Shown in pieces: positions 1 through 64,000 of a DNA stretch of 64,000 nt. The notes under the pieces were generated by a model. That model saw only the letters and a program-made list of their open reading frames with translations. It was not told the DNA's origin and ran no database searches. This stretch comes from Craspedostauros australis (taxonomy: Eukaryota; Bacillariophyta; Bacillariophyceae; Mastogloiales; Achnanthaceae). Every line of letters begins with the position of its first letter. Position 1 is the stretch's first letter. The stretch is from NCBI GenBank assembly GCA_026770025.1, contig JAMXDE010000005.1, positions 1,240,001 through 1,304,000 on the forward strand, in the 5' to 3' direction. Position numbers and translations under genes: made by a program.

Positions 1-599
1 TCACCCATGAATCCTACAAGTACAATTGGGTGGACTTCTCCGCCGCCATCATCAACCGCCGCGCAACTTCGCAAACCAAATACCGTGCCAACGAGGGCTG
101 CATCCCTTACCTCTTCCTGCGAGCGCTGAGAATTGCGAAAGCGTGCGAAGCCGATGGCGATGCCAACGATGGCAATGCCGGTGGCAGCAACACCAAGCGC
201 GTGTGCCGCTGCGCGCATCACGACGCAAACGTCTGTCCCTGTGGCATTGCGTGGGTGGTCTGGTACAACCTCGCCATCTCCTGCCACATTCTGGGGTGCC
301 GGTTGGGTGAGCGGGGACGCCAGTACTTGGACCGCGCCTACCATCTCTACGAAGTCGTGCGACGGCGAATCCTCTCGCAGACACCCTCCAAGGACTGGTC
401 CACTCTGCTGATGGCGGTCTACAACAACCAGGGCTGCATATACCACGAGTGCGCCATGTACGATGAATCCAACACATGTCTAGCAAAATTGGAAACTGTC
501 CTTTCCAACATGCCCGCCCACAGGGATGGCGCGGATTGGCAGGTCTTCTGCCTCAATTTGGCGCTGCTGCAGAAGCCAAAGCTGGCATGCGCCGCCTGA
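1..599 (+). CDS. TPR-like protein, 3' end only
   Basis: The frame is open from the first bases of the window to a TGA at 597-599, so this is the C-terminal part of a gene that begins upstream. The roughly 198 visible residues are rich in Trp, Tyr, Cys and Leu and include helix-turn-helix-like stretches (WYNLAISCHILG, YLDRAYHLYEVVRRRI, LLMAVYNNQGCIYHE) with tetratricopeptide-style spacing. I recall proteins with the 'AVYNNQGCIYHE' type of motif as lineage-expanded TPR-like proteins in diatoms, but no function follows from this. The middle (GDANDGNAGGSNTK) is a low-complexity loop. No upstream start can be seen; the frame has no in-frame ATG before the conserved part. Confidence 0.6.
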   Translation, partial: THESYKYNWVDFSAAIINRRATSQTKYRANEGCIPYLFLRALRIAKACEADGDANDGNAGGSNTKRVCRCAHHDANVCPCGIAWVVWYNLAISCHILGCRLGERGRQYLDRAYHLYEVVRRRILSQTPSKDWSTLLMAVYNNQGCIYHECAMYDESNTCLAKLETVLSNMPAHRDGADWQVFCLNLALLQKPKLACAA

Positions 600-1629
600 T
601 ACAGGAGACAGACCCATCCAGAGAGGGAAATCTACTGCTCTCTGCCTCCATCGTATTCATATCCACAGCAACATGAATGCATTAACGAACGAACGAACGA
701 ACAAAAGAATACGTGGTTCATCAATCGACTGATCCATCAATTCATTCCTCATGCCCTTCGATGCGTCGAAACTTTTGGGGCAAGCTCTCCGTACCAGTAC
801 GCCTCGGTGATATCTTCGGCTACGAGCGCGGTACAGCATCCTGCGATAATACCATATGATGCATAATATAGCATAATACAGCATGATCTAATATGATGTG
901 ACGATGTGATGGCGTCGTGCCCTCATGCGCATACGGCATGCTGGTCCCGAGGCGTCATTCCTCTCTCTCTCTCTCTCTTCTTGTGCCCAACGACAGGAGG
1001 AAAGTCATCTCCATCGTCAGTCTGTGTTGTTTCACTTCGAATATGTATGTATGTCGGTTTGAAAACAACGAAATGACATCCACTATTCTTCAAACAGTCA
1101 AACAATAAACTGCCTCGATCAGACATGCATATGAAAGCGCAAGAACCGATTGTTGATTTCGGTACAGGTTGGATCGAAGCAGTCGATGTTGTTGACACCA
1201 ACACACCATCTCTTGACACGACACGACAGAAGTGACAGCGCGCAAATCTTTTCGATGCACCTGCAACCTCCGCCTTCCACATCCATCACACACACACACC
1301 TGCCTCGGCATCTGCAACTGCATCGACGTCGACATCCACATCAGCAATCATTCATATTATACTCAAGAGGAGCACAGTCATCAGTTCAAGCATTGGCCTC
1401 AACAGTGCAACATCGTATAATAGCATCGTAGCATCGTAGCTACTCAAGAGTCGCAGCAGACGAGTTCGTCCAGATTTGTGCTGCTAGAGCCAGAACTGGA
1501 TTGCCAAATCTGAAAACGATCATTATCGTTGCGCCGGCTGCCAACGTCGCCGAGGAGACCTCGCCAGTAGCACTTGTGGCGAATACCGCCACCTCCGGAT
1601 CCCACACTCCATTCCACAACGAACGGAGG
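600..1629. other. Intergenic, no gene seen
   Basis: There is no supported gene. It holds a GAAC/AACG tandem near 684-700, an AT-rich stretch at about 848-900 built from repeated ATAAT/CATGATG words, a CT dinucleotide run at 961-978 and a short CA run near 1288. Open frames here are short and without recognisable composition. Confidence 0.6.
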
Positions 1630-2980
1630 ATGCGTCGCTCTTCCCATCTGCCGCTGTGGTTCGCGTGCCTCCAGTTGCTCCCAGCAATTGTCACGGGACG
1701 GTTTGCGCTGACAGGCCCCGTGGTTTCGTTGACACTGCGAGAACGGGCCTCCGCATCCGCAGCAACATCAACATCAAGCAAGGATGATGGTGATGCTGAC
1801 AGCGATGAAGCCTCGAAGCGATGGCTGAACATGGACAGCCTTCATCCGACAGCGCTGTGGACGCTGGACAGCACGAGACGCCCGTTGCCGAATTGGTTCC
1901 CAGCCCTCAAATCTCTCAAGACCAATCTGGCGTACAGATACGACGATCTCAAGCGGATGCCGTCCTTCGTCGAGACGGACGCCGCCATCTCCACCAGCGT
2001 CTGCGACCTCAACATCCAACCATCGTACGAGTTCCGTTCCAAGCGCGTCAACCTCCTCGTGATGGCATCGCGCGGTGCGTCATATGCCATGGCTCGATTC
2101 GCGACGCGAGGCGATCGATGGTTGGAGTTCGCCAAGGGATGTTGCACGGTCAACTTCCCTCGGGCCACTGCTTCGTCGGTGTTAGGTGGTATCCGCGTCA
2201 CGCCCGCCTACGATTTCCTCCAGAACGAGGCATCCTGCAAGGTGGAGGCGACGACGGGCACGCAACGAACGAAGGCGGTGCTGGATTTGGAATCAAGAAA
2301 CCCCACAGTCTCCATCGTCCATGCTCTTGACGAAAGGTACGCACGTCTACAAAAAACTTGGTGTCTGCGGTGTATCATTCGTAGACACATGCTTGTGCAT
2401 GTGTACGTTTGATTCGAAAACTTGCATGCGGCTGTCTGCGTTGACATTTGACTTGACCATCCCGCATAGCGACTTGGATCAGATTTGCCATGGCCTAGCT
2501 GGTCTGGCCTGCCTTTATCCGATCGGATTTGTTGGTGGCCTCTTGAATGCAGACTTGAACATCCATTATCAAGCAGAGAGCAAGCATGGTCGCCACTCCC
2601 GAACAATCGACATTCCGTCCTCACCGTTCCACAACAACTGTATGTTTCCACTTTCGCGACCTCGGCCTCCCAACTCGCGATCATGGCACCGAAACCATCC
2701 ACCTGTTTCACTCCACTTGGACGCATTGCGCGTTTGGAACAGACACACGATCGCCCCTGTCATTTCTCTGCGAGATGCGAAGATCACCTACCAGTGGAGC
2801 ATTGCGCTATCATCTGGGTCGATCCGGGCGAAAGTGGATCCCACATCAGCAGTGTACCTCACGTGGACTGATAAATCTACGCGGGGGACTTGGGTGACAG
2901 ACTTGCGCTTGCCATTGGAGGGCACGACGGTTGCCGCGCTGTCTGCTGATGTGCAGATCCGTCGGCAGTTCGTGTTCTAA
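1630..2980 (+). CDS. Beta-barrel-like (outer membrane protein-like) protein, two exons
   Basis: I model exons 1630-2336 and 2743-2980 (314 aa) with a 406-bp intron (GTACGC...AACAG) that rejoins the frame inside an Arg codon: ...VHALDER/HTIAPVISL. The evidence is inferential: the second exon consists of alternating polar/hydrophobic strands (AKITYQWSIAL, SAVYLTWTD, WVTDLRLPL) and the protein ends in RRQFVF, with the terminal Phe typical of outer-membrane beta barrels. Exon 1 has a hydrophobic N-terminus after MRRSSH (signal or anchor), a Ser/Ala linker, then more strand-like segments. An outer envelope location (plastid or mitochondrion) is a guess. The open frame extends 43 codons upstream of the first ATG without another ATG, which sets the start. 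I do not recognise the family by name. Confidence 0.6.
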
Positions 2981-3225
2981 CCGTTCTGCAGTGTACGTAC
3001 TCGTGGAGCAGCATGTCTACTAGCACATAGCATGCAAAATTAAACGTGAAGTGAGCTATAGGAGGAAGGAAAGGCCATGGTCTTGCTGTTCCTGTGATGT
3101 GGTGACAGGAAGGAACGAAGACTTCGCGAATCTGTTCGCGAAACGTGATAAGCACCTTTCGAGGTCGTCGGTTGTACAACTTGACACACCAGAATCGGCG
3201 CCATTCAAATAGAACGTCTGTAGTT

Positions 3226-5140
3226 CGTAGACTTCCATGTGACTCCGATTCTGTCGGTTGAATTGGAAGAGGAGTCATAGTGCGTCCCATTTATCTCGTC
3301 AGTTGCACATATGCGAACACGAACCTCCGTCCATGTGAGCAGAGGCTCCATCACCTTGCGAAACGATGGACAAGCAGATTTATCAACACCCTTCTCCATC
3401 CAATCGTGTGGGTATGGCACAAGGATACCACGACTATGTCCAGACAACGAATTCCGACGGTTGTGATGCCAAAGATTCTTGGTGGGGTGACTTTCGGCCT
3501 CAGCAGCCAATTCAGATTTATTGATTCGTTCTTCCTCATCTGTGCACTCCGTGCCATCTTTTGCGAATCGACGACGCACCAAAGTGTCCCGATTGATGGT
3601 CGTCACTTCTATTCCTCCTCCAGGTGTTCTCCCTGCAGTCCTCCCCTTGCAGTTTCATCGGCATCGACTCAAGACCAAAGATCACACGCGTGTAATAAAT
3701 CTCAGGATCTTCTCCCCATCGTCTTGGGCAGACAACAACAGAATAGGGCACTGCCCTCACCGAATCTCGAAAAAACGAGAAAGATCCGAAGGATCTGTGC
3801 ATAGGATCCCAAGGCAGCTTCTCCGGTGCGCGTCTGTATGCACATACATTGTCGCATACTTGTCAGCGTTTGGATTTATAGCCTCTTTGATCTTGTCTGG
3901 ATTCCTTCCCGTTGTCCTCCTGACAAGGTGACACTCGACGGAACTCCCCAGATGCTGCACGGCCGGTGATGCCTCCAAAACACATCCTGGTTCGTCGTTT
4001 CTGATTCCCTCCGGATCTTTCTCACTTGAGGTGGTTGGGAATTATTGGTGGAGATGAAACACGTGCAGTTGTCAGCATCTCGGAGACAGATCGGCAGTAG
4101 GACACCTACTGCGATGGCTGTACGATCGTATCCAAAACCAATCCAACCCCCAACTTCCAACCCTCCAACATCGTTTGCCTGTTCGATCGCCTGTGCGCTC
4201 GCATCGTTTGTGTGCCCACATCGCTCGTATCTCCGACAATGAATTGATGCACATTTCCACACATCCTCACAAAAAGCAAAATCTGGATTGATTCACCCAT
4301 CAAACGCCAAAAGCCAACAACACCACCATGAAGCTCTCCGTTTCCTCCGCCATCGCTGCCACCCTCATGGGCATGTTCTCCACCGCCAACGCCGACGTCC
4401 TCTTGCAGAGCTTCGCCGGTGACAGCGGCTGGGAGGTGAAGACCGACAACGTCATCCCTGGTGGATCCTCCGTGGGCAACCTCCAGGGGGCAGGCGATCG
4501 TTCTTACTTCGATGGGTTTGTCAATTTCCAGCCATTCATTGGCCAACCAGGATTCGTCAAGATCGTTGGCACCAAGGCCTTCCCAAACATCGCTGGCTGC
4601 GCTGCCATCGAGGTCACCATGAACTCCCTCGTCGGCTACAATGGATACTTCATTGCCCTCGGAGACACTCCTCCGACTCCCGATATGCCAATTCCATTCG
4701 AATGGCGCGCCGCCATCCCTATCCCTGGACCAGGCCAGAACGGATACACCATCCCACTCGATGAGTTCAGCAACTACTGGGACTTTTCCACCGGCAAGAT
4801 CATCGTCCCATGCTACGCCGACCCAAGTGTCTGCCCAACCCCAGCTGTGCTGTCCAACATCCAGTTCATGGAGATCTGGGCACAAGGAGTCGAGGGACAG
4901 TTCGTCACTGATCTCTTCAGCATCAAGGCAGTCGGCTGCTAAATTGGCAGTTGTGGCCTCCGCCCTCTTCGAGGAGGGTTATGGGCATGGATCCCGGTGG
5001 CGCGAATTCAAGCAGATCCTGCCAATGCCAACTGGATGATGATTGCAAACCTACCGCATCTTCACACAGAATCGGTTGGTTTCATGCGGACTCATAAACA
5101 GCAGCAGCAATAGTCATACCCTTCACATGTCCACGCTCCT
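3226..5140. repeat. Left arm of a ~1.9-kb inverted segmental duplication
   Basis: This stretch matches the reverse complement of about 57985-59655. Matching landmarks include the GTGCGTCCCATTTAT word (3280s; reversed near 59590), the CACGAACCTCCG word, the TTTCTCACTTGAGGTGGTTGGG word (4018-4040; reversed near 59115), the whole CIA30-like gene, and the 3' stretch CACAGAATCGGTTGGTTTC (5070s; reversed near 58045). The left arm carries roughly 340 extra bases between about 3410 and 3850. The 3226-4327 part has no convincing gene of its own; open frames there are not conserved between the two arms. Confidence 0.9.
4328..4942 (+). CDS. Secreted CIA30-like domain protein, copy 1
   Basis: This is a 204-aa single-exon protein. 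Residues 1-22 are a textbook signal peptide (MKLSVSSAIAATL...STANA), so it enters the secretory route. The mature part begins with LLQSFAGDSGWEVKTDNVIPGG, then SSVGNLQG, a central FDGFVNFQPFIGQPGFVKI and a C-terminal TDLFSIKAVGC; this order (Trp, Asp, GGxS, GF) resembles the CIA30 / galactose-binding-like jelly-roll fold. In mitochondria CIA30 proteins assist complex I assembly, but a signal peptide argues for an extracellular or wall role here. Four Cys may form disulfides. Its inverted paralogue at 58180-58794 has the same length and differs at about 36 residues by my count. ATG in ACCACCATGA context. The family assignment is moderate; the gene call is strong. Confidence 0.8.
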   Translation: MKLSVSSAIAATLMGMFSTANADVLLQSFAGDSGWEVKTDNVIPGGSSVGNLQGAGDRSYFDGFVNFQPFIGQPGFVKIVGTKAFPNIAGCAAIEVTMNSLVGYNGYFIALGDTPPTPDMPIPFEWRAAIPIPGPGQNGYTIPLDEFSNYWDFSTGKIIVPCYADPSVCPTPAVLSNIQFMEIWAQGVEGQFVTDLFSIKAVGC

Positions 5141-5558
5141 CCCCAATAATAATGTAAAGATCTAGTCTTTCATCACAACTAGCGTAGAGTCGAATACACA
5201 CATTGGTAGGGTGGAGTATCGAGGCTAGGCTGGAGCAAACACACGCTCTCAATTCTCTGACTCGCACTCGGGATCTAATGCGAACCATCAATCCCGTCAA
5301 ATCCACGTCACAAGACCAAGATTTTCCCCATCGTCCGATTCTCAAAATCCAGACAATTCCGTGTTGCAGACCAACACATCGCTCATGGCGACGCTGAGCA
5401 TCGTGTGACGCAGAAGGTTGTACAGAGAGGTGCAAAGGGGTGCAGGGCAGCGACAGTTCCCGTGATGCTCTTGGGAGCAACTCCTGCGCAATCATACAAT
5501 AATTCTTGCTGTCAACAACATCGTCGTCACGTCGTCGATTCACAGCACAGCCAGTAGC
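4943..5558. other. 3' flank of CIA30-like gene, end of duplication, then unassigned
   Basis: The first ~200 bases belong to the inverted duplication. From about 5140 to 5558 I see no gene; short open frames on both strands lack family-like composition. Confidence 0.6.
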
Positions 5559-6281
5559 ATGATCCTGAGGAAGCTGTTTGCGATCTCCTTGGTGGCACCG
5601 TATTCATCACGTCGCTCCATCCATTCGCCTTCCACGGTCATCATGTCATCCAACGCCAAAGAATACTACCGCAAGGACGGTGTGCGCATCACCCACGATC
5701 CGTACTCGACAGGTATGGCGCAACAGTATGGTCTGCCAGGCAGCACGGACCCCGATGGTTTCGATCCGTACGCGGACACCGTCGGCGCGGGCATCTACGG
5801 CGGTTCCGTGGTGCGCAACGAGGCCGGTGAGGTCGTGATTGGTGAGCAGTATCAGAACCACAATAACCGACCCGGACCAGGCTACGATGGCAAGGGATAC
5901 TCCCTCATGAGCCGCGCAATCCAGGTCGGACCCGAAAAGGTCAAGGAGCTTGTCAGCGACTTTCCAGAACTCAAGGAAGAAATGTCCACGGGTGGTGCCC
6001 GCCCGTTGCACACATGCGGTATGTCCCAAAAGAACCAGCTATCCACGCAGGCCTTGATTGATGCAGGCGCGGATATTTACTCGCAGGACACGTACGGATA
6101 CACGGCGCTTCATCGCATGGCAAGCAACAATCTGACCATCGGAGGCGAGGCGTTAGTCAGGGCAGGCCAGGACCCCAAGAAGCCCATGGCTGGGGCAGAC
6201 AGCACTCCCATCCAGATTGCGCGACGGTCGCGAGCGCTCCAATTCCTCATGAAGATGCAGGAGCTTGGGCATTACGATTGA
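5559..6281 (+). CDS. Ankyrin-repeat protein with possible organelle presequence
   Basis: The product is 240 aa. Residues from about 130 contain ankyrin-type units: ARPLHTCGMSQKNQLSTQALIDAGADIYSQDTYGYTALHRMASNN, then a degenerate unit EALVRAGQDPKKPMAGADSTPIQIARRS, ending in a helix. The central region is rich in Gly/Tyr/Asp (STDPDGFDPYADTVGAGIYGGSVV). The first 28 residues are basic and Ser-rich without acids (RKLFAIS...SSRRSIHS), compatible with a mitochondrial presequence; a second ATG at 5643 (MSSNAKEYY) would remove it. Choosing the first ATG is therefore a guess. The binding partner is unknown. Confidence 0.75.
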   Translation: MILRKLFAISLVAPYSSRRSIHSPSTVIMSSNAKEYYRKDGVRITHDPYSTGMAQQYGLPGSTDPDGFDPYADTVGAGIYGGSVVRNEAGEVVIGEQYQNHNNRPGPGYDGKGYSLMSRAIQVGPEKVKELVSDFPELKEEMSTGGARPLHTCGMSQKNQLSTQALIDAGADIYSQDTYGYTALHRMASNNLTIGGEALVRAGQDPKKPMAGADSTPIQIARRSRALQFLMKMQELGHYD

Positions 6282-6613
6282 GGACCAAGACGACACAAAG
6301 GAAATTCCGAAATTGAGCTCGGACATCCTCTGCCTTCTTCTTTTTGCAACGTCTCTCTAGTGCTTTGGTATAATATCAACCATTAGGCAATACTCGTCCT
6401 ACATTTCACCATGTATCTGCATCTACAGGAGTGCCGCGTGAAATTGGAATGCTGCACTCTTTTGAAATTGGGTCACCCAGAGCACCCAGTTCTCACAGCA
6501 CGCATGCTGTGCGTTCGTGGTTGATAGAGGTGCAGCGTGTTCGTGTGTTGGCAACAATCTCGCCGGTTGTTTGGATTGCATCCCTCCGTCGCAACAACTT
6601 CCATCGTGCACCA
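6282..6613. other. Convergent intergenic spacer
   Basis: It lies between the 3' ends of the ankyrin gene and the MBOAT gene. No gene or clear element is seen. Confidence 0.6.
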
Positions 6614-7906
6614 TCAGTTTAGTTTTCGGATGTGGAAGACGCCAATGGCAAAGTCGTCCACGTATCCTCCCGTGATCCACGCCCCGTAGTACAGGTGAGC
6701 GAATGGAGCATGCGCCAGCACCAGCAATGTGGAAATGATTGGCGTGGGCAATGCCTTGGCGAATGATGCTACTCCTGGCAATTTGAGGAATGGCCGTTCC
6801 AGCAAAAGGAGAAGGCCCGTGAGAAAGAAGAAGATGGTGGTTCTGCCAAGTACGATGTCGTAGCATGTCTCCCCCTCCACACCATCGGGACCGCCACAGG
6901 ACTCGAACTTGTAGAACACGGTCGACCACGAGTAGTCGTGGAACACGCCGGATGCCACGAAGGTGAGAAGGATGGCCAGATTGAGCGGCACACATTTTTG
7001 CAGCGGCCGGAAAATTCCATGCTTCAGCAAGGCATGGATCATCATGTTCCAACGCTGCGTCCAGAATTCGGTGGCAGATCGGCTCGTCAGCATGGGGTTG
7101 GTGAAGATCGGAACCGTGGCAAAGCCCTGCAGCTGCGGCGACAGCGCCGAGCCGTTGAAGCCGATGAACAGAATGGAGTAAAGCATCAGGATCTGACAGT
7201 ACGCATTGGCCAGATGCTGCGGCGTGAACAGATCGAACGAGAATTCCGTGCTGTCCAATTCCACCGGATCATTCGGGAATGGCTTGTAGTCGAAGTGCGC
7301 CAGAAAAGAGAGCGTGAAGGAAACGAGAACGAAGTGCCACAGGGTGAACAGGGTCGTTTTCAATGTCTGGTACGGCGCCCCCTTGACGCGTTGCATCGTC
7401 TTGGCGTCCCAGATGCATGGCACCGGGGTCGAATAGTACGCGGCGTAATGCCCCAACGAGGTCTCAACTGCCGGCGAGGCTGGCGTTTCGTACATGGCCT
7501 CGATGACGCGAAAGCAGACGACGGTGGAAAAGGTGCCGGCCGCCATCTTGATGACCTTGTTGCGGACGTCGAGGACTTCCAAAGTGAGGTAGCTGGCGTA
7601 GGCTGCGATTGGGAAGATGATGCCCCAGCCCAGGAGTTGGGGCGCGATGCGATCCTTGCTGCCTGCCTTCCTCGGCTTGATGATGAGGGTGTAGATGATG
7701 GCACCGAACAGGCACTGGAGCCCCGTTTGGAGGCTGATCAGAGCACCCAGCTGAAGCCAGAGCTCCCCTTCCGGCATCAGCAGCCCAAAGGTGCCGTCGA
7801 AGCCTGGCAATTCGAACGTCATGGCCGGCTCACGGTCGTCGAGTACGAGCTTGTTGTCGAAGATGCTCTTGATCGGCTGCAGCATTCGCGCCATGATGGA
7901 GTCCAT
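6614..7906 (-). CDS. MBOAT-family acyltransferase, wax-synthase-like
   Basis: The product is 430 aa with about eight or nine hydrophobic membrane segments. The diagnostic block is SATEFWTQRWNMMIHALLKHGIF followed by RPLQKCVPLNLAILLTFVASGVFHDY: the FWxxRWN motif and the buried His in SGVFHDY match the MBOAT_2/wax synthase domain, which transfers a fatty acyl group from acyl-CoA to a long-chain alcohol, sterol or diacylglycerol in the ER membrane. I cannot decide the acceptor. The start is the first ATG in the frame (MDSIMARML); the frame is open further upstream to about 8116 but has no ATG there. It ends with a hydrophobic helix and HIRKLN. Storage-lipid synthesis would be a reasonable role in an alga. 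Confidence 0.85.
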   Translation of the reverse strand: MDSIMARMLQPIKSIFDNKLVLDDREPAMTFELPGFDGTFGLLMPEGELWLQLGALISLQTGLQCLFGAIIYTLIIKPRKAGSKDRIAPQLLGWGIIFPIAAYASYLTLEVLDVRNKVIKMAAGTFSTVVCFRVIEAMYETPASPAVETSLGHYAAYYSTPVPCIWDAKTMQRVKGAPYQTLKTTLFTLWHFVLVSFTLSFLAHFDYKPFPNDPVELDSTEFSFDLFTPQHLANAYCQILMLYSILFIGFNGSALSPQLQGFATVPIFTNPMLTSRSATEFWTQRWNMMIHALLKHGIFRPLQKCVPLNLAILLTFVASGVFHDYSWSTVFYKFESCGGPDGVEGETCYDIVLGRTTIFFFLTGLLLLLERPFLKLPGVASFAKALPTPIISTLLVLAHAPFAHLYYGAWITGGYVDDFAIGVFHIRKLN

Positions 7907-9058
7907 GGTAGAGTTGGCGTAGAATGACAAATAGTATGTTGTGCAATGCGGATGCTTGTAACAATTGTGGAATATAACGATCGTAAGTTGACACTTGGTT
8001 TGTTTTCGTGATGCCCAATTGTTGCACCGAGAGGAGTGAAGCTGAGGAGAGATGGATTTGCATGCGCGCACGCATGAATTCGCACCGTCCCTGTTCGACA
8101 AGAAGGAAGCTGTCAAAAGGTATCCAAGCGCTTTTCAATCTTCATCCTCTGCGCAGTCAACCCTTCATCCACCGGTTTTCACATCGCGCATCCACCCCAG
8201 ATCCTTCTGCTGATGCCCTTCACCACCAACACCCCCCTTTGCCTTGGTTCGAAATTAAAACCTCCATTCTTCTGCAGAGATCATCTTGGTTGATGAGGTT
8301 GGTACGAGAACAGAGTATAGTGTAGCAGAGTACTGTGCTCTCCGATGTTCTTGGCGCTTGTTCATTGCGTCATCTCAAATCCGCTTTTGATGTTGTTAAA
8401 ATTGTCTAACTTCGGTAGTGTATACTACGCACATTTCTGATCGTCTGTGCATCCGGGACTGGCCTCTTACGAATGAGAACAGTTGACCCGCATGACTGCA
8501 AATCTGTTGTTCGCAAACGATGTGTTTGGACCGACTGGCGTGTTACTATGTCTATTCAACGGAGTGCATCAGAGCGTGTCGAACCCAACTACTCATATTA
8601 AGGAACGTGTTATTGTCACATACACGCCGGAAACGATGCTTAGACGCTTTCCATTGGATAATAACATCATAGAGACACGATCAAGACATCTAAATCGTGG
8701 ACAACACGACAAGCACAAGATTCACTCACGGTCCATCTGGTTGGCCAGGTGTTACGCGTGAGTTTGTCGTGGGGCTGGTCAGCGGCTGCCTCCGACAACT
8801 GCCACGGCAACAAACAGCGCACTGACAACCCGACAAGAGCGGTGTGAGATCGTCCGTATCCAGAGAGCGCAAGCTGAAGAGCACGAACAACAGCGAAAGG
8901 CCAATCCACAGGAACGGCACAAAAGGAAACAAACAAGAGACACCACAACAAAACACACGAACACTCCTCCAACACAACCTCGCAATCCGCCCTCCACTGA
9001 ACATCCATTGAACATCCACTGAACACCCATCGAACAGCAGAAGTACACTCAGCCAACC
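7907..9058. other. Divergent intergenic region, no gene seen
   Basis: It separates the divergently transcribed MBOAT and V-ATPase genes and must contain both promoters. At 8990-9050 a short phrase (GAACATCCATT/GAACATCCACT/GAACACCCATC) is repeated three times just before the V-ATPase ATG. Minus-strand frames at 8667-9137 are Cys/Val-rich but show no family resemblance. Confidence 0.55.
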
Positions 9059-10393
9059 ATGAACACTGACGCCCCTCTGCCAGAACAAATACAATGCCCA
9101 TCGTATGCGGCCTGTCTAGGATACATGGGCGTGGCATCTGCCGTCTGCCTCAGCAACTGGGGAAGTGCCGTAAGTGATGCCACACACCATCCCACACGAC
9201 TCGCTGTCCGCGCTGTTATCGGCTCTTTGTCTCTCTCTCTTGTCCATGTCCTGAAATGCGGCTGCTCCATCCATGGCATCGTCGTCACCGTCACCCTTTG
9301 TTGTGCGATGCTCGAGTGCTTTGTCGCAGCCTGTTGTCGTCATCTGCAAGCAGACGGACTCGGCGCAAGATCGCGTAGCAACCACACGAACCGCAGGGTC
9401 ATCCGCAAAGACCCAGCACATCAAGAACAAAAAATTGGCTCTGTTGAGTTTTGCTTGTTGATCTGACATCTGGCGATTTCTGCGCTTCATCCATCTCAAC
9501 TTCATCTGTCCCCCAAACTCTCTCTCTCACCAACTCTCTTCGTCTCTGTCGACGTTCATGCTCGGATGTCATCACAATGATGCACCTGAACACACACACA
9601 TGTATGTATGTACTTGCATAATAAAATAGATGGGAACATGGAAGGCCGGAGTTAGCGTCGTCCACACTGGAATCAGACACCCCAGCTCCGTCATGAAGAA
9701 TGTCATTCCAATCGTCATGGCTGGAGTTATCGGCATTTACGGATTGATCGTCGGAGTCATCATCGCCCAGTCGATATCGATGCCGACCGCCGAAGGCAAC
9801 GTTTACTCAACATACACTGGACTGGCGCATCTGGCCTCCGGCCTGTGCTGCGGTCTCTCGGGTTTGGCCGCTGGCCTTTGCATTGGCATCGTCGGCGACT
9901 ACGGTGTGCGTGCCGTGGGGTACCGTGCATCTCAGATTACTCTCTTCCCATCGCAGATAGAAAAGGAGGGATACGCAAACGTCCCGGACGGTGAGGAGGC
10001 AATCGTCGAGGATGTCAGCGGATCGGATGATCAGAACAAGCTCTTCATCGGAATGCTCATCATGCTCATCTTTTCGGAAGCGCTCGCACTGTAGTAAGTC
10101 AAGCACATTGGATTGGATTGGATTGGATTGGCTTGCGTTCGACTGATTGGCTTGCCGCCTCGCATGAGATGGAGTCTTTCCATCTCCAGCATTGAATCAA
10201 CCGAGACTGTGACAAGCAAACGCCCTCAAAGCTTCATCCATCTCACGCCTGCGCTTTGCTCTTCTATTACACGACTCTTCCACGCACGATACATTGCACT
10301 GCGCTCTACTCCAATGAACCATCTCACCATGCAATTCACAGCGGAATGATCATCGCTTTGATCGTCAGTCAGCATACATACTCCTGCAAATAG
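9059..10393 (+). CDS. V-type ATPase proteolipid (c) subunit, three exons
   Basis: Exons 9059-9169, 9630-10093 and 10342-10393 give 208 aa. Splicing rejoins NWGSA/MGTWKAG and, within a Tyr codon, [16 protein letters not shown]. Introns are GTAAGT...ATAG (460 bp) and GTAAGT...CACAG (248 bp). Four membrane helices are clear: [53 protein letters not shown] and [18 protein letters not shown], the last with the essential proton-carrying Glu. It forms the rotor ring of the proton pump in vacuolar membranes. It is longer than usual (about 155-165 aa) mainly because roughly 36 extra, mostly acidic residues sit between helices 3 and 4 (residues about 134-176). Treating 9920-9956 as a cryptic intron would run into a stop, so the insertion is retained. 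Confidence 0.9.
10107..10131. repeat. (ATTGG)5 microsatellite in V-ATPase intron 2
   Basis: Five perfect ATTGG units begin 13 bases after the intron 2 donor. Confidence 0.95.
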
Positions 10394-10760
10394 ACATGAA
10401 GGCGGAGAACTGGAGCACTGTACGTACTCTGGCATCGTGCGCAAAGACTTTGAAGCATTTTCAGCAAGCAAGCTCCGTGAAACGCATCTTGGCGTGCACC
10501 AAGCAAACGGCCCAAAATAAATGAAACCTGTAAACCTTTAGGCACCTGGCTTGAATACCATATCGAGTAGTAGGCACGCATTTGTATTCTGCCAGAGTCG
10601 TTGTCTTTCTTTTTGTTGGATAGGGATGGAGCAGCACCATTGTGGTTCGCTGTCCTTTACGATCTATGTCTCACGCAGTCCAGCCAGTATCTTCCTCCTC
10701 CTCCAGAGCACCTGCGAGCCACGAAACACATACTGCGGCGGTAGCAACTCCAGTGATCAT
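10394..10760. other. Convergent spacer, no gene seen
   Basis: It lies between the 3' ends of the V-ATPase and nucleoporin genes. No element recognised. Confidence 0.6.
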
Positions 10761-13157
10761 CTACCGACGGCGTCGTTGACGAGCGGTTCTTCGTCGAGAA
10801 CTGGCACCTCCACCAGCTGCGATGCCAGGCTGCTTGGCTGGTGCGCCCAACGAAAAGCCTGAGGCACCACCTGGTGCTGCGATGGGGGCGGCGCCACCAA
10901 ATGGCTGCACTGAGGGTGCAGCAGCAATAGGGGCGCTGCTTGCGGCTGCACCGAAGGAGAACGCCGGGGTGGCACCCGCTCCTGCCGCCGGTACCGGTGC
11001 TGGTGCTGATGCCGCGCCAAAAGAGAATGCGGGCGTGGCGCTCGGAGCTGGAGCCGGGACAGCACCAAATGCCGGCGTTGGTACGGATGCTGGTGCTGGC
11101 ACCTGCGCTGGTGCACCGAATGAGAATGCAGGCTTTCCCGAAGCTGCGGCCGCGGGTGGTTGGAATCCAGGCGTCGATACCGGTGCTGGTGCTGGCGTTG
11201 CTGGAGCACCAACCGTTGATGGAGCTGGTTTTGTGGGTGTGGACACTGCGCCGAAGCTAAAAGCAGGAGCCTGTCCCGCTGGCTGCGATGCTGCTGGAGC
11301 AGCAGCAGCCGGAGGAGCTGTACTGGTGGATGCAGCAGCTGATGCCGGTGCGGCTGTGGAACCGAATGAAAAAGCTGGTGTTGCATCTGATTTTGGGGCA
11401 GCTGTAGCTGCGGGTGCCGCAGGCACTGGTGTCAGCGCGGATGCTGACGTTGCATCGAGCGAAAATGCAGGTGCTGTGCCTGCTTTGGCATCGCCGCTGA
11501 CTGCGGGCGCTGGTGCAGATGTTGACGCCGACGTCGACGTTGAGCCAAAAGTAAACGTCGGGGCGGCATCTCCCTGCGATGGAACGGGACCAGCAGCGGC
11601 TGGTTTTTGTGAATCAGCGGCAGCCGAAGTCGGCACAATCGCGCCAAAAGTTGTGGTTGCTGATGGAATGGCCACCTGCTGTCCAGTTGGCGCTTGGTTT
11701 TGCGCCTTTGGATCTTTTCGGACCCGCTTTCGATTCATCTCCTCAATCAGTCTCTCCTCGCGTTCTTCGCGCTCGCGTTTGGATAGCTGCGGCCTCGTGA
11801 TGATACGAGGACAGTGCCGCTGTGCCTTGAGCGCAACGCGGCCGACACGACGACGTTTGGCCGAGGGTGTGTAAACTTCGAGCGCTGGGTCCCCTTTCTG
11901 TCGCCGTTTGCGCATCTGTTCGGATAGAGGTAGGTTGGGTGGGGCTGACGTCTTCGGGAATGAGTTGGATGGTCTTCCAAATCGGTTCAATGTCTTCGCG
12001 CCTCTGGCTTTGAAGCGTAGCGGCTGATTCTGCGGCTTGCGATTGTTATTCTGGCTTCGACTCTTGTGTTGGTTCTCCTTGTTGTTGTTATGGCCGGTTG
12101 CATTGGTGCGCCGATTGAGCCCTACGATGCGAGTGGATGAAGCACGTTTCGACGCGATCGCGCCATTCGCACGGGCACCATCACCATCTGGCTTTGACAA
12201 CGCCGTCATGTTTCTGCGTTGTCTCATCTTGGGTGGTGGCGTTTGTATGCGATCGATGAGCCGACGGCCGTTCGATCCATTTTCATTGCTGCGATCGAAT
12301 ACAGATCTCGATGCTGAGGTCGGCGTCGAGTACGAAGCAACCGCAGAGCTCGACTGCGAATTCGATCTTGATTTCGGCTGTGGCGTGGAGAATCCATCCC
12401 CTTCATCGCGACCGCTGACGCTGACGCTGTTGGCACCGCCGCTATCATTGGCACGAGCACGCGGGGTTGAAATTGATCGCATGGACTTCTCAGGCGTTCG
12501 AGATGCGACGGTCTGCACCAAGTTGGTCGGTTCCATGATGGGATCGTAGTAGTAGCTCTCCGTTTTGACAATGCCATTGGAATGCTCCCTGAAGACGACT
12601 CTCTGCTCGTCTTGGTTGTCACGCTTGACGAGGCCAAGTCCTCTGGAGGGTTCTCGCAGGACGGGCGGGTAATACTTCGGCGGGGAGATTCCAACCAATG
12701 GCAGAATATTATGTCGCGCAAACTCCCACCCTCTTACCACCACGAATACGACCACTTTGAGCACGAAGGCAACGCATGTGATGATGCATGAGAGGACGAA
12801 GGAGATGATGGCAGAGGATAGCGATGTCGTCGAAGCTTTTGAGACCGTGGCCGCATCCGAATCTGGCACTTTCGTCAGAGCCGTGGGCCAAACGTGCAAC
12901 GAGGTATCGCCGTTGCGATTGCGATTGCGGCTGCGATTATTGCTTGTCGTGGTGAGACTAGTGTTGCTGAAACCGCCATTCTTCGTCTTGGATGATGGCT
13001 TGAGCACAATGGCCTGCGGGTACTTCTTCGTGATGTAGTGCAAGTGCCATTGCCGAAGGGTCGGGCGTATCAGCTTGAAGATAAGGTACAGGAAGACGCC
13101 GGTTGGCGTCCAACTCATCCCGGTGATGACTGCATCGACAATCCATGACAGCACCAT
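10761..13157 (-). CDS. Membrane-anchored FG-repeat nucleoporin (POM121-like architecture)
   Basis: The product is 798 aa in one exon. Residues 3-30 are hydrophobic (LSWIVDAVITG...GVFLYLIFKL) and about 112-141 form a strong membrane helix (AIISFVLSCIITCVAFVLKV). A long Ser/Asn/Arg-rich region follows, with basic patches (AKRRRVGR) and a charged helix (SKREREEREERLIEEMNRKR, about 450-470). From about residue 500 the protein is Ala/Pro-rich with about nine FG sites, mostly PAFSFG. It ends in a very basic tail (SSRRRTARQRRRR). FG repeats of this kind bind transport receptors in nuclear pores; the N-terminal anchor suggests a pore-membrane nucleoporin. No sequence homology to POM121 is claimed; the match is in layout. 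The strong antisense open frame over the repeats is a composition shadow. Confidence 0.75.
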   Translation of the reverse strand: MVLSWIVDAVITGMSWTPTGVFLYLIFKLIRPTLRQWHLHYITKKYPQAIVLKPSSKTKNGGFSNTSLTTTSNNRSRNRNRNGDTSLHVWPTALTKVPDSDAATVSKASTTSLSSAIISFVLSCIITCVAFVLKVVVFVVVRGWEFARHNILPLVGISPPKYYPPVLREPSRGLGLVKRDNQDEQRVVFREHSNGIVKTESYYYDPIMEPTNLVQTVASRTPEKSMRSISTPRARANDSGGANSVSVSGRDEGDGFSTPQPKSRSNSQSSSAVASYSTPTSASRSVFDRSNENGSNGRRLIDRIQTPPPKMRQRRNMTALSKPDGDGARANGAIASKRASSTRIVGLNRRTNATGHNNNKENQHKSRSQNNNRKPQNQPLRFKARGAKTLNRFGRPSNSFPKTSAPPNLPLSEQMRKRRQKGDPALEVYTPSAKRRRVGRVALKAQRHCPRIITRPQLSKREREEREERLIEEMNRKRVRKDPKAQNQAPTGQQVAIPSATTTFGAIVPTSAAADSQKPAAAGPVPSQGDAAPTFTFGSTSTSASTSAPAPAVSGDAKAGTAPAFSLDATSASALTPVPAAPAATAAPKSDATPAFSFGSTAAPASAAASTSTAPPAAAAPAASQPAGQAPAFSFGAVSTPTKPAPSTVGAPATPAPAPVSTPGFQPPAAAASGKPAFSFGAPAQVPAPASVPTPAFGAVPAPAPSATPAFSFGAASAPAPVPAAGAGATPAFSFGAAASSAPIAAAPSVQPFGGAAPIAAPGGASGFSLGAPAKQPGIAAGGGASSRRRTARQRRRR

Positions 13158-14129
13158 GGTGGATTCACTGCCGGGGCCAATCGATGACTGATAGTAGAGT
13201 GACGTTGGTTGGGTTTCAACTGGAATCGAATGAAAGCCGGCGTGATCCTGATAGCTTGATGAGATCCAATGACGATGGTCTCACTTCCTGCCCGTGTGGC
13301 AGCTCTCGCAACAAGCAATGACAGATGCGATGATAGTGTGAAGATCAGATTGTGATTTCAAATGCGATTTGAGCATGCTGTTGCTGTTTGGATTTGCCCT
13401 GATCTTGTCGAGCAACCACACAGAACGGCAATACTTGGTAGTTGAGTGATGTATCGATCCCATGAAGAGTGAGGCATCGGTCACTGCCCTCGCAATCAAC
13501 CGCTGTCTGAAGGAAGGTGCGCAGCATTGGTAACAAACGCGCGCAAAATGGAGACTCGTTGGTGGGTTTGGTTTTGCTCACTGGCCCACAGTCGCAAGAC
13601 ATTTTGATTTTCCTCGGTGTTCGCAACTTGAATCTCAAACATGCGGGACCGTTGTCTGTGAACATTCAACACCGTCTGGCATGTGTCAGTGAAATAGATA
13701 GTTTCATGCGCGATTCGTTGGACCCCAACAGATCCAACCAAAACAAATCGAGACCAGACCAAGGAGCGACAATGGCCAAACCCAAAACCGCAGCTGGCGA
13801 ATCGGCACAGTTGTCGACACGACGTCGTTCATCAATTGAACCAAGGCACCAAGTCAAGCCAGAGCAAGTCGAAGGAAGAGTCAAAGGAAGAATCAAAGCA
13901 AGTCAAGCACTTCAGAGACCTATTCCTACACTGTCGAAACATCTCTTTGGTCTGTCGGAAAGCCCACAAGGTCGGCAACTCCCCATTTGTATCAACCCAT
14001 CACTCGTGGAACACGAAGCACATCGATTTGAGTGCGTCTCACCAAATACAATTGCAACCACAAGCACTAAGTCGAAATCCAAATCCAAATATTGTCTGAC
14101 AACTGCAAGTACGCAGCACAAACTAAATC
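13158..14129. other. Divergent intergenic region
   Basis: It lies upstream of both the nucleoporin and RPB8 genes. A plus-strand frame runs from 13517 through into RPB8 in a different phase, but it has no family-like features. A string of CAAGTC/AAGTCGAA words near 13852-14080 is low complexity. Confidence 0.55.
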
Positions 14130-14573
14130 ATGGAGACATCATCCAAGGTCACTCTCTTCGAGGACATCTTCGAAGTGACCGCACTGAACCCAGACGGCTA
14201 CAAATTCGAACGCGTCAACCGCATCCAGGCGACGGGAACCACCTTCGAATGCGACCTGCTGCTCGACACCAACTGCGAGATCTACTCGCTCAAGGAGGCC
14301 GACAAGGTCACCATGCTGCTGGCATCCACGTTGCATCTCGATGGAAGTCCCGCCGATCATTCCTCCTACTCCGTCAGCAACGAGCCGACGCTAGCCGACA
14401 ACTATGAATACGTCATGCACGGCCGAGTCTTTGACATAAGCTACGAGAAGGACGGCACGGTCGTCATTGCTGCGAGTTTCGGGGGATTGCTGATGAGACT
14501 GACGGGCGAGCAGCGGCATCTCACCAACATCTTGGCGGACATGCGGCTCTTTCTGTTGCTCAAGAAGGATTAA
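14130..14573 (+). CDS. RPB8: RNA polymerase I/II/III shared subunit RPABC3 (RPB8)
   Basis: The product is 147 aa, the normal length for RPB8. It matches the family from end to end: an N-terminal LFEDIFEVTALNPDGYKFERVNRI, a central LLLDTNCEIYSL...DKVTMLLASTL, an EYVMHGRVFDISYE strand and the terminal SFGGLLMRLTGEQRHL...RLFLLLKKD. It is a small OB-fold subunit common to all three nuclear polymerases, sitting on the largest subunit. The coding region is a single exon; the ATG at 14130 directly precedes the conserved start. An intron in the 5' UTR cannot be excluded. Confidence 0.95.
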   Translation: METSSKVTLFEDIFEVTALNPDGYKFERVNRIQATGTTFECDLLLDTNCEIYSLKEADKVTMLLASTLHLDGSPADHSSYSVSNEPTLADNYEYVMHGRVFDISYEKDGTVVIAASFGGLLMRLTGEQRHLTNILADMRLFLLLKKD

Positions 14574-15555
14574 ATTATGTATCGATGGCTTGTGGATGAA
14601 GGTGGTGGTGGGTGTGGCATGGCATTGAGTAGTGTGGTGCGGTGCGGTGGACGCAGTGATGGAAAGAGAACAAGGCATGGATATGGGATGGCGGACACAA
14701 ACGATAAGGATGTACTCGTATGCTGCTGTGCAAGCAAGGAGCGGAGGTCGGAGGAGACGGATTGCTCCAAGAGCAGCGCGCGTTCAGTTCACGTTCAGTC
14801 TTCCACGTTGAATCAAAGACAAATGATGACGAAACAAAAATCAAAAGAGGACAAACGTAGCCATGGCAACCAATTGTCGGTTGCCAAAGCAGTGCAGGTG
14901 TTGAGAAAGGTGTGATGGAACCATGAATACCAGCCGCGATGATCACCTTTGTTGACGATGTCTTCAATCGGCAGTGCATCGCGCCAGCGAATCATCTTGA
15001 GAACTCCCAGGCAGCTTTGGCGTGGGCACGGCGCTTTCACATGTCTCGACCATACTCGTAAGCTAGTCTGGTTCTGCATGCCTTGGGCTCATTCACATTC
15101 ACAGATGTTAACTTGCTTGAAGTGTACTACGAGCAGCAAGGACCGAATAAGTCCGGCAGCCATCCTATAACCATACACAAACTGGTTTGTCCGAGAGTGC
15201 ATTCTTCAAGCAACTGCTTCCAGGCGATTGTCATGGTCAAAGCTGCACAGAGTGCAGAACGAGGATGTCGGAGTTTGCGCAAAATCCACAGAGTCATACA
15301 GAGTATTATAGTAGAGAGTACTCCAGCGGTCATCAGTTTTGAAGGCTTGATTCGATAACATCATCTAATGAGTGCATTCCCACTGGGATACTTTTGCTCT
15401 CTCTCTCTGGGGAGAGGTACGAATACAAGTCGGTATGAAGCCACTCTGCCTGCACCACAGGCGGATGCGCAGTGAGCGCTGGTTGCTGTGTCCAATACGA
15501 ATGCAACCACACCCAGCCCAATTGGCAGACGGCTCCATCCACTGGCCATCCTCTT

Positions 15556-15592
<37 letters not shown>

Positions 15593-15602
15593 ATCTCTGT
15601 CT
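14574..15602. other. Convergent spacer with CT microsatellite
   Basis: No gene is supported. It holds copies of the ACTCGTA word at 14714-14720 and 15054-15060, and a long CT run at 15557-15588 just beyond the stop codon of the minus-strand phosphoesterase-like gene, probably within its 3' UTR. Confidence 0.6.
15557..15588. repeat. (CT)16 microsatellite
   Basis: An uninterrupted CT dinucleotide run. Confidence 0.95.
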
Positions 15603-16898
15603 CTAAAAAGTGGATAACATACTGTCCCGACTCACTTCGCTAATCACCTTGCCGGATTCCAATCGCACCCACGACTTCCAATCCATCGTGCGTGTGGAGG
15701 GATCGGCGATGGTCAGCTCGTAGACTCGCATACCGCGTTCCCAGTCGCCGTAGCCACCATACCCGGTATGCCGAGCGAAGCACACCTGCAGATCCTGCGT
15801 GAAGGGACAGCAGTAGTCGTTGCCATGGTTCTTGCCGACTGCCAGGAGATACACTCTCGACGTTTCGCTCATGGCGTTGACGATGCCCGGGTCATTGTGC
15901 AGCGGCTTGAACTCTTCTCCGAAGTATCCGATGCACTTGTCGGAATGGTGCAACTCCGATGGCGGGTAGTACTGGAATGCCATCGCGGGGTGTCGTTGGT
16001 AGGAATGGTAGAACCAGTTGACCTGATTCTGCGACAGTTGCTGGGGCAGGGAGCCGCCGCCGGTATCGTAGAAGAATAGGTTGGCCGCGGTCTGACCATC
16101 GATGGTGACATCGAGGATGTAGTTGGTGATGCCGAAGATCGTCGGTGGGCCACGTTGGGTCAGGGAGAGAGGAAAGCGCTGATCGATGTCGAGCAATCGT
16201 TCACGCTTGTAGAACGGAGGATAGTGCTCGTGCGTCGTCGGGTCCTCGTAGTCGGTATCATCGGCAGTGCCGAAGATCATGGCCCACGGCGTGTTGTGCT
16301 TCGACAGTTCCTCACCTAGGTCGGTGTAGGCCTCCGCGGCCTTGTTTCTGGAGTAGTTGGCGGAGATCTGGTCGCCCGACAGCACGATCAAATCGGGCTG
16401 CTCGATCTGCATGATCTTGTCGATGACGCCGAAGGTCTTGGCGTCCTTCTCCTTGGTCTCCCCGATGTGCAGATCCGCAAGCTGGACGATCTTGAACGTG
16501 TGCTCGCCCTTGTCCTCGCGGAATTTCAGCACGGGTTTGCCTTCGATGGGCAGGCTGCTGCGTTGCGACGAGTACACGACCTCGTGCTTGTACCCGAAGG
16601 TGATGATGGCACCGACCATCATGAGGACGAAGATGCAGATGAGGATCCACATGAATCCCAGGAATCTGCGGCGGCGGAGTTTTTCATCGAGATCGCGCGG
16701 TTTTTCCTTGGAGACATCGAACTCGTTGACAAACTCATCGATCTCGGCCACCGTCTCTTCCTCGTAGTCCTTTTCTGTCGCGACAGTCTGGTCTGGGAGG
16801 TTGTGAGCGGGAGCGGAGATGTACTGCGGGATGCCCACTGACATTGACGATATGGATTCTTCGTCGGTCTCGCGGAAGTTCGAGTTGCGTCGGAACAT
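15603..16898 (-). CDS. Metallophosphoesterase-like type II membrane protein with altered active site
   Basis: The product is 431 aa. An acidic cytosolic N-terminus (about 1-75) leads to RRRR and one membrane helix (FLGFMWILICIFVLMMVGAI, about 79-98), then a lumenal or extracellular calcineurin-type phosphoesterase domain: VQLADLHIG (motif 1), PDLIVLSGDQ (motif 2), PWAMIFGTADD (place of motif 3) and LLAVGKNHGNDYC (place of the GHxH motif). It resembles the PAP28/29-type purple acid phosphatase-like proteins. In active members motif 3 is GNH(D/E) and motif 5 GHxH; here Asn and His of motif 3 and the first His of motif 5 are replaced. Catalysis is therefore doubtful. The start is the first ATG of the frame; the 5' flank carries a TCTCAG hexamer array. 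Confidence 0.8.
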   Translation of the reverse strand: MFRRNSNFRETDEESISSMSVGIPQYISAPAHNLPDQTVATEKDYEEETVAEIDEFVNEFDVSKEKPRDLDEKLRRRRFLGFMWILICIFVLMMVGAIITFGYKHEVVYSSQRSSLPIEGKPVLKFREDKGEHTFKIVQLADLHIGETKEKDAKTFGVIDKIMQIEQPDLIVLSGDQISANYSRNKAAEAYTDLGEELSKHNTPWAMIFGTADDTDYEDPTTHEHYPPFYKRERLLDIDQRFPLSLTQRGPPTIFGITNYILDVTIDGQTAANLFFYDTGGGSLPQQLSQNQVNWFYHSYQRHPAMAFQYYPPSELHHSDKCIGYFGEEFKPLHNDPGIVNAMSETSRVYLLAVGKNHGNDYCCPFTQDLQVCFARHTGYGGYGDWERGMRVYELTIADPSTRTMDWKSWVRLESGKVISEVSRDSMLSTF

Positions 16899-17880
16899 CG
16901 TGGGAGTAACTCTGTCTTCGTCTCAGTCTCAGTCTCAGTCTCAGTCTCAGTGCTTGTAGTTGTGCCTGTGCTTGTGCATTTGTGATTGCAGAGTGTATGG
17001 CAGAGTGTGCAGAGCAGATTGGTTGCAGAGTATGTATGGGACGAGTCATCCCATTGCTTACCACCAACATCACTGCAACTCACTCACTCACTCACTCCCA
17101 AAGTTCCATGCCCATGAACGCACATCAAACAGGCAAGGTCACTCTTCAGAGGCATCTCACAGCCCAAGCTGGACATAGTTGCTCTTGGATTGCTCGTGTG
17201 GCATGGTTGAGCATCGCACTTGATGACATGACGACATCCCCGATGGATGTTTCTCCACTCTCCTCCAATCCCTCCAATGCTTCCAAGGCTCCCAATTGAT
17301 GTTCCTTCGCGGCGTTCCCAAGAGTGATCGCCATTTTCTCTCTTCTCCCAAGATTCGCGATTTGTGGTTTGTGCGTCACGTGACATTGGGTCGTGACATA
17401 CGTGTCGTGATATATGGGCCTTTATAAGTTCCTTTCATCCACGTTTCGAAAAGCGTTGATGGAATTCGAAAGATGTCGGCACGAAGAACGTGATGAAATT
17501 TGCGCGCAAGGAACGGTCTTCGTCGGTGTCGTGGTGGATTGTGTTCCTTGGTGTCGTGACAGGTGTTTTCTTGGGTGCGGAACGCGAACAAATGGGTTTG
17601 GCATCGTCACCCATCTGCATGTCATCTGTGGCGACGACATCGAGTGAGCGAACGAACGAACGGACCTGGATCATCGTCGCGGATCCACCCTCATCCCTGT
17701 CAACGTCCACACACAAACAGCACGAAAACGCCAACCACGCATAAAACCACGAAAGCAATCAAAGCCACCAAGAAAGACAGAAAGAAAGAAAACAGCACCA
17801 CCACAAACACAACAATCGCAACAAAGCGGATGCAGCATACTCAACTACTCGAGCAAACTCAGATCAAGAAGACACCAACA
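16899..17880. other. Divergent intergenic region
   Basis: It holds the (TCTCAG)5 array at 16921-16950, a CACT tandem at about 17080-17097, and an AC-rich stretch at 17700-17880 before the His-rich protein gene. An in-frame ATG at 17830 lies upstream of the chosen start of that gene. No further gene is seen. Confidence 0.55.
16921..16950. repeat. (TCTCAG)5 hexanucleotide array
   Basis: Five perfect units about 22 bases upstream of the phosphoesterase-like ATG, so probably in its 5' UTR or core promoter. Confidence 0.95.
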
Positions 17881-18474
17881 ATGGCCGCAATGAAGAATCA
17901 ATCATCCAACGAGGCACGCATGGCCCGCAAGGGCAAGGACTGCGGATGCCGCAACACAGAGCACGGCAGCAACGGCGACAATAGCAATGCGATGAACAAT
18001 AGCATGAACAAGGACAACGAGAAGGATCACAATCATCTCCATCACTCCCATCATCCCCACCACCACAACCGCCGCGTCGAGTCCTCTCTGATGGACCATC
18101 ACCACAGCAAGGTCCACCCCGCCACTCCAGCGATCAATGGATCAGCCACCGCGGCGTGTCCCAACCAGGCGGCCTCGCTGGTGCGCCGACTGCGACGTGC
18201 CAAGCGTCGTCTTCTGCTGGAGCACGCGATGAAGGACACGAAGGAGGCCGCCGCCGACGTGGAATCCGCAGAAGGCACCAAGAAGGAACGTGACGACGGC
18301 GCAGACGATCTCCGGAAGACAAGCGCATCGCCACGGCGGGAGTGCGTCTACACCATGAGCCACTCGCTTCTCACAGAGTTCTCCATCAGCGACATCTCCG
18401 TCGAAGGTTGCGAAGAGTCCCCACGAAGCGCCGCTGTTGATGATCTGGTCGACGCAGAACGCAAGAACGACTAG
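17881..18474 (+). CDS. His/Asn-rich hypothetical protein
   Basis: The product is 197 aa and unrecognised. The N-terminal third is Asn/Ser/Lys-rich with a CGCRN motif; residues about 44-60 are His-rich (HNHLHHSHHPHHHNRR), a possible metal-binding stretch, with a second cluster DHHHSK. A basic amphipathic helix follows (LVRRLRRAKRRLLLEHAMKD), then an acidic region and a C-terminal conserved-looking phrase (YTMSHSLLTEFSISDISVEGCEESP). I chose the ATG at 17881; one at 17830 would add 17 residues. It may be a small regulatory or adaptor protein, but composition is the only guide. Coding status rests on a long clean frame and codon-like composition. Confidence 0.55.
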   Translation: MAAMKNQSSNEARMARKGKDCGCRNTEHGSNGDNSNAMNNSMNKDNEKDHNHLHHSHHPHHHNRRVESSLMDHHHSKVHPATPAINGSATAACPNQAASLVRRLRRAKRRLLLEHAMKDTKEAAADVESAEGTKKERDDGADDLRKTSASPRRECVYTMSHSLLTEFSISDISVEGCEESPRSAAVDDLVDAERKND

Positions 18475-19961
18475 AGCAGACACTCGAGACGCAAGCTGCA
18501 CCACATGAACGTCCGCAACGCCACGTCAAGCGTTTTCCGGTCAAAAGAGCCATCAAGAATGCACCTGCCCTGGCAGAGAGTGGTGATGTTGCTACTGGCG
18601 ATGCAGCTCTGCGAGTACACCTATGATGGACAGAGCGCAACGACGTCCTCTCGTGCGCAGGTTCGACGAAAGCCTCAGGACGAACGCATGCGGTGAGCCA
18701 TACACACTCGTACCGTACCATACTGCACCGTACCATGCAGTGCATGACAACCACCACAAGATCAACAGCAGCAGCAACAGCTGACGACAGGGATTGAATC
18801 CGTTCACAGCAGCAACATATCGCAGAAGGGACGTGCGGAAACCACAGGCGACGGAGCGCGAGACTATCGTCATGTCTTGCTGCCTCCTGGCAGACTCACA
18901 CCATACTATTGATGGTGCGTCGCGCTCTGCGATCACACCAAGACGTTTCAATCACTACTCTACCCCTCCATGTACATACAATAGTCCGCAAGAGGAGAAA
19001 CGGGCTTATGATCCAAGCAGGACCGCGACGCACCGATCTTGACGCGTGGTGACATGGCGGACAAACCATTCCTTGACATCAAAAGTTCCTGCACTCAACG
19101 CAGAACTGACAGCAGATCTGGTCGCATCCTGCTTCCTGCGATCAAAACGACACGATTGCATTCCGCACTACAATCAACATCTCCACTCGTACGTAGAGTA
19201 CTGCCAGTCGTTCGACGGGCACAACAAGACATGCGGAACTGCATCGTATTTCGTCCAAGAACTCCAGCCCTTCCAGAAACAGATTCATGTTCTGTACCAT
19301 ACATACTCGTAAAAGGAGAGTGGAGCCAAGCACGACCTAAAGTAGGGCAGTTCACGTCATCCCCAGTGTTGGCAATTACGATCACCAGAGTCGCAAGTGT
19401 TGTACCGTAGCGCGTACTCAACATAATAGAATAGTAAGAATCTTCACACGAAATCCCCATCATCTTCCTTTGCATTCTCTTGGTTTCTTCCTCGAATGGT
19501 TGGCGATGACGCACAGCGTTCATGGGGTACACGTGTTTGGGCCAGCGTGGAGCCACGGCAATTTGACACGTGTTTAGCTTCTCTCTTGGCTTCGATTCGT
19601 TTCCTTCGATTTCATTCTTTTCTGCAAGTTTCTCAGTTTTACCGCTACCATGCAACCTCATTCTTCGCGCCAAAAAGAAAAGTGTTTTAATCGCATGAGT
19701 CGGAGGAGATGGCGTCAAGTTTGTCGCCAAAACAAGAGGCAACGTCGCTGTCGCCGCAACCACACGCGAAGACACCAAACAGCAAAACTCTGCAGAGGCA
19801 ATCAAACTCGACAACGCTCGCAGATCGGAACAAAAACGACAGCCAAAGTCTGGGACGAGATTGCAGCACCCAGAAGCTGAAGACAATCAGGCCGTAACAA
19901 TCCTGACCAACCAACCAAAGCAACGCGACGAAAGCAACGAAAGCAACGAAAGCAACCAACC
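18475..19961. other. Intergenic, no gene seen
   Basis: About 1.5 kb without a convincing gene. The 16-base word CCATACACACTCGTAC at 18698-18713 recurs exactly at 31056-31071, and shorter forms (ACTCGTA) lie at 19185 and 19305. The last 40 bases before FEN1 are a GCAACGAAA tandem. A minus-strand frame at 19095-19886 has no recognisable domain. Confidence 0.55.
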
Positions 19962-21518
19962 ATGGGAATTAAAGGACTTGCCAAGCTGTTGTCTGATGAG
20001 GCGCCTGACGTACGTGAGGAAGGATGTTGTCGCGCCATTCATGCTCTCATGAGCTGACAATGCTGACAATGCTGATCTTGTTGTGCATGATGAAACAGAG
20101 TCGGTCCAGCGTGTGTATGTATGGCAATAATCCATAGGCAAACGACAGACCAGCGAACGCGGCGTCCCTCATCCTCCCACCCTGCAAACCAACTCGCTCA
20201 AATCGTTCAACTCACCCCATTCCAATGCGCCAACATTCGCAACATGAACCAACATCCGCAACAGTGCATCCGCGAGGTGGAGCTGAAGTCGCTGCACGGA
20301 CGCAAGATCGCCATCGATGCCTCCATGGCCATCTACCAGTTCCTCATCGCCGTGCGAAGCGGAGGTCCCAACACAGCCGCCACCATGCTCACCAACGCCG
20401 ACGGCGAGACCACGTCGCACATCCAGGGAATGTTCAATCGCACCATCCGGTTCCTCACGGAGGGCATCAAGCCAGCCTTCGTCTTTGACGGCAAACCACC
20501 CAACATCAAATCCGGCGAATTGGCCAAACGACGCGAGAAGCGAGAAAAAGCACAGGCAGAATTGAAGAAGGCCGCGCAGGAAGGCAACGTGGAGGAGCAG
20601 GATCGGCAGTCGAAGCGACTCGTGCGGGCGGGACACAAGGAGAATGAGGATTGCAAGAAACTTTTGCGGCTGATGGGCGTCCCGGTCATCCTGGCGCCGT
20701 GCGAAGCCGAGGCGCAGGCTTCGGCCTTGGCCAAGGCGGGCTTGGTCTACGCCACGGGCACGGAGGATATGGATGCCCTGACCTTCGCGACGCCCGTTTT
20801 GGTGCGCAAGATGACCTTCGCTAGCGGCGGCAAGAGTATCGTGCAGACAATGGACTACAAGAAGGCCATCGAGGGGTTGGAGCTGACGCACAAGCAATTT
20901 GTAGATCTTTGCATCCTGTTGGGATGCGATTACTGCGACAGCATCCGCGGTGTCGGACCCAAGACGGCGCTGAAGCTCATCCGCGAGCACGGTGACATCG
21001 AGACGATCTTGAAGAACCTGGAGGGCAAGAAGTACGTGGTCCCTGACAACTGGAAGGTCAGCAAGGCGAAGAGCAAGGGAGAGGGCGAGAGCGGAGATGA
21101 AAATGGTCACAACGAGAATGAGAACGAGAACGACAATGAGAAGGAGGAGGAGAAGGAGAAGGATGATAAAGAACCAGCGGAAGTGCCAGCGTACGTACAG
21201 GCGAGGAAACTCTTCTTCGATCACGAGGTGATGACCGACAAGGACAAGCTCGATCTCAAATGGAAATTGCCGGACACCGCGGCTCTCAAAACGTTCCTCG
21301 TGGACGAGCAGGGGTTTAATCTCGAACGCGTCGAGGCCAGCATCAAGAAGCTGGAGGAAGCACACAAGGCCAACCAGAAGCCGCAGGCCCGCATGGACAG
21401 CTTCTTCAAGGTCATGAGCAAGCCCAAGGATCCCAAGGCGATCGCAAAGCGCAAGGCCAAGTTGCAGAAAGAAAAGGCCGCGCAGAAAAAGAAAGCCAGG
21501 ACGGGAAAGCGAAGATAA
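19962..21518 (+). CDS. FEN1: Flap endonuclease 1, two exons
   Basis: Exons 19962-20009 and 20265-21518 give 433 aa; the 16-codon first exon encodes MGIKGLAKLLSDEAPD and splices (GTACGTGAGG...CAACAG, 255 bp) directly to CIREVELKSLHGRKIAIDAS. FEN1 cuts 5' flaps in Okazaki fragment maturation and long-patch base excision repair. Visible are the N domain with FDGKPP, the I domain with APCEAEAQAS and TGTEDMDAL, LLGCDYCDSIRGVGPKTALKLI (helix-hairpin-helix, metal-binding Asp), and a C-terminal PCNA-binding PIP box QARMDSFF followed by a basic tail. Compared with typical FEN1 (about 380 aa) it has an acidic, Asn/Glu/Lys-rich insertion of some 45 residues (about 280-325) after VVPDNWKV. The mature N-terminal Gly-Ile is needed for activity, which supports the tiny first exon. 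Confidence 0.95.
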
Positions 21519-22012
21519 GCGGAAGACAGGACACCATATTCCACGAGCAACAAGCACAGTAGTTCATCGTAGAGTAAAAGGAATGATTTCATGACTTCAT
21601 TCTCTATTGCGGATTTTGTTGTTTCTCGCTGTCGTTGTGGTACGATTCGTCGCCAGCTTGATTCCGTAACAACGAAAGCAAGCGCGTAGAACGACGCACT
21701 CTCTCTAGATTGCAATGCTGTAGACCGCGGAAACAGTGACGTTGTTTGTCACAAAACAAAAATGAGGTGTTTTGTGTCATCATTGTTCGCATTTGCGACT
21801 ACGCAAAGAAGAATGACAAACGACAACAACGAACGAAGTGAACCTGACAAGGATCCACAGGATCGCTGCCAAAGACCGCACGTACGTGAAGTGCGTTCAT
21901 AACACCTGCGAAGACTATTGCCATCGCACTCGCAAGCGCCAGCGTGGCAACCGAATAGAGTAACCCCGCCACAAGCGCAAGACCTCCTATTGTCATTGAA
22001 AGAAGAGCAACC
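21519..22012. other. Intergenic, no gene seen
   Basis: It separates FEN1 from the fibrillin gene, both on the plus strand. Nothing recognised. Confidence 0.6.
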
Positions 22013-22774
22013 ATGATCAACGTTATCCCCGTTTTGGCATTTGCCTTCGTTGGTGCAAACAGCCGATGCGCTGACCTTTGCCACTGCGAGGGTTCCGCCG
22101 GAGCTCGCCTTCTGCCTGCACAACTTGCCGCAGGTCACTCAGTATCTGTGCTGAATGCTGCCGCAAGCGCCGTGGAGGACATTGCGACGACAGCAAGCAC
22201 CGTTGGGCATCCCAACAACGACCGCAACGTCGCAATTCAAGCATTACTAGATGGCATTCAGGATGTTGGACAAGTCGGATCCGTGGCATCGCAGGAAGAT
22301 CGATTGAAGATCGAGGAATTGGCCAAGGCGGTCATCAAGACGCAAACAGCAGGCACGGCGGACAGCGCCGTTGACACGCCAGCACGGTATCCGCTGACGG
22401 GAACGCACACCCTGCTGTATTCCGCATCGCCAAAACAATCATCGGGAGGTCTGTTTGGTGGCAAGATCGTCGGCAGGGTCACGCAACGCTTTGATAATGA
22501 GACCACCTTCTACAACAAGCTCCGCATTGGCGTTTTGGAGATCGAGCTGCGTGCCAACCGCGAAGTCAAGAACGACAAGTTGATCGCCGTCAAATTCGAC
22601 GAGATGACCATCTCCCTGTTCGGCAAGACCGTGAAGAAGTCACCAGCGGGCGGCGGTGGCAGCTGGAGATGTCTGTTCGCGGATGAGGTCAACGTCGGTG
22701 GTCAGCGCAAGATCTTGCGTATCATGCAAACACCGAGCTTGTTTGTTTTGGAGCAACCGCTCGATGGCGAATGA
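22013..22774 (+). CDS. Plastid lipid-associated protein / fibrillin
   Basis: The product is 253 aa. Residues about 120-250 form a PAP/fibrillin domain: YPLTGTHTLLYSASPKQSSGGLFGGKIVGRVTQRF, then strand-rich EIELRANREV, DEMTISLFG, SWRCLFADEV and the C-terminal ILRIMQTPSLFVLEQ, the usual end of the domain. Fibrillins bind lipids in thylakoids and plastoglobules. The N-terminus is hydrophobic (INVIPVLAFAFVGA), consistent with a signal peptide of a bipartite plastid leader, though the classic ASAFAP context is not clean. Residues 70-115 look helical. It converges on the large ankyrin gene, with only 115 bp between the stop codons. Confidence 0.85.
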   Translation: MINVIPVLAFAFVGANSRCADLCHCEGSAGARLLPAQLAAGHSVSVLNAAASAVEDIATTASTVGHPNNDRNVAIQALLDGIQDVGQVGSVASQEDRLKIEELAKAVIKTQTAGTADSAVDTPARYPLTGTHTLLYSASPKQSSGGLFGGKIVGRVTQRFDNETTFYNKLRIGVLEIELRANREVKNDKLIAVKFDEMTISLFGKTVKKSPAGGGGSWRCLFADEVNVGGQRKILRIMQTPSLFVLEQPLDGE

Positions 22775-22889
22775 GCGTTGTAGCGCAGAGAACTAGCGAA
22801 TTAGTGAAACCTTCCTGTTTTCATTCTGCGCTTTAGCAATTGAGTATCCTACTCTAGTCTTTATTGCAGTGATCTTTGTACCAGCTGCC

Positions 22890-25800
22890 TCAGACGACCA
22901 TCAGGTTGGCCGGTTCTGCCGAAGCCTTTGTTTTCATGAGCACCTTATCCTGGCGGAGTCCCATGATGCGAAGGAGTACCTTCCAGATGGACAAGGTCAA
23001 ATAGGCACGATTTCCGCCAGGATTTCTGTGATTGTGTATGGTGTCGTTTGCGCGTGGATGGATGAAAGTGAAGTGAAGCGAAGGGAACGTGTGTCAGTTG
23101 GTTTCGTGGAAGTGAGTGAGTGAATGAGATGAACAACGTCGCCGAGTATTGCGAACTCCTGTCGCCTCCAAGACATCACGAAGAAAGGCAACAGAACAAA
23201 AACGCACCTGACGACCAGAGCTCTCGATTCACCCGTCGCTATCTGCTCGGACGGCTTCATCTCTGCTGATTCATCTGCATCTGCTGTCGTCGTGGCTGCT
23301 GCTTCATCGGTATTGAGATTGTCATCTCCAGCTTTGTCGTTGGCGTCGTCGTCGTCGCTATTCTTCTCGTCTTCCACGGCAGGATGCCGTGAGGTTTGGA
23401 ATGGATTGACGATGCGGCCAGGGATAGTCACCCTGTCCGGTGCTCGCACGGGTGAGACCATTGGAGATCGTGGTGACAGGCCCCGCTCATGGCCGTTTGG
23501 TGTCGTATCGTTCCTGACGGACGAATGGGAATGCGATGATTTATCCAACGCCTGTTTGATCCCGTTGAGCTTTGCTTCTTGCTCACCAACTGCGTGCTCG
23601 ACGTGGCCATTGCCAACGTGATTCATTTCGTGGTTTGCGTCATTGTCTTCCGTGGTCTGCAAATCGCCATTCGCCAGCTGTTTGAGATCCTCTTCCTCCA
23701 ATCGGGATTGGACGATGTCGATCTTGGCCTGGCACTCCAGATTCCATGTTTTGGTCTCCGACAGCTGGTATTCAATGTCTCGGACCCTCTCACGGATGCT
23801 ACGCACAAGGTTGATGCCACCGATCAGACCTCGATACTCCACCTCTTCCAAGTCCTTCGTACTGTCTTCTGTCAGCTCGGCAATGGAGGACCGTAGCTTC
23901 CGAACCTGAATGAATGTTTCCAATGTGTGAGTATCGTGATGTGTTGTACGGAATGCAATGTGATCCAACGATAATGCCGTGTTTTTTAATGCAACGAGCC
24001 ATCGTGATATGAATGATTGCGAGTGCGCATGTGAATGTGAGTCATCCAGAAAAGATAACAATTCATCGATCTTCCCAAAGTAGCGGCAGCAAACAGCAAC
24101 CCATACCTTCACAACTATGAATGCACGAACAATCACAAACAAACACACACACACCTCGCGTACGTACCTTGCTTTCCGATGCGGCGATGTACGCATCCAG
24201 CTTCTCGCGTTGTTCACTTTCCTCCAATGCCGATATTTGCGCAATCAACGAATTGTATCGTGTGGAGGTCTTCGAGCCAACACCACCATTGGATGTCCAC
24301 AGTGAGGGGAAGAGCCGTTCGGTGTCCCAGCCGATTTCCTCAGCCTCCTCCAACAGCAGGTCCAATTCTTCTTGATTCTCTTCGAAGTCTGCCGCCAATG
24401 CCTCGAGCTCTGCCTCCTTGTCATCCTGGATGTTCTTAAGCGATTTGACGTGCATGGCGAGTGCTGTTCCACCACCCTGTGACAACAGGCTCTGGCAGAC
24501 GGACACCTCTTCAGCGAGATTGTCCAAACACAACGCCAAGGCCTCGGCAAGGGATTCAAGCTCATCGCATCGGTTGGCCAACACCTGGACAGTTCCAGCG
24601 GGCCTTTGCTGCTTCAGCGTCATTGGCGTCATCGAGGAAGATGATGCTGCTGTTGATGTCGATGGATCCCTGCCATGACTTGATGAGTCCTCCTTCGTTT
24701 CGACGCTTGATTTGCCAGCAGCCATCTTGGACTTGGCTTCGCCGTTCGCTTGCTGCTGCTGCTCTCCCGTGTTGACGGGCGTCTCACCGTCTTTGTGGAT
24801 GGAATCATCGGTTGCTGAACTGACGGCCCCCGTGCCATCTTCATCACTCTGCACAACGACAGCATCGCCCGATATATCTTTCGCAATGTAGTCTTCCGGA
24901 GCCAGACATTTGTGACATTCCATGGCACCCAATTCCTTGGCCCACAGCACCAAACTGCGACCACCAATCTCGATCGATGATGGCATGCCGCTGTTGAGAA
25001 GCTGCTGCAATCGGTGCAGTTCGTCTGCACCCACGCAACGCAGCGCTTCGGCAGTGAAGGCATGCTTGATGCCGTTCCGTTTGGGTTCGGCCATGTCGAT
25101 GGGGCGGATAGGCTTTGTTGCCGCCGAATACTGTTTTGCGTCTTCACTGCTTGGTTGCTGCTGCGATGCCTTGGATGGCGACGATCCGAACAACGACCAG
25201 CCCCTCTTTCCGGTTGGCAAGCTTTCGTAATCCCCTCGACCGAAGGCGAGCTCCCATGCAGAAATGCCATCAAAGCGGCCCATGTTGGATATCTGCACGA
25301 ATTCGGTTTCGTTGGCGCCGGCTGCAGATTCCTGTTGCCGTTGCTTTTGGATGTGTTGGATCTGCGGGACGTCGGGTCGAATGGATGGATCGGCACCGAT
25401 GCGCAGGAGGCTCTGCGTGGCGTTGACAGATCCGAAGCTGATCGCAATGTGCAACGGCGGGATGTTGAAGGATGGTTTGAGCAACACCTGTCGGTCCTCG
25501 TTGGAGGCATCGTCGGACAGGATTGACTTGAGGATGTCCACTCGATCGTGCTCGGCCGCCAGGATGAGAAGGGATTGCTTTTCCGCGAGGGTGGTTTCCT
25601 CCTCTTCCTCACTGTCTTCTTCGCTTGGTTCTTCACCATTGGTTTCGCCGTTGTTGTTGCTGTTGTCGCCATTGTCGTTGCTGTTGTCGTCGATGGTATC
25701 CTCGTCTGCATCTTCATCATCAGTTTCAGCATATTTTTCATCGCCTTCCTGTTCCTCAGCATTGGCATCAACAGACTCTTCATCTTCTATCTTGCTGTTC

Positions 25801-26762
25801 TCTTCTTGAGCACTCTCCGTACTTGGTTTGTCAACAACAGCATCTTCTTGATGATCCTCGTTGGCTTCGCCCCTGATGTTGTCTGTCGTAATGGTATGCG
25901 ACGTGCATTGAGTTTTTGCGGCAAGATCACGATCCCCCTCAGCAGCGACGTCTGTCTCTTTCAGTGTTTCTGTCGCAGTATTTTGGCTGGCAGCATCGTC
26001 GGTATCCTCAGATTGAGGCTCTTGCGGCATTGGTTCTTGAACTTCCGTCTGCAGTCTGTGCTCCTCTTTGCCGTCGTGGCTGTGAACGTGACCATTCGAT
26101 GAGTTGTGGAGTGTTTGGCCATGATCTCCGTTGCTCTTCTCCTGCACGACAACGAAACTTGAATCGGAACCGTCGCTGTTGCTTGCCTGCACGGATGCAT
26201 GATCACCGGATTGCTGCTCCTGAGCCGTGTCGTTGACATTGTCGTTGGAATCGCCGTTGGTCAGAGGCTCCTTCGCAGGCTCTGATTGGTCATCGCCGTT
26301 GGCAGTCCCAGTAGCAGCCCCAGTAGCAGTGCTTTCATTGTCATCTTCATTCTCCTCATTTGGCTGCTCGGCACTGATGTCAGCGCTGGCACCAGCATTC
26401 GCCGCAGCAGAAACAGGTGCTGCGTCAAGGATGAACTTATCCTCGGTGCCATTCATGGTCGCATTGACGTCGTCGCGAGCATCGGCAGTTGAAGCGCCTT
26501 CCGCAACGACATTGGCGTTGACATTGGCATATGTGCCACCGTTGGCTGCGCCGTTCTCCTTTGTTGGCGCTCGCTTCGTGTTTGCTTCATTCCTTGCTGC
26601 CTCGGGAGGGAGACTGTTGGAATCGGCGCCGCCGTCGTCTTCGTCGTAGCTGCCGGTGTAGCTTCCATCGTCGCTCTCGCTGTCGCCGTACGAGTAATAG
26701 TACTCGTATTCACCATCCTCGTCCTCCTCCTTTTTCGATCCTTTGCCCCACAGCCAAGACAT
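22890..26762 (-). CDS. Large acidic ankyrin-repeat/coiled-coil protein, three exons
   Basis: Exons (minus strand) 26762-24168, 23905-23208 and 23025-22890 give 1142 aa. Junctions are ASESK/VRKLRSS (intron 262 bp, GTACGT...CAG) and, inside an Arg codon, ALVVR/NPGGNRAYLT (182 bp, GTGCGT...CACAG). The N-terminus (SWLWGKGSKKEEDEDGEYEY) and the next ~370 residues are acidic, Asn/Ser/Thr-rich and probably disordered. Ankyrin units follow at about 395-465 (LLILAAEHDRVDILKSIL..., PPLHIAISFGSVNATQSLLRIGADPS) with a second helical set near 565-620. Residues about 735-960 are coiled coil (DELESLAEALALCLDNLAEEV, LEALAADFEENQEEL). The C-terminus ends SAEPANLMVV. It is probably a scaffold; the cellular role is unknown. 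Confidence 0.8.
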
Positions 26763-27621
26763 CGTCCAATCGGTTTGCTTCGTTCCTTGTCTAGCTGCCT
26801 TCTGGTGTCTTGCTTGGTCTTGTTGGGCTTCTTTGTGGGGTTGTTCGATTGGAGGACGCAACTGGGTTGTTGTCTGTCTCCTGCACTCTGCCAACGCTCT
26901 CTGTGTCTCTCGGTCGTGCAGGTTTCTGCGTCTCTGTGTGTGTGCAAGTCCTTGCGCAGAAGTGCAATGGCGGTGTCGTTGGATGGAGTCCTGTCTTCGT
27001 TTCCACCATTCATCTTGGTGGCACACCGAATCGTGGTGTCCAATGTCACAACGGTTGTGTCGTGGTTTTTTGCTCGTCGCGTCGAGAAAAATCGGACTTC
27101 TCATGACCGTTGATAGAATTTTCTCCTCGACTAGTCAGTCGTGGTGGTCATCGAGCGCGTTATCGTCCAAGCGGTTTACTCTCATCGGATCTAGAGAGAG
27201 TAAGAGTGAGAGAACTTCGCAATCTCTGAATCCTTGTTCCTTGTTGTGATGGTGAATGGAGATGAACTCGTAGTTTTCAGGGTAAAAGTCGTACTTGATA
27301 AGAATCTGCATTGCTCGCTCGAGTCTAAAGTTCCCGTCCGTTTCCTAATCAAACGTGGTACCAGTCGTTTTCCGGACAATAGTCATCGATGGAGAGGTTG
27401 GGATGGATTGAAGTTGCCTCCGGAGTACGTTACTCCTCATGTATGTTTGTATCGTAAAAGAGATCCAGCAACGCAAGGTCCACTTGCGCAGCACCAGCAG
27501 CACAGTTGCTAGGTTGACCTCCCCGCGCCAGAGACGATGTTTGCAATGAGTGGTCGAGAGATCACATCGGTGCAACAATCTAACTGCAAAAGAGATTGAC
27601 GGGCTGATTTCACGGCGCGGC

Positions 27622-27626
27622 AAAAA
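27622..27626 (-). terminator. T5 pol III terminator after permuted tRNA
   Basis: On the minus strand a TCTCTC stretch and then five T residues follow the anticodon-side end of the 5' half, the position where a pol III transcript of a permuted tRNA should stop. Confidence 0.75.
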
Positions 27627-27632
27627 GAGAGA

Positions 27633-27710
27633 TCGTAGTCAGACGCCTTGCCGTTGGGCCAACAGGTCACCGAGAAACCTGCCCGGGATTCGAACCCGGA
27701 ATCTTCTGAT
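27633..27710 (-). tRNA. Circularly permuted tRNA-Arg (ACG)
   Basis: Read on the minus strand, the order is: 3' half (27710-27675), spacer CTCGGT (27674-27669), 5' half (27668-27633). The 3' half holds the 3' anticodon strand TCAGA, variable loop AGATT, T arm CCGGG-TTCGAAT-CCCGG, acceptor strand GCAGGTT and discriminator T. The 5' half holds acceptor GACCTGT, T8-G9, D stem GCC/GGC with a GG-containing loop, G26, anticodon strand TCTGA and loop start CTACGA. Acceptor strands pair over 7 bp (two G-U), anticodon strands over 5 bp; the anticodon is ACG (Arg). Box B therefore precedes box A. The leader (GAAGAG) and trailer (CTCTTT) can pair, as expected for the splicing-endonuclease substrate. All parts are seen directly; processing is inferred from known permuted tRNAs. 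Confidence 0.88.
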
Positions 27711-28176
27711 GGCTGACTCTTCAGTGTCACTTGATGCTTAAAATGTGTTTTACATATGTTTTTGTTATTTTGTTTGTGTTGATTTCTGCTCGTCATGTGC
27801 CGTTTCATTTCGCATTCAACGTTACCGTCCTCAATTCGGCAGAACCGCATTCGAAATGAGGATTGGCACACACCACAACGATCATGGTTGGACATACGAT
27901 CAGCGAGTTGATGATGTAATGTCAGTGGACCTCCCCAGCTGCCTCGTTTGACACAACCCAACAAACCAATCTGTTCATTTTCGTTGTGTTCACCGATTAC
28001 GGTTGTGCACACTGATCCCGATTCCAATCGTGATCACGACACAATGACGACCACGAGAACAGGAGACACAGCGCAAAGACAAACAACCACTTCCACGCCG
28101 ACGAACAAAACCCTCGCAACCCTTTCAACACAAAAGTACAAGTAGAACGAACGCTAAAATCAGCATCTACATCACC

Positions 28177-28959
28177 ATGAACCAATCCAACAATGCCGTC
28201 GCCATCACCGACACGAAAGGCAAAAAGCCCGAATCCATCTGCTGGTCTTCCATCTCGCGCAACGAAGTGATTCTGGTGGAGGCCGGCGACGATCATCACG
28301 GCGGCATGGTGATCGAGACGGCACGCAAGCTCACTAAGAAGAAGGCCACGCCTGGTTGGGAATTCGCCACGGCCTCGCCGTCCGCGATCGCATCACGACG
28401 GCAGCCAGACCAGATCAAGCTCAAGGGTGTCAAGCTGCATGTCTACGAATACGACGAGGCCAGCGGAGATCAGGGGCAGCCGTTGCTCAATGTTTGGTCC
28501 TACTGCGCCGTCTACGATCCCAAGTACGTCGAGCTGCCCCAGGTCCAGTCCTTCCTGGAGAAGATGGTGTCGCTGACGGAGTACTTTCGATTCGAAGACG
28601 ATTTATGGAAGTTTGGCGACACTCTCGCGGCGCAGGAATCCTTCGCCATGGTGCTGCAGCAGAGGATGGAGGAAGTGACGTACTACGGGAAGATGGCCAT
28701 GATCCAGGACAACATCGATCACGCCAAGGACATCATGGCGAGGAACATCGAGCTCATACTTACACGTGATGAAAAGATCGAATCTGTCCAAGAAAAGGCA
28801 ACGCGGCTGAAGGAGATGTCAAGCGTGTTCAAGAAGAATGCCAAGGAAATCAAGCGGAAGATGCTGTGGCAGAATGCAAAGCATGGTCTGGTGATGGGGA
28901 GTGCCATCACAGCGGGCGTGGCCGTGGTGGTCGTACCTCCCCTCGTCGCTCTCCTGTAG
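28177..28959 (+). CDS. Longin-type R-SNARE (VAMP7/synaptobrevin-like)
   Basis: The product is 260 aa. Residues about 20-150 are compatible with a longin domain (ISRNEVILVEAG...VYDPKYVELPQVQSFLEKMV). The SNARE motif is at about 168-230: MAMIQDNIDHAKDIMARNIELILTR with the zero-layer Arg in ILTRDEKIESVQEKATRL, then SSVFKKNAKEIKRKMLWQNAK. A C-terminal tail anchor (LVMGSAITAGVAVVVVPPLVALL, about 237-259) ends the protein. R-SNAREs on vesicles pair with Q-SNAREs to drive fusion. The acidic insert EYDEASGDQGQP lies in the longin part. Single exon; start ATG in CACCATGAAC context. Confidence 0.9.
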   Translation: MNQSNNAVAITDTKGKKPESICWSSISRNEVILVEAGDDHHGGMVIETARKLTKKKATPGWEFATASPSAIASRRQPDQIKLKGVKLHVYEYDEASGDQGQPLLNVWSYCAVYDPKYVELPQVQSFLEKMVSLTEYFRFEDDLWKFGDTLAAQESFAMVLQQRMEEVTYYGKMAMIQDNIDHAKDIMARNIELILTRDEKIESVQEKATRLKEMSSVFKKNAKEIKRKMLWQNAKHGLVMGSAITAGVAVVVVPPLVALL

Positions 28960-29380
28960 CCAGTGCGTCGTGCAAGATGCACTGCATTGCAGAGTGCATG
29001 ACAGAAGGCATTGCAGAATGGTGCCATATGATCCTCTTGCGTATTGGCCTCACACAGCTCCATGCATAACAGTCACAGACCAGAATGCGAGTTCAGGCGA
29101 ATGCAAGTGCCCTACTAACTCCATTCATAGGCACAAGACAAGAAAAGCCTACGAGCTGTAACAACGCGCACCAGTTGTTGGATCATGCAGTAGTATGGCT
29201 TCGTAGAACTCCGCATTCTCGCCATGGGGCACTATACAATATCGTCATCAGAAGTACTCTCCTTTTCTCTGCTCAAGAGTAACAGCATCGCTACACAGTA
29301 CGAGCTAAACACCATGCTTTTGCATCTATCCACTTTCCCAACGCGTCAAACTCAGCTCTTACTTTCACAACTCGTTTACT
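28960..29380. other. Convergent spacer, no gene seen
   Basis: It lies between the 3' ends of the SNARE and GDP-fucose synthase genes. A GCATTGCAGA phrase is repeated imperfectly at 28983-29020. Confidence 0.6.
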
Positions 29381-30382
29381 CTATTTTCTTGCGCTGTCGT
29401 AGTTCTCAACGAACCAATCACAAGCCTTCTGGATTCCATCCTCGATGGTCACGAATTTGTGGCCCGGCAAGTACTTTCTCAACTTCTTGTTGCTGCATGT
29501 CTTCTTGTGCTGACCATCAGCCTTGGAGGTGTCGAACTTGACTTCCCCTGTGAAGTCCATGGCCTTCGCCACGGCGTACGCGACGTCCTTGATGCTGACC
29601 TCAGCCTCCTCATCGACGCACAGCGCGATGGGCGTGGAATCATCGTAGCTGCGCATGGCCCACACCGTCAGTTCTGCCAGATCGACGCTGTAAATGAACT
29701 GGCGCAACGCGGTGCCGCTGCCCCAGATCTCGAAGGCGGTGCCATTCTTCTTGGCGAGGTAGCACTTATGAATGAGACCTGGGATGACGTGACCGCCCTG
29801 GATGTTGAAGTTGTCGTGCGGACCGTAGACGTTGGTGGGGATCACGGATGTGAAGTTGCATCCGTGCTGCTCCGCGTACGCCCTGCTCATGGTGTCGATC
29901 ATGCGTTTGGCGTAGGCGTAACCCTCGTTGGAATGGTGCGGAGGTCCGTCGTGCACCATGGTCTCATCGATGGGGTAGGTGATCTTGTCGGGGAAGATGC
30001 AGGTGGACAGCATGCTGACCAGCTTCTTGACCTTGTAAATGCGGCAGCACTCCATGATGTTGTCATTGATGAGGATGTTGAGACGGTAGAAGTCTACCTT
30101 CTTTGCCATGTTGGCGAACAGCCCACCGACCTTGGCGGCGAGGTGGATGACATGCGTCGGCTTGTGCTTCTCGAAGATGGCCTCCGTGGCCTTTCGATCG
30201 CACAGATCCCCGTCCTTGGAGCTCAGGAACACCCACGTCTCGTCCCTCTTGCTGTCCTCGCCTGCGGCCTTGCGCTCATTCTCAATGAAGATCCTGATGC
30301 CCTGTCCCACCAATCCGGTTCCGCCCGTCACTAGGATGACGGATGGGCCCTCGTCCGTGTTCATTTCTTCAGAAGTCGACAT
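29381..30382 (-). CDS. GDP-L-fucose synthase
   Basis: The product is 333 aa, close to the family norm of about 320. It is an extended short-chain dehydrogenase: the NADP(H) site is VTGGTGLVGQGI (residues about 18-29), followed by VIHLAAKVGGLFANM, the catalytic STCIFP segment, the YAYAK active-site motif (YxxxK) and NVYGPHDNFN. The C-terminal half has the substrate-binding WGSGTALRQFIYSVDLAEL. The enzyme performs the epimerase and reductase steps that turn GDP-4-keto-6-deoxymannose into GDP-L-fucose for glycan synthesis in the cytosol. Single exon, start at the first ATG, with a short acidic leader before the Rossmann fold. Confidence 0.96.
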   Translation of the reverse strand: MSTSEEMNTDEGPSVILVTGGTGLVGQGIRIFIENERKAAGEDSKRDETWVFLSSKDGDLCDRKATEAIFEKHKPTHVIHLAAKVGGLFANMAKKVDFYRLNILINDNIMECCRIYKVKKLVSMLSTCIFPDKITYPIDETMVHDGPPHHSNEGYAYAKRMIDTMSRAYAEQHGCNFTSVIPTNVYGPHDNFNIQGGHVIPGLIHKCYLAKKNGTAFEIWGSGTALRQFIYSVDLAELTVWAMRSYDDSTPIALCVDEEAEVSIKDVAYAVAKAMDFTGEVKFDTSKADGQHKKTCSNKKLRKYLPGHKFVTIEDGIQKACDWFVENYDSARK

Positions 30383-31591
30383 CGTGCGTTGCTCTTGTTC
30401 TCCGGAATGTGGCTTCTTTCGACACTCTGCGGTGATGGTTGGGGTTTATGATCTTCTGTGCGGAGTGGCAGAGCGTTGAGATGTCGCGGTGTGGATGGCG
30501 AACGTTGGATGCTCCGAAAAAACACTCGCCCAAGGAGGAGTCGCCGGTTGTCAGACAGTGTTGGAGGGCATGTGTGTACTTGGGAGCCCTTCGGTCATTG
30601 CCTTTTCGAAGTCGATCGAAACGATTCTGTTTGGTGATCGACTCGTGGAAATCCGTGAATCGACTGCACCGACCGTAGATGTGGTGTATCTTTCCTGTCA
30701 CGGTCATAAACAACGAAAAGACTCAGGAAGACCAGAAATCTCTGGATAGTCCTCTTCGTGTCGGGTAGCGGAAGCATGGTGGTGGTGGGCATCCGTATCT
30801 TGTCATGTTCTCGGTGTTTGTTCCTGTGTCTGTCATCATGGGAGGGGTGGGTGCCTTCACCCAAAAGGGTCGTGGTGTGGTCTTGGTTTGCGAATCGAGA
30901 GGAAGGACAAACAACCGCAACAACGGTAACAACGGTAGCAACGGTAGCAACGGTAGCAACAACGTCGTGGCAGTGAAGCGACAGGTGACAAACGCCACGC
31001 AGAGACGCATCAGAGGCATCCAGAGAGGCATCAACAAAGCTCAAATATACACGCACCATACACACTCGTACGATTGAAGAAACACAGCAACGGGGTCAAA
31101 GAGGCAGAAGAGTCCAATTGACGAAAGCAATCATTGAGCACCCCCATCAACTTCAGCATCAGCATCGAGATTGCCATCACGGGAGTCAAAGCAGGTGGCG
31201 CCAACAGCATTCAAAAGCAAGAGGCAGCAACCAGCAAGTCGGATCGACGCTGTCACAAACAGCACATTGGCACTTGCGGTAGTTGAAGTCCGGGCAGTGC
31301 GACAAGCATCCAGCCGCTTCATCCCCACGAACTTGCATATTCCCTTGCACACCACCTTGCTTACATTCTTGACCAGGCACCACATCAGGCGTCGACAATC
31401 AAGGTTCCAGGGTCAGACCAGACCAACCGTAGTTTCAACAGGAATGCAAATTGTGGTACGGATTTGAAGCCAGAAGAAGCACTTTTTCTTTCCGCAAGCA
31501 CATCTCAGGCTATCGTAATCGAAGCTCACAACAGGATCAGCAACGCTAATAGCAACCACAGCATTCACAACAGCATTCACAACAACACACA
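30383..31591. other. Divergent intergenic region
   Basis: No gene is supported. It contains a four-unit 9-base tandem (GGTARCAAC) at 30925-30960 and the 16-base word CCATACACACTCGTAC at 31056-31071, shared exactly with 18698-18713. The 60 bases before the nucleoredoxin-like ATG are AC-rich with repeated CAACAGCATTCA. Confidence 0.6.
30925..30960. repeat. 9-bp tandem, four units
   Basis: Units GGTAACAAC and then three GGTAGCAAC. Confidence 0.9.
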
Positions 31592-34289
31592 ATGGCAGAC
31601 ATCGAACTCGACTACTCGCTCTTTGGCGATATTTTGAAAAAGCCAGCGACTGGTGAAACAGCTGTCCCAGACGATGTGTTGCTGGACAAGACGGTAAGCA
31701 TCAGACCTGCACAAGCGTACACGAAGGCACAACGCATCGAAAGTAAAGAAAGACAAAGCAAGCGAAAACCAGAGCTCTGCCTGTTCAGGCAAGGGCAGTT
31801 TGTGACAAAGCATGTGCATTTAAGTGTGCGCGTGTGCGTACATCATGCTCATATATTGAAGGCCCAGTAAGACACTTGGGTGCAAGCAGAGCAACTTGTG
31901 ATGGTCGTTGTCTGGGAGCCTGTTGACTCTGCACTTCGATTCGATGGAGTATGAATAGAACGACAATCCTGTCCACACCATTCCAACCACGCACCCCACC
32001 ACCAACTGACCAACAGAATCTTCCATCGTTCACATTTTGATCATCAAACATCGACTCTTCCTTCAAACATGCATCCTTGTACCATGACCAAAGCTCCTGC
32101 TCTACTTCGGCGCGCACTGGTCAGGTCGTAAGTACCATACAACTTGGATTGCCAACAACAAGAGATCTGCGCCAGGAGAAGCTGCGACACAATGTCTCCA
32201 ACCTAACCTTTCGTCCTTTTCTTCACTTCAAACCACTTCGTCGATCTACTCGTGCTTCCCGACTGATTGGTCCCCATCAATGCCTCGTACTCCGGACTTC
32301 TCGTGGACATCTTGAAACGGGCATCAACTGTCATACACACCCACAACTACACCATGGGACTACGCATTGTCTTGATGTCTCTGCACGCCAACTCCGACTG
32401 ACATCTCAAACCACATCACGACTAATCCACGAATGCACAAACTCTTCCACTGTCCTGCACTCCACATTCACGCACTTCACCTCGGACCCATCATGATGCA
32501 AACGCTGATGATCATGGCAACCAACCAACCAAACCAAATCTCAACACCAACCTGCGCATACCAATCGTCCACAACAACCTTCCAAACACCAAACATTGCA
32601 ACGGCATTGCCCGACGAATCCAACCACTCATTTATGGATGAATGTGGTGTTGCACATATCGACAACCCAATGCTCATCCAATCCAACCCACACCCTACCA
32701 CATCAAATCGACATCGACATCGACATGACCACCGCACACAGCATGCCTGAAGTTCACACCCAAGCTCCATCTGTTCAACCAGCTCCAAGCAGACAAGTCA
32801 GACTACGAGATTGTATTCTGTTCCATGGACCGGTCTCAGGAGGAGTATGACAAATACACAGAGGACATGCCTTGGTGGTGCCTTCCCTACGCTATCTCGA
32901 CGCTCCCCAAACTCGCAGAGCTCTACGAGGCCAGCGGCTTGCCATACCTGGTGGTCTTGGACATCGATGGCTCGGTCATCACGAAGGAAGGAGTTCAGAA
33001 CCTGCGAATGGATCCAGTCGGAAAGCGCTTCCCTTGGAGACCACAGCCGCTCGTGGACATCATGCCCAAAACCTACGTCGCCAGCAGCCTCGTGGAGCAT
33101 TCCATTGATGACCTGGAGGAGAAGTACATCATGCTCTTCTTCGCATCGAAGACATGCGATCTCTGCGCAGAATTCACGCCTTGGTTGATAAAGGCATACA
33201 ATATATTGAAGGAGAGGCGACCCGGCGACTTCGAGGTACGTCCATCTTTTGCTTTCTTCTCGGTCCATTCATTTCATGCCGTGGATACGTGCTCGCTTTG
33301 ATCGAACATCACGATCGTCCTGTTTCGCTCTGTGTGTTGCTGTTGATGCTACATACTCTTCACTAGCTGGCATCTCTGAAAGCATGAACCTTGCATTGCG
33401 TCTGCTTCAATCTATACATCAGGTCAACGACTTTCATGCATTTGGTCATTCCTTGTACTCACATCTTGCACTCCCCATCGCATCCTCACTGATCACGCGC
33501 TCCGAACTCTACCTGGCTCTATCTTGGTTGTCGTCTGGTACTTCACATCTCGGCTCCTTCGAACTCTTCGGTTCCTTTGGCACATCATCAACTCATCATG
33601 CATGCTGCAATGCCGATGCGTGCCATACACCACCGACGACACCAATAACTCCGCCGATGCTCCCTCCGCAGCTCCTCTTCGTTTGTTGCGACGATTCTCA
33701 GGCAGATTTTGATTCTTACTTTGCCACGATGCCATGGGGAGCAATCCCCTTTGATGACAGAGAAACGAAGAAGAACCTGGAGAAGCGATTCGAGATAACC
33801 AACTACCCAACGCTCGTCATGGTCGGCCCGGTCAACTACGACGAAGGTGAGGACCGACCGCTGATCAACCCTGACATCCGCGCTGTCATCGAAACGGGCG
33901 ACTACATCAGCGACTTCCCGTACTACCCTAAGCCATTCGGTGACTTCTGCACAACCACGGATGATATCAACACACACAAATGCCTCATCGTCTTCCACGA
34001 GGGCGGAGAGATGGACGATCAGGACGAGGTCGAGGAGGCGGTGAAGCAGGCCGCGATGGACTACAGAGGAGACGAGATCATCAAATTCTACTGGGCATTC
34101 GACGACGAAGTCCCTTTGGTGGCCAACACAAGGCAAGCTTGCGACCTTGGGCCGCTGCAGGAGGAGCCCACGATGGTTCTACTCGACATACCCGATGACG
34201 GAGCCTTCTACGTTAGCGAGGAGACGGAAGTCACGGTAGACACAATCAAGTTCTTCCTCATGAACCACGGAGAGAGACAGCAGATCTAG
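31592..34289 (+). CDS. Nucleoredoxin-like protein, four exons
   Basis: Exons 31592-31693, 32094-32127, 32742-33235 and 33672-34289 give 415 aa. Exon 2 is a 34-base microexon encoding LLLYFGAHWSG; it splices within a Pro codon to CLKFTPKLHLFNQL. Introns are GTAAGC...AAAG, GTAAGT...CACAG and GTACGT...CGCAG. The first thioredoxin fold has YFGAHWSGPC...FTPKL, then EIVFCSMDRSQEEYDKYTEDMPWWCLPYAIS and LPYLVVLDIDGSVIT, which is characteristic of nucleoredoxin. A second fold has FFASKTCDLCAEFTPWLI and YPTLVMV. In the first active site the N-terminal Cys is Ser (WSGPC), while the second keeps TCDLC. Nucleoredoxins act as redox regulators or protect antioxidant enzymes. The C-terminal third (from about 300) is acidic and may be a third, redox-dead fold. 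Confidence 0.85.
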
Positions 34290-35151
34290 AGAGACCTCCT
34301 TTACCACGCCATGCCGCATTTTGGAGGGCGATTTCAGGGTCTGAGCGAGGAGGCTCGAGCCAAAGCCAATGGATAGCAACGTTGAGCGGTGGCAATGATC
34401 CTCTAAACGAACTCTGTCCCGACGTCGTCATCCACATCATTTTACCATGCGGATGGAGATAGAAAATGGATAACGCACGCGCATACGAGTAGAGTGCTCA
34501 TAAATCATGTTATTCTGTGTTTTACTCTTTATTCATTTCGCAAAAGGAGGCATTCCTATGCATCGAATGCTCAGTATTGGTTGGAGAGGCGTTCGTACTC
34601 GTGCGTATGGTCAAGAGCAGTGCGAATCACCAGCCGCATTGCCAGTTGTCGTATTGAATAAACGGCCCGATGATCTCCCTTCAGAGCAAACATCATCTGT
34701 AAACTCCCTCGACTATCGAATACTTCAGATGATTGCCTCTGCTTCAAAGAAGAATTGATGGAAACGACTTGAGTACGTACAATACACGTCGTCCCTACGA
34801 CTCTTCGAGAGAGAGAGAGAGCGGATCCTAATGCCGACAGAATACTGGAGTGCGCGCATGCGGTCTCATCGAAGCAAGAGCAGTACTCTACGAGCAAGAG
34901 TAGTCGCAAAACATCTCCATGTTTCGAAGGCAATGCTCTCTTTCTGAATCGTGCGTCTCTGTTTTGTTGGGCATTCCATGGCGTCATGGTTTCTGATGAA
35001 TGCATGGGCGGCTCTCTGGGGAGAATAGTTGATTCACCATCAAAGCGGCAGCCTACAAGCGTTGATGCCATGTCAGCACACGAAGACACGGAATCCCCAG
35101 ATTTCACGTTCAATCGTCGCACCGCACTCGAAGCTCCGATGTAAAATCGCT
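34290..35151. other. Convergent spacer, no gene seen
   Basis: No gene is supported. It has a GA run at 34809-34821 and a CGAGTAGAGTGCTCATAAA stretch at 34486-34504 that uses the recurring TACGAGT word. A minus-strand frame that runs through here and across the ferredoxin-like gene is in another phase and lacks domain signals. Confidence 0.55.
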
Positions 35152-35493
35152 TTACATGCGGATTTCGAGTCCCTTTTCTTGCAACGATTTCAGCCTGGGC
35201 TCCGGAGGGACCTTGGCGACGCAGGGCTTCGTCATGCGCCCTGCCAGGAATATCTCGCATGTGGCGCAATCTCCCTTCTTGCAGGAGTAACGTGGCTTGA
35301 CACCCAGCTGCGCGACCGCCTTCGAAAGCGGCGTGCCGGGCTTGAAGTTCTTCTTCTTGCTTCCGTACGTCAGCACCGTCATTTGCAGTGACGAAGCGCG
35401 CACCGTCGCTGGTGCAACAGCGAATGCATGGCATGCGGTGGCTGTGCAGAGGAGCAGCAGCAGCGAGCTCAGAATGGCGCGAGAGATTTGCAT
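35152..35493 (-). CDS. Plastid-targeted small 2Fe-2S ferredoxin-like protein
   Basis: The product is 113 aa. Residues 1-23 are a signal peptide (ISRAILSSLLLLLCTATACHA) followed at the predicted cleavage site by FAVAP, the Phe-at-+1 'ASAFAP' type motif of bipartite plastid leaders in algae with secondary red plastids; a short Ser/Arg transit part precedes the mature TVLTYGSKKKNF. The cluster ligands are SCKKGDCATC and a downstream KPC, i.e. C-x4-C-x2-C...C, as in plant-type ferredoxins. At about 75 mature residues it is shorter than photosynthetic ferredoxin (about 97) and its N-terminal part is different, so it may be an electron carrier or cluster-binding subunit of a plastid complex. The ATG choice rests on the signal peptide. 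Confidence 0.85.
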   Translation of the reverse strand: MQISRAILSSLLLLLCTATACHAFAVAPATVRASSLQMTVLTYGSKKKNFKPGTPLSKAVAQLGVKPRYSCKKGDCATCEIFLAGRMTKPCVAKVPPEPRLKSLQEKGLEIRM

Positions 35494-36079
35494 TGTGGGT
35501 AAGGCGAAGGTGATTGGTGTGGCTTGTGGTACTACGATGGATGTGATTGTCAATGGTGGCACAATGAACAAGATTGTACACTGTGTTCAGGCAGGAGCAT
35601 GTTGGTGCGCCTCCGAGATGGTGAGGTGGAGCGAGAGCGGAACGAGGGCGCAGAACTTCGTGTGCAGGAAGGATGGACGTGTGTGGAACCTCGATCTTGT
35701 CCGTGCGTTTTTGTTCTTGGGAGTCATCCATCTCTCTAGACTTATAGCATAGAATGTCTTGGAGCGCGAATCAAGTTGATTGTTCCGCCTGGATTGACAC
35801 ATTCGACCAAATATCACCTTTGCCAAGTCATGGATACGCAGACGCCGAAAGAACGACAGAGAAAACAAGAGAGAAACAATTGCAGAAAATTCGACCAACG
35901 ACAACAGCATCTATCTGGTGCGTGCTTTTTGCTGCCTGCGTTGTATCTGCCGACGAGCCACGCGGACCGCCGGCGACTCTCTTGTGTTGGTGATGGCAAA
36001 GTGCAACATTGCACGATACAGGCTACGGATGCATCACTCGTACTGGTATACATAGGAGCTGCTCGTTGGTCATAAAATA
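35494..36079. other. Divergent intergenic region
   Basis: It holds the promoters of the ferredoxin-like and prolyl oligopeptidase genes. No further gene is seen. An ACTCGTA word lies at 36036-36042, close to the oligopeptidase start. Confidence 0.6.
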
Positions 36080-38857
36080 ATGTTGCCACGATTTGCGAGA
36101 CAAGCGCGCAGACGGTGTCTGATCTCTTTGCCATTGCTTCACCTGGTTCGACCTGTGCTGTCATTCTCCTTGCTCCCGACGTCATTCGCCCACTCTTCCG
36201 CTCCATTCGCACAGCAATCCGTCAGCATGTCATCCACATCAACGCCATCCACGGAAGATCCATACTCCTGGTTGGAGGAAGTGGAGGCCGATGAGTGCTT
36301 GGAGTTTGCCAAGTCCGCCAACGCAAAATGCCTCGAGGCGCTGGGAGATCCAAAGAACGGAGAGGCAAAGACCTACGAGAAGGTGCTCGGCGTGCTGGAG
36401 TCGGAGGACCGCATCCCTTACCCCAGCAACTACGGCCTTGACGAGAAAGGCGATCGCGTCATGTACAACTTCTGGAAGGACAAGGATCATCCCAAGGGGA
36501 TCTGGCGCAAGACCACCCTCAGCGAGTACAAAGCCAATGCAAAGCCCAACTGGGACCTCGTCCTAGACGTGGATGCATTGGCGGAGAAGGATGGCGTGTC
36601 TTGGGTCTGGAAGGGATCCAGGGCCTTGCCACGAGCGCGGGACCCCATCTCGGAGGGGCGCATCGTCACGCGGGCGCTGCTCAACCTCAGCCGTGGTGGA
36701 ATGGATGCGATTCACGTCAAGGAGTTTGATCTGCTTTCTGGGTCCTTCGTCGAAGAGGACCCCTTCAACCTGCCCGAGGCGAAGACCCGCGCCAGCTACA
36801 AATCGCGCAACGTCCTCATGGTTGGAACTGACCTTGGTCCAGATTCCCTCACCGACTCTGGCTATCCTCGCACCGTCCGCGAGTGGGTTCGTGGCACGAA
36901 GGTCGAGGATGCGCCTGTCATCTTCGAAGGCGAGAAGACGGACATTGCTGTCGGCGCCTACGTCTCGGATCAGCGCAAGTTCGGCGGAGGCATCTGGCAG
37001 CTCCACTACCGCTCGATCAACTTCTACGAAACCAAGTACGTGATTGCGAAGCTAGATGAAGAGCACCTGCTGGCACCCCAAGAACGCACAAACGATGCGT
37101 TGGAATCACCCAAGTTCCAGGACTTGGATATTCAGGCCGATGCCAACCCGAGCATCTACGGCAACATGATGACCCTGTTGCTACGATCTGATTGGACACC
37201 CAAGGAAGGCGGTGCCACCTACAAGACGGGGTCGCTAATTTACTGCGACATCAACAAGTTCCTGGCGGAGGGCAAGGAAGCTTGCGAGTACACTGTGCTA
37301 TTCGAACCCAGCGATCGCACCGCATACGAGTACTACACCTGCACGAAGAACTACCTGCTGCTGTCCACCATGCACGACGTCAAGAGCAAGCTGGAGTTCT
37401 ACAAACTCGACGAGGGAGCCGCTTCGGTGACACTCATCGGCGGTGACAAGGTACCGCGCATCCGCGATTGCTCCGCATGGGCAGTCGATTCCACAGACTC
37501 TGACGAGTTCTGGTTCTCGACCAGCGATTACATTACGCCGACCACGCTGTGCCTAGCCGATGCCACGAAAGTGGAAGGAGACGAGGCAGCCAGCGCCGAG
37601 AATGGTGACGATGATGATGACCTCTTTGTCACGGACAAGCTCAGGTCTCTTCCAGAAATGTACGACTCCACCGGGTTGAAAGTGGAGCAGCGCATGGCCA
37701 CGAGCAAGGACGGGACTCAGGTACCGTACTTCATCGTCATGAAAGAGGACGTTGAGCTGAATGGAAAGAATCCCACCTTGCTGTATGGGTACGGCGGATT
37801 CGAGGTCTCGCTTGGACCACACTACGTCGCATCCACCGGCCTTTCCTGGCTTGAACGCGGCGGCGTGTACATCGAAGCCAACATCCGTGGTGGCGGAGAA
37901 TTCGGACCATCCTGGCATCAGGCAGGCTTGAAAGAGAACCGGAACAAGTGCTACGAAGACTTCATTGCTGTTGCGGAGCATCTGATCGAATCTAAGATCT
38001 GCACGCCGAAGACGCTCGCAGCGCGGGGAGGATCCAATGGTACGCCGCAATGTCGTTCACTGTCGGTGCATTGAGTTGTTCTACTTGTTGCGATTTATTT
38101 GTGAGCGGCTGAGAGTTCGCGCTATCGCAACACTGCAGCAGTTTTGTAGTGGTGCGGAGGATGGCGACTCTGTGGAAGGATTCGCCTCGTTGCTCCTGTC
38201 GCTCCCACCGAGTGTTCGGGTACTCCTGCTCTGCTCTACACAAATGCGCCGATTTCGTGTTTGCATGTCTCACATATCGCATCAATAATCTGTGTTTCTT
38301 TTCATGCCATGAGGCCCCGTGGGTATGCAATTCTGCGCTCTGTTCCGTCCTCTACTTGGTTTGCGCTTGACGATGCGCGACGAACGTGCGCTTCAACGAC
38401 CAAAGGCGGCTTGCTCATGGGCAACATGTACACCATGGCGCCTGAGCTGTTCGGTGCGATCCATTGCGCCGTTCCGTTGTTGGATATGAAGCGCTTCAAC
38501 ACCTTGCTGGCTGGAGCCAGCTGGATGGCCGAGTACGGCAACCCAGACACTGATGACTGGGACAACTTCCTTCACAAGTACTCGCCGTATCACAACATCG
38601 ATATCAACCGAGAATCGTATCCCCCGATCCTGTTCACGACATCCACGAAGGATGATCGCGTTCATCCCGCCCATGCTCGGAAGATGGTGAAGAAGCTGTG
38701 GGATCTTGGCGAAGGGAAGGAGTGGCCGGTGTACTATTACGAGAACATCGAGGGAGGGCATGGTGGCGCTGCCGATGCCAAGCAAAGCGCATTCATGACA
38801 TCCCTGGCTCACGACTTCATGTTCGATACACTCACCAAGAACGCCGAGAAGATGTGA
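36080..38857 (+). CDS. Prolyl oligopeptidase family serine protease, two exons
   Basis: Exons 36080-38039 and 38406-38857 give 803 aa; the 366-bp intron (GTACGC...AAAG) interrupts the nucleophile motif itself, rejoining GGSNG/GLLMGNM. The N-terminal 50 residues are basic and hydrophobic (RFARQARRRCLISLPLLHLV), a likely targeting leader, before EDPYSWLEE, the usual start of S9A enzymes. The beta-propeller occupies about 120-540; the alpha/beta hydrolase part has LLYGYGGFEVS, RGGGEFGPSWHQAG, GGSNGGLL (Ser), TSTKDDRVHP (Asp) and EGGHGG (His). These enzymes cut after Pro in short peptides. An acidic run (GDDDDDLF) lies in the propeller. Internal MSSTSTPST could serve as an alternative cytosolic start. 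Confidence 0.92.
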
Positions 38858-39816
38858 CAGCAGTTCGGTATGAACGGGACGTAGCAGAGCACTAGTAGAG
38901 CAGACAAATGCGGTTGAGCAATAGCAATAAGCCGGTCGCTGTGGGAAGGGCATAATACGACGCTACAATACCCTCTGCACTTGCAGTATTATATTCCTTT
39001 GTGTTCCTGCTTCAGCGCTGATTGTGATCGAGAAGACCATTCTGCTCATCCAAGGTAGGGAAACACAACACGGCGCAATCCACCCGACCAACAGCTCACC
39101 CAATCTACGCCTTTTCTGCTAGACTCGAGCTGAGGCACGAGACAGAAGCTTGCTTTACCCCCAAGCACTTTGGGTAGGCAAGTAGGTATTATACCTCACA
39201 AACAATCATGTTTCTCGTAACCCACATTGCGGCCCATGTTGCTCTTGGCGAGGTTGCGGCAGTGCGGCCGCAGCTCCCGGTGGCCCTCTTGAATCAGCCT
39301 GTTGAGAAAATTGCGTGCGTTGCCGGGCAGGAACGGAACCAGGTACGAGAGATGCGTTGAAGGCGGTGCGACGGGGACTCAACTACGAGTAGTGCGCATG
39401 GTCCGTCCACCGATCGCAGAAGAGACTTTGAAATGGAGTCCCTACGTACTTGAGAATCTGAAGTTCTTTCGTGGTCAGAAAATCAGTGATTCGATGTGGC
39501 TGTCGATGTCGCTGTTGTGGAAATGAGGTATTCTGGAACAAGCGACGAAAGGCGACATTCGTAGGTCATACGCGACGGCAAGGCCTTGGCCTTGGCCTTG
39601 GCCTTGTCTGCTCTATGCTATTTTGCTTGGCTCATTCTTGCGGTCCTCTGCTCTCTGTCACTATTTCGTTGCCGTCAGCGGCGGCGGCACCAGCAGTCGA
39701 AATGGAATTGTACAGCAGAGGAGTAAAGTATAATACCCTCTACTCCAATTGAATCCGGCTCGGTCGGATTGGCTTGCGACATGCATCTTTGACCAGGCTG
39801 TCGATTGTTTGTTGGT
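38858..39816. other. Intergenic up to Copia-1
   Basis: No gene is supported. A CCTTGG tandem lies at 39583-39606. Confidence 0.6.
39583..39606. repeat. CCTTGG tandem, about four units
   Basis: Consecutive CCTTGG units inside an otherwise unassigned spacer. Confidence 0.85.
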
Positions 39817-39987
39817 CCAAGGAGACGCGAGCGTTATTTCGGTTAATTGGGCGTTAGACAGGGCATCAGCGGCTGAATCGTACGCAGCACAGTAGAGACC
39901 ACGTCAGGGGTAAATGGCTCATGCCTTGTGCTCATAATCAATCAGTTTCCCTTCGATTCCATGCCTTTCCCCGCAAGTAGAGTTTGG
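39817..39987 (+). repeat. Copia-1 5' LTR
   Basis: 171 bp, identical to 48397-48567. Ends are CCAA...TTGG instead of the usual TG...CA. Confidence 0.9.
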
Positions 39988-40560
39988 TTTATCATTGACT
40001 CGTCGCTCTTTCTGAGCAACAACACAGAGGAACAGCCTGAGGAGGCTACGATAATACTGGGCTGCAACATGTGCAGATCCCGCCACGGCCGGCACAGCCT
40101 GTATAGTGCGGTGTCTCCTTTGACTACCATGTGCTGGTGATTTTCGATCAACACCAGAGAGACATCAACTCAGTGTTCTCGCAAATGCGTAACTGAGTGG
40201 CAATGATGGACGCATCATGCATGTGATCGACATGTTCGTTCCTTGAGTCGGCTGCCCATGGTGGTAGTACAGATCCTGGGTGCAAATTTCCCGCTTCGCG
40301 ACTTCACAACATACGGAACAAGGACGCAGTAGCGCGACTGCTGGGGGAAATGGACATGATGTAACGAGACTAACTGCAGATGCGCCGTGTTCCAGCGTGT
40401 TAATCTGCCTTCGCTTTGTCTGTTGTTCTGTTGTTTTGAGCGTCACGGAACGCATTCGCTTTTCTCACAAAAACCACAATTCGCACGATTAACACACGAT
40501 TACAACACAGACAACAACAGCAACCAAGACGAGTATACCAACGCATGAAAGACAATCACC

Positions 40561-42054
40561 ATGGCAGGAGCAGCAGCAGAGTTACAGAACTACCTTCGAA
40601 ATGTGCTACTGTTTCCAGAAGATGCAATGGGTCAAGCGTTGAAGGAGCAAGGGATTGCGTCATTTGACGACCTGCTCGCCTTTGATGATGACGAGATCCA
40701 AGGCTTATGCAAAACGATTCGACAAGGCAGTGGCTACATTCAGAACCCGTCATTTGTACCCTCAAAGCCAGATACTGGAATACCGACGATGATCAAGAAT
40801 CCAGGAGTGCCTTTTGGATGGGTCTACGAACAGCGATTACGACAACTTCGATATTTACGATTTCATTACAGCCGCATTCAACGGACTTTCACGTCTTCGA
40901 GCGCCACACTATCAAGATTGAAGAATGTGTGGAGCCTGTTCAAGGAAGAGACACGCATCAAGAAAGCAGACCCTCTGCCAGTACCAGAATTGCTTACCAA
41001 GATCGAGAATGTCAGGGAAACATTGGAAGATATCAAGAACTATTTGGAGAATACACTTGGAAGCAAGGACGTGCCTTTGGCATACGTCGTTCGACCAGAT
41101 TCGGCAAAACCAGAAGACAGATCTCCACCTGTGATACAAGGATTCGGAGAGCCGACATTATTGGACGAACTCATTGATCGAGCACCACACGTGGAGTTGA
41201 CCTACAGAACAGACAATGCTGCGGTTTGGCAAGTAATCCGAGCTGTGACACATGGAGGTCCAGCGTGGAATTGGGTGCAAGGATTCGAACAATCCAAGGA
41301 CGGACGTGCAGGACATCAGGCGTTGGAACAACACTATCGTGGAGACTCTTACCAAGCGAGAACGAAAGCGTCAGCAGATAAGATCATCGCAGAGTCTTAC
41401 TTTGATGGAAAAGCACGAAACTTCACATTCGAGACTTACGCACAACGACTGAACTCAGCTTTCGAGGACCTCGCACAAGGTGGTGAACCACAAGTCGAAG
41501 AAGCAAAAGTGCGACGTCTCACACGTGGTATCAAAGATGACCGACTCAAAGCTGCATGCGAAGTTGTACGTGCAACGCCATCAATTCGATCCAGCTTCCA
41601 CAACACAGTCAACTATTTGTCGGAATCATTGGATCAACGCACTGATACTGCAGTCAACAGACGTATCGCAGGATTACAAGGCAATAGTCCAAAGTACCGG
41701 CGTCGCTCAGGTGGAGGTAGAGGTCGGGGTGGCAGAGGTGGTCGAGGAAGAGGTGGTGACAAGAGCAAGCCACAATATGATGCGAATATGAAAGTCACAG
41801 ACAGATACTACGATCGAGATGAATGGGCTGCAATGTCAGCATCGCAAAGGGCTCGTGCTATTGCATTAAGACAGGAACGTGACGCGAGACGAGGAGTCGC
41901 AGTGGTCAGCACGCAGGGTCAGAGCACAAATCAGCGAAACGAGGAGGTGTCACAATTGACTTCTGCTGCCTCGGGAGGTGCCTCCACCAACCAGCAGCAA
42001 AGGAGCGGCATCGGTGCTTTCGTGACGCGCCGAAACCAACAAAGCCAGTCCTGA
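40561..42054 (+). CDS. gag: Copia-1 gag
   Basis: The product is 497 aa. It has a helical capsid-like region (about 130-360) and an RGG-rich RNA-binding stretch (GGGRGRGGRGGRGRGG, about 380-396) in place of a zinc knuckle. Its TGA at 42052-42054 is followed in the same frame by the protease, so gag and pol differ only by this stop codon. Confidence 0.85.
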   Translation: MAGAAAELQNYLRNVLLFPEDAMGQALKEQGIASFDDLLAFDDDEIQGLCKTIRQGSGYIQNPSFVPSKPDTGIPTMIKNPGVPFGWVYEQRLRQLRYLRFHYSRIQRTFTSSSATLSRLKNVWSLFKEETRIKKADPLPVPELLTKIENVRETLEDIKNYLENTLGSKDVPLAYVVRPDSAKPEDRSPPVIQGFGEPTLLDELIDRAPHVELTYRTDNAAVWQVIRAVTHGGPAWNWVQGFEQSKDGRAGHQALEQHYRGDSYQARTKASADKIIAESYFDGKARNFTFETYAQRLNSAFEDLAQGGEPQVEEAKVRRLTRGIKDDRLKAACEVVRATPSIRSSFHNTVNYLSESLDQRTDTAVNRRIAGLQGNSPKYRRRSGGGRGRGGRGGRGRGGDKSKPQYDANMKVTDRYYDRDEWAAMSASQRARAIALRQERDARRGVAVVSTQGQSTNQRNEEVSQLTSAASGGASTNQQQRSGIGAFVTRRNQQSQS

Positions 42055-43294
42055 CATGAGGCGGGAGGACGTCGCCAGACAGCCGCGACGAGTCAATCCC
42101 TCCCACCTGACACATCCAGGGCTGAGCTGGACTCACACGCTGACACTTGTGCTTTCGGACCATCTGCTTACATTGTGCATCGTACCTCACAAACTGTCAC
42201 AACATCACCATTTTTGGACACATTGGGAGACGTCGAGAACGTGCCCATTGTAACAGCGGCAATTGCATATGATGATCCGATCTCGTACACGACTTACATT
42301 CTCTTCTTTCCTCAATCGTTATACTTCGACAATTTACGACATCCGCTGTTGTGTCCACATCAAATGCGCATGGCTGGCATTACAATCAATGAAACACCTC
42401 TCACGATGTTGCCGGAGGATGAGCGCCATGCACACTCACATTCTATTCTTTATTCACATTACGATCTGCATATTCCTCTTCAGCTACATGGTACAGTTTC
42501 CTACTTCCATATACGCAAACCTACCAAGGACGAGATCAGGTCCGATCATGATTGCGTACACGTCTACATGACATCCGATCAGTATTGGGATCCAGCCCAG
42601 CTGTCGACAGGGGACGATGAGGCGTCCATCCGTACCAAGCTTGAGTCAGAAAAGCAGATGCAACACATTTCATCACTTACATGTCAACGCGAAATACATT
42701 CCATTCAACATGCACGTACCTCCAATCGAAAGGGGACGGTTACGCCAGAACAGCTGGCAGCAAGGTGGCGCATCGGTATTGAAGCAGCACGACGCACGCT
42801 TGGCGTCACAACACAATTGGCTGTCAGAGACTTCAGCACGACAACGGGAACACGTCGTTTGGTTCCATATGCAATGCAACTTCGATATCGCCGCCTCAAC
42901 ACCAAGATGTACACGGATACCATGATCGCGAAGACAAAGTCCATGCGCGGAAACAAGTGTGCCATGATCTATTGTACGCCGTTTCATTGGGTTCGAGTGT
43001 ACCCAATGGCAGCCCGACGCGAAGCTGCACAGACACTTGACGAATTATTCAGAGACTACGGAATTCCGCACACCATGATACCAGATAATGCGAAAGAGCT
43101 TGTCGAAGGCGACTTCAAAGCAAAGCTTCTCAAGGCACAGGTTTCACTTCGACCAATTGAAGCCTACATTCACAATCAGAACAAGGCTGAAGCGACAATT
43201 CGTGAGCTCAGACGTCACTACCGTCGACTCATGACATCCACGAACACACCAGCATACCTATGGGACTATTGCTTCGAGTATTGTGCCGAGATCC
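42055..43294 (+). pseudogene. pol: Copia-1 pol, protease and integrase 5' part
   Basis: In frame with gag just after its TGA. The protease motif ELDSHADTCAFG lies 35-45 codons in; the integrase core follows with MYTDTM (first Asp), IPDNAKEL (second Asp) and NKAEATIREL (Glu). The frame is cut at CAEIL by the non-LTR insertion; it stays open into the insert, which creates a chimeric frame of over 1000 codons ending at 45396. Confidence 0.85.
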
Positions 43295-45624
43295 TGAATC
43301 GGTGCAGGGTAAAAATGCAGGTGATGACGACTGGGGACGTGGCGTGCGCGGAAGCAGAGCTCCCTCCAGAGACGGCACGCGGCCGATGGCGAGGACGAGC
43401 TAGCATAGCTTGGCCGCGGCAAGGACCAATACCGGACCAAGACTGGAGGTTGTGGGGGAGAGCGATACGCAGAGTGCGAGGACAGCTCTCGACAGACGGC
43501 CGAATGGTGGCTCCACCGGAAGCTCTATGGGAGGTGAGCACAAGCGCAGTGTGGACCAGGGAGAGCGGGGGTCACTGGCAGAAGTGGGCAGCACGAGCTG
43601 GCGACGACCCAGGATTACAGGGATTCCGGCGCCAAGGGCAACCCACAGAACTGGCAGCAACGCAGGGACGCCAAGTATGGCTCCGACAACGGGATGAACA
43701 GGTATACGTGGTGGGAGTGGGCAGATGGTGGAGACAACCGAGCGGGGCTGTGAGGTCGGAGTTCGGGGAAGCCGCAGCGAAGTGGGTCCAGGCAACACGA
43801 GAAGGTAGAGCTGTTATCAGCACCGATGGGTCGTTTAAGGACGGCAGGAGCACGGCGGCTTTCTCGTTGAACGTGCGAGGGCAACGTGATGGATGCCTAC
43901 AGATGGCGGGGCCGGTGCAAGGAAGACAAGCAATACAAAGCGCGTACCGAGCAGAGCTAGGTGGCATATACCAAGCCCTGGTGGTGGCTGACAGAATGCT
44001 TCGGGAATCCGGCACAGAGAGCGGTGCTTCTGCGGCGACAGTTGTGGTCGCCTGCGACAACCGCATGGCCGGCATCCATGCCGTGGAATACGATCGCGAT
44101 GTACACATCGGAGTCCAGCACTTCGACCTCTTGAGGGCGATACGACAGGTGACAAGGACGATACCAGCAAAACTTGAGTATCGACATGTGTATGGTCACC
44201 AGCTGGAGCGCGATCGTGGCGTCGCGAGAGACGAGTTTACTTACTGGAATGATGACGTTGATCGCCTGGCTGGAGTGGAGCAGAAAAGCCACAAGAGCAG
44301 CACAGACGGCGAGTGGAGAGACGATGAGTGGTCGGTGTGGCTTCGGTCATGTAAAGTGTGTCGAGGTGTGAAGACTGAACTTCGGAGCCATGTCCAGAGT
44401 GCGAAGACGTGGGCGTGGCAGCGCAAAACCAAGAAGATGTCGGCGGAGGTGATCGAGCGCATCGACGTGGAGTCGGTTCAGGCAGCTATGGGGCGACTAG
44501 GCAGTGCGCGAAAACGATGGGTGGTGAAGCATGCCGCGGGGTTCGGGCCAGTGGGGCGTAATATGGCGAAGTGGGGGTTCTGGGCGAGCAGCGAGTGCCC
44601 GATTTGTCACGACGAAGAAGAGACGACGGAGCATATATTGCAGTGCCGACACCCCGCAGCAATGGCAGTGAGGGAAGCTGCGCTTTCCGAATGGAAGGAC
44701 GACATGCTGCAGGCCGGAGGAGATGTGGGCATGGTGAGCGAAATAGTGCGCCAAATCAGGAGCTGGTGCAATAAGGAGGAGCCAGAGCCACGAGCACAGC
44801 GAGTGGTCCAAGATGCCGTTAACGATCAGCAGGCGATCGGTTGGGGGATGATGACGAGAGGGAGGTGGTCCAAGAGGTGGCGACAGGTTCAGTCAGCTCG
44901 AATGGAGATCGAGGAACGGCCTATGAAACCGGCAAACTGGATGGGAGTGGCAGTCGTCGGACTGTGGGACGTGCGATGGAAAGCCTGGGAGGCGCGAAAC
45001 AGGGTGCTACATGACCGGGAAGGGCGCAAGCGCGAAGCCGCTGAGACGGTAGCAGTGTGCAGGATGGTGAATCAGCAGTGGGAGATGGGGGATGCAGGCA
45101 TTATGGCGGCGGATCGTGGGCTGCTAGCGAATGTTACACGGAACGAACTCGCAAGGTGGCCCGTGGACGACCAGCGCCGATGGGTGAGGCATGTGCAGGC
45201 AGCGCGGAGCGCGACCAGAGCAGCCAGCGAGCGGAGGAGTGCCGTGGAAAGCGAGGCACGCGGAGAGAGCCAAGGGCTTGCGAACGACGCGAGACGGCAA
45301 CGACGAGGGCGGGGCAGGAGCAAGCGACGGTTTGCTGCGGCTTCAGGTGACGGAAGGGCGAGAAAGCGACGACGTGGCGGACGGATCGGTACATGAAGCA
45401 AGTGAAGAGCATGGCGGGCGCAAGCCGGATGCCCAGTGCGGTATGTTAGATGGCCCATGGAGCTGGCAAACCATGGTAGACTAGGTAGTGAGAGACCCAG
45501 TGCAGTCGTTCCAGCGCAATCGGCCTTTGGCTCGTTGTATGCGGTCGACTCTAAAGCCTTCGAGGCAACCCTGTGCGCAGGGGATATTCAGTGAGTTATT
45601 ATTATTATTATTGTGCCGAGATCC
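43279..45624 (+). mobile_element. Nested 5'-truncated non-LTR retrotransposon
   Basis: The insert (43295-45608) is flanked by a 16-base direct repeat TATTGTGCCGAGATCC at 43279-43294 and 45609-45624 and ends in a TTA microsatellite, both hallmarks of target-primed reverse transcription. Only the 3' part is present: a linker, an RNase H domain and a C-terminal zinc motif; endonuclease and reverse transcriptase are missing. Base composition is more G-rich than the host element. Confidence 0.9.
43295..45396 (+). pseudogene. Non-LTR element ORF, C-terminal RNase H and zinc region
   Basis: About 700 codons, lacking the N-terminal part. An RNase H fold is visible with VISTDGSFKDG (Asp), YRAELGGIYQAL (Glu), VVACDNRMAG (Asp) and EYRHVYGHQ. 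Further on is a zinc motif KWGFWASSECPICHDEE with TEHILQCRHP, as found at the end of many non-LTR elements. The tail is very basic (RRQRRGRGRSKRRF). The region 45397-45608 is its 3' UTR. Confidence 0.8.
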
Positions 45625-46157
45625 GAAGCAACACTGCATTACAAATCTACGATCTGCACGGTCAGACACCAACGACGATACTGACTGGTGACACAGCTGA
45701 CATCTCACACATTTCTGAATTTGGGTGGTTCGACTTTGTGTGGTACATCAATCCACAAGATGCTGAAATGAATACCAAGCATCTCGGTCGCTACCTCGGT
45801 CCTTCACGAACCGTGGGAGAGGCAATGTGCTCGTATGTTCTCACCCAATCCGGCATTGTTGTTTCTAAATCTTCTGTGATTCCTTTGTCCGTTGCCGACC
45901 AAAACAGTGAAGCAATCAAGCAGAGACAGGCCGATTACATGTCCAAGCTACAGGCGAAATGGAAAGATCGAATGGAGGGCATCCAACCTGAAGACGACGG
46001 CGATGATGTCGATGATACCGCCGAAGATATTGCTTTCCTCGAACAGCAACAACCTTTGCAACCATTATCAGAATCCGCAGATGCGGAGACTGATGCATAC
46101 GATCGATACCTATCGGCACGAGTGTTATTGTCAACTGGCGATGACATGCATCTATAA
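45609..46157 (+). pseudogene. pol: Copia-1 pol, integrase C-terminal part
   Basis: It resumes the integrase after the insertion: RSNTALQIYDLHGQTPTTIL, then FGWFDFVWYINPQD and a linker ending YDRYLSARVLLSTGDDM. The frame stops at TAA 46155-46157; the reverse transcriptase continues one base ahead, a +1 shift. Confidence 0.85.
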
Positions 46158-48204
46158 CGCAAATCAAATCGCAAACAGCATATACGCACGGATGGATGAA
46201 GACGGATACACGACACTACTCATGGAAGATATCATCGATCACAAGAAACTACCAACAGCGGCAAACGTCAGCGACACCAATACAACCAAGTCAACCAAAG
46301 GGTGGAAGCTATGTGTACTGTGGAAGGACGGGTCTACATCGTGGATTCATTTGAGAGATGCGAAGGAAGCCGACCCAGTCAAGACAGCCGAATACGCAGA
46401 CATCAACAATCTTGCTCATGAACCCGCTTTCCGTTGGTGGGTTCCCTACACTTTGAAGCGACGAAACAGGATCATTATGGCAAATCGGAAGCGATACTTC
46501 AGACGAAATGAGAAATACGGCCTCGAACTACCGAAGACAGTTCAGCGTGCACTTGCTATTGACGAGGAGACAGGCACCGATCTATGGCGCAAGGCACTCG
46601 AACGGGAGATGAAGAACGTCCGTCCAGCATTTTCAATCAAGAATGAAGATACCAAGCCACCAATCGGTCATACATACATTGAATGTCACATGATATTCGA
46701 CATCAAGGTCGATCTCACACGAAAGGCACGGCTCGTTGCCGGAGGCCACATGACGGAGACACCATCAAGCATCACATACGCGAGTGTGGTCACGCGCGAA
46801 AGCGTTCGAATCGCATTCCTTCTCGCAGCACTCAACGATCTCGATGTGCAAGCAGCCGACGTGATGAACGCCTATCTGAATGCACCATGCCGTGAACAAG
46901 TATACACAACGTGTGGACCTGAATTCGGAGAAGACGCCGGAAAGATTGCCATCATCTGTCGAGCATTATACGGATTGAAGTCGAGTGGCGCTGCTTGGAG
47001 GGCACATCTCGCAGAGACACTCAGAGACTCGCTCGGATTCACCTCGTGCCGCGCTGACAGCGATGTATGGTTCAAACCTGGAGAGACGAGCGATGGGTCA
47101 AAGTATTACGAGTACATCCTCGTGTACACTGACGACATTCTTGCCGTTTCCAAGGACCCGCGCGCCTTACTCTCACAAATTGATTCTTTCTTTCTACTCA
47201 AACCCAAATCCATCGGTCCACCAACATCATACCTCGGTTCAACCATTGCTCCCTTCCATCTGAAAGCAGAGCCTGAGCGGCCCAAGTGGAGCATGGGATC
47301 ACAACGCTACATTCGAGAAGTCATCAAGATGGTCAAACACTGGCTCGAGGAACGTGGTGGCAGATTTCGCAACACTGCATCATGCGTCCTACCGAATGGA
47401 TATCATCCTGAACTTGACTCAACGTCCTTGTGTGATCCTGAAGAGATGAACTACTACCAACAGATGATCGGAATATTGAGGTGGATCGTTGAGTTGGGGC
47501 GAATCGACATATGCTGCGAGACGAGCATGATGTCAACATACTGTGCAGCGCCGCGGACAGGTCACTTGCGTGCTCTCTTTCACATCTTCTCTTATTTAAA
47601 CTCACATGACCGATCACGACTGGTCTTTGATGATGCCTACATCGAAAAGGGCAACATCCAGACTCCGGATTGGGCTTCTTTCTATCCTGATGCACACGAA
47701 ATGATACCTCACGACATGCCGGAACCGAGAGGCAAGGAAGTGCAAATGACGTGCTTTGTTGACGCGGATCATGCTGGTGACCAAGTCACTCGCAGATCAC
47801 GCACAGGTGTATTGCTTTGTTTAAATTCCTCACCCATCCTATGGTACAGCAAGAAGCAACACGGAATTGAGACTTCTACATTTGGTTCAGAATTCACCGC
47901 ACTCAAGACAGCCATGGAGATTGTGATTGGCATGAGATACAAGCTTCGAATGATGGGTGTTCCTTTGGATGGACCAGCCGACATCAGAGTTGACAATCAG
48001 AGCGTCGTCTACAACACATCTGCACCCGAATCACAACTCAGGAAGAAGGCCAACGCAATTGCATACCACTTCGTTCGAGAGAATGTGGCTGCTGGAGTGG
48101 CAACCATTCAATATGAACCATCGGAAACCAATCTGGCTGACATGCTAACCAAGCCTCAGCCGGGACCACGAAGGAGAGAGCAAGCTCAGCGCATTCTCTT
48201 CTAA
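46158..48204 (+). CDS. pol: Copia-1 reverse transcriptase and RNase H
   Basis: A clean frame overlapping the end of the integrase frame. Reverse transcriptase motifs: KARLVAGGHMTE, ADVMNAYLNAP, ICRALYGLKSSGAAWR and YTDDILAVSKD; RNase H: VDADHAGDQVTRRSRTG and NLADMLTKPQP. No in-frame ATG is required if it is expressed by frameshifting from the integrase frame. Confidence 0.88.
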
Positions 48205-48389
48205 TGCATCGAAGCTGCGCGACAGTACCCACCGGATGGTCTGCTGGAGAGTAATCTCTCAGTGGATGGGATGAGCGCCCTGTGGTGTCCTAATGTGAGG
48301 GCATGCAGCAGGTACATACCGTACGAGCAAGAGCGACAATGACAGCGAGAGAATGAGACGATCTGACGGAACCACAGCCACCGCATATC

Positions 48390-48396
48390 GAGGGGA
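48390..48396 (+). other. Copia-1 polypurine tract
   Basis: GAGGGGA abuts the 3' LTR, the usual plus-strand priming site. Confidence 0.7.
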
Positions 48397-48567
48397 CCAA
48401 GGAGACGCGAGCGTTATTTCGGTTAATTGGGCGTTAGACAGGGCATCAGCGGCTGAATCGTACGCAGCACAGTAGAGACCACGTCAGGGGTAAATGGCTC
48501 ATGCCTTGTGCTCATAATCAATCAGTTTCCCTTCGATTCCATGCCTTTCCCCGCAAGTAGAGTTTGG
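48397..48567 (+). repeat. Copia-1 3' LTR
   Basis: Identical to 39817-39987. Confidence 0.9.
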
Positions 48568-48569
48568 GT

Positions 48570-48633
48570 CAACGACCTACCTTCCACCTCACTCACTCGG
48601 CAAACCGATAGCACTAGTTGTAGAGTTTTTGCC
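48570..48633 (+). repeat. Left terminal inverted repeat
   Basis: Core TACCTTCCACCTCACTCACT through GTAGAGTTTTTGCC; pairs with 50062-50129, differing by one substitution and two small indels. Confidence 0.88.
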
Positions 48634-50061
48634 GTGTTCCTTGTCAGATCGACTCGTGTTTGGATGATCCCGGGGGTATCGGTAATTATACCAACACCGC
48701 AGTTTCACAATCCAGCTCGTGTTTAGTGACGTCACTGGTTGTTTGTTTCACGGAAAATGAAAGTGGACTCACCAGACTCAGGATTCTTGGTGAAGGTTTG
48801 GAGGCATTCGTTGGAATTCTGTTGTGATTTCCCACACCCCAACAGCAAGAAAAGACCGTCACCAAGAAAAGAAACACAACAACATGACAATGGGGAAACA
48901 AAACAACACTCTGTGAGAACCGCCAAAAGTCATGGACGGCACTGCATCAACCACCAGTCCAATGCCAGATCCAAGCACATCAACGGAACTGCCATATAAA
49001 TCTTGGTGGATGGGCAAGAGGGAGCTATCAGAGCGGTTCATTTGAATCAGCGATAGTGAAAAGAGCGAAACGTGCAAAAATGCGTCAAAATGCATGTTGG
49101 GTACGGGCTGTGTGTGGACGATAAAAGCCATTTAAACAACCATGGATGGGCAAGATGCATCAAGGGGATCAAGATGAAGGGTCCTACGAAGTTTGAGGCT
49201 GAAAGAACGCCTGGAGGGTGTCGATGGAGGGGAACAAGTGGAGTGCAAGAGTTTTTGGGGTGGTGACAAAGCACCCATCACGTGGCTTTGCTGGTGTGGT
49301 GGCGCACGTGAACATCCGCCACATCGCCAACCCACCCATACAAGATGTGTTCATTATCAAGTCAAGAATGGGGTTGGAGAAGTGGGGATCGATTACATTG
49401 AGTGGAAGAGGTTGGAACCAACCAAATGCTGCAGTCGCATTTTTTCGATACGAAGAAAAACTGACGATGGCATCAGCGTCAGGATGGATACAAAATTGGA
49501 GATCCATCTTGAGGCGTTTTGGGATGCATCAACGTGTCCCCAGTGAATCAGGGATCGAGGGAGGCTGTGTGGGGGGAACAGAGATGGTTTTGAGCAGGAG
49601 ATATGATCGGATGAAGCAGCTGCCTTCGGACCGTCCTTCATTTTCAAAAATGTTGGATTTCAGAAATGGGCTGCCAATGTGCATTGAACGGAGATCTGAC
49701 AGTGCATGCTTGGCAGGGATGGATACATATGGGGTATATGGAGACAATGAGATGCGCAGGTGGTCGAAACGAGACGGTTATGGGCATCATCTTGGATGGC
49801 AAAGTGATGGCACCATGGTCCCATCCAGAATTTTGCGCCACACACAATCCCACGTTGACAACAAAAATGATGTTAAATTTGAAGTCAATTTAAATTTAAG
49901 TTCAATATTCTTATTCGCAGCCAACGATTTGTTCACATGGTACACTTATTTTTAATTATGAATGATGTGGTGTTGCGATATAGCATCATAAGCGTTTATT
50001 GGGATGGATTGCAATTTTGCTCTAGACTGGGCTACGCAACACGACTAATCCCACGTTGGAG

Positions 50062-50129
50062 GGCAAAAAACTCTACAACTAGTGCTATCGTTTTGCCGAG
50101 TGAGTGAGGTGGAAGGTACATCGTCGTTG
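50062..50129 (-). repeat. Right terminal inverted repeat
   Basis: Reverse complement of the left repeat, with three extra bases (GAT) near the outer end. Confidence 0.88.
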
Positions 50130-50389
50130 TGGTATTCTTTGCTGTGGTGGTTTTTGCTTTCTCGTGTTATATGCTCATGGTTCTGTCGACTTTGTGTCTC
50201 AAATCAAGAAAATGTCATACATACTGTCAAAATGGAGAAAACTGACAGCTCAATGCCACAATCCTCGTTCTAAATTGCACAGAAACTGGCTTCAATATTA
50301 CGTTTTGTCTCCTCTAGTCCACTTTCTCAGGACAGAGCAATCTGCAAGCGATCTGCGCTGCACGGGGATGCCGCTTCTACGTACACTGC

Positions 50390-51070
50390 TGTTGGAAATC
50401 CGGGGTTAGTGTTAGTAAGAACTAATTCGTTGTTAGATCGTACTATTCAGAACTGTGAGCTCATTCTCTTCAGCTCCTTTGCCTTTCGTTTCTCATGTAG
50501 CATCTCTTGCAGCATCATCTCGTTAGACTGTTGCATTCATGCATCTCATCATCATGGATCATCACTTGCATGCATGAGGCCTCATCCGCAGGCATCCTTG
50601 TCATGCACATCGTCGTGCATATCTGAAGGCATTCCTGCCTTGCGACTCGTCGTGCATATCCTTATTCTACATTCCCTGCGGTACGATTCCACAGTCTTGC
50701 GTTTCGCTCTTGATCTCCTGACACCAAACTTTACGATTGGTGTCATGATTGATGTCATGTTTGATGCCCTTTCTGAGTTGTTCTAGTCCGTGGCTGACAC
50801 GTGCCATGATCTCCAGATGGGGTGATCATCAATGTGTCGGTCATCATCTTCCTTCACATGGTTTAGATGTCGTGGCCTTTTCTTGATTCATAGAGGACAG
50901 GCTTGTTTGCTTGGTAAGACTGGGGTCATTCCCGTGTGATTCGTGTCGTGGGTGGAATGGACAATATTCAATGGTGTGACGAATAATATCCAAAGGTGTG
51001 ACAAATAATGTTGGGAGTTGCGGCAATCATGGGTATCTTTCCGACAGAGTCGTACCCTCGATTCCTGACA
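50390..51070 (-). repeat. Copia-2 3' LTR
   Basis: 681 bp, near-identical to 57219-57899. Confidence 0.95.
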
Positions 51071-51145
51071 CCCTTCCATTGTCGCATCGACAACACATCA
51101 CTCACACTCTCACATTTTTCATAATTTCACGTCCTCTCCTCTCCG

Positions 51146-54100
51146 TCACTGATCCATTGTGGAACGCAGTTGTATGTAGTGATCCCTGTGTTTTTCGTAG
51201 ATCTCCTTTTTGGTATTCTTCGTAAAGCCGTCTGCGATGTTGTCTTCAGAACGCACAAATTTGGTTCTGGCCTCTCCATTTGTAATCAGTTCTCGAATGA
51301 AATGATGTCGGATGTCGATGTGCCGTGTCCTGGCGGATGTTGATGGGTTGGACGCGATGAAGATCGCTCCAACATTGTCAACCATCACATCTGCCGGCTT
51401 GTGCATCCTCAGTCCGATGTCGCTCATCAATTGTGTTACGAAGCGAATTTCTTTTCCTGCTTCCGACAGGGCGACGTACTCTGCTTCCGTCGAGCTGAGT
51501 GTTACGCTCCGTTGTGCCTTTGATCTCCATATGATCGGCACTCCTTGTAGTAGGACGATGTGCTCTCCTACGCTGATGCGATTGTCCTTGTCACCTGCGA
51601 ATTCGCTGTCGGTGTATATTGCAATCTTCCATGCATCTTGGGTCAGTGGACTCGGTTTCATCTTCAGTCCATACTCTCTTGTGTCCCATACGAACTTCAT
51701 GACTCGAAGCATTTCCTTGTATGCTGCGGCTGTTGGTCTATCCAACACCTTGGTCAGTTCTCGCACTGCATTGGCGATGTCGGGTCGAGAGTGTTTCACC
51801 AGGTATAGCAGCATACCTACTCCGCTTCGGTATCTGCTGTGTCGCTGCTTGTCCACTTTGGGTGCATCGTTTTGCCTTTGGATGCCTTGCCCTGGTGTCC
51901 CAGGCGTTCCGTATCGTTGCAGCTTCACCACATCGCTTCCGAATGTATCGATGATGTTCTTTAGGATGTGTGGTTGGTTCACCCAACAGTTCGTCTTGTC
52001 GCGGTTGAAGATGATCTTGCAGCTCAGGTAGTCTTCGAGATCTTCCTCCACTTTGACGCCGAATCGTTCCGCTCGGATATCCTTCACGAGCTTTTTCAAT
52101 TCCTGCTCCTCTCCGATGCAGAGGCAATCGTCCACATAGGTGCCGATCAGTAGCAGTCTCCCTTCCTGATTCCGAATCAGTAGGCAAGGGTCCACCTCGC
52201 TCTGTCTGAACCCCAATTTGAATAGGATGTCGACGAGCTTCTTGTTCCATTGTCTCGCGCTCTGCACGAGTCCGTAGATGGTTTTCTTGAGTAGCAGGCA
52301 TTCGTTGGCTTCGTGCCTCATACCCTTCGGGCACTGCATGTAGATCTCTTCATCGAGTTCTCCATGCAGGAATGCTGTCTCAAAGTCGATGATGATACTG
52401 TCCATATGTAATATCATCTTCATCGTGAGCATGATTCGATATGTTGCATCATGTATCACTGGTGCGTGGTGTGCCGAGAAATCGACTCCTGCGATCTGCG
52501 AGTATCCGCATGCCACGAGTCTGGCGCGGAATACCCCGTTTCTCTTTTCCTTGAAAACCCATTTGGTCTTCACACACCGCCGATCCTTCGGCATCTGGTC
52601 CTTCTTGATTTTTTCCCATACTTTCCTTCTGGCCATATCGTAGAACTCTTTGTTGATAGCTTCGCGCCATTTCTTTCTTTTGTTGGGATCCGCATGGTCC
52701 CAGCAGTCCTCGAATGTGGTGGGGTCCAGTAGCATTGCGACATTCGCGTAATCTGCCCCTTCCTCATTTCTTTCTTCTTTCAATGCTTGGTCCGCAGCGA
52801 TGATGTCGTCTAATCTCATCATTCCATGAGGTGTGTCTATCATCGTACCTGCGATATCTCTGTTGAATATTGACCCGTCTGCGTGGAAGTCGGGTCCTCC
52901 TGTTTCCGGTGGAGTTGTGATGGTTTCTTCGGGCGTCACATATCCCTCGCTGTCATTAGGTTCTGACTCATCACTTGATCCGAGATCTCGCTCCTCCTCT
53001 GGGATTGGGTCGTTGTTGTACCCGGCGAGAGCGCTCAGCATCCTTGGTATGCGTGTTACAGGTTCTGCGACAGGGGTGTCTTCGGGCTCTTTCTCGGCTG
53101 CTTCGTCTACTTTCCCCTCGTCGTCCCTTCCGAATTCATCGTCGATCTCTTCGTTCGATTCATTTTCCCCTTGGGCAGGGAGCAAGCTATCTTGCCCTCG
53201 CGCAGCGTCATCAGTATCTTCTATTTCTTCGGCTCTGCTGCTGCGATCCGCGTCGTTGGCCTCCATGCTCTTGATGGTCTCCGATCGTCGCTCCCAAGTT
53301 GTCCTCGTAGTTCGGGTGTTCATACCCGACGTAGAGTCGTCATCTTCTAGATCTATCAGCACAGATCTGTTGGCATTCTCGATACCTCTGAATTGCCCGT
53401 ATGACTGATTCATCCATGTCACATCTCTCATGATTAGGATCTTGGTTGTTGCGAGATTCAGCATTCGATATACTCCCTTTGCGTGCGATTGGCCGTAGCC
53501 GACGAACATGGCTGGTCTGGATCTATCGTCCAGCTTAGCCTTTATCGTACGACCGCCGATGTACACCATGCCTATTTCTCTGAATTTTTGTAATCCATCC
53601 ACGAATGTTGGGATGCGGTTGTTGAAGAGAACACATGCTGGTTCTCTTGTCTTTGTCTCGATAATATTTTCGAGCTGAGTCGCGGTTCGGGCTGCCTCCG
53701 CCCATAATTTTCCACGCACTGTTCTTGGTAGATGTGTTTGATTGAGCATGGAGCGGACTTTCCCGTACAGCGTCGCGAATTTTCTTTCCACGCGACCGTT
53801 CTGTTGGGGAGTGGAAGCGGCAGTGAATTCGAACGTTGGACCGAACCCTGCGTCGAGAAGCTGTTTCTCCGCGGCATAATTCTCTCCCGCGTTGTCACAT
53901 CTGATATTTTTCACATGTGCCTGTTGATTGGAGTGAAGCCATCGGAGGAGCGTGATCAGCTTTTCTCCGACTTCACTTTTCTCTTTCAAAAAGTAACTCC
54001 AGCAGTAATCACTGTAATCGTCGATGACAAGGAGCCAATATTTTCCTTGTCCGTAGCTGTGCGTTTGAACACTCGATGTGTCAATGAACAACCACTCACC

Positions 54101-57100
54101 AATTTCTTCTGCTCGGCGCTGCAGGCGTTTTGTCATTGACTTCTGCTTCTGTTTTCCAATTGCGCAGTCAATGCATGCATGCAACTTGCCTGTGACATTC
54201 CAACCGTATCGTCCCGCTGTGCGAGAGATCGTGTAAGTGTCAACATGGCCTAACATTTTATGAATTTGGTTGATGTCCACCGCGGACCTGATGGACACGC
54301 CGACATTGGCTTGGTCTTCGTGGGGAGGGGCACTGATCATGTTCACTCCACTCACGAAACCGCTATGGGTTGCCATGAGTCTGTCGAACGTGATGCGTTG
54401 CCCGCGCTTCTCCAAGCTCATCACGACACCTTGGTTGCTGATGTCGAAGCCGTTCTCGAGAGCTTTGTTGATGCTCAAGAGGTTCACCCACAGGTTGGGC
54501 ACGAACTTCACTTGCTTGAGCACGATGGTAGCTTGGTTCCCGTTCTTCTGCATCACGACCATGCGTTTATCGCCAACCTTTGTTGCCTTGAGGTATCGGC
54601 CGCTGCCGATCTTGATGGAGTGGTTGGCCACTCGCACGTTAATCATTCCCTCTTCGCTATTGGTGAGGTGGCATGAGGCACCGGAATCACCCAGCCAAGT
54701 GTTTGCTTCGTGGTGGTCGGGGGCGATGGTGTGGCGGAGTGCGCTTGCATCGTCGAGGTCACCGATCACCATGGCCATGTCTGGTTGAGCGTCTTGGTGG
54801 TCGCCAATCACCATGGCCATGTCTGGTTGAGCATCGGCGGCTCGGTAGATGGGGAGCTGGTTGAACTCCTCTGGGTCTCGGACTCCTTGGTCACTTGGAT
54901 GATGCATCCACATCAGCATCTCTGCGGCATGCTGAACCAGGCTGTCGATGAGCCCTCTGTGGATGGGTGGCAAGTTGAGTTCCTCAAGTCTTGCGTTGAT
55001 GTGTTGCACGGCTTGCACCAATTGCATTGGCGTGAACACGTCGATGCGATGCATCATGTAGTAGAGCGTGCGAGGGTTCAGACTTTCTCCTCCTCCTTCG
55101 GTGTACGCGTGCGCCGCGTCGCAGCACAGTAGGGCGAGCTCAGAGCGTACTTCGTCAGCAACCATCATGTTGCTGAGAGAGTATCTCATTGCGACGTGCA
55201 GGGGTCCTGCAGTCCAGAGCTTCTGGCGGCGCGTCATGATGTCTTGAATCGTTGTTGGCGCCGCCCTTGCAGGGGGATTTGCCAGTTGGATGAGGAACGG
55301 CGAGTTACGGCAGGTCTTGCACATGGCGTAGAGAGGGCCGCGCTGAAAGCACAGCGGGCACCATCCTGCGGTGCTTCCTCCGTTGCGGGACGACTCTTCG
55401 ATCATTCGATCGACCAGAGTCCTTGGTTCGGTTCGAGAGTAGATGGTGGAGGTGACACGATGGTCGACTCCAGGCATCGCTACTTCATTCTCCATGATGT
55501 CTCCGACGTTGAGGGGTTCATCCTCGTAGACGATCCCTTCGAAGAGATTGTCTTTGTCGGTGTAGTCGTCTTCATCGCTTGATGGGAATTGCTCGCGGTT
55601 GATTGTCTCAACTGCAGCAACTGGGGGCCCGTAGTATCCGTACACACTTGGGGTGTGGGCCTCTCGTTCCTCTTCAGAGTACTCGTCCTCTTCTTCGATG
55701 TCAAGTCCGATCATGTCTTCGTCGGTGGTTGCGAGGGCCATGTCGTTGATGGACGACTCGTAGTGCGCCATGTTGGAGGTGTTGATTGTTTGGTTTTTCT
55801 TGATGTTCGTGATTTCGTCGATTGTCACGATTCTTGGGTTGGTCACATTTTTGACCTCAACGGGGTCGTTTTCGAGCTCGTCGGTGGGGAAACACATCAA
55901 TTCTTCGTTGTTGACCGACTTGTCTTCGTCGGGCAACCACATTGATTCGTCGGTCATCACGAGACCGACTTCGTCTTCTTCGTCGTCAGCGGACATCCAC
56001 ATGGGTTCATCTACCACGACGAACGCGGCGTTGTCTGCCGCGGCGTCTTCGGGTAGCCACATCGGTTCTTCGACCATCACGAGGGCGACGTCGTCTGTTC
56101 CGTCCATGCTGTCGGTGGCCACATTGGCGGCGTCGGCTGCTCTCATCGCTGCCTTCAACTTGAAGCACTCGAGGATCTTGTGTCCCTTCTTACCGCAGTA
56201 CTTGCAGTTTCCGTTGAACTTGGCCTTGTCCTCAGTATCACTTCTCTTGTTCTTCTTCGAGGGCTTGCCTCCTTTGTTCTTAGGCGCAGAGCGGCAGTCA
56301 GCCTTCTTGTGCCCGTAGGCGCCACAGTTGCGGCAGTGGCCCTTGAACCCACCTGTGGCGGCGAGTGCCATTTCTTCCTTGCTATGGTTCTCGCGCTTAC
56401 TACCACCTTGCTTGATGTGACGTGCGTCGTAGGTTGCGCTCACTGCTTCGCGGATGTCTTCGATAGTCATCTGCTTTTCGATGTTCTCGAACTTGAGCTC
56501 GATGAGCTTCACATCCATTTCGTAGTCCCTTCCGAGAGCGTTGAGCACGAGCATGTGGTACTGCTCCATGTCCATGTTAACTCCCGCGTGCTTGAGACGG
56601 TTACGGATCACCTCCATTTCGGTGAGGAAGGTATCCGGGTGTTCGCCTTTCTTCAATCGCATCCCGTTGAGTTGAGCCAACAACTTTGCCTTCATTGGCG
56701 CAGTGCGTTGCTCGTAGATGCGCTCGAGAGCCTTCCACGCCTTACGAGGGTCTCCTCCCTCGTAGATGTTGCTCTCGCATCCCAACACAGCCATGAAGGC
56801 GACATCGCCTTCGGTGGTTTCATGGTTGATTGCCATGGTCAGTTCTTCAAACGCGTACTTGGCCAGAGCCTTCTTGTACTCCGCCTTCTCCTCGGGAGAC
56901 ATGGCAGATAACTTCGAGGCCTTAAGCTTCTTCTCTTCGCTTCCCGCGATGGAGGCGAGGGGAGAGGGGTCAAAAGCCTCGGTCTTCACAATCACTTCAC
57001 CCAAGTCCTTGAGATACAAGTCTCCGTAACCTTTGCGGTTGGCGCGGGCGAGGAACTTCGCACTCCAAGCTTTCCAGGAGGATCGCTTGCCGTCGAACAT

Positions 57101-57139
57101 GATCATGTAACGATCGGTCTTACCGAGGAAGGACGTCAT
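51146..57139 (-). CDS. gag-pol: Copia-2 gag-pol polyprotein
   Basis: One frame of 1997 aa. Domains in order: capsid-like gag (1-260) with HPDTFLTEMEVIRNRLKHAG; two CCHC zinc knuckles, CRNCGAYGHKKADC and CKYCGKKGHKILEC (about 270 and 310); a 450-residue acidic linker; protease TWLGDSGASCHLTN (about 815); integrase with HKMLGH, FIDTSSVQTH, IRCDNAGENYAAE and PQQNGRVERKFATLYG; reverse transcriptase with GVDFSAHHAPV, IIDFETAFLHGELDEEIYM and GTYVDDCLCIG; RNase H with YTDSEFAGDKDNRIS, SSTEAEYVALSEA and NIADGFTKNT. The linker contains three imperfect copies of a (D/E)EPMWLP phrase, a CPLC...CKTC zinc-like pair and a tandem 12-residue repeat (DAQPDMAMVIGD). Confidence 0.96.
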   Translation of the reverse strand: MTSFLGKTDRYMIMFDGKRSSWKAWSAKFLARANRKGYGDLYLKDLGEVIVKTEAFDPSPLASIAGSEEKKLKASKLSAMSPEEKAEYKKALAKYAFEELTMAINHETTEGDVAFMAVLGCESNIYEGGDPRKAWKALERIYEQRTAPMKAKLLAQLNGMRLKKGEHPDTFLTEMEVIRNRLKHAGVNMDMEQYHMLVLNALGRDYEMDVKLIELKFENIEKQMTIEDIREAVSATYDARHIKQGGSKRENHSKEEMALAATGGFKGHCRNCGAYGHKKADCRSAPKNKGGKPSKKNKRSDTEDKAKFNGNCKYCGKKGHKILECFKLKAAMRAADAANVATDSMDGTDDVALVMVEEPMWLPEDAAADNAAFVVVDEPMWMSADDEEDEVGLVMTDESMWLPDEDKSVNNEELMCFPTDELENDPVEVKNVTNPRIVTIDEITNIKKNQTINTSNMAHYESSINDMALATTDEDMIGLDIEEEDEYSEEEREAHTPSVYGYYGPPVAAVETINREQFPSSDEDDYTDKDNLFEGIVYEDEPLNVGDIMENEVAMPGVDHRVTSTIYSRTEPRTLVDRMIEESSRNGGSTAGWCPLCFQRGPLYAMCKTCRNSPFLIQLANPPARAAPTTIQDIMTRRQKLWTAGPLHVAMRYSLSNMMVADEVRSELALLCCDAAHAYTEGGGESLNPRTLYYMMHRIDVFTPMQLVQAVQHINARLEELNLPPIHRGLIDSLVQHAAEMLMWMHHPSDQGVRDPEEFNQLPIYRAADAQPDMAMVIGDHQDAQPDMAMVIGDLDDASALRHTIAPDHHEANTWLGDSGASCHLTNSEEGMINVRVANHSIKIGSGRYLKATKVGDKRMVVMQKNGNQATIVLKQVKFVPNLWVNLLSINKALENGFDISNQGVVMSLEKRGQRITFDRLMATHSGFVSGVNMISAPPHEDQANVGVSIRSAVDINQIHKMLGHVDTYTISRTAGRYGWNVTGKLHACIDCAIGKQKQKSMTKRLQRRAEEIGEWLFIDTSSVQTHSYGQGKYWLLVIDDYSDYCWSYFLKEKSEVGEKLITLLRWLHSNQQAHVKNIRCDNAGENYAAEKQLLDAGFGPTFEFTAASTPQQNGRVERKFATLYGKVRSMLNQTHLPRTVRGKLWAEAARTATQLENIIETKTREPACVLFNNRIPTFVDGLQKFREIGMVYIGGRTIKAKLDDRSRPAMFVGYGQSHAKGVYRMLNLATTKILIMRDVTWMNQSYGQFRGIENANRSVLIDLEDDDSTSGMNTRTTRTTWERRSETIKSMEANDADRSSRAEEIEDTDDAARGQDSLLPAQGENESNEEIDDEFGRDDEGKVDEAAEKEPEDTPVAEPVTRIPRMLSALAGYNNDPIPEEERDLGSSDESEPNDSEGYVTPEETITTPPETGGPDFHADGSIFNRDIAGTMIDTPHGMMRLDDIIAADQALKEERNEEGADYANVAMLLDPTTFEDCWDHADPNKRKKWREAINKEFYDMARRKVWEKIKKDQMPKDRRCVKTKWVFKEKRNGVFRARLVACGYSQIAGVDFSAHHAPVIHDATYRIMLTMKMILHMDSIIIDFETAFLHGELDEEIYMQCPKGMRHEANECLLLKKTIYGLVQSARQWNKKLVDILFKLGFRQSEVDPCLLIRNQEGRLLLIGTYVDDCLCIGEEQELKKLVKDIRAERFGVKVEEDLEDYLSCKIIFNRDKTNCWVNQPHILKNIIDTFGSDVVKLQRYGTPGTPGQGIQRQNDAPKVDKQRHSRYRSGVGMLLYLVKHSRPDIANAVRELTKVLDRPTAAAYKEMLRVMKFVWDTREYGLKMKPSPLTQDAWKIAIYTDSEFAGDKDNRISVGEHIVLLQGVPIIWRSKAQRSVTLSSTEAEYVALSEAGKEIRFVTQLMSDIGLRMHKPADVMVDNVGAIFIASNPSTSARTRHIDIRHHFIRELITNGEARTKFVRSEDNIADGFTKNTKKEIYEKHRDHYIQLRSTMDQ

Positions 57140-57218
57140 GGTGATGATGGTGAGAGTCGTTTGTTGCTGTGTTGGTGATGATGGAAACGTAGGATTTCAA
57201 TCGTAACGTTTCGAAACG

Positions 57219-57899
57219 TGTTGGAAATCCGGGGTTAGTGTTAGTAAGAACTAATTCGTTGTTAGATCGTACTATTCAGAACTGTGAGCTCATTCTCTTC
57301 AGCTCCTTTGCCTTTCGTTTCTCATGTAGCATCTCTTGCAGCATCATCTCGTTAGACTGTTGCATTCATGCATCTCATCATCATGGATCATCACTTGCAT
57401 GCATGAGGCCTCATCCGCAGGCATCCTTGTCATGCACATCGTCGTGCATATCTGAAGGCATTCCTGCCTTGCGACTCGTCGTGCATATCCTTATTCTACA
57501 TTCCCTGCGGTACGATTCCACAGTCTTGCGTTTCGCTCTTGATCTCCTGACACCAAACTTTACGATTGGTGTCATGATTGATGTCATGTTTGATGCCCTT
57601 TCTGAGTTGTTCTAGTCCGTGGCTGACACGTGCCATGATCTCCAGATGGGGTGATCATCAATGTGTCGGTCATCATCTTCCTTCACATGGTTTAGATGTC
57701 GTGGCCTTTTCTTGATTCATAGAGGACAGGCTTGTTTGCTTGGTAAGACTGGGGTCATTCCCGTGTGATTCGTGTCGTGGGTGGAATGGACAATATTCAA
57801 TGGTGTGACGAATAATATCCAAAGGTGTGACAAATAATGTTGGGAGTTGCGGCAATCATGGGTATCTTTCCGACAGAGTCGTACCCTTGATTCCTGACA
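57219..57899 (-). repeat. Copia-2 5' LTR
   Basis: 681 bp, near-identical to 50390-51070. Confidence 0.95.
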
Positions 57900-57984
57900 C
57901 ACTGCACTGCCATGCAGCCAGGAGAGCGCAGTACGCCAAATCGAACAGGAAGGAGTGGCGAAAGACTCGGTCTTTACATGTTTA

Positions 57985-59655
57985 TTGATAGGGGTGTGAA
58001 GGGTATGGGTATTGCTGCTACTGTTTATGAGTCCGCATGAAACCAACCGATTCTGTGTGAAGATGCAGTAGGTTTGCAATCATCATTCAGTTGGCATTGG
58101 CAGGATCTGCTTGCATTCGCGCGCACCCTTCACATGTACACAGTCCCACTTGAAGATGGTGCAGGCCGCGACTGCCAATTTAGCAACCGACTGCCTTGAT
58201 GCTGAAGAGATCAGTGGAGACATATCCCTCGACTCCTTGTGCCCAGATCTCCATGAACTGGATGTTGGATAGCACGGCTGGGGTTGGGCAGAAACTTGAA
58301 TCGACGTAGCATGGGGTGATGATCTTGCCGGTGGAAAAGTCCCAGTAGCTACTGAACTCGGCGAGTAGGATGGTGTATCCGTTCTGGCCTGGTCCAGAGA
58401 TAGGGATGGCGGCGCGGTACTCGAATGGAATTGGCATATTGTCAGTCGGAGGAGTATCTCCGAAGGCGACGTAGTATCCCTCGTAGCCGCTGAGAGCGTT
58501 CATGGTGACCTCGATGGCAACGCAGCCAGCGATGTTGGGGAAGGACTTGGTGCCAACGATCTTGACGAATCCTGGTGCGCCGATGAATGGCTGGTAATGG
58601 ATAAACGCATCGAAGTAAGAACGATCGCCTGCCGCCTCGAGGAGGCCGCCGGAGTTTCCATCAGGGATGACGTTGTCGGTCTTCAACTCCCAGCCGCTGT
58701 CACCAGCGAAGCTCTGCAAGAGGATGTCGGCGTTGGCGGTGGAGAACATGCCCATGAGGGTGGCAGCGATGGTGGAGGAAACGGAGAGCTTCATGGTGTT
58801 GTTTGTTGTTTTGTTGGTTGGTGTTGGCGCTTGGCTTTTGGCGTTTGATGGGTGAATCAATGCAGGTATTGCTTTTTGTGGGGATGTGGAGACATGTGCT
58901 TCAATTCATTGCTGGAGATACGAGCGATGTGAGCGCACAAACCATGCGAGCGCACAGGCGGCGCAACAGGCAAACGATGCTGGAGAGTCTGGAGTTGGAG
59001 GTTGGATTGGTTTTGGATACGATTCTACAGCCATCGCGGTAGGTGTCCTACTGCGGATCTGTCGCCGAGATGCTGACAACTGCATGTATTTCATTTCCGC
59101 CGACAATTCCCAACCACCTCAAGTGAGAAAGGTAGGGAAGGAATCAGGAACGACGAACCGGGATGTGTGTTGGAGGTGTCACCGTCTGTGTAGCATTTGC
59201 GGAGTTCACCTCGCCTGGAGGAGAACTGGAATGAATCCACACAAGATCAAAGAGGATCCTTCGATCCGAACGTTGACGAGTACGCGAAGATTCTCCAGAT
59301 CGAAGAAAATGCGGATACGATAACGCCCCAGAGTGTCGTCGTGACATCATTTACGTCGCAGGCAGGACGTGCTCGTGCGATTGGATGGAGGAGCGGGGTT
59401 GATAAATCTGCGTATCTTGAGTTGTGCAAGCGAGGGATTTCCTGCGTTGGTGGGTGAGCGCTTGTGGCCACGAAGATGGGAACACAAATGACCAAAAACG
59501 AATCGCCACATTGTGTTTACGCGTGGCCACCCTCTGTTCACATGGTCGGAGGTTCGTGCGCGTACATGTATCATTGACGACATAAATGGGACGCACCAGA
59601 GTACTCTACAACTTTTCCTCCAACTCAATCGACAATGGGAGCCAAACATGGAAGT
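57985..59655. repeat. Right arm of the inverted segmental duplication
   Basis: Reverse-complement match of about 3226-5140, including the CIA30-like gene, its upstream region and part of its 3' flank. The match starts ~85 bp beyond the Copia-2 insertion. Confidence 0.9.
58180..58794 (-). CDS. Secreted CIA30-like domain protein, copy 2
   Basis: The product is 204 aa with the same signal peptide as copy 1 (one change in it, Ala8 to Thr). About 36 of 204 positions differ, none of them an indel. The differences cluster in the loop after DNVIP (the GGSSVGNLQG region is DGNSGGLLEA here) and in surface-like sites, while IVGTK, FPNIAGC, EVTMN, GPGQNGYTI, YWDFSTGKII and the C-terminal half-block SNIQFMEIWAQGVEG are constant. 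The frame extends upstream of the ATG for 22 codons, but the signal peptide fixes the start. Retention of an open frame in both copies suggests both are functional. Confidence 0.8.
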   Translation of the reverse strand: MKLSVSSTIAATLMGMFSTANADILLQSFAGDSGWELKTDNVIPDGNSGGLLEAAGDRSYFDAFIHYQPFIGAPGFVKIVGTKSFPNIAGCVAIEVTMNALSGYEGYYVAFGDTPPTDNMPIPFEYRAAIPISGPGQNGYTILLAEFSSYWDFSTGKIITPCYVDSSFCPTPAVLSNIQFMEIWAQGVEGYVSTDLFSIKAVGC

Positions 59656-60224
59656 CTGTGCGCAGAGAAGCCCGTAGAGCATTCTGATCATCTACGTTTC
59701 TCATGCCCTGGAGCCACTGCTGCGGCAAAAGGAAACAAGAAGACAGTTCGATTGTCGGCGCAAAACAGGTTGCTAATACTTGGTTTTTGCGCTCAAATGG
59801 CAAGCCTCTCGAGAATTCGATTGGTGAAAGGTTCACAGCTTTGAAATCATAACATCATGCATTGCTTTTGCTTCCGATTGATCTCCAAACAGTACGCGTT
59901 TCAACACGACCTATGGAATCAATTGGAACCAGAGTAAGAGCAACATTCAGTTTGCTTCAACATCTTGCAGCCTGCGGACATCCGCATCACAAGCGTATCA
60001 ACGTCTTGACGCCCATGGAAGTAGAGGAAGACAGTTGCCACATTTGGTTGTGCTTCCATACGCACATGCTGCGTGTGTGCGAGAGTACCTGCGAGATATC
60101 TGGCCTGCTCCGCCATAGTTCCAGAATACTCGTACTCGGAAATCCCGGAAAGACAATCGCACTGCGGCATACCCTTCTGTCGAGTCCACGGATACCTCTC
60201 CAAGGAGATAAGTGAGAGCCTCCG

Positions 60225-60259
<35 letters not shown>

Positions 60260-61549
60260 AGTGTGTGTATCCCCACACTGGCGAATAGCGCATGGTTAAT
60301 CGTGTGTGATGCTTTTGGTGCTTCTAATCACAGGTGGCATGTTGGTCTGAAAGCGAGACCAATCGAGAAAGAATGGATGCATCCAGCATCCAGCATCCGG
60401 CGACATCCCACCCATTCACCAAGTGCTCTTCAGCAACCACGGAGAGAATGGGAACTTGAAGGTGCAGACCAATTCCGCATGCCCCACAGCGTAGAAGACC
60501 TCAAGTCCGAACGACGAACAAGTGTACGTCTCGTCGTTCGCTATCTCCCACGAATGATGATAGGATTGGCTTGTTCCCAACCCCGGTACCATGTAATCTA
60601 GTCATCCAGCAGTCCTTGTGCTCGCGGGGTCTCAGTAGGGATTGGCACCTCGACCGCTGCGCTGATCGTGCGACTCTCGGAGAACAGCCTCTATCGCCAA
60701 GGTGGCCTTGTATTGGGAGGGGAATTGAGGACATTCCAAAATCAGTCCTTTCCATTGCAACGATACCAACATGGTGCCTGATCTTCCTCGCCTCAGTCTC
60801 TCTGTGCCCCTTTTCACTCTGCTACTTGCGTGCTTCGTCGGTACGAATGTACGAGGACAGGCTGAAGCATGGCAACGGCGGTGGAAATCTTGTCGCTGCA
60901 AATGGCGGCGATGTCGCATGTTCTCATCTTTGCTCTGCAATGGCTCCACGCACAATCGTGCTGATTGGGCTGCTGTCATTGCTGTTGGAGTGATGTGGAT
61001 CATCCTTTGAGAATGTGCAGTTGTGGGCAATACAAGCACCGTGGCCATGTCCTGAGACGAGATGGGGTCCGCAGGTTCGCCATCGTGTGGAATTCAAGCG
61101 ATTCCTGTGTCAAAGTGGCGTTCTGGTGAACAACTCGGGTTAGTCGCATTGGTCAAACTGCCGTTTCCTGACAATATCGACTACATGGACTCAATAATTT
61201 CGCGCCATTTCCGTTTCTTGTGGTTTGCGAGGCAAACGCAAACGAGAGGCGACAAAACACAAACACAAAAAAAACCAAAGCAAAACAAGACGAAGCAAAG
61301 CAACCCAAAACAGGTCACAACACACACTCCCTTCATCATCATCTGATCACTGATCACACGTTCCCAGACATCATATCAATATCTTGAATTGCGCCACAAC
61401 CTTTCCACCCGGTTGACTCTGTTGCACCTACTCTGCTGGTATCATTCCCCCACTTGCAGCAGCAGCATCAGCATCAGCAGCAGCATCAGTAGCAACAACA
61501 ACGACAACGGCAACAACGACTGCGCCGCACAGTCAACCACCAGATCATC
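59656..61549. other. Intergenic, no gene seen
   Basis: About 1.9 kb with no convincing gene. It holds the AG run at 60229-60257. The 120 bases before GINS2 are CAGCAGCAT/CAACAA low-complexity sequence, a common 5' UTR composition in this window. Confidence 0.55.
60229..60257. repeat. AG microsatellite
   Basis: Two AG/GA runs joined by a GG. Confidence 0.9.
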
Positions 61550-62320
61550 ATGTCAGCCGCCACAACTTCCCGCACGCGCGTCTCCCCGTGCCACCGGTCC
61601 ACATTCACAGCCGAATCGACGATGATCACCATCGTCCCGGATTTCAACTACAGCCGATCGATCCCTGTCACATCGTCGCGCCGTTGCGCCAAGCTCCCGC
61701 CCTTCACGGCCGGCATGCCATGCGAAGTGCCGCTGTGGACGGCGAAGCTGCTGCGCGAACGTCGGCTGGCCCAGATCCAGATTCCGGACTGGCTCGAATC
61801 GACCGCCCTGGTGGACATTCTGCAATACGAACGCACGAACGAGAGCTTCGCGACGCAGCTTCCATTTCACTACTACGAAATCGCGGGTCTGTTGCGCGCG
61901 GTGCTGCCCAAGGCCTCCATGCTGCTGGTGCAGGACATTTGTGGCATCCGGCTGGACAAGCTGCGCACGCAATTCCATGGCATGAGCCGGGGGATCCTGC
62001 AAGAGTTCGACCCGCAGGATGGAGACTTTCCCATCATCGCGGTGGCGGGAATCGCCAGCATCGAGCTGTGGATGCTGGGTCCATTCCTGAAGCAAGCCAT
62101 GGGGGATTACCACGCTCTGACGAAGGTGAGGAAGGACGAGGTCGTGGGAGACGATGGCGGAGACGCGCGCGGCGATTTTGAGAAGGACGCGGAGGCAGGC
62201 AGCTTTGACAGTGACGATCAAGGCAGCATTGGAGGAGATGGCACCCATGATCAGCAGCCTGCAGCGCCGGCGGGTCGGTCAAGACTACGCGCGAACCGGC
62301 TGCGTGTGAATCGTCGGTAG
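61550..62320 (+). CDS. GINS2: GINS complex subunit PSF2
   Basis: The product is 256 aa. The PSF2 signature is present: ITIVPDFNYSRSIPV (B domain), MPCEVPLWTAKLLRERRLAQIQIPDWL, ESFATQLPFHYYEIAGLLRAVLP and the helical VQDICGIRLDKLRTQFHGM. GINS joins Cdc45 and Mcm2-7 to form the replicative helicase. Family members are usually about 185-200 aa; this one adds a C-terminal tail of some 60 residues (about 195-256), acidic (DDGGDARGDFEKDAEAG) and then basic (GRSRLRANRLRVNRR), plus a 24-residue Ser/Thr-rich N-terminal extension before MITIVPDF. A start at that second Met would give a standard N-terminus. Confidence 0.9.
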   Translation: MSAATTSRTRVSPCHRSTFTAESTMITIVPDFNYSRSIPVTSSRRCAKLPPFTAGMPCEVPLWTAKLLRERRLAQIQIPDWLESTALVDILQYERTNESFATQLPFHYYEIAGLLRAVLPKASMLLVQDICGIRLDKLRTQFHGMSRGILQEFDPQDGDFPIIAVAGIASIELWMLGPFLKQAMGDYHALTKVRKDEVVGDDGGDARGDFEKDAEAGSFDSDDQGSIGGDGTHDQQPAAPAGRSRLRANRLRVNRR

Positions 62321-63461
62321 AATGATCGGTCCGAGATGGTGCAGAGGGTGGACCGCAGAGGAGGCTGGTGTGCGGCGCGCTGCTGCATCTCCTCAAGTGC
62401 CTCAACAGAGTCCGAGTATTGATACTCAGTGCCTCACTGCGTGGTGCTCCAACGGACAGGGCGGAAAGAGGCATTGGGAATAGTTGCGATGCCAAGAGCT
62501 GAAGTCAACCGACTCCTTCTCTCTTCCTCCCATGCACGAACACAGCATCGTCAATCTGTCAAGTATGGTACGACTATCATAATATACACAAGAAGTAGAA
62601 TACTCGCAGTCTTTCATCCGCCTCTCCAAACCCGCGCCTCATGTCCACGTCCACGTTAATGTTCACGTTTGCAACCCAGGCTTTGCCGACAACGACATGA
62701 TCATCCTTGCTTGTTGCTTCAACTTCTCTGTGTATTTCTCTCCGCTTGTGTCTGCGCGTCTCTCTGGAGAGAGAGACAGAAAGCTATACTCGTGTTATAC
62801 TTGCACTACGCATGTATTCCAATTGAATTTCCACCTGTTGTGGACGCAGAAAGGACAGGTTGAAGCAAAAGCTGCAACTTGTACTCGTAAAACTGTGTAA
62901 CCAAGGTCAAACGAAGTGACTTGACGCAACTGTTCCAAAACAACATTGTTTCTCACCCAATTAACGTTGAAGAACCACGGAACACACGCAGGTTTGTCAG
63001 AACAACGAAAAAGTAGAGAGCAACGTGTCTCGCACTCCATGTTCTTCCTTTGACATCGAGTGTCACGGAATGTTCAAAAGCAGTCGAACGAATCGATTGT
63101 GGCCCTGTTTTGCGTTGAGTCATCATTCGCCTTTCCTCAGATCTGGAGGTTTTGAAATGAAACCCTCTTTTGGACGAAAATGGGGAAGGCTTTTGTCTGT
63201 CGTTGTTGCAGGGAGGCATTTGCGCGATCATTTGTGCGGGGAGAGGAACGACACGACACACTGCCCATGTGGGTATGCGCAGCATGGCGCCGCGAGAGGA
63301 GCGCGTTTGGGCGGAGGCCAAACCCACACTCGCGCAAACACACACACAAAAACAAGGACAACACAAACCCGCAACCACGACGCGACTTCACATTCAATTC
63401 CACCTTCTATTATACGAATACAGGACCGCACCCACTCACTACGCATACCTGCTGATTGACA
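62321..63461. other. Intergenic, no gene seen
   Basis: No gene is supported. ACTCGTA lies at 62883-62889, and a GA-type run near 62766-62778. Confidence 0.55.
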
Positions 63462-63923
63462 ATGACGACGCAAGGAACGGGCAACGCGCACTCTGCCAAC
63501 GGACGCGGCAACGCCTCCAGCAACCTGTTCATCCCAATGACGAACTCCATCACGGCCTCGTTGGCGCATTACCGCCGTCTCTTCTTTCCCGACGACATGG
63601 ACCCCGAGGGTCCCTTCATGGCCGCCGCGACGCTGGGTCTCAGCCTCGCCGTGCTGAGGCTCGCCGTCAGCCTGTACAAGGCCGTGAAGCAGATCAACGA
63701 ACCCACGGTGACGGTGGGCGACATGGATTCGTCGCCGATGGTGGTGGAAGACCTGTCGGTGGAAAGTCCGCAGGAGAAGAAGACGCTGCTTCAGCGCATT
63801 TTGGGCAGTCTCCTGCTGTCGCAGCAACGCACGCCGACGTTGGCGCAGAAGCTGGAGATTGAGAACGATGAAAAGACCACGACTCATTACGGGAGCTGTC
63901 ATTGCGGGTCCGTGCACTTCGAG
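63462..63923 (+). CDS. GFA/CENP-V-domain protein, first exon only
   Basis: The first exon encodes 154 residues and ends at a donor GTACGTC; the gene continues past the window. The frame starts MTTQGTGNAHSANGRG, has a hydrophobic helix at about 52-72 (MAAATLGLSLAVLRLAVSLYK) and a charged linker. Just before the intron comes GSCHCGSVHFE, the first zinc-binding Cys-x-Cys motif of the glutathione-dependent formaldehyde-activating (GFA)/CENP-V fold. Members bind zinc and some handle S-hydroxymethylglutathione; the membrane helix before the domain is unusual. Function is open until the rest is seen. Confidence 0.75.
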
Positions 63924-64000
63924 GTACGTCTTTCCGATCAGCGTCATTCCGCATGTCTAGCGGCAAACCAGGGACGGTCTTTTTTGGTGGCACAAATTGA

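Follow-up and report, generated by a model that had tools for sequence, protein, structure and literature searches.

A probable family of five circularly permuted tRNA-Arg(ACG) genes in the nuclear genome of a diatom

We analysed a stretch of 64,000 nucleotides of diatom DNA (hereafter the window) and found on its minus strand a locus whose sequence supports the reading of a circularly permuted tRNA-Arg(ACG) gene, type II in the terms of Soma. Five such loci are present in the genome. We put the probability at roughly 85% that the window locus is one of five nuclear permuted tRNA-Arg(ACG) genes with the junction at 37/38, matured via the splicing endonuclease and a ligated circle. The gene is real and, as far as can be judged from the DNA, very probably working; its transcription and cleavage, the circle, the ligation and the decoding by its product we infer.

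Structure of the locus and its four relatives

Read on the minus strand from 27750 to 27622, the locus consists of the following elements, in this order.

27738..27750, minus strand: A+T-rich, TATA-like stretch at -40 to -28, by its A+T content a possible promoter element
27711..27720, minus strand: leader, -1 to -10; the G at -3 (27713) could pair with C32, and AGAG at -10 to -7 with CTCT of the trailer
27675..27710, minus strand: 3' half of tRNA-Arg(ACG), positions 38-73, with A38 at 27710 and U73 at 27675; first in the predicted transcript, on direct reading
27669..27674, minus strand: 6-nt spacer CTCGGT, joining both ends of the acceptor stem
27633..27668, minus strand: 5' half of tRNA-Arg(ACG), positions 1-37, stopping in the anticodon loop at CTACGA
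27628..27632, minus strand: trailer, +1 to +5, which would pair with the leader at the proposed splicing-endonuclease site
27622..27626, minus strand: T5, probable RNA polymerase III terminator

The first-pass annotation of this DNA had placed a circularly permuted tRNA-Arg(ACG) gene on the minus strand, with the T arm and the 3' acceptor strand first, then six bases, then the 5' acceptor strand and the D arm up to CTACGA, and finally T5. Direct reading gave the same order, and the stems that had been listed (GACCTGT/GCAGGTT, TCTGA/TCAGA and the T arm CCGGG-TTCGAAT-CCCGG) as well as the anticodon ACG can all be read at the locus. The 3' half contains A38, the anticodon-stem strand TCAGA, the variable loop AGATT, the T arm, the acceptor strand GCAGGTT and U73; the 5' half contains the acceptor strand GACCTGT, UG, the D arm, the anticodon-stem strand TCTGA and the loop bases CTACGA. 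Joining CTACGA to ATCAGA yields an anticodon loop of 7 nt between TCTGA and TCAGA, with ACG as the anticodon. The junction is thus 37/38, and the ends CTACGA and ATCAGA were present in all five copies. The run of T lies 3' of the 5' half and there is none in the spacer, which is the arrangement of a type II permuted gene.

The minimum-energy structure of the joined 72-mer was the cloverleaf, but it was not significantly better than those of shuffled sequences (z -1.15). By inspection, the conserved tRNA bases are in place (U8, A14, A15-U48, G18G19, A21, U33 and TTC at 54-56). The joined tRNA has some imperfections: a C-A mismatch at 13:22 in the D stem and the wobble pairs G1-U72 and U7-G66, the former being present also in a normally ordered Arg(TCG) gene of the same genome. 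Position 73 is U in all five permuted copies (L001-L005) and A in the Arg(TCG) and Arg(TCT) genes (L014, L028).

ARAGORN reported no tRNA genes in the window, and Rfam gave no matches at gathering scores, as is to be expected when the halves are swapped. To search for the swapped order, we used a covariance model (R2) made from 26 tRNAs of the genome (9 nuclear, 17 organellar) that were rearranged to the permuted order with random spacers. The source pool comprised 42 distinct tRNA sequences of the genome (16 nuclear, 26 organellar), from which near-duplicates, tRNAs with long or 4-nt variable loops and two with wrongly parsed anticodons were left out; the training set held neither nuclear nor plastid Arg(ACG). 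In the 64-kb window, the sole R2 match was at 27710-27633 (49.2 bits, E 9.7e-15, the E-values being rough), and the five loci scored 49.2 to 50.4 bits. With an earlier model (R1), trained with two of the Arg copies included, the five loci scored 61.6 to 62.7 bits; the next of 91 matches in 33 sources scored 43.8 bits and lies in L060, for which ARAGORN reports two tRNA genes next to each other. Since the R2 match is the only one in 64 kb and there are five such loci in the genome, the permuted structure is not due to chance.

Rfam was also the source of one competing reading, in which the locus would be a YrlA-type, Y RNA-like mimic of a tRNA: a search of 27500-27850 against Rfam at E up to 1 gave RF02553 alone (20.5 bits, E 0.059). 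That score compares with a gathering score of 69, the flanks have no long conserved stem in common, the anticodon loop is complete and the body fills a gap in the tRNA set; we regard a mimic of this kind as extremely improbable.

The genome comprises 74,831,031 bases in 90 contigs, and the locus matched it at five places, on contigs C3 (the window), C14, C41, C43 and C33. Both halves, 72 tRNA positions together, are identical in all five copies, whereas the spacers after U73 are CTCGGT, CTGGT, CTGGA, GCGGAA and GTGAT (5-6 nt). When the 3-kb loci were compared by BLAST, each of the 10 pairs shared a single stretch of 77-97 bp and nothing beyond; similarity between copies stops at the gene. The proposal of a permuted gene gains from these data, which make the locus one of five scattered through the genome, the same in both halves and unrelated in their flanks, and from the contiguous-gene searches described below. 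Two ordinary tandem tRNA genes, whose junction was taken out of context or was made by the assembly, could in principle resemble such a locus, and tandem duplication has been proposed to give rise to permuted genes (PMC3978253). At each locus, however, a single 3' half is accompanied by a single 5' half, the search matched no outer halves nearby, and the five loci are on different contigs. At the assembly level this explanation is refuted, and its probability is close to nil.

What the copies share is the content of the circle (3' half, spacer and 5' half) and little outside it, which is why spread via a reverse-transcribed circle comes into consideration. Divergence of old duplicates would give the same pattern. 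We consider it rather unlikely that the family is at once the sole source of tRNA for CGC and CGU, making nuclear-encoded protein synthesis in a free-living diatom dependent on a circular tRNA intermediate, and possibly spread by reverse transcription of the circle. Two DNA patterns searched in viral_contigs gave no match.

The tRNA complement and the genomic context

With the joined tRNA as a query against the genome, every match covered one half alone; there were 10, all at the five permuted loci, and none was contiguous. The 17-base anticodon arm, with up to two mismatches, occurred at 11 places in the genome versus 5 for the reversed control, and none of the 3 that were inspected is a tRNA. 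Likewise, a probe of human, yeast and Arabidopsis Arg(ACG) (joined end to end) had no contiguous match in the genome and, among Arg genes, hit only the permuted loci on C14 and C3, where the aligned stretch begins in the 3' half of the human tRNA, continues into the 5' half of the yeast one and so follows the permuted order. A conventional tRNA-Arg(ACG) gene, named at the outset as what would speak against a permuted one, was therefore found in none of three genome searches, within the limits that very common words are skipped, that only the best candidates are scored, that the assembly may lack pieces and that a strongly changed gene may escape; this answers the objection as far as DNA can. 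On the assembled sequence, this diatom appears to have no source of tRNA-Arg(ACG) other than the permuted loci.

The same limits lend something to a reading in which the five loci are silent relics, or give a non-translational RNA (for instance as a source of tRNA fragments), and the working tRNA comes from a diverged or unassembled ordinary gene. In relics, the tRNA positions would not have stayed identical across five loci with nothing in common around them, and the result of the anticodon-arm search, with 3 of its 11 places inspected, also speaks against such a gene. We consider this reading very improbable.

The 11-mer GACTACGAATC was tried as a mark of an ordinary Arg(ACG) gene and rejected. 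It occurred 135 times versus 4 times in the reversed control, and none of the 6 places inspected is a tRNA; four lie in one repeated element and two are unrelated. The enrichment is explained by this repeated element, which occurs on many contigs, often as pairs ≈ 11.3 kb apart (e.g. C1:106451 and C1:117751). From the spacing of the pairs, the element is probably an LTR.

Genes for other tRNAs were found in the usual order. ARAGORN, run on 32 sequences, reported normally ordered nuclear genes for 12 anticodons, including Arg(TCG) and Arg(TCT). A second set of tRNA probes gave 44 matches (40 of 45 candidates scored), all of them unbroken across 37/38 and hence in normal order; they cover Asp, Ser, initiator Met, Pro, Phe, Leu, Gly and Arg(CCT). 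The search with the probes that contained Arg(ACG) gave 12 matches: four Glu, five on Ile genes, one on contig C90 and two on permuted Arg loci. Nuclear genes of either order for Val, Gln, His, Cys, Tyr and elongator Met were not found with these probes, which may simply miss them. Arg(ACG) stands out because the other isotypes that were found are in normal order.

By the usual decoding rules, the codons CGC and CGT need the inosine form of the ACG tRNA. These two codons make up 56 of the 106 Arg codons in five reading frames of the window, counted with introns left unmodelled; of the genes concerned, two had been submitted to a search and three carry names taken from their reading frames alone.

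The host of the locus had been described as heterokont-like, and this can be narrowed to a diatom: the named relatives of two proteins, FEN1 and atpB, are mostly diatoms. For FEN1 of the window (best 120 of 5610 matches), these are Bacillariaceae, Nitzschia, Seminavis, Thalassiosira, Ditylum and Skeletonema; the best identity was 76%, a "Tiarin..." transcriptome came second and a moth entry lower. The atpB of contig C90 matches an MMETSP/EukProt entry at 100% identity and those of Nitzschia and Tryblionella at 96-97%; the two highest scores belong to an ENA protein of 618 aa and to an entry labelled Musa. The organism is likely to be a pennate diatom close to Nitzschia.

Several other features of the window and of the organellar contigs were recorded. 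The window contains two pairs of direct repeats, one of 300 nt (100% identical, 6829 apart, 50390-57518) and one of 174 nt (99%, 8580 apart, 39814-48567). Both bracket long reading frames, among them a 1997-aa frame at 51146-57139, which resemble copia-type retrotransposons. Towards the two ends of the window, at 4328-4942 (plus strand) and 58180-58860 (minus strand), there are oppositely oriented frames for small proteins that by eye are very similar and have a signal-peptide-like start. On plastid contig C90, a gene identified by eye as rpoC2-like is present as two frames (L064:528-2711 and 2980-4254), which may reflect a split gene, a frameshift or an assembly error, and a 161-aa frame (L065:2592-3077) resembles, again by eye, the Rep/helicase of small plasmids or viruses. 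Contigs C83 (79,752 bp) and C89 carry matching series of organellar tRNA genes (tRNA search, best 63 of 1610 candidates); because the series match, the two contigs are probably two forms of one organelle genome.

Flanking sequences and the proposed maturation pathway

Recognition by the eukaryotic splicing endonuclease is generally attributed to the body of the tRNA, to pairing of position 32 with the third nucleotide preceding the 3' splice site, and to bulges. In all five copies the third leader base before A38 (-3) is G, opposite C32; 30 of 20,000 random sets did equally well. Further out, leader positions -7 to -10 can pair with trailer positions +2 to +5 at 4, 2, 4, 4 and 2 of 4 positions, giving 16 of 20 outer pairs. 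This register, which had been noticed by eye before the statistical test, was the best of 10 offsets, and its 16 pairs were reached by 4 of 20,000 random leader sets. They were reached in 3 of 120 reassignments of the trailers as well (mean 12.8), where the mean is high because the trailers are alike in T-richness. Leader GAAGAG and trailer CTCTTT of the window copy had earlier been called complementary. They are, with five Watson-Crick pairs and one G-U, but they do not lie in the bulge-helix-bulge register; the pairing there that suits such a site better is AGAG (27720-27717) with CTCT (27631-27628).

The central helix is weak, with positions 32, 33, 34 and 35 paired in 5, 3, 2 and 1 of the five copies, respectively. 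Minimum-energy folds had the flank helix in two of the five copies (L003 and L004); in those of the window copy and L002, the anticodon stem is disrupted by pairing with the leader. None of the five precursors folded clearly better than its shuffles (z 0.05 to -1.03). As modelled, the flank motif is compatible with the relaxed bulge-helix-bulge forms described by Soma.

The folds also bear on the order of processing. The acceptor stem with its loop of 5-6 nt is complete in the linear precursor in five of five folds, so that RNase P and tRNase Z might open this hairpin first, leaving two paired halves that the splicing endonuclease would trim and that would then be joined in the manner of a split tRNA, with no circle formed. 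A circular intermediate was, however, detected in red and green algae according to the review by Soma (PMC3978253), and we hold the route without a circle to be improbable.

Swapping of the A and B boxes makes the usual binding of TFIIIC doubtful (PMC3978253). At -40 to -33, the A+T content is 0.75 in the window copy and on average 0.90 in the five copies, versus 0.73 in 34 normal tRNA genes and 0.46 in the background (150 stretches). Within 25 nt downstream, a run of at least 4 T was present in 5/5 permuted and 31/34 normal nuclear tRNA genes. The motif CAACA was seen upstream of 18 of the 34 normal genes, in 2 of the 5 permuted leaders and in 7 of 150 background stretches.

In the maturation pathway that we favour, which includes a circle, RNA polymerase III would most likely produce a single RNA, bounded by the A+T-rich element and the T run, that consists of leader, 3' half, spacer, 5' half and trailer. 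The ends of this transcript would be brought together at the anticodon stem and cut by the tRNA-splicing endonuclease after position 37 and before position 38, and a ligase would close the cut ends to give the circle. RNase P and tRNase Z would then remove the 5-6 nt acceptor loop, followed by addition of CCA. With A34 converted to inosine, the tRNA would decode CGU, CGC and CGA.

Genes resembling the splicing endonuclease are present in the genome, as judged by domain searches. PF01974 (tRNA_int_endo) detected two loci, one on C12, whose 43.7 bits exceed the cut-off of 27, and one on C14, which falls short of it (25.2 bits in the genome search and 21.4 bits for the 604-aa frame). For the ligase, RtcB had no matches in the genome, while 9 of 14 control genomes were positive. 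The Trl1-type domain PF09511 had no matches in the genome either, but none of the 14 controls was positive, so that this search was uninformative; a review states that homologues of Trl1 occur in diatoms (PMC4090602).

Relation to known permuted tRNA genes

The 2014 review by Soma covers one archaeon and six unicellular algae with 34 permuted tRNA genes in total, and junction 37/38 is the commonest known type; its table includes neither Arg(ACG) nor a stramenopile (PMC3978253). Later reports concern the Amorphochlora nucleomorph (PMC4494063) and Auxenochlorella (PMC12633428). The closest counterparts are the type II genes of Cyanidioschyzon merolae, Ostreococcus and Micromonas, which likewise have the 3' half first, the junction at 37/38, a short spacer and a downstream T run; their flanks are able to form a relaxed bulge-helix-bulge, with which the flanks here are compatible (PMC3978253). 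These red and green algal genes belong to a different lineage from the diatom loci and do not include Arg(ACG) in the table; moreover, the table has at most two genes per anticodon per species (Gly(CCC) in C. merolae; Ser(CGA) in O. tauri, one of them marked atypical), as compared with five loci here (PMC3978253).

The tRNA-Ser of chlorarachniophyte nucleomorphs shares the 37/38 junction and a spacer that is very short (Bigelowiella 5 bp, here 5-6 nt), but it is encoded in a reduced endosymbiont genome, whereas the loci described here are on large contigs of a 74.8-Mb genome (PMC3978253, PMC4494063). In the green alga Auxenochlorella, permuted genes were, as here, found after a standard tRNA search had given an incomplete set (PMC12633428). 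The permuted genes of Thermofilum pendens are reported as the only ones for their anticodons and so must work; they differ in that the organism is an archaeon, the junction is 59/60, CCA is encoded and introns are present (PMC3978253).

The first-pass annotation knew of no permuted tRNA in ochrophytes. In agreement, we found no report of one in diatoms or other stramenopiles in the literature searched, which mostly excludes subscription papers, so that an earlier publication is possible. In the accessible text of an ochrophyte paper (PMC11528492), "permuted" refers to 5S rRNA, and that of PMC8007984 has no mention of the word.

The gene is thus of a known kind, in a new lineage and with an unusual copy number. 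The known range, consisting of a red alga, green algae, nucleomorphs and one archaeon, would be extended to stramenopiles and to an isotype absent from Soma's 34 genes. A family of five copies in a 75-Mb genome argues against permutation being a mark of tiny genomes, and a single lineage would now allow tests of the origin and spread of permuted genes. A needed tRNA can escape standard annotation, and other diatom genomes can be re-read for the same gap. If the five loci are the sole genes for this tRNA, production of a core tRNA in this diatom would depend on the splicing endonuclease and on a ligase.
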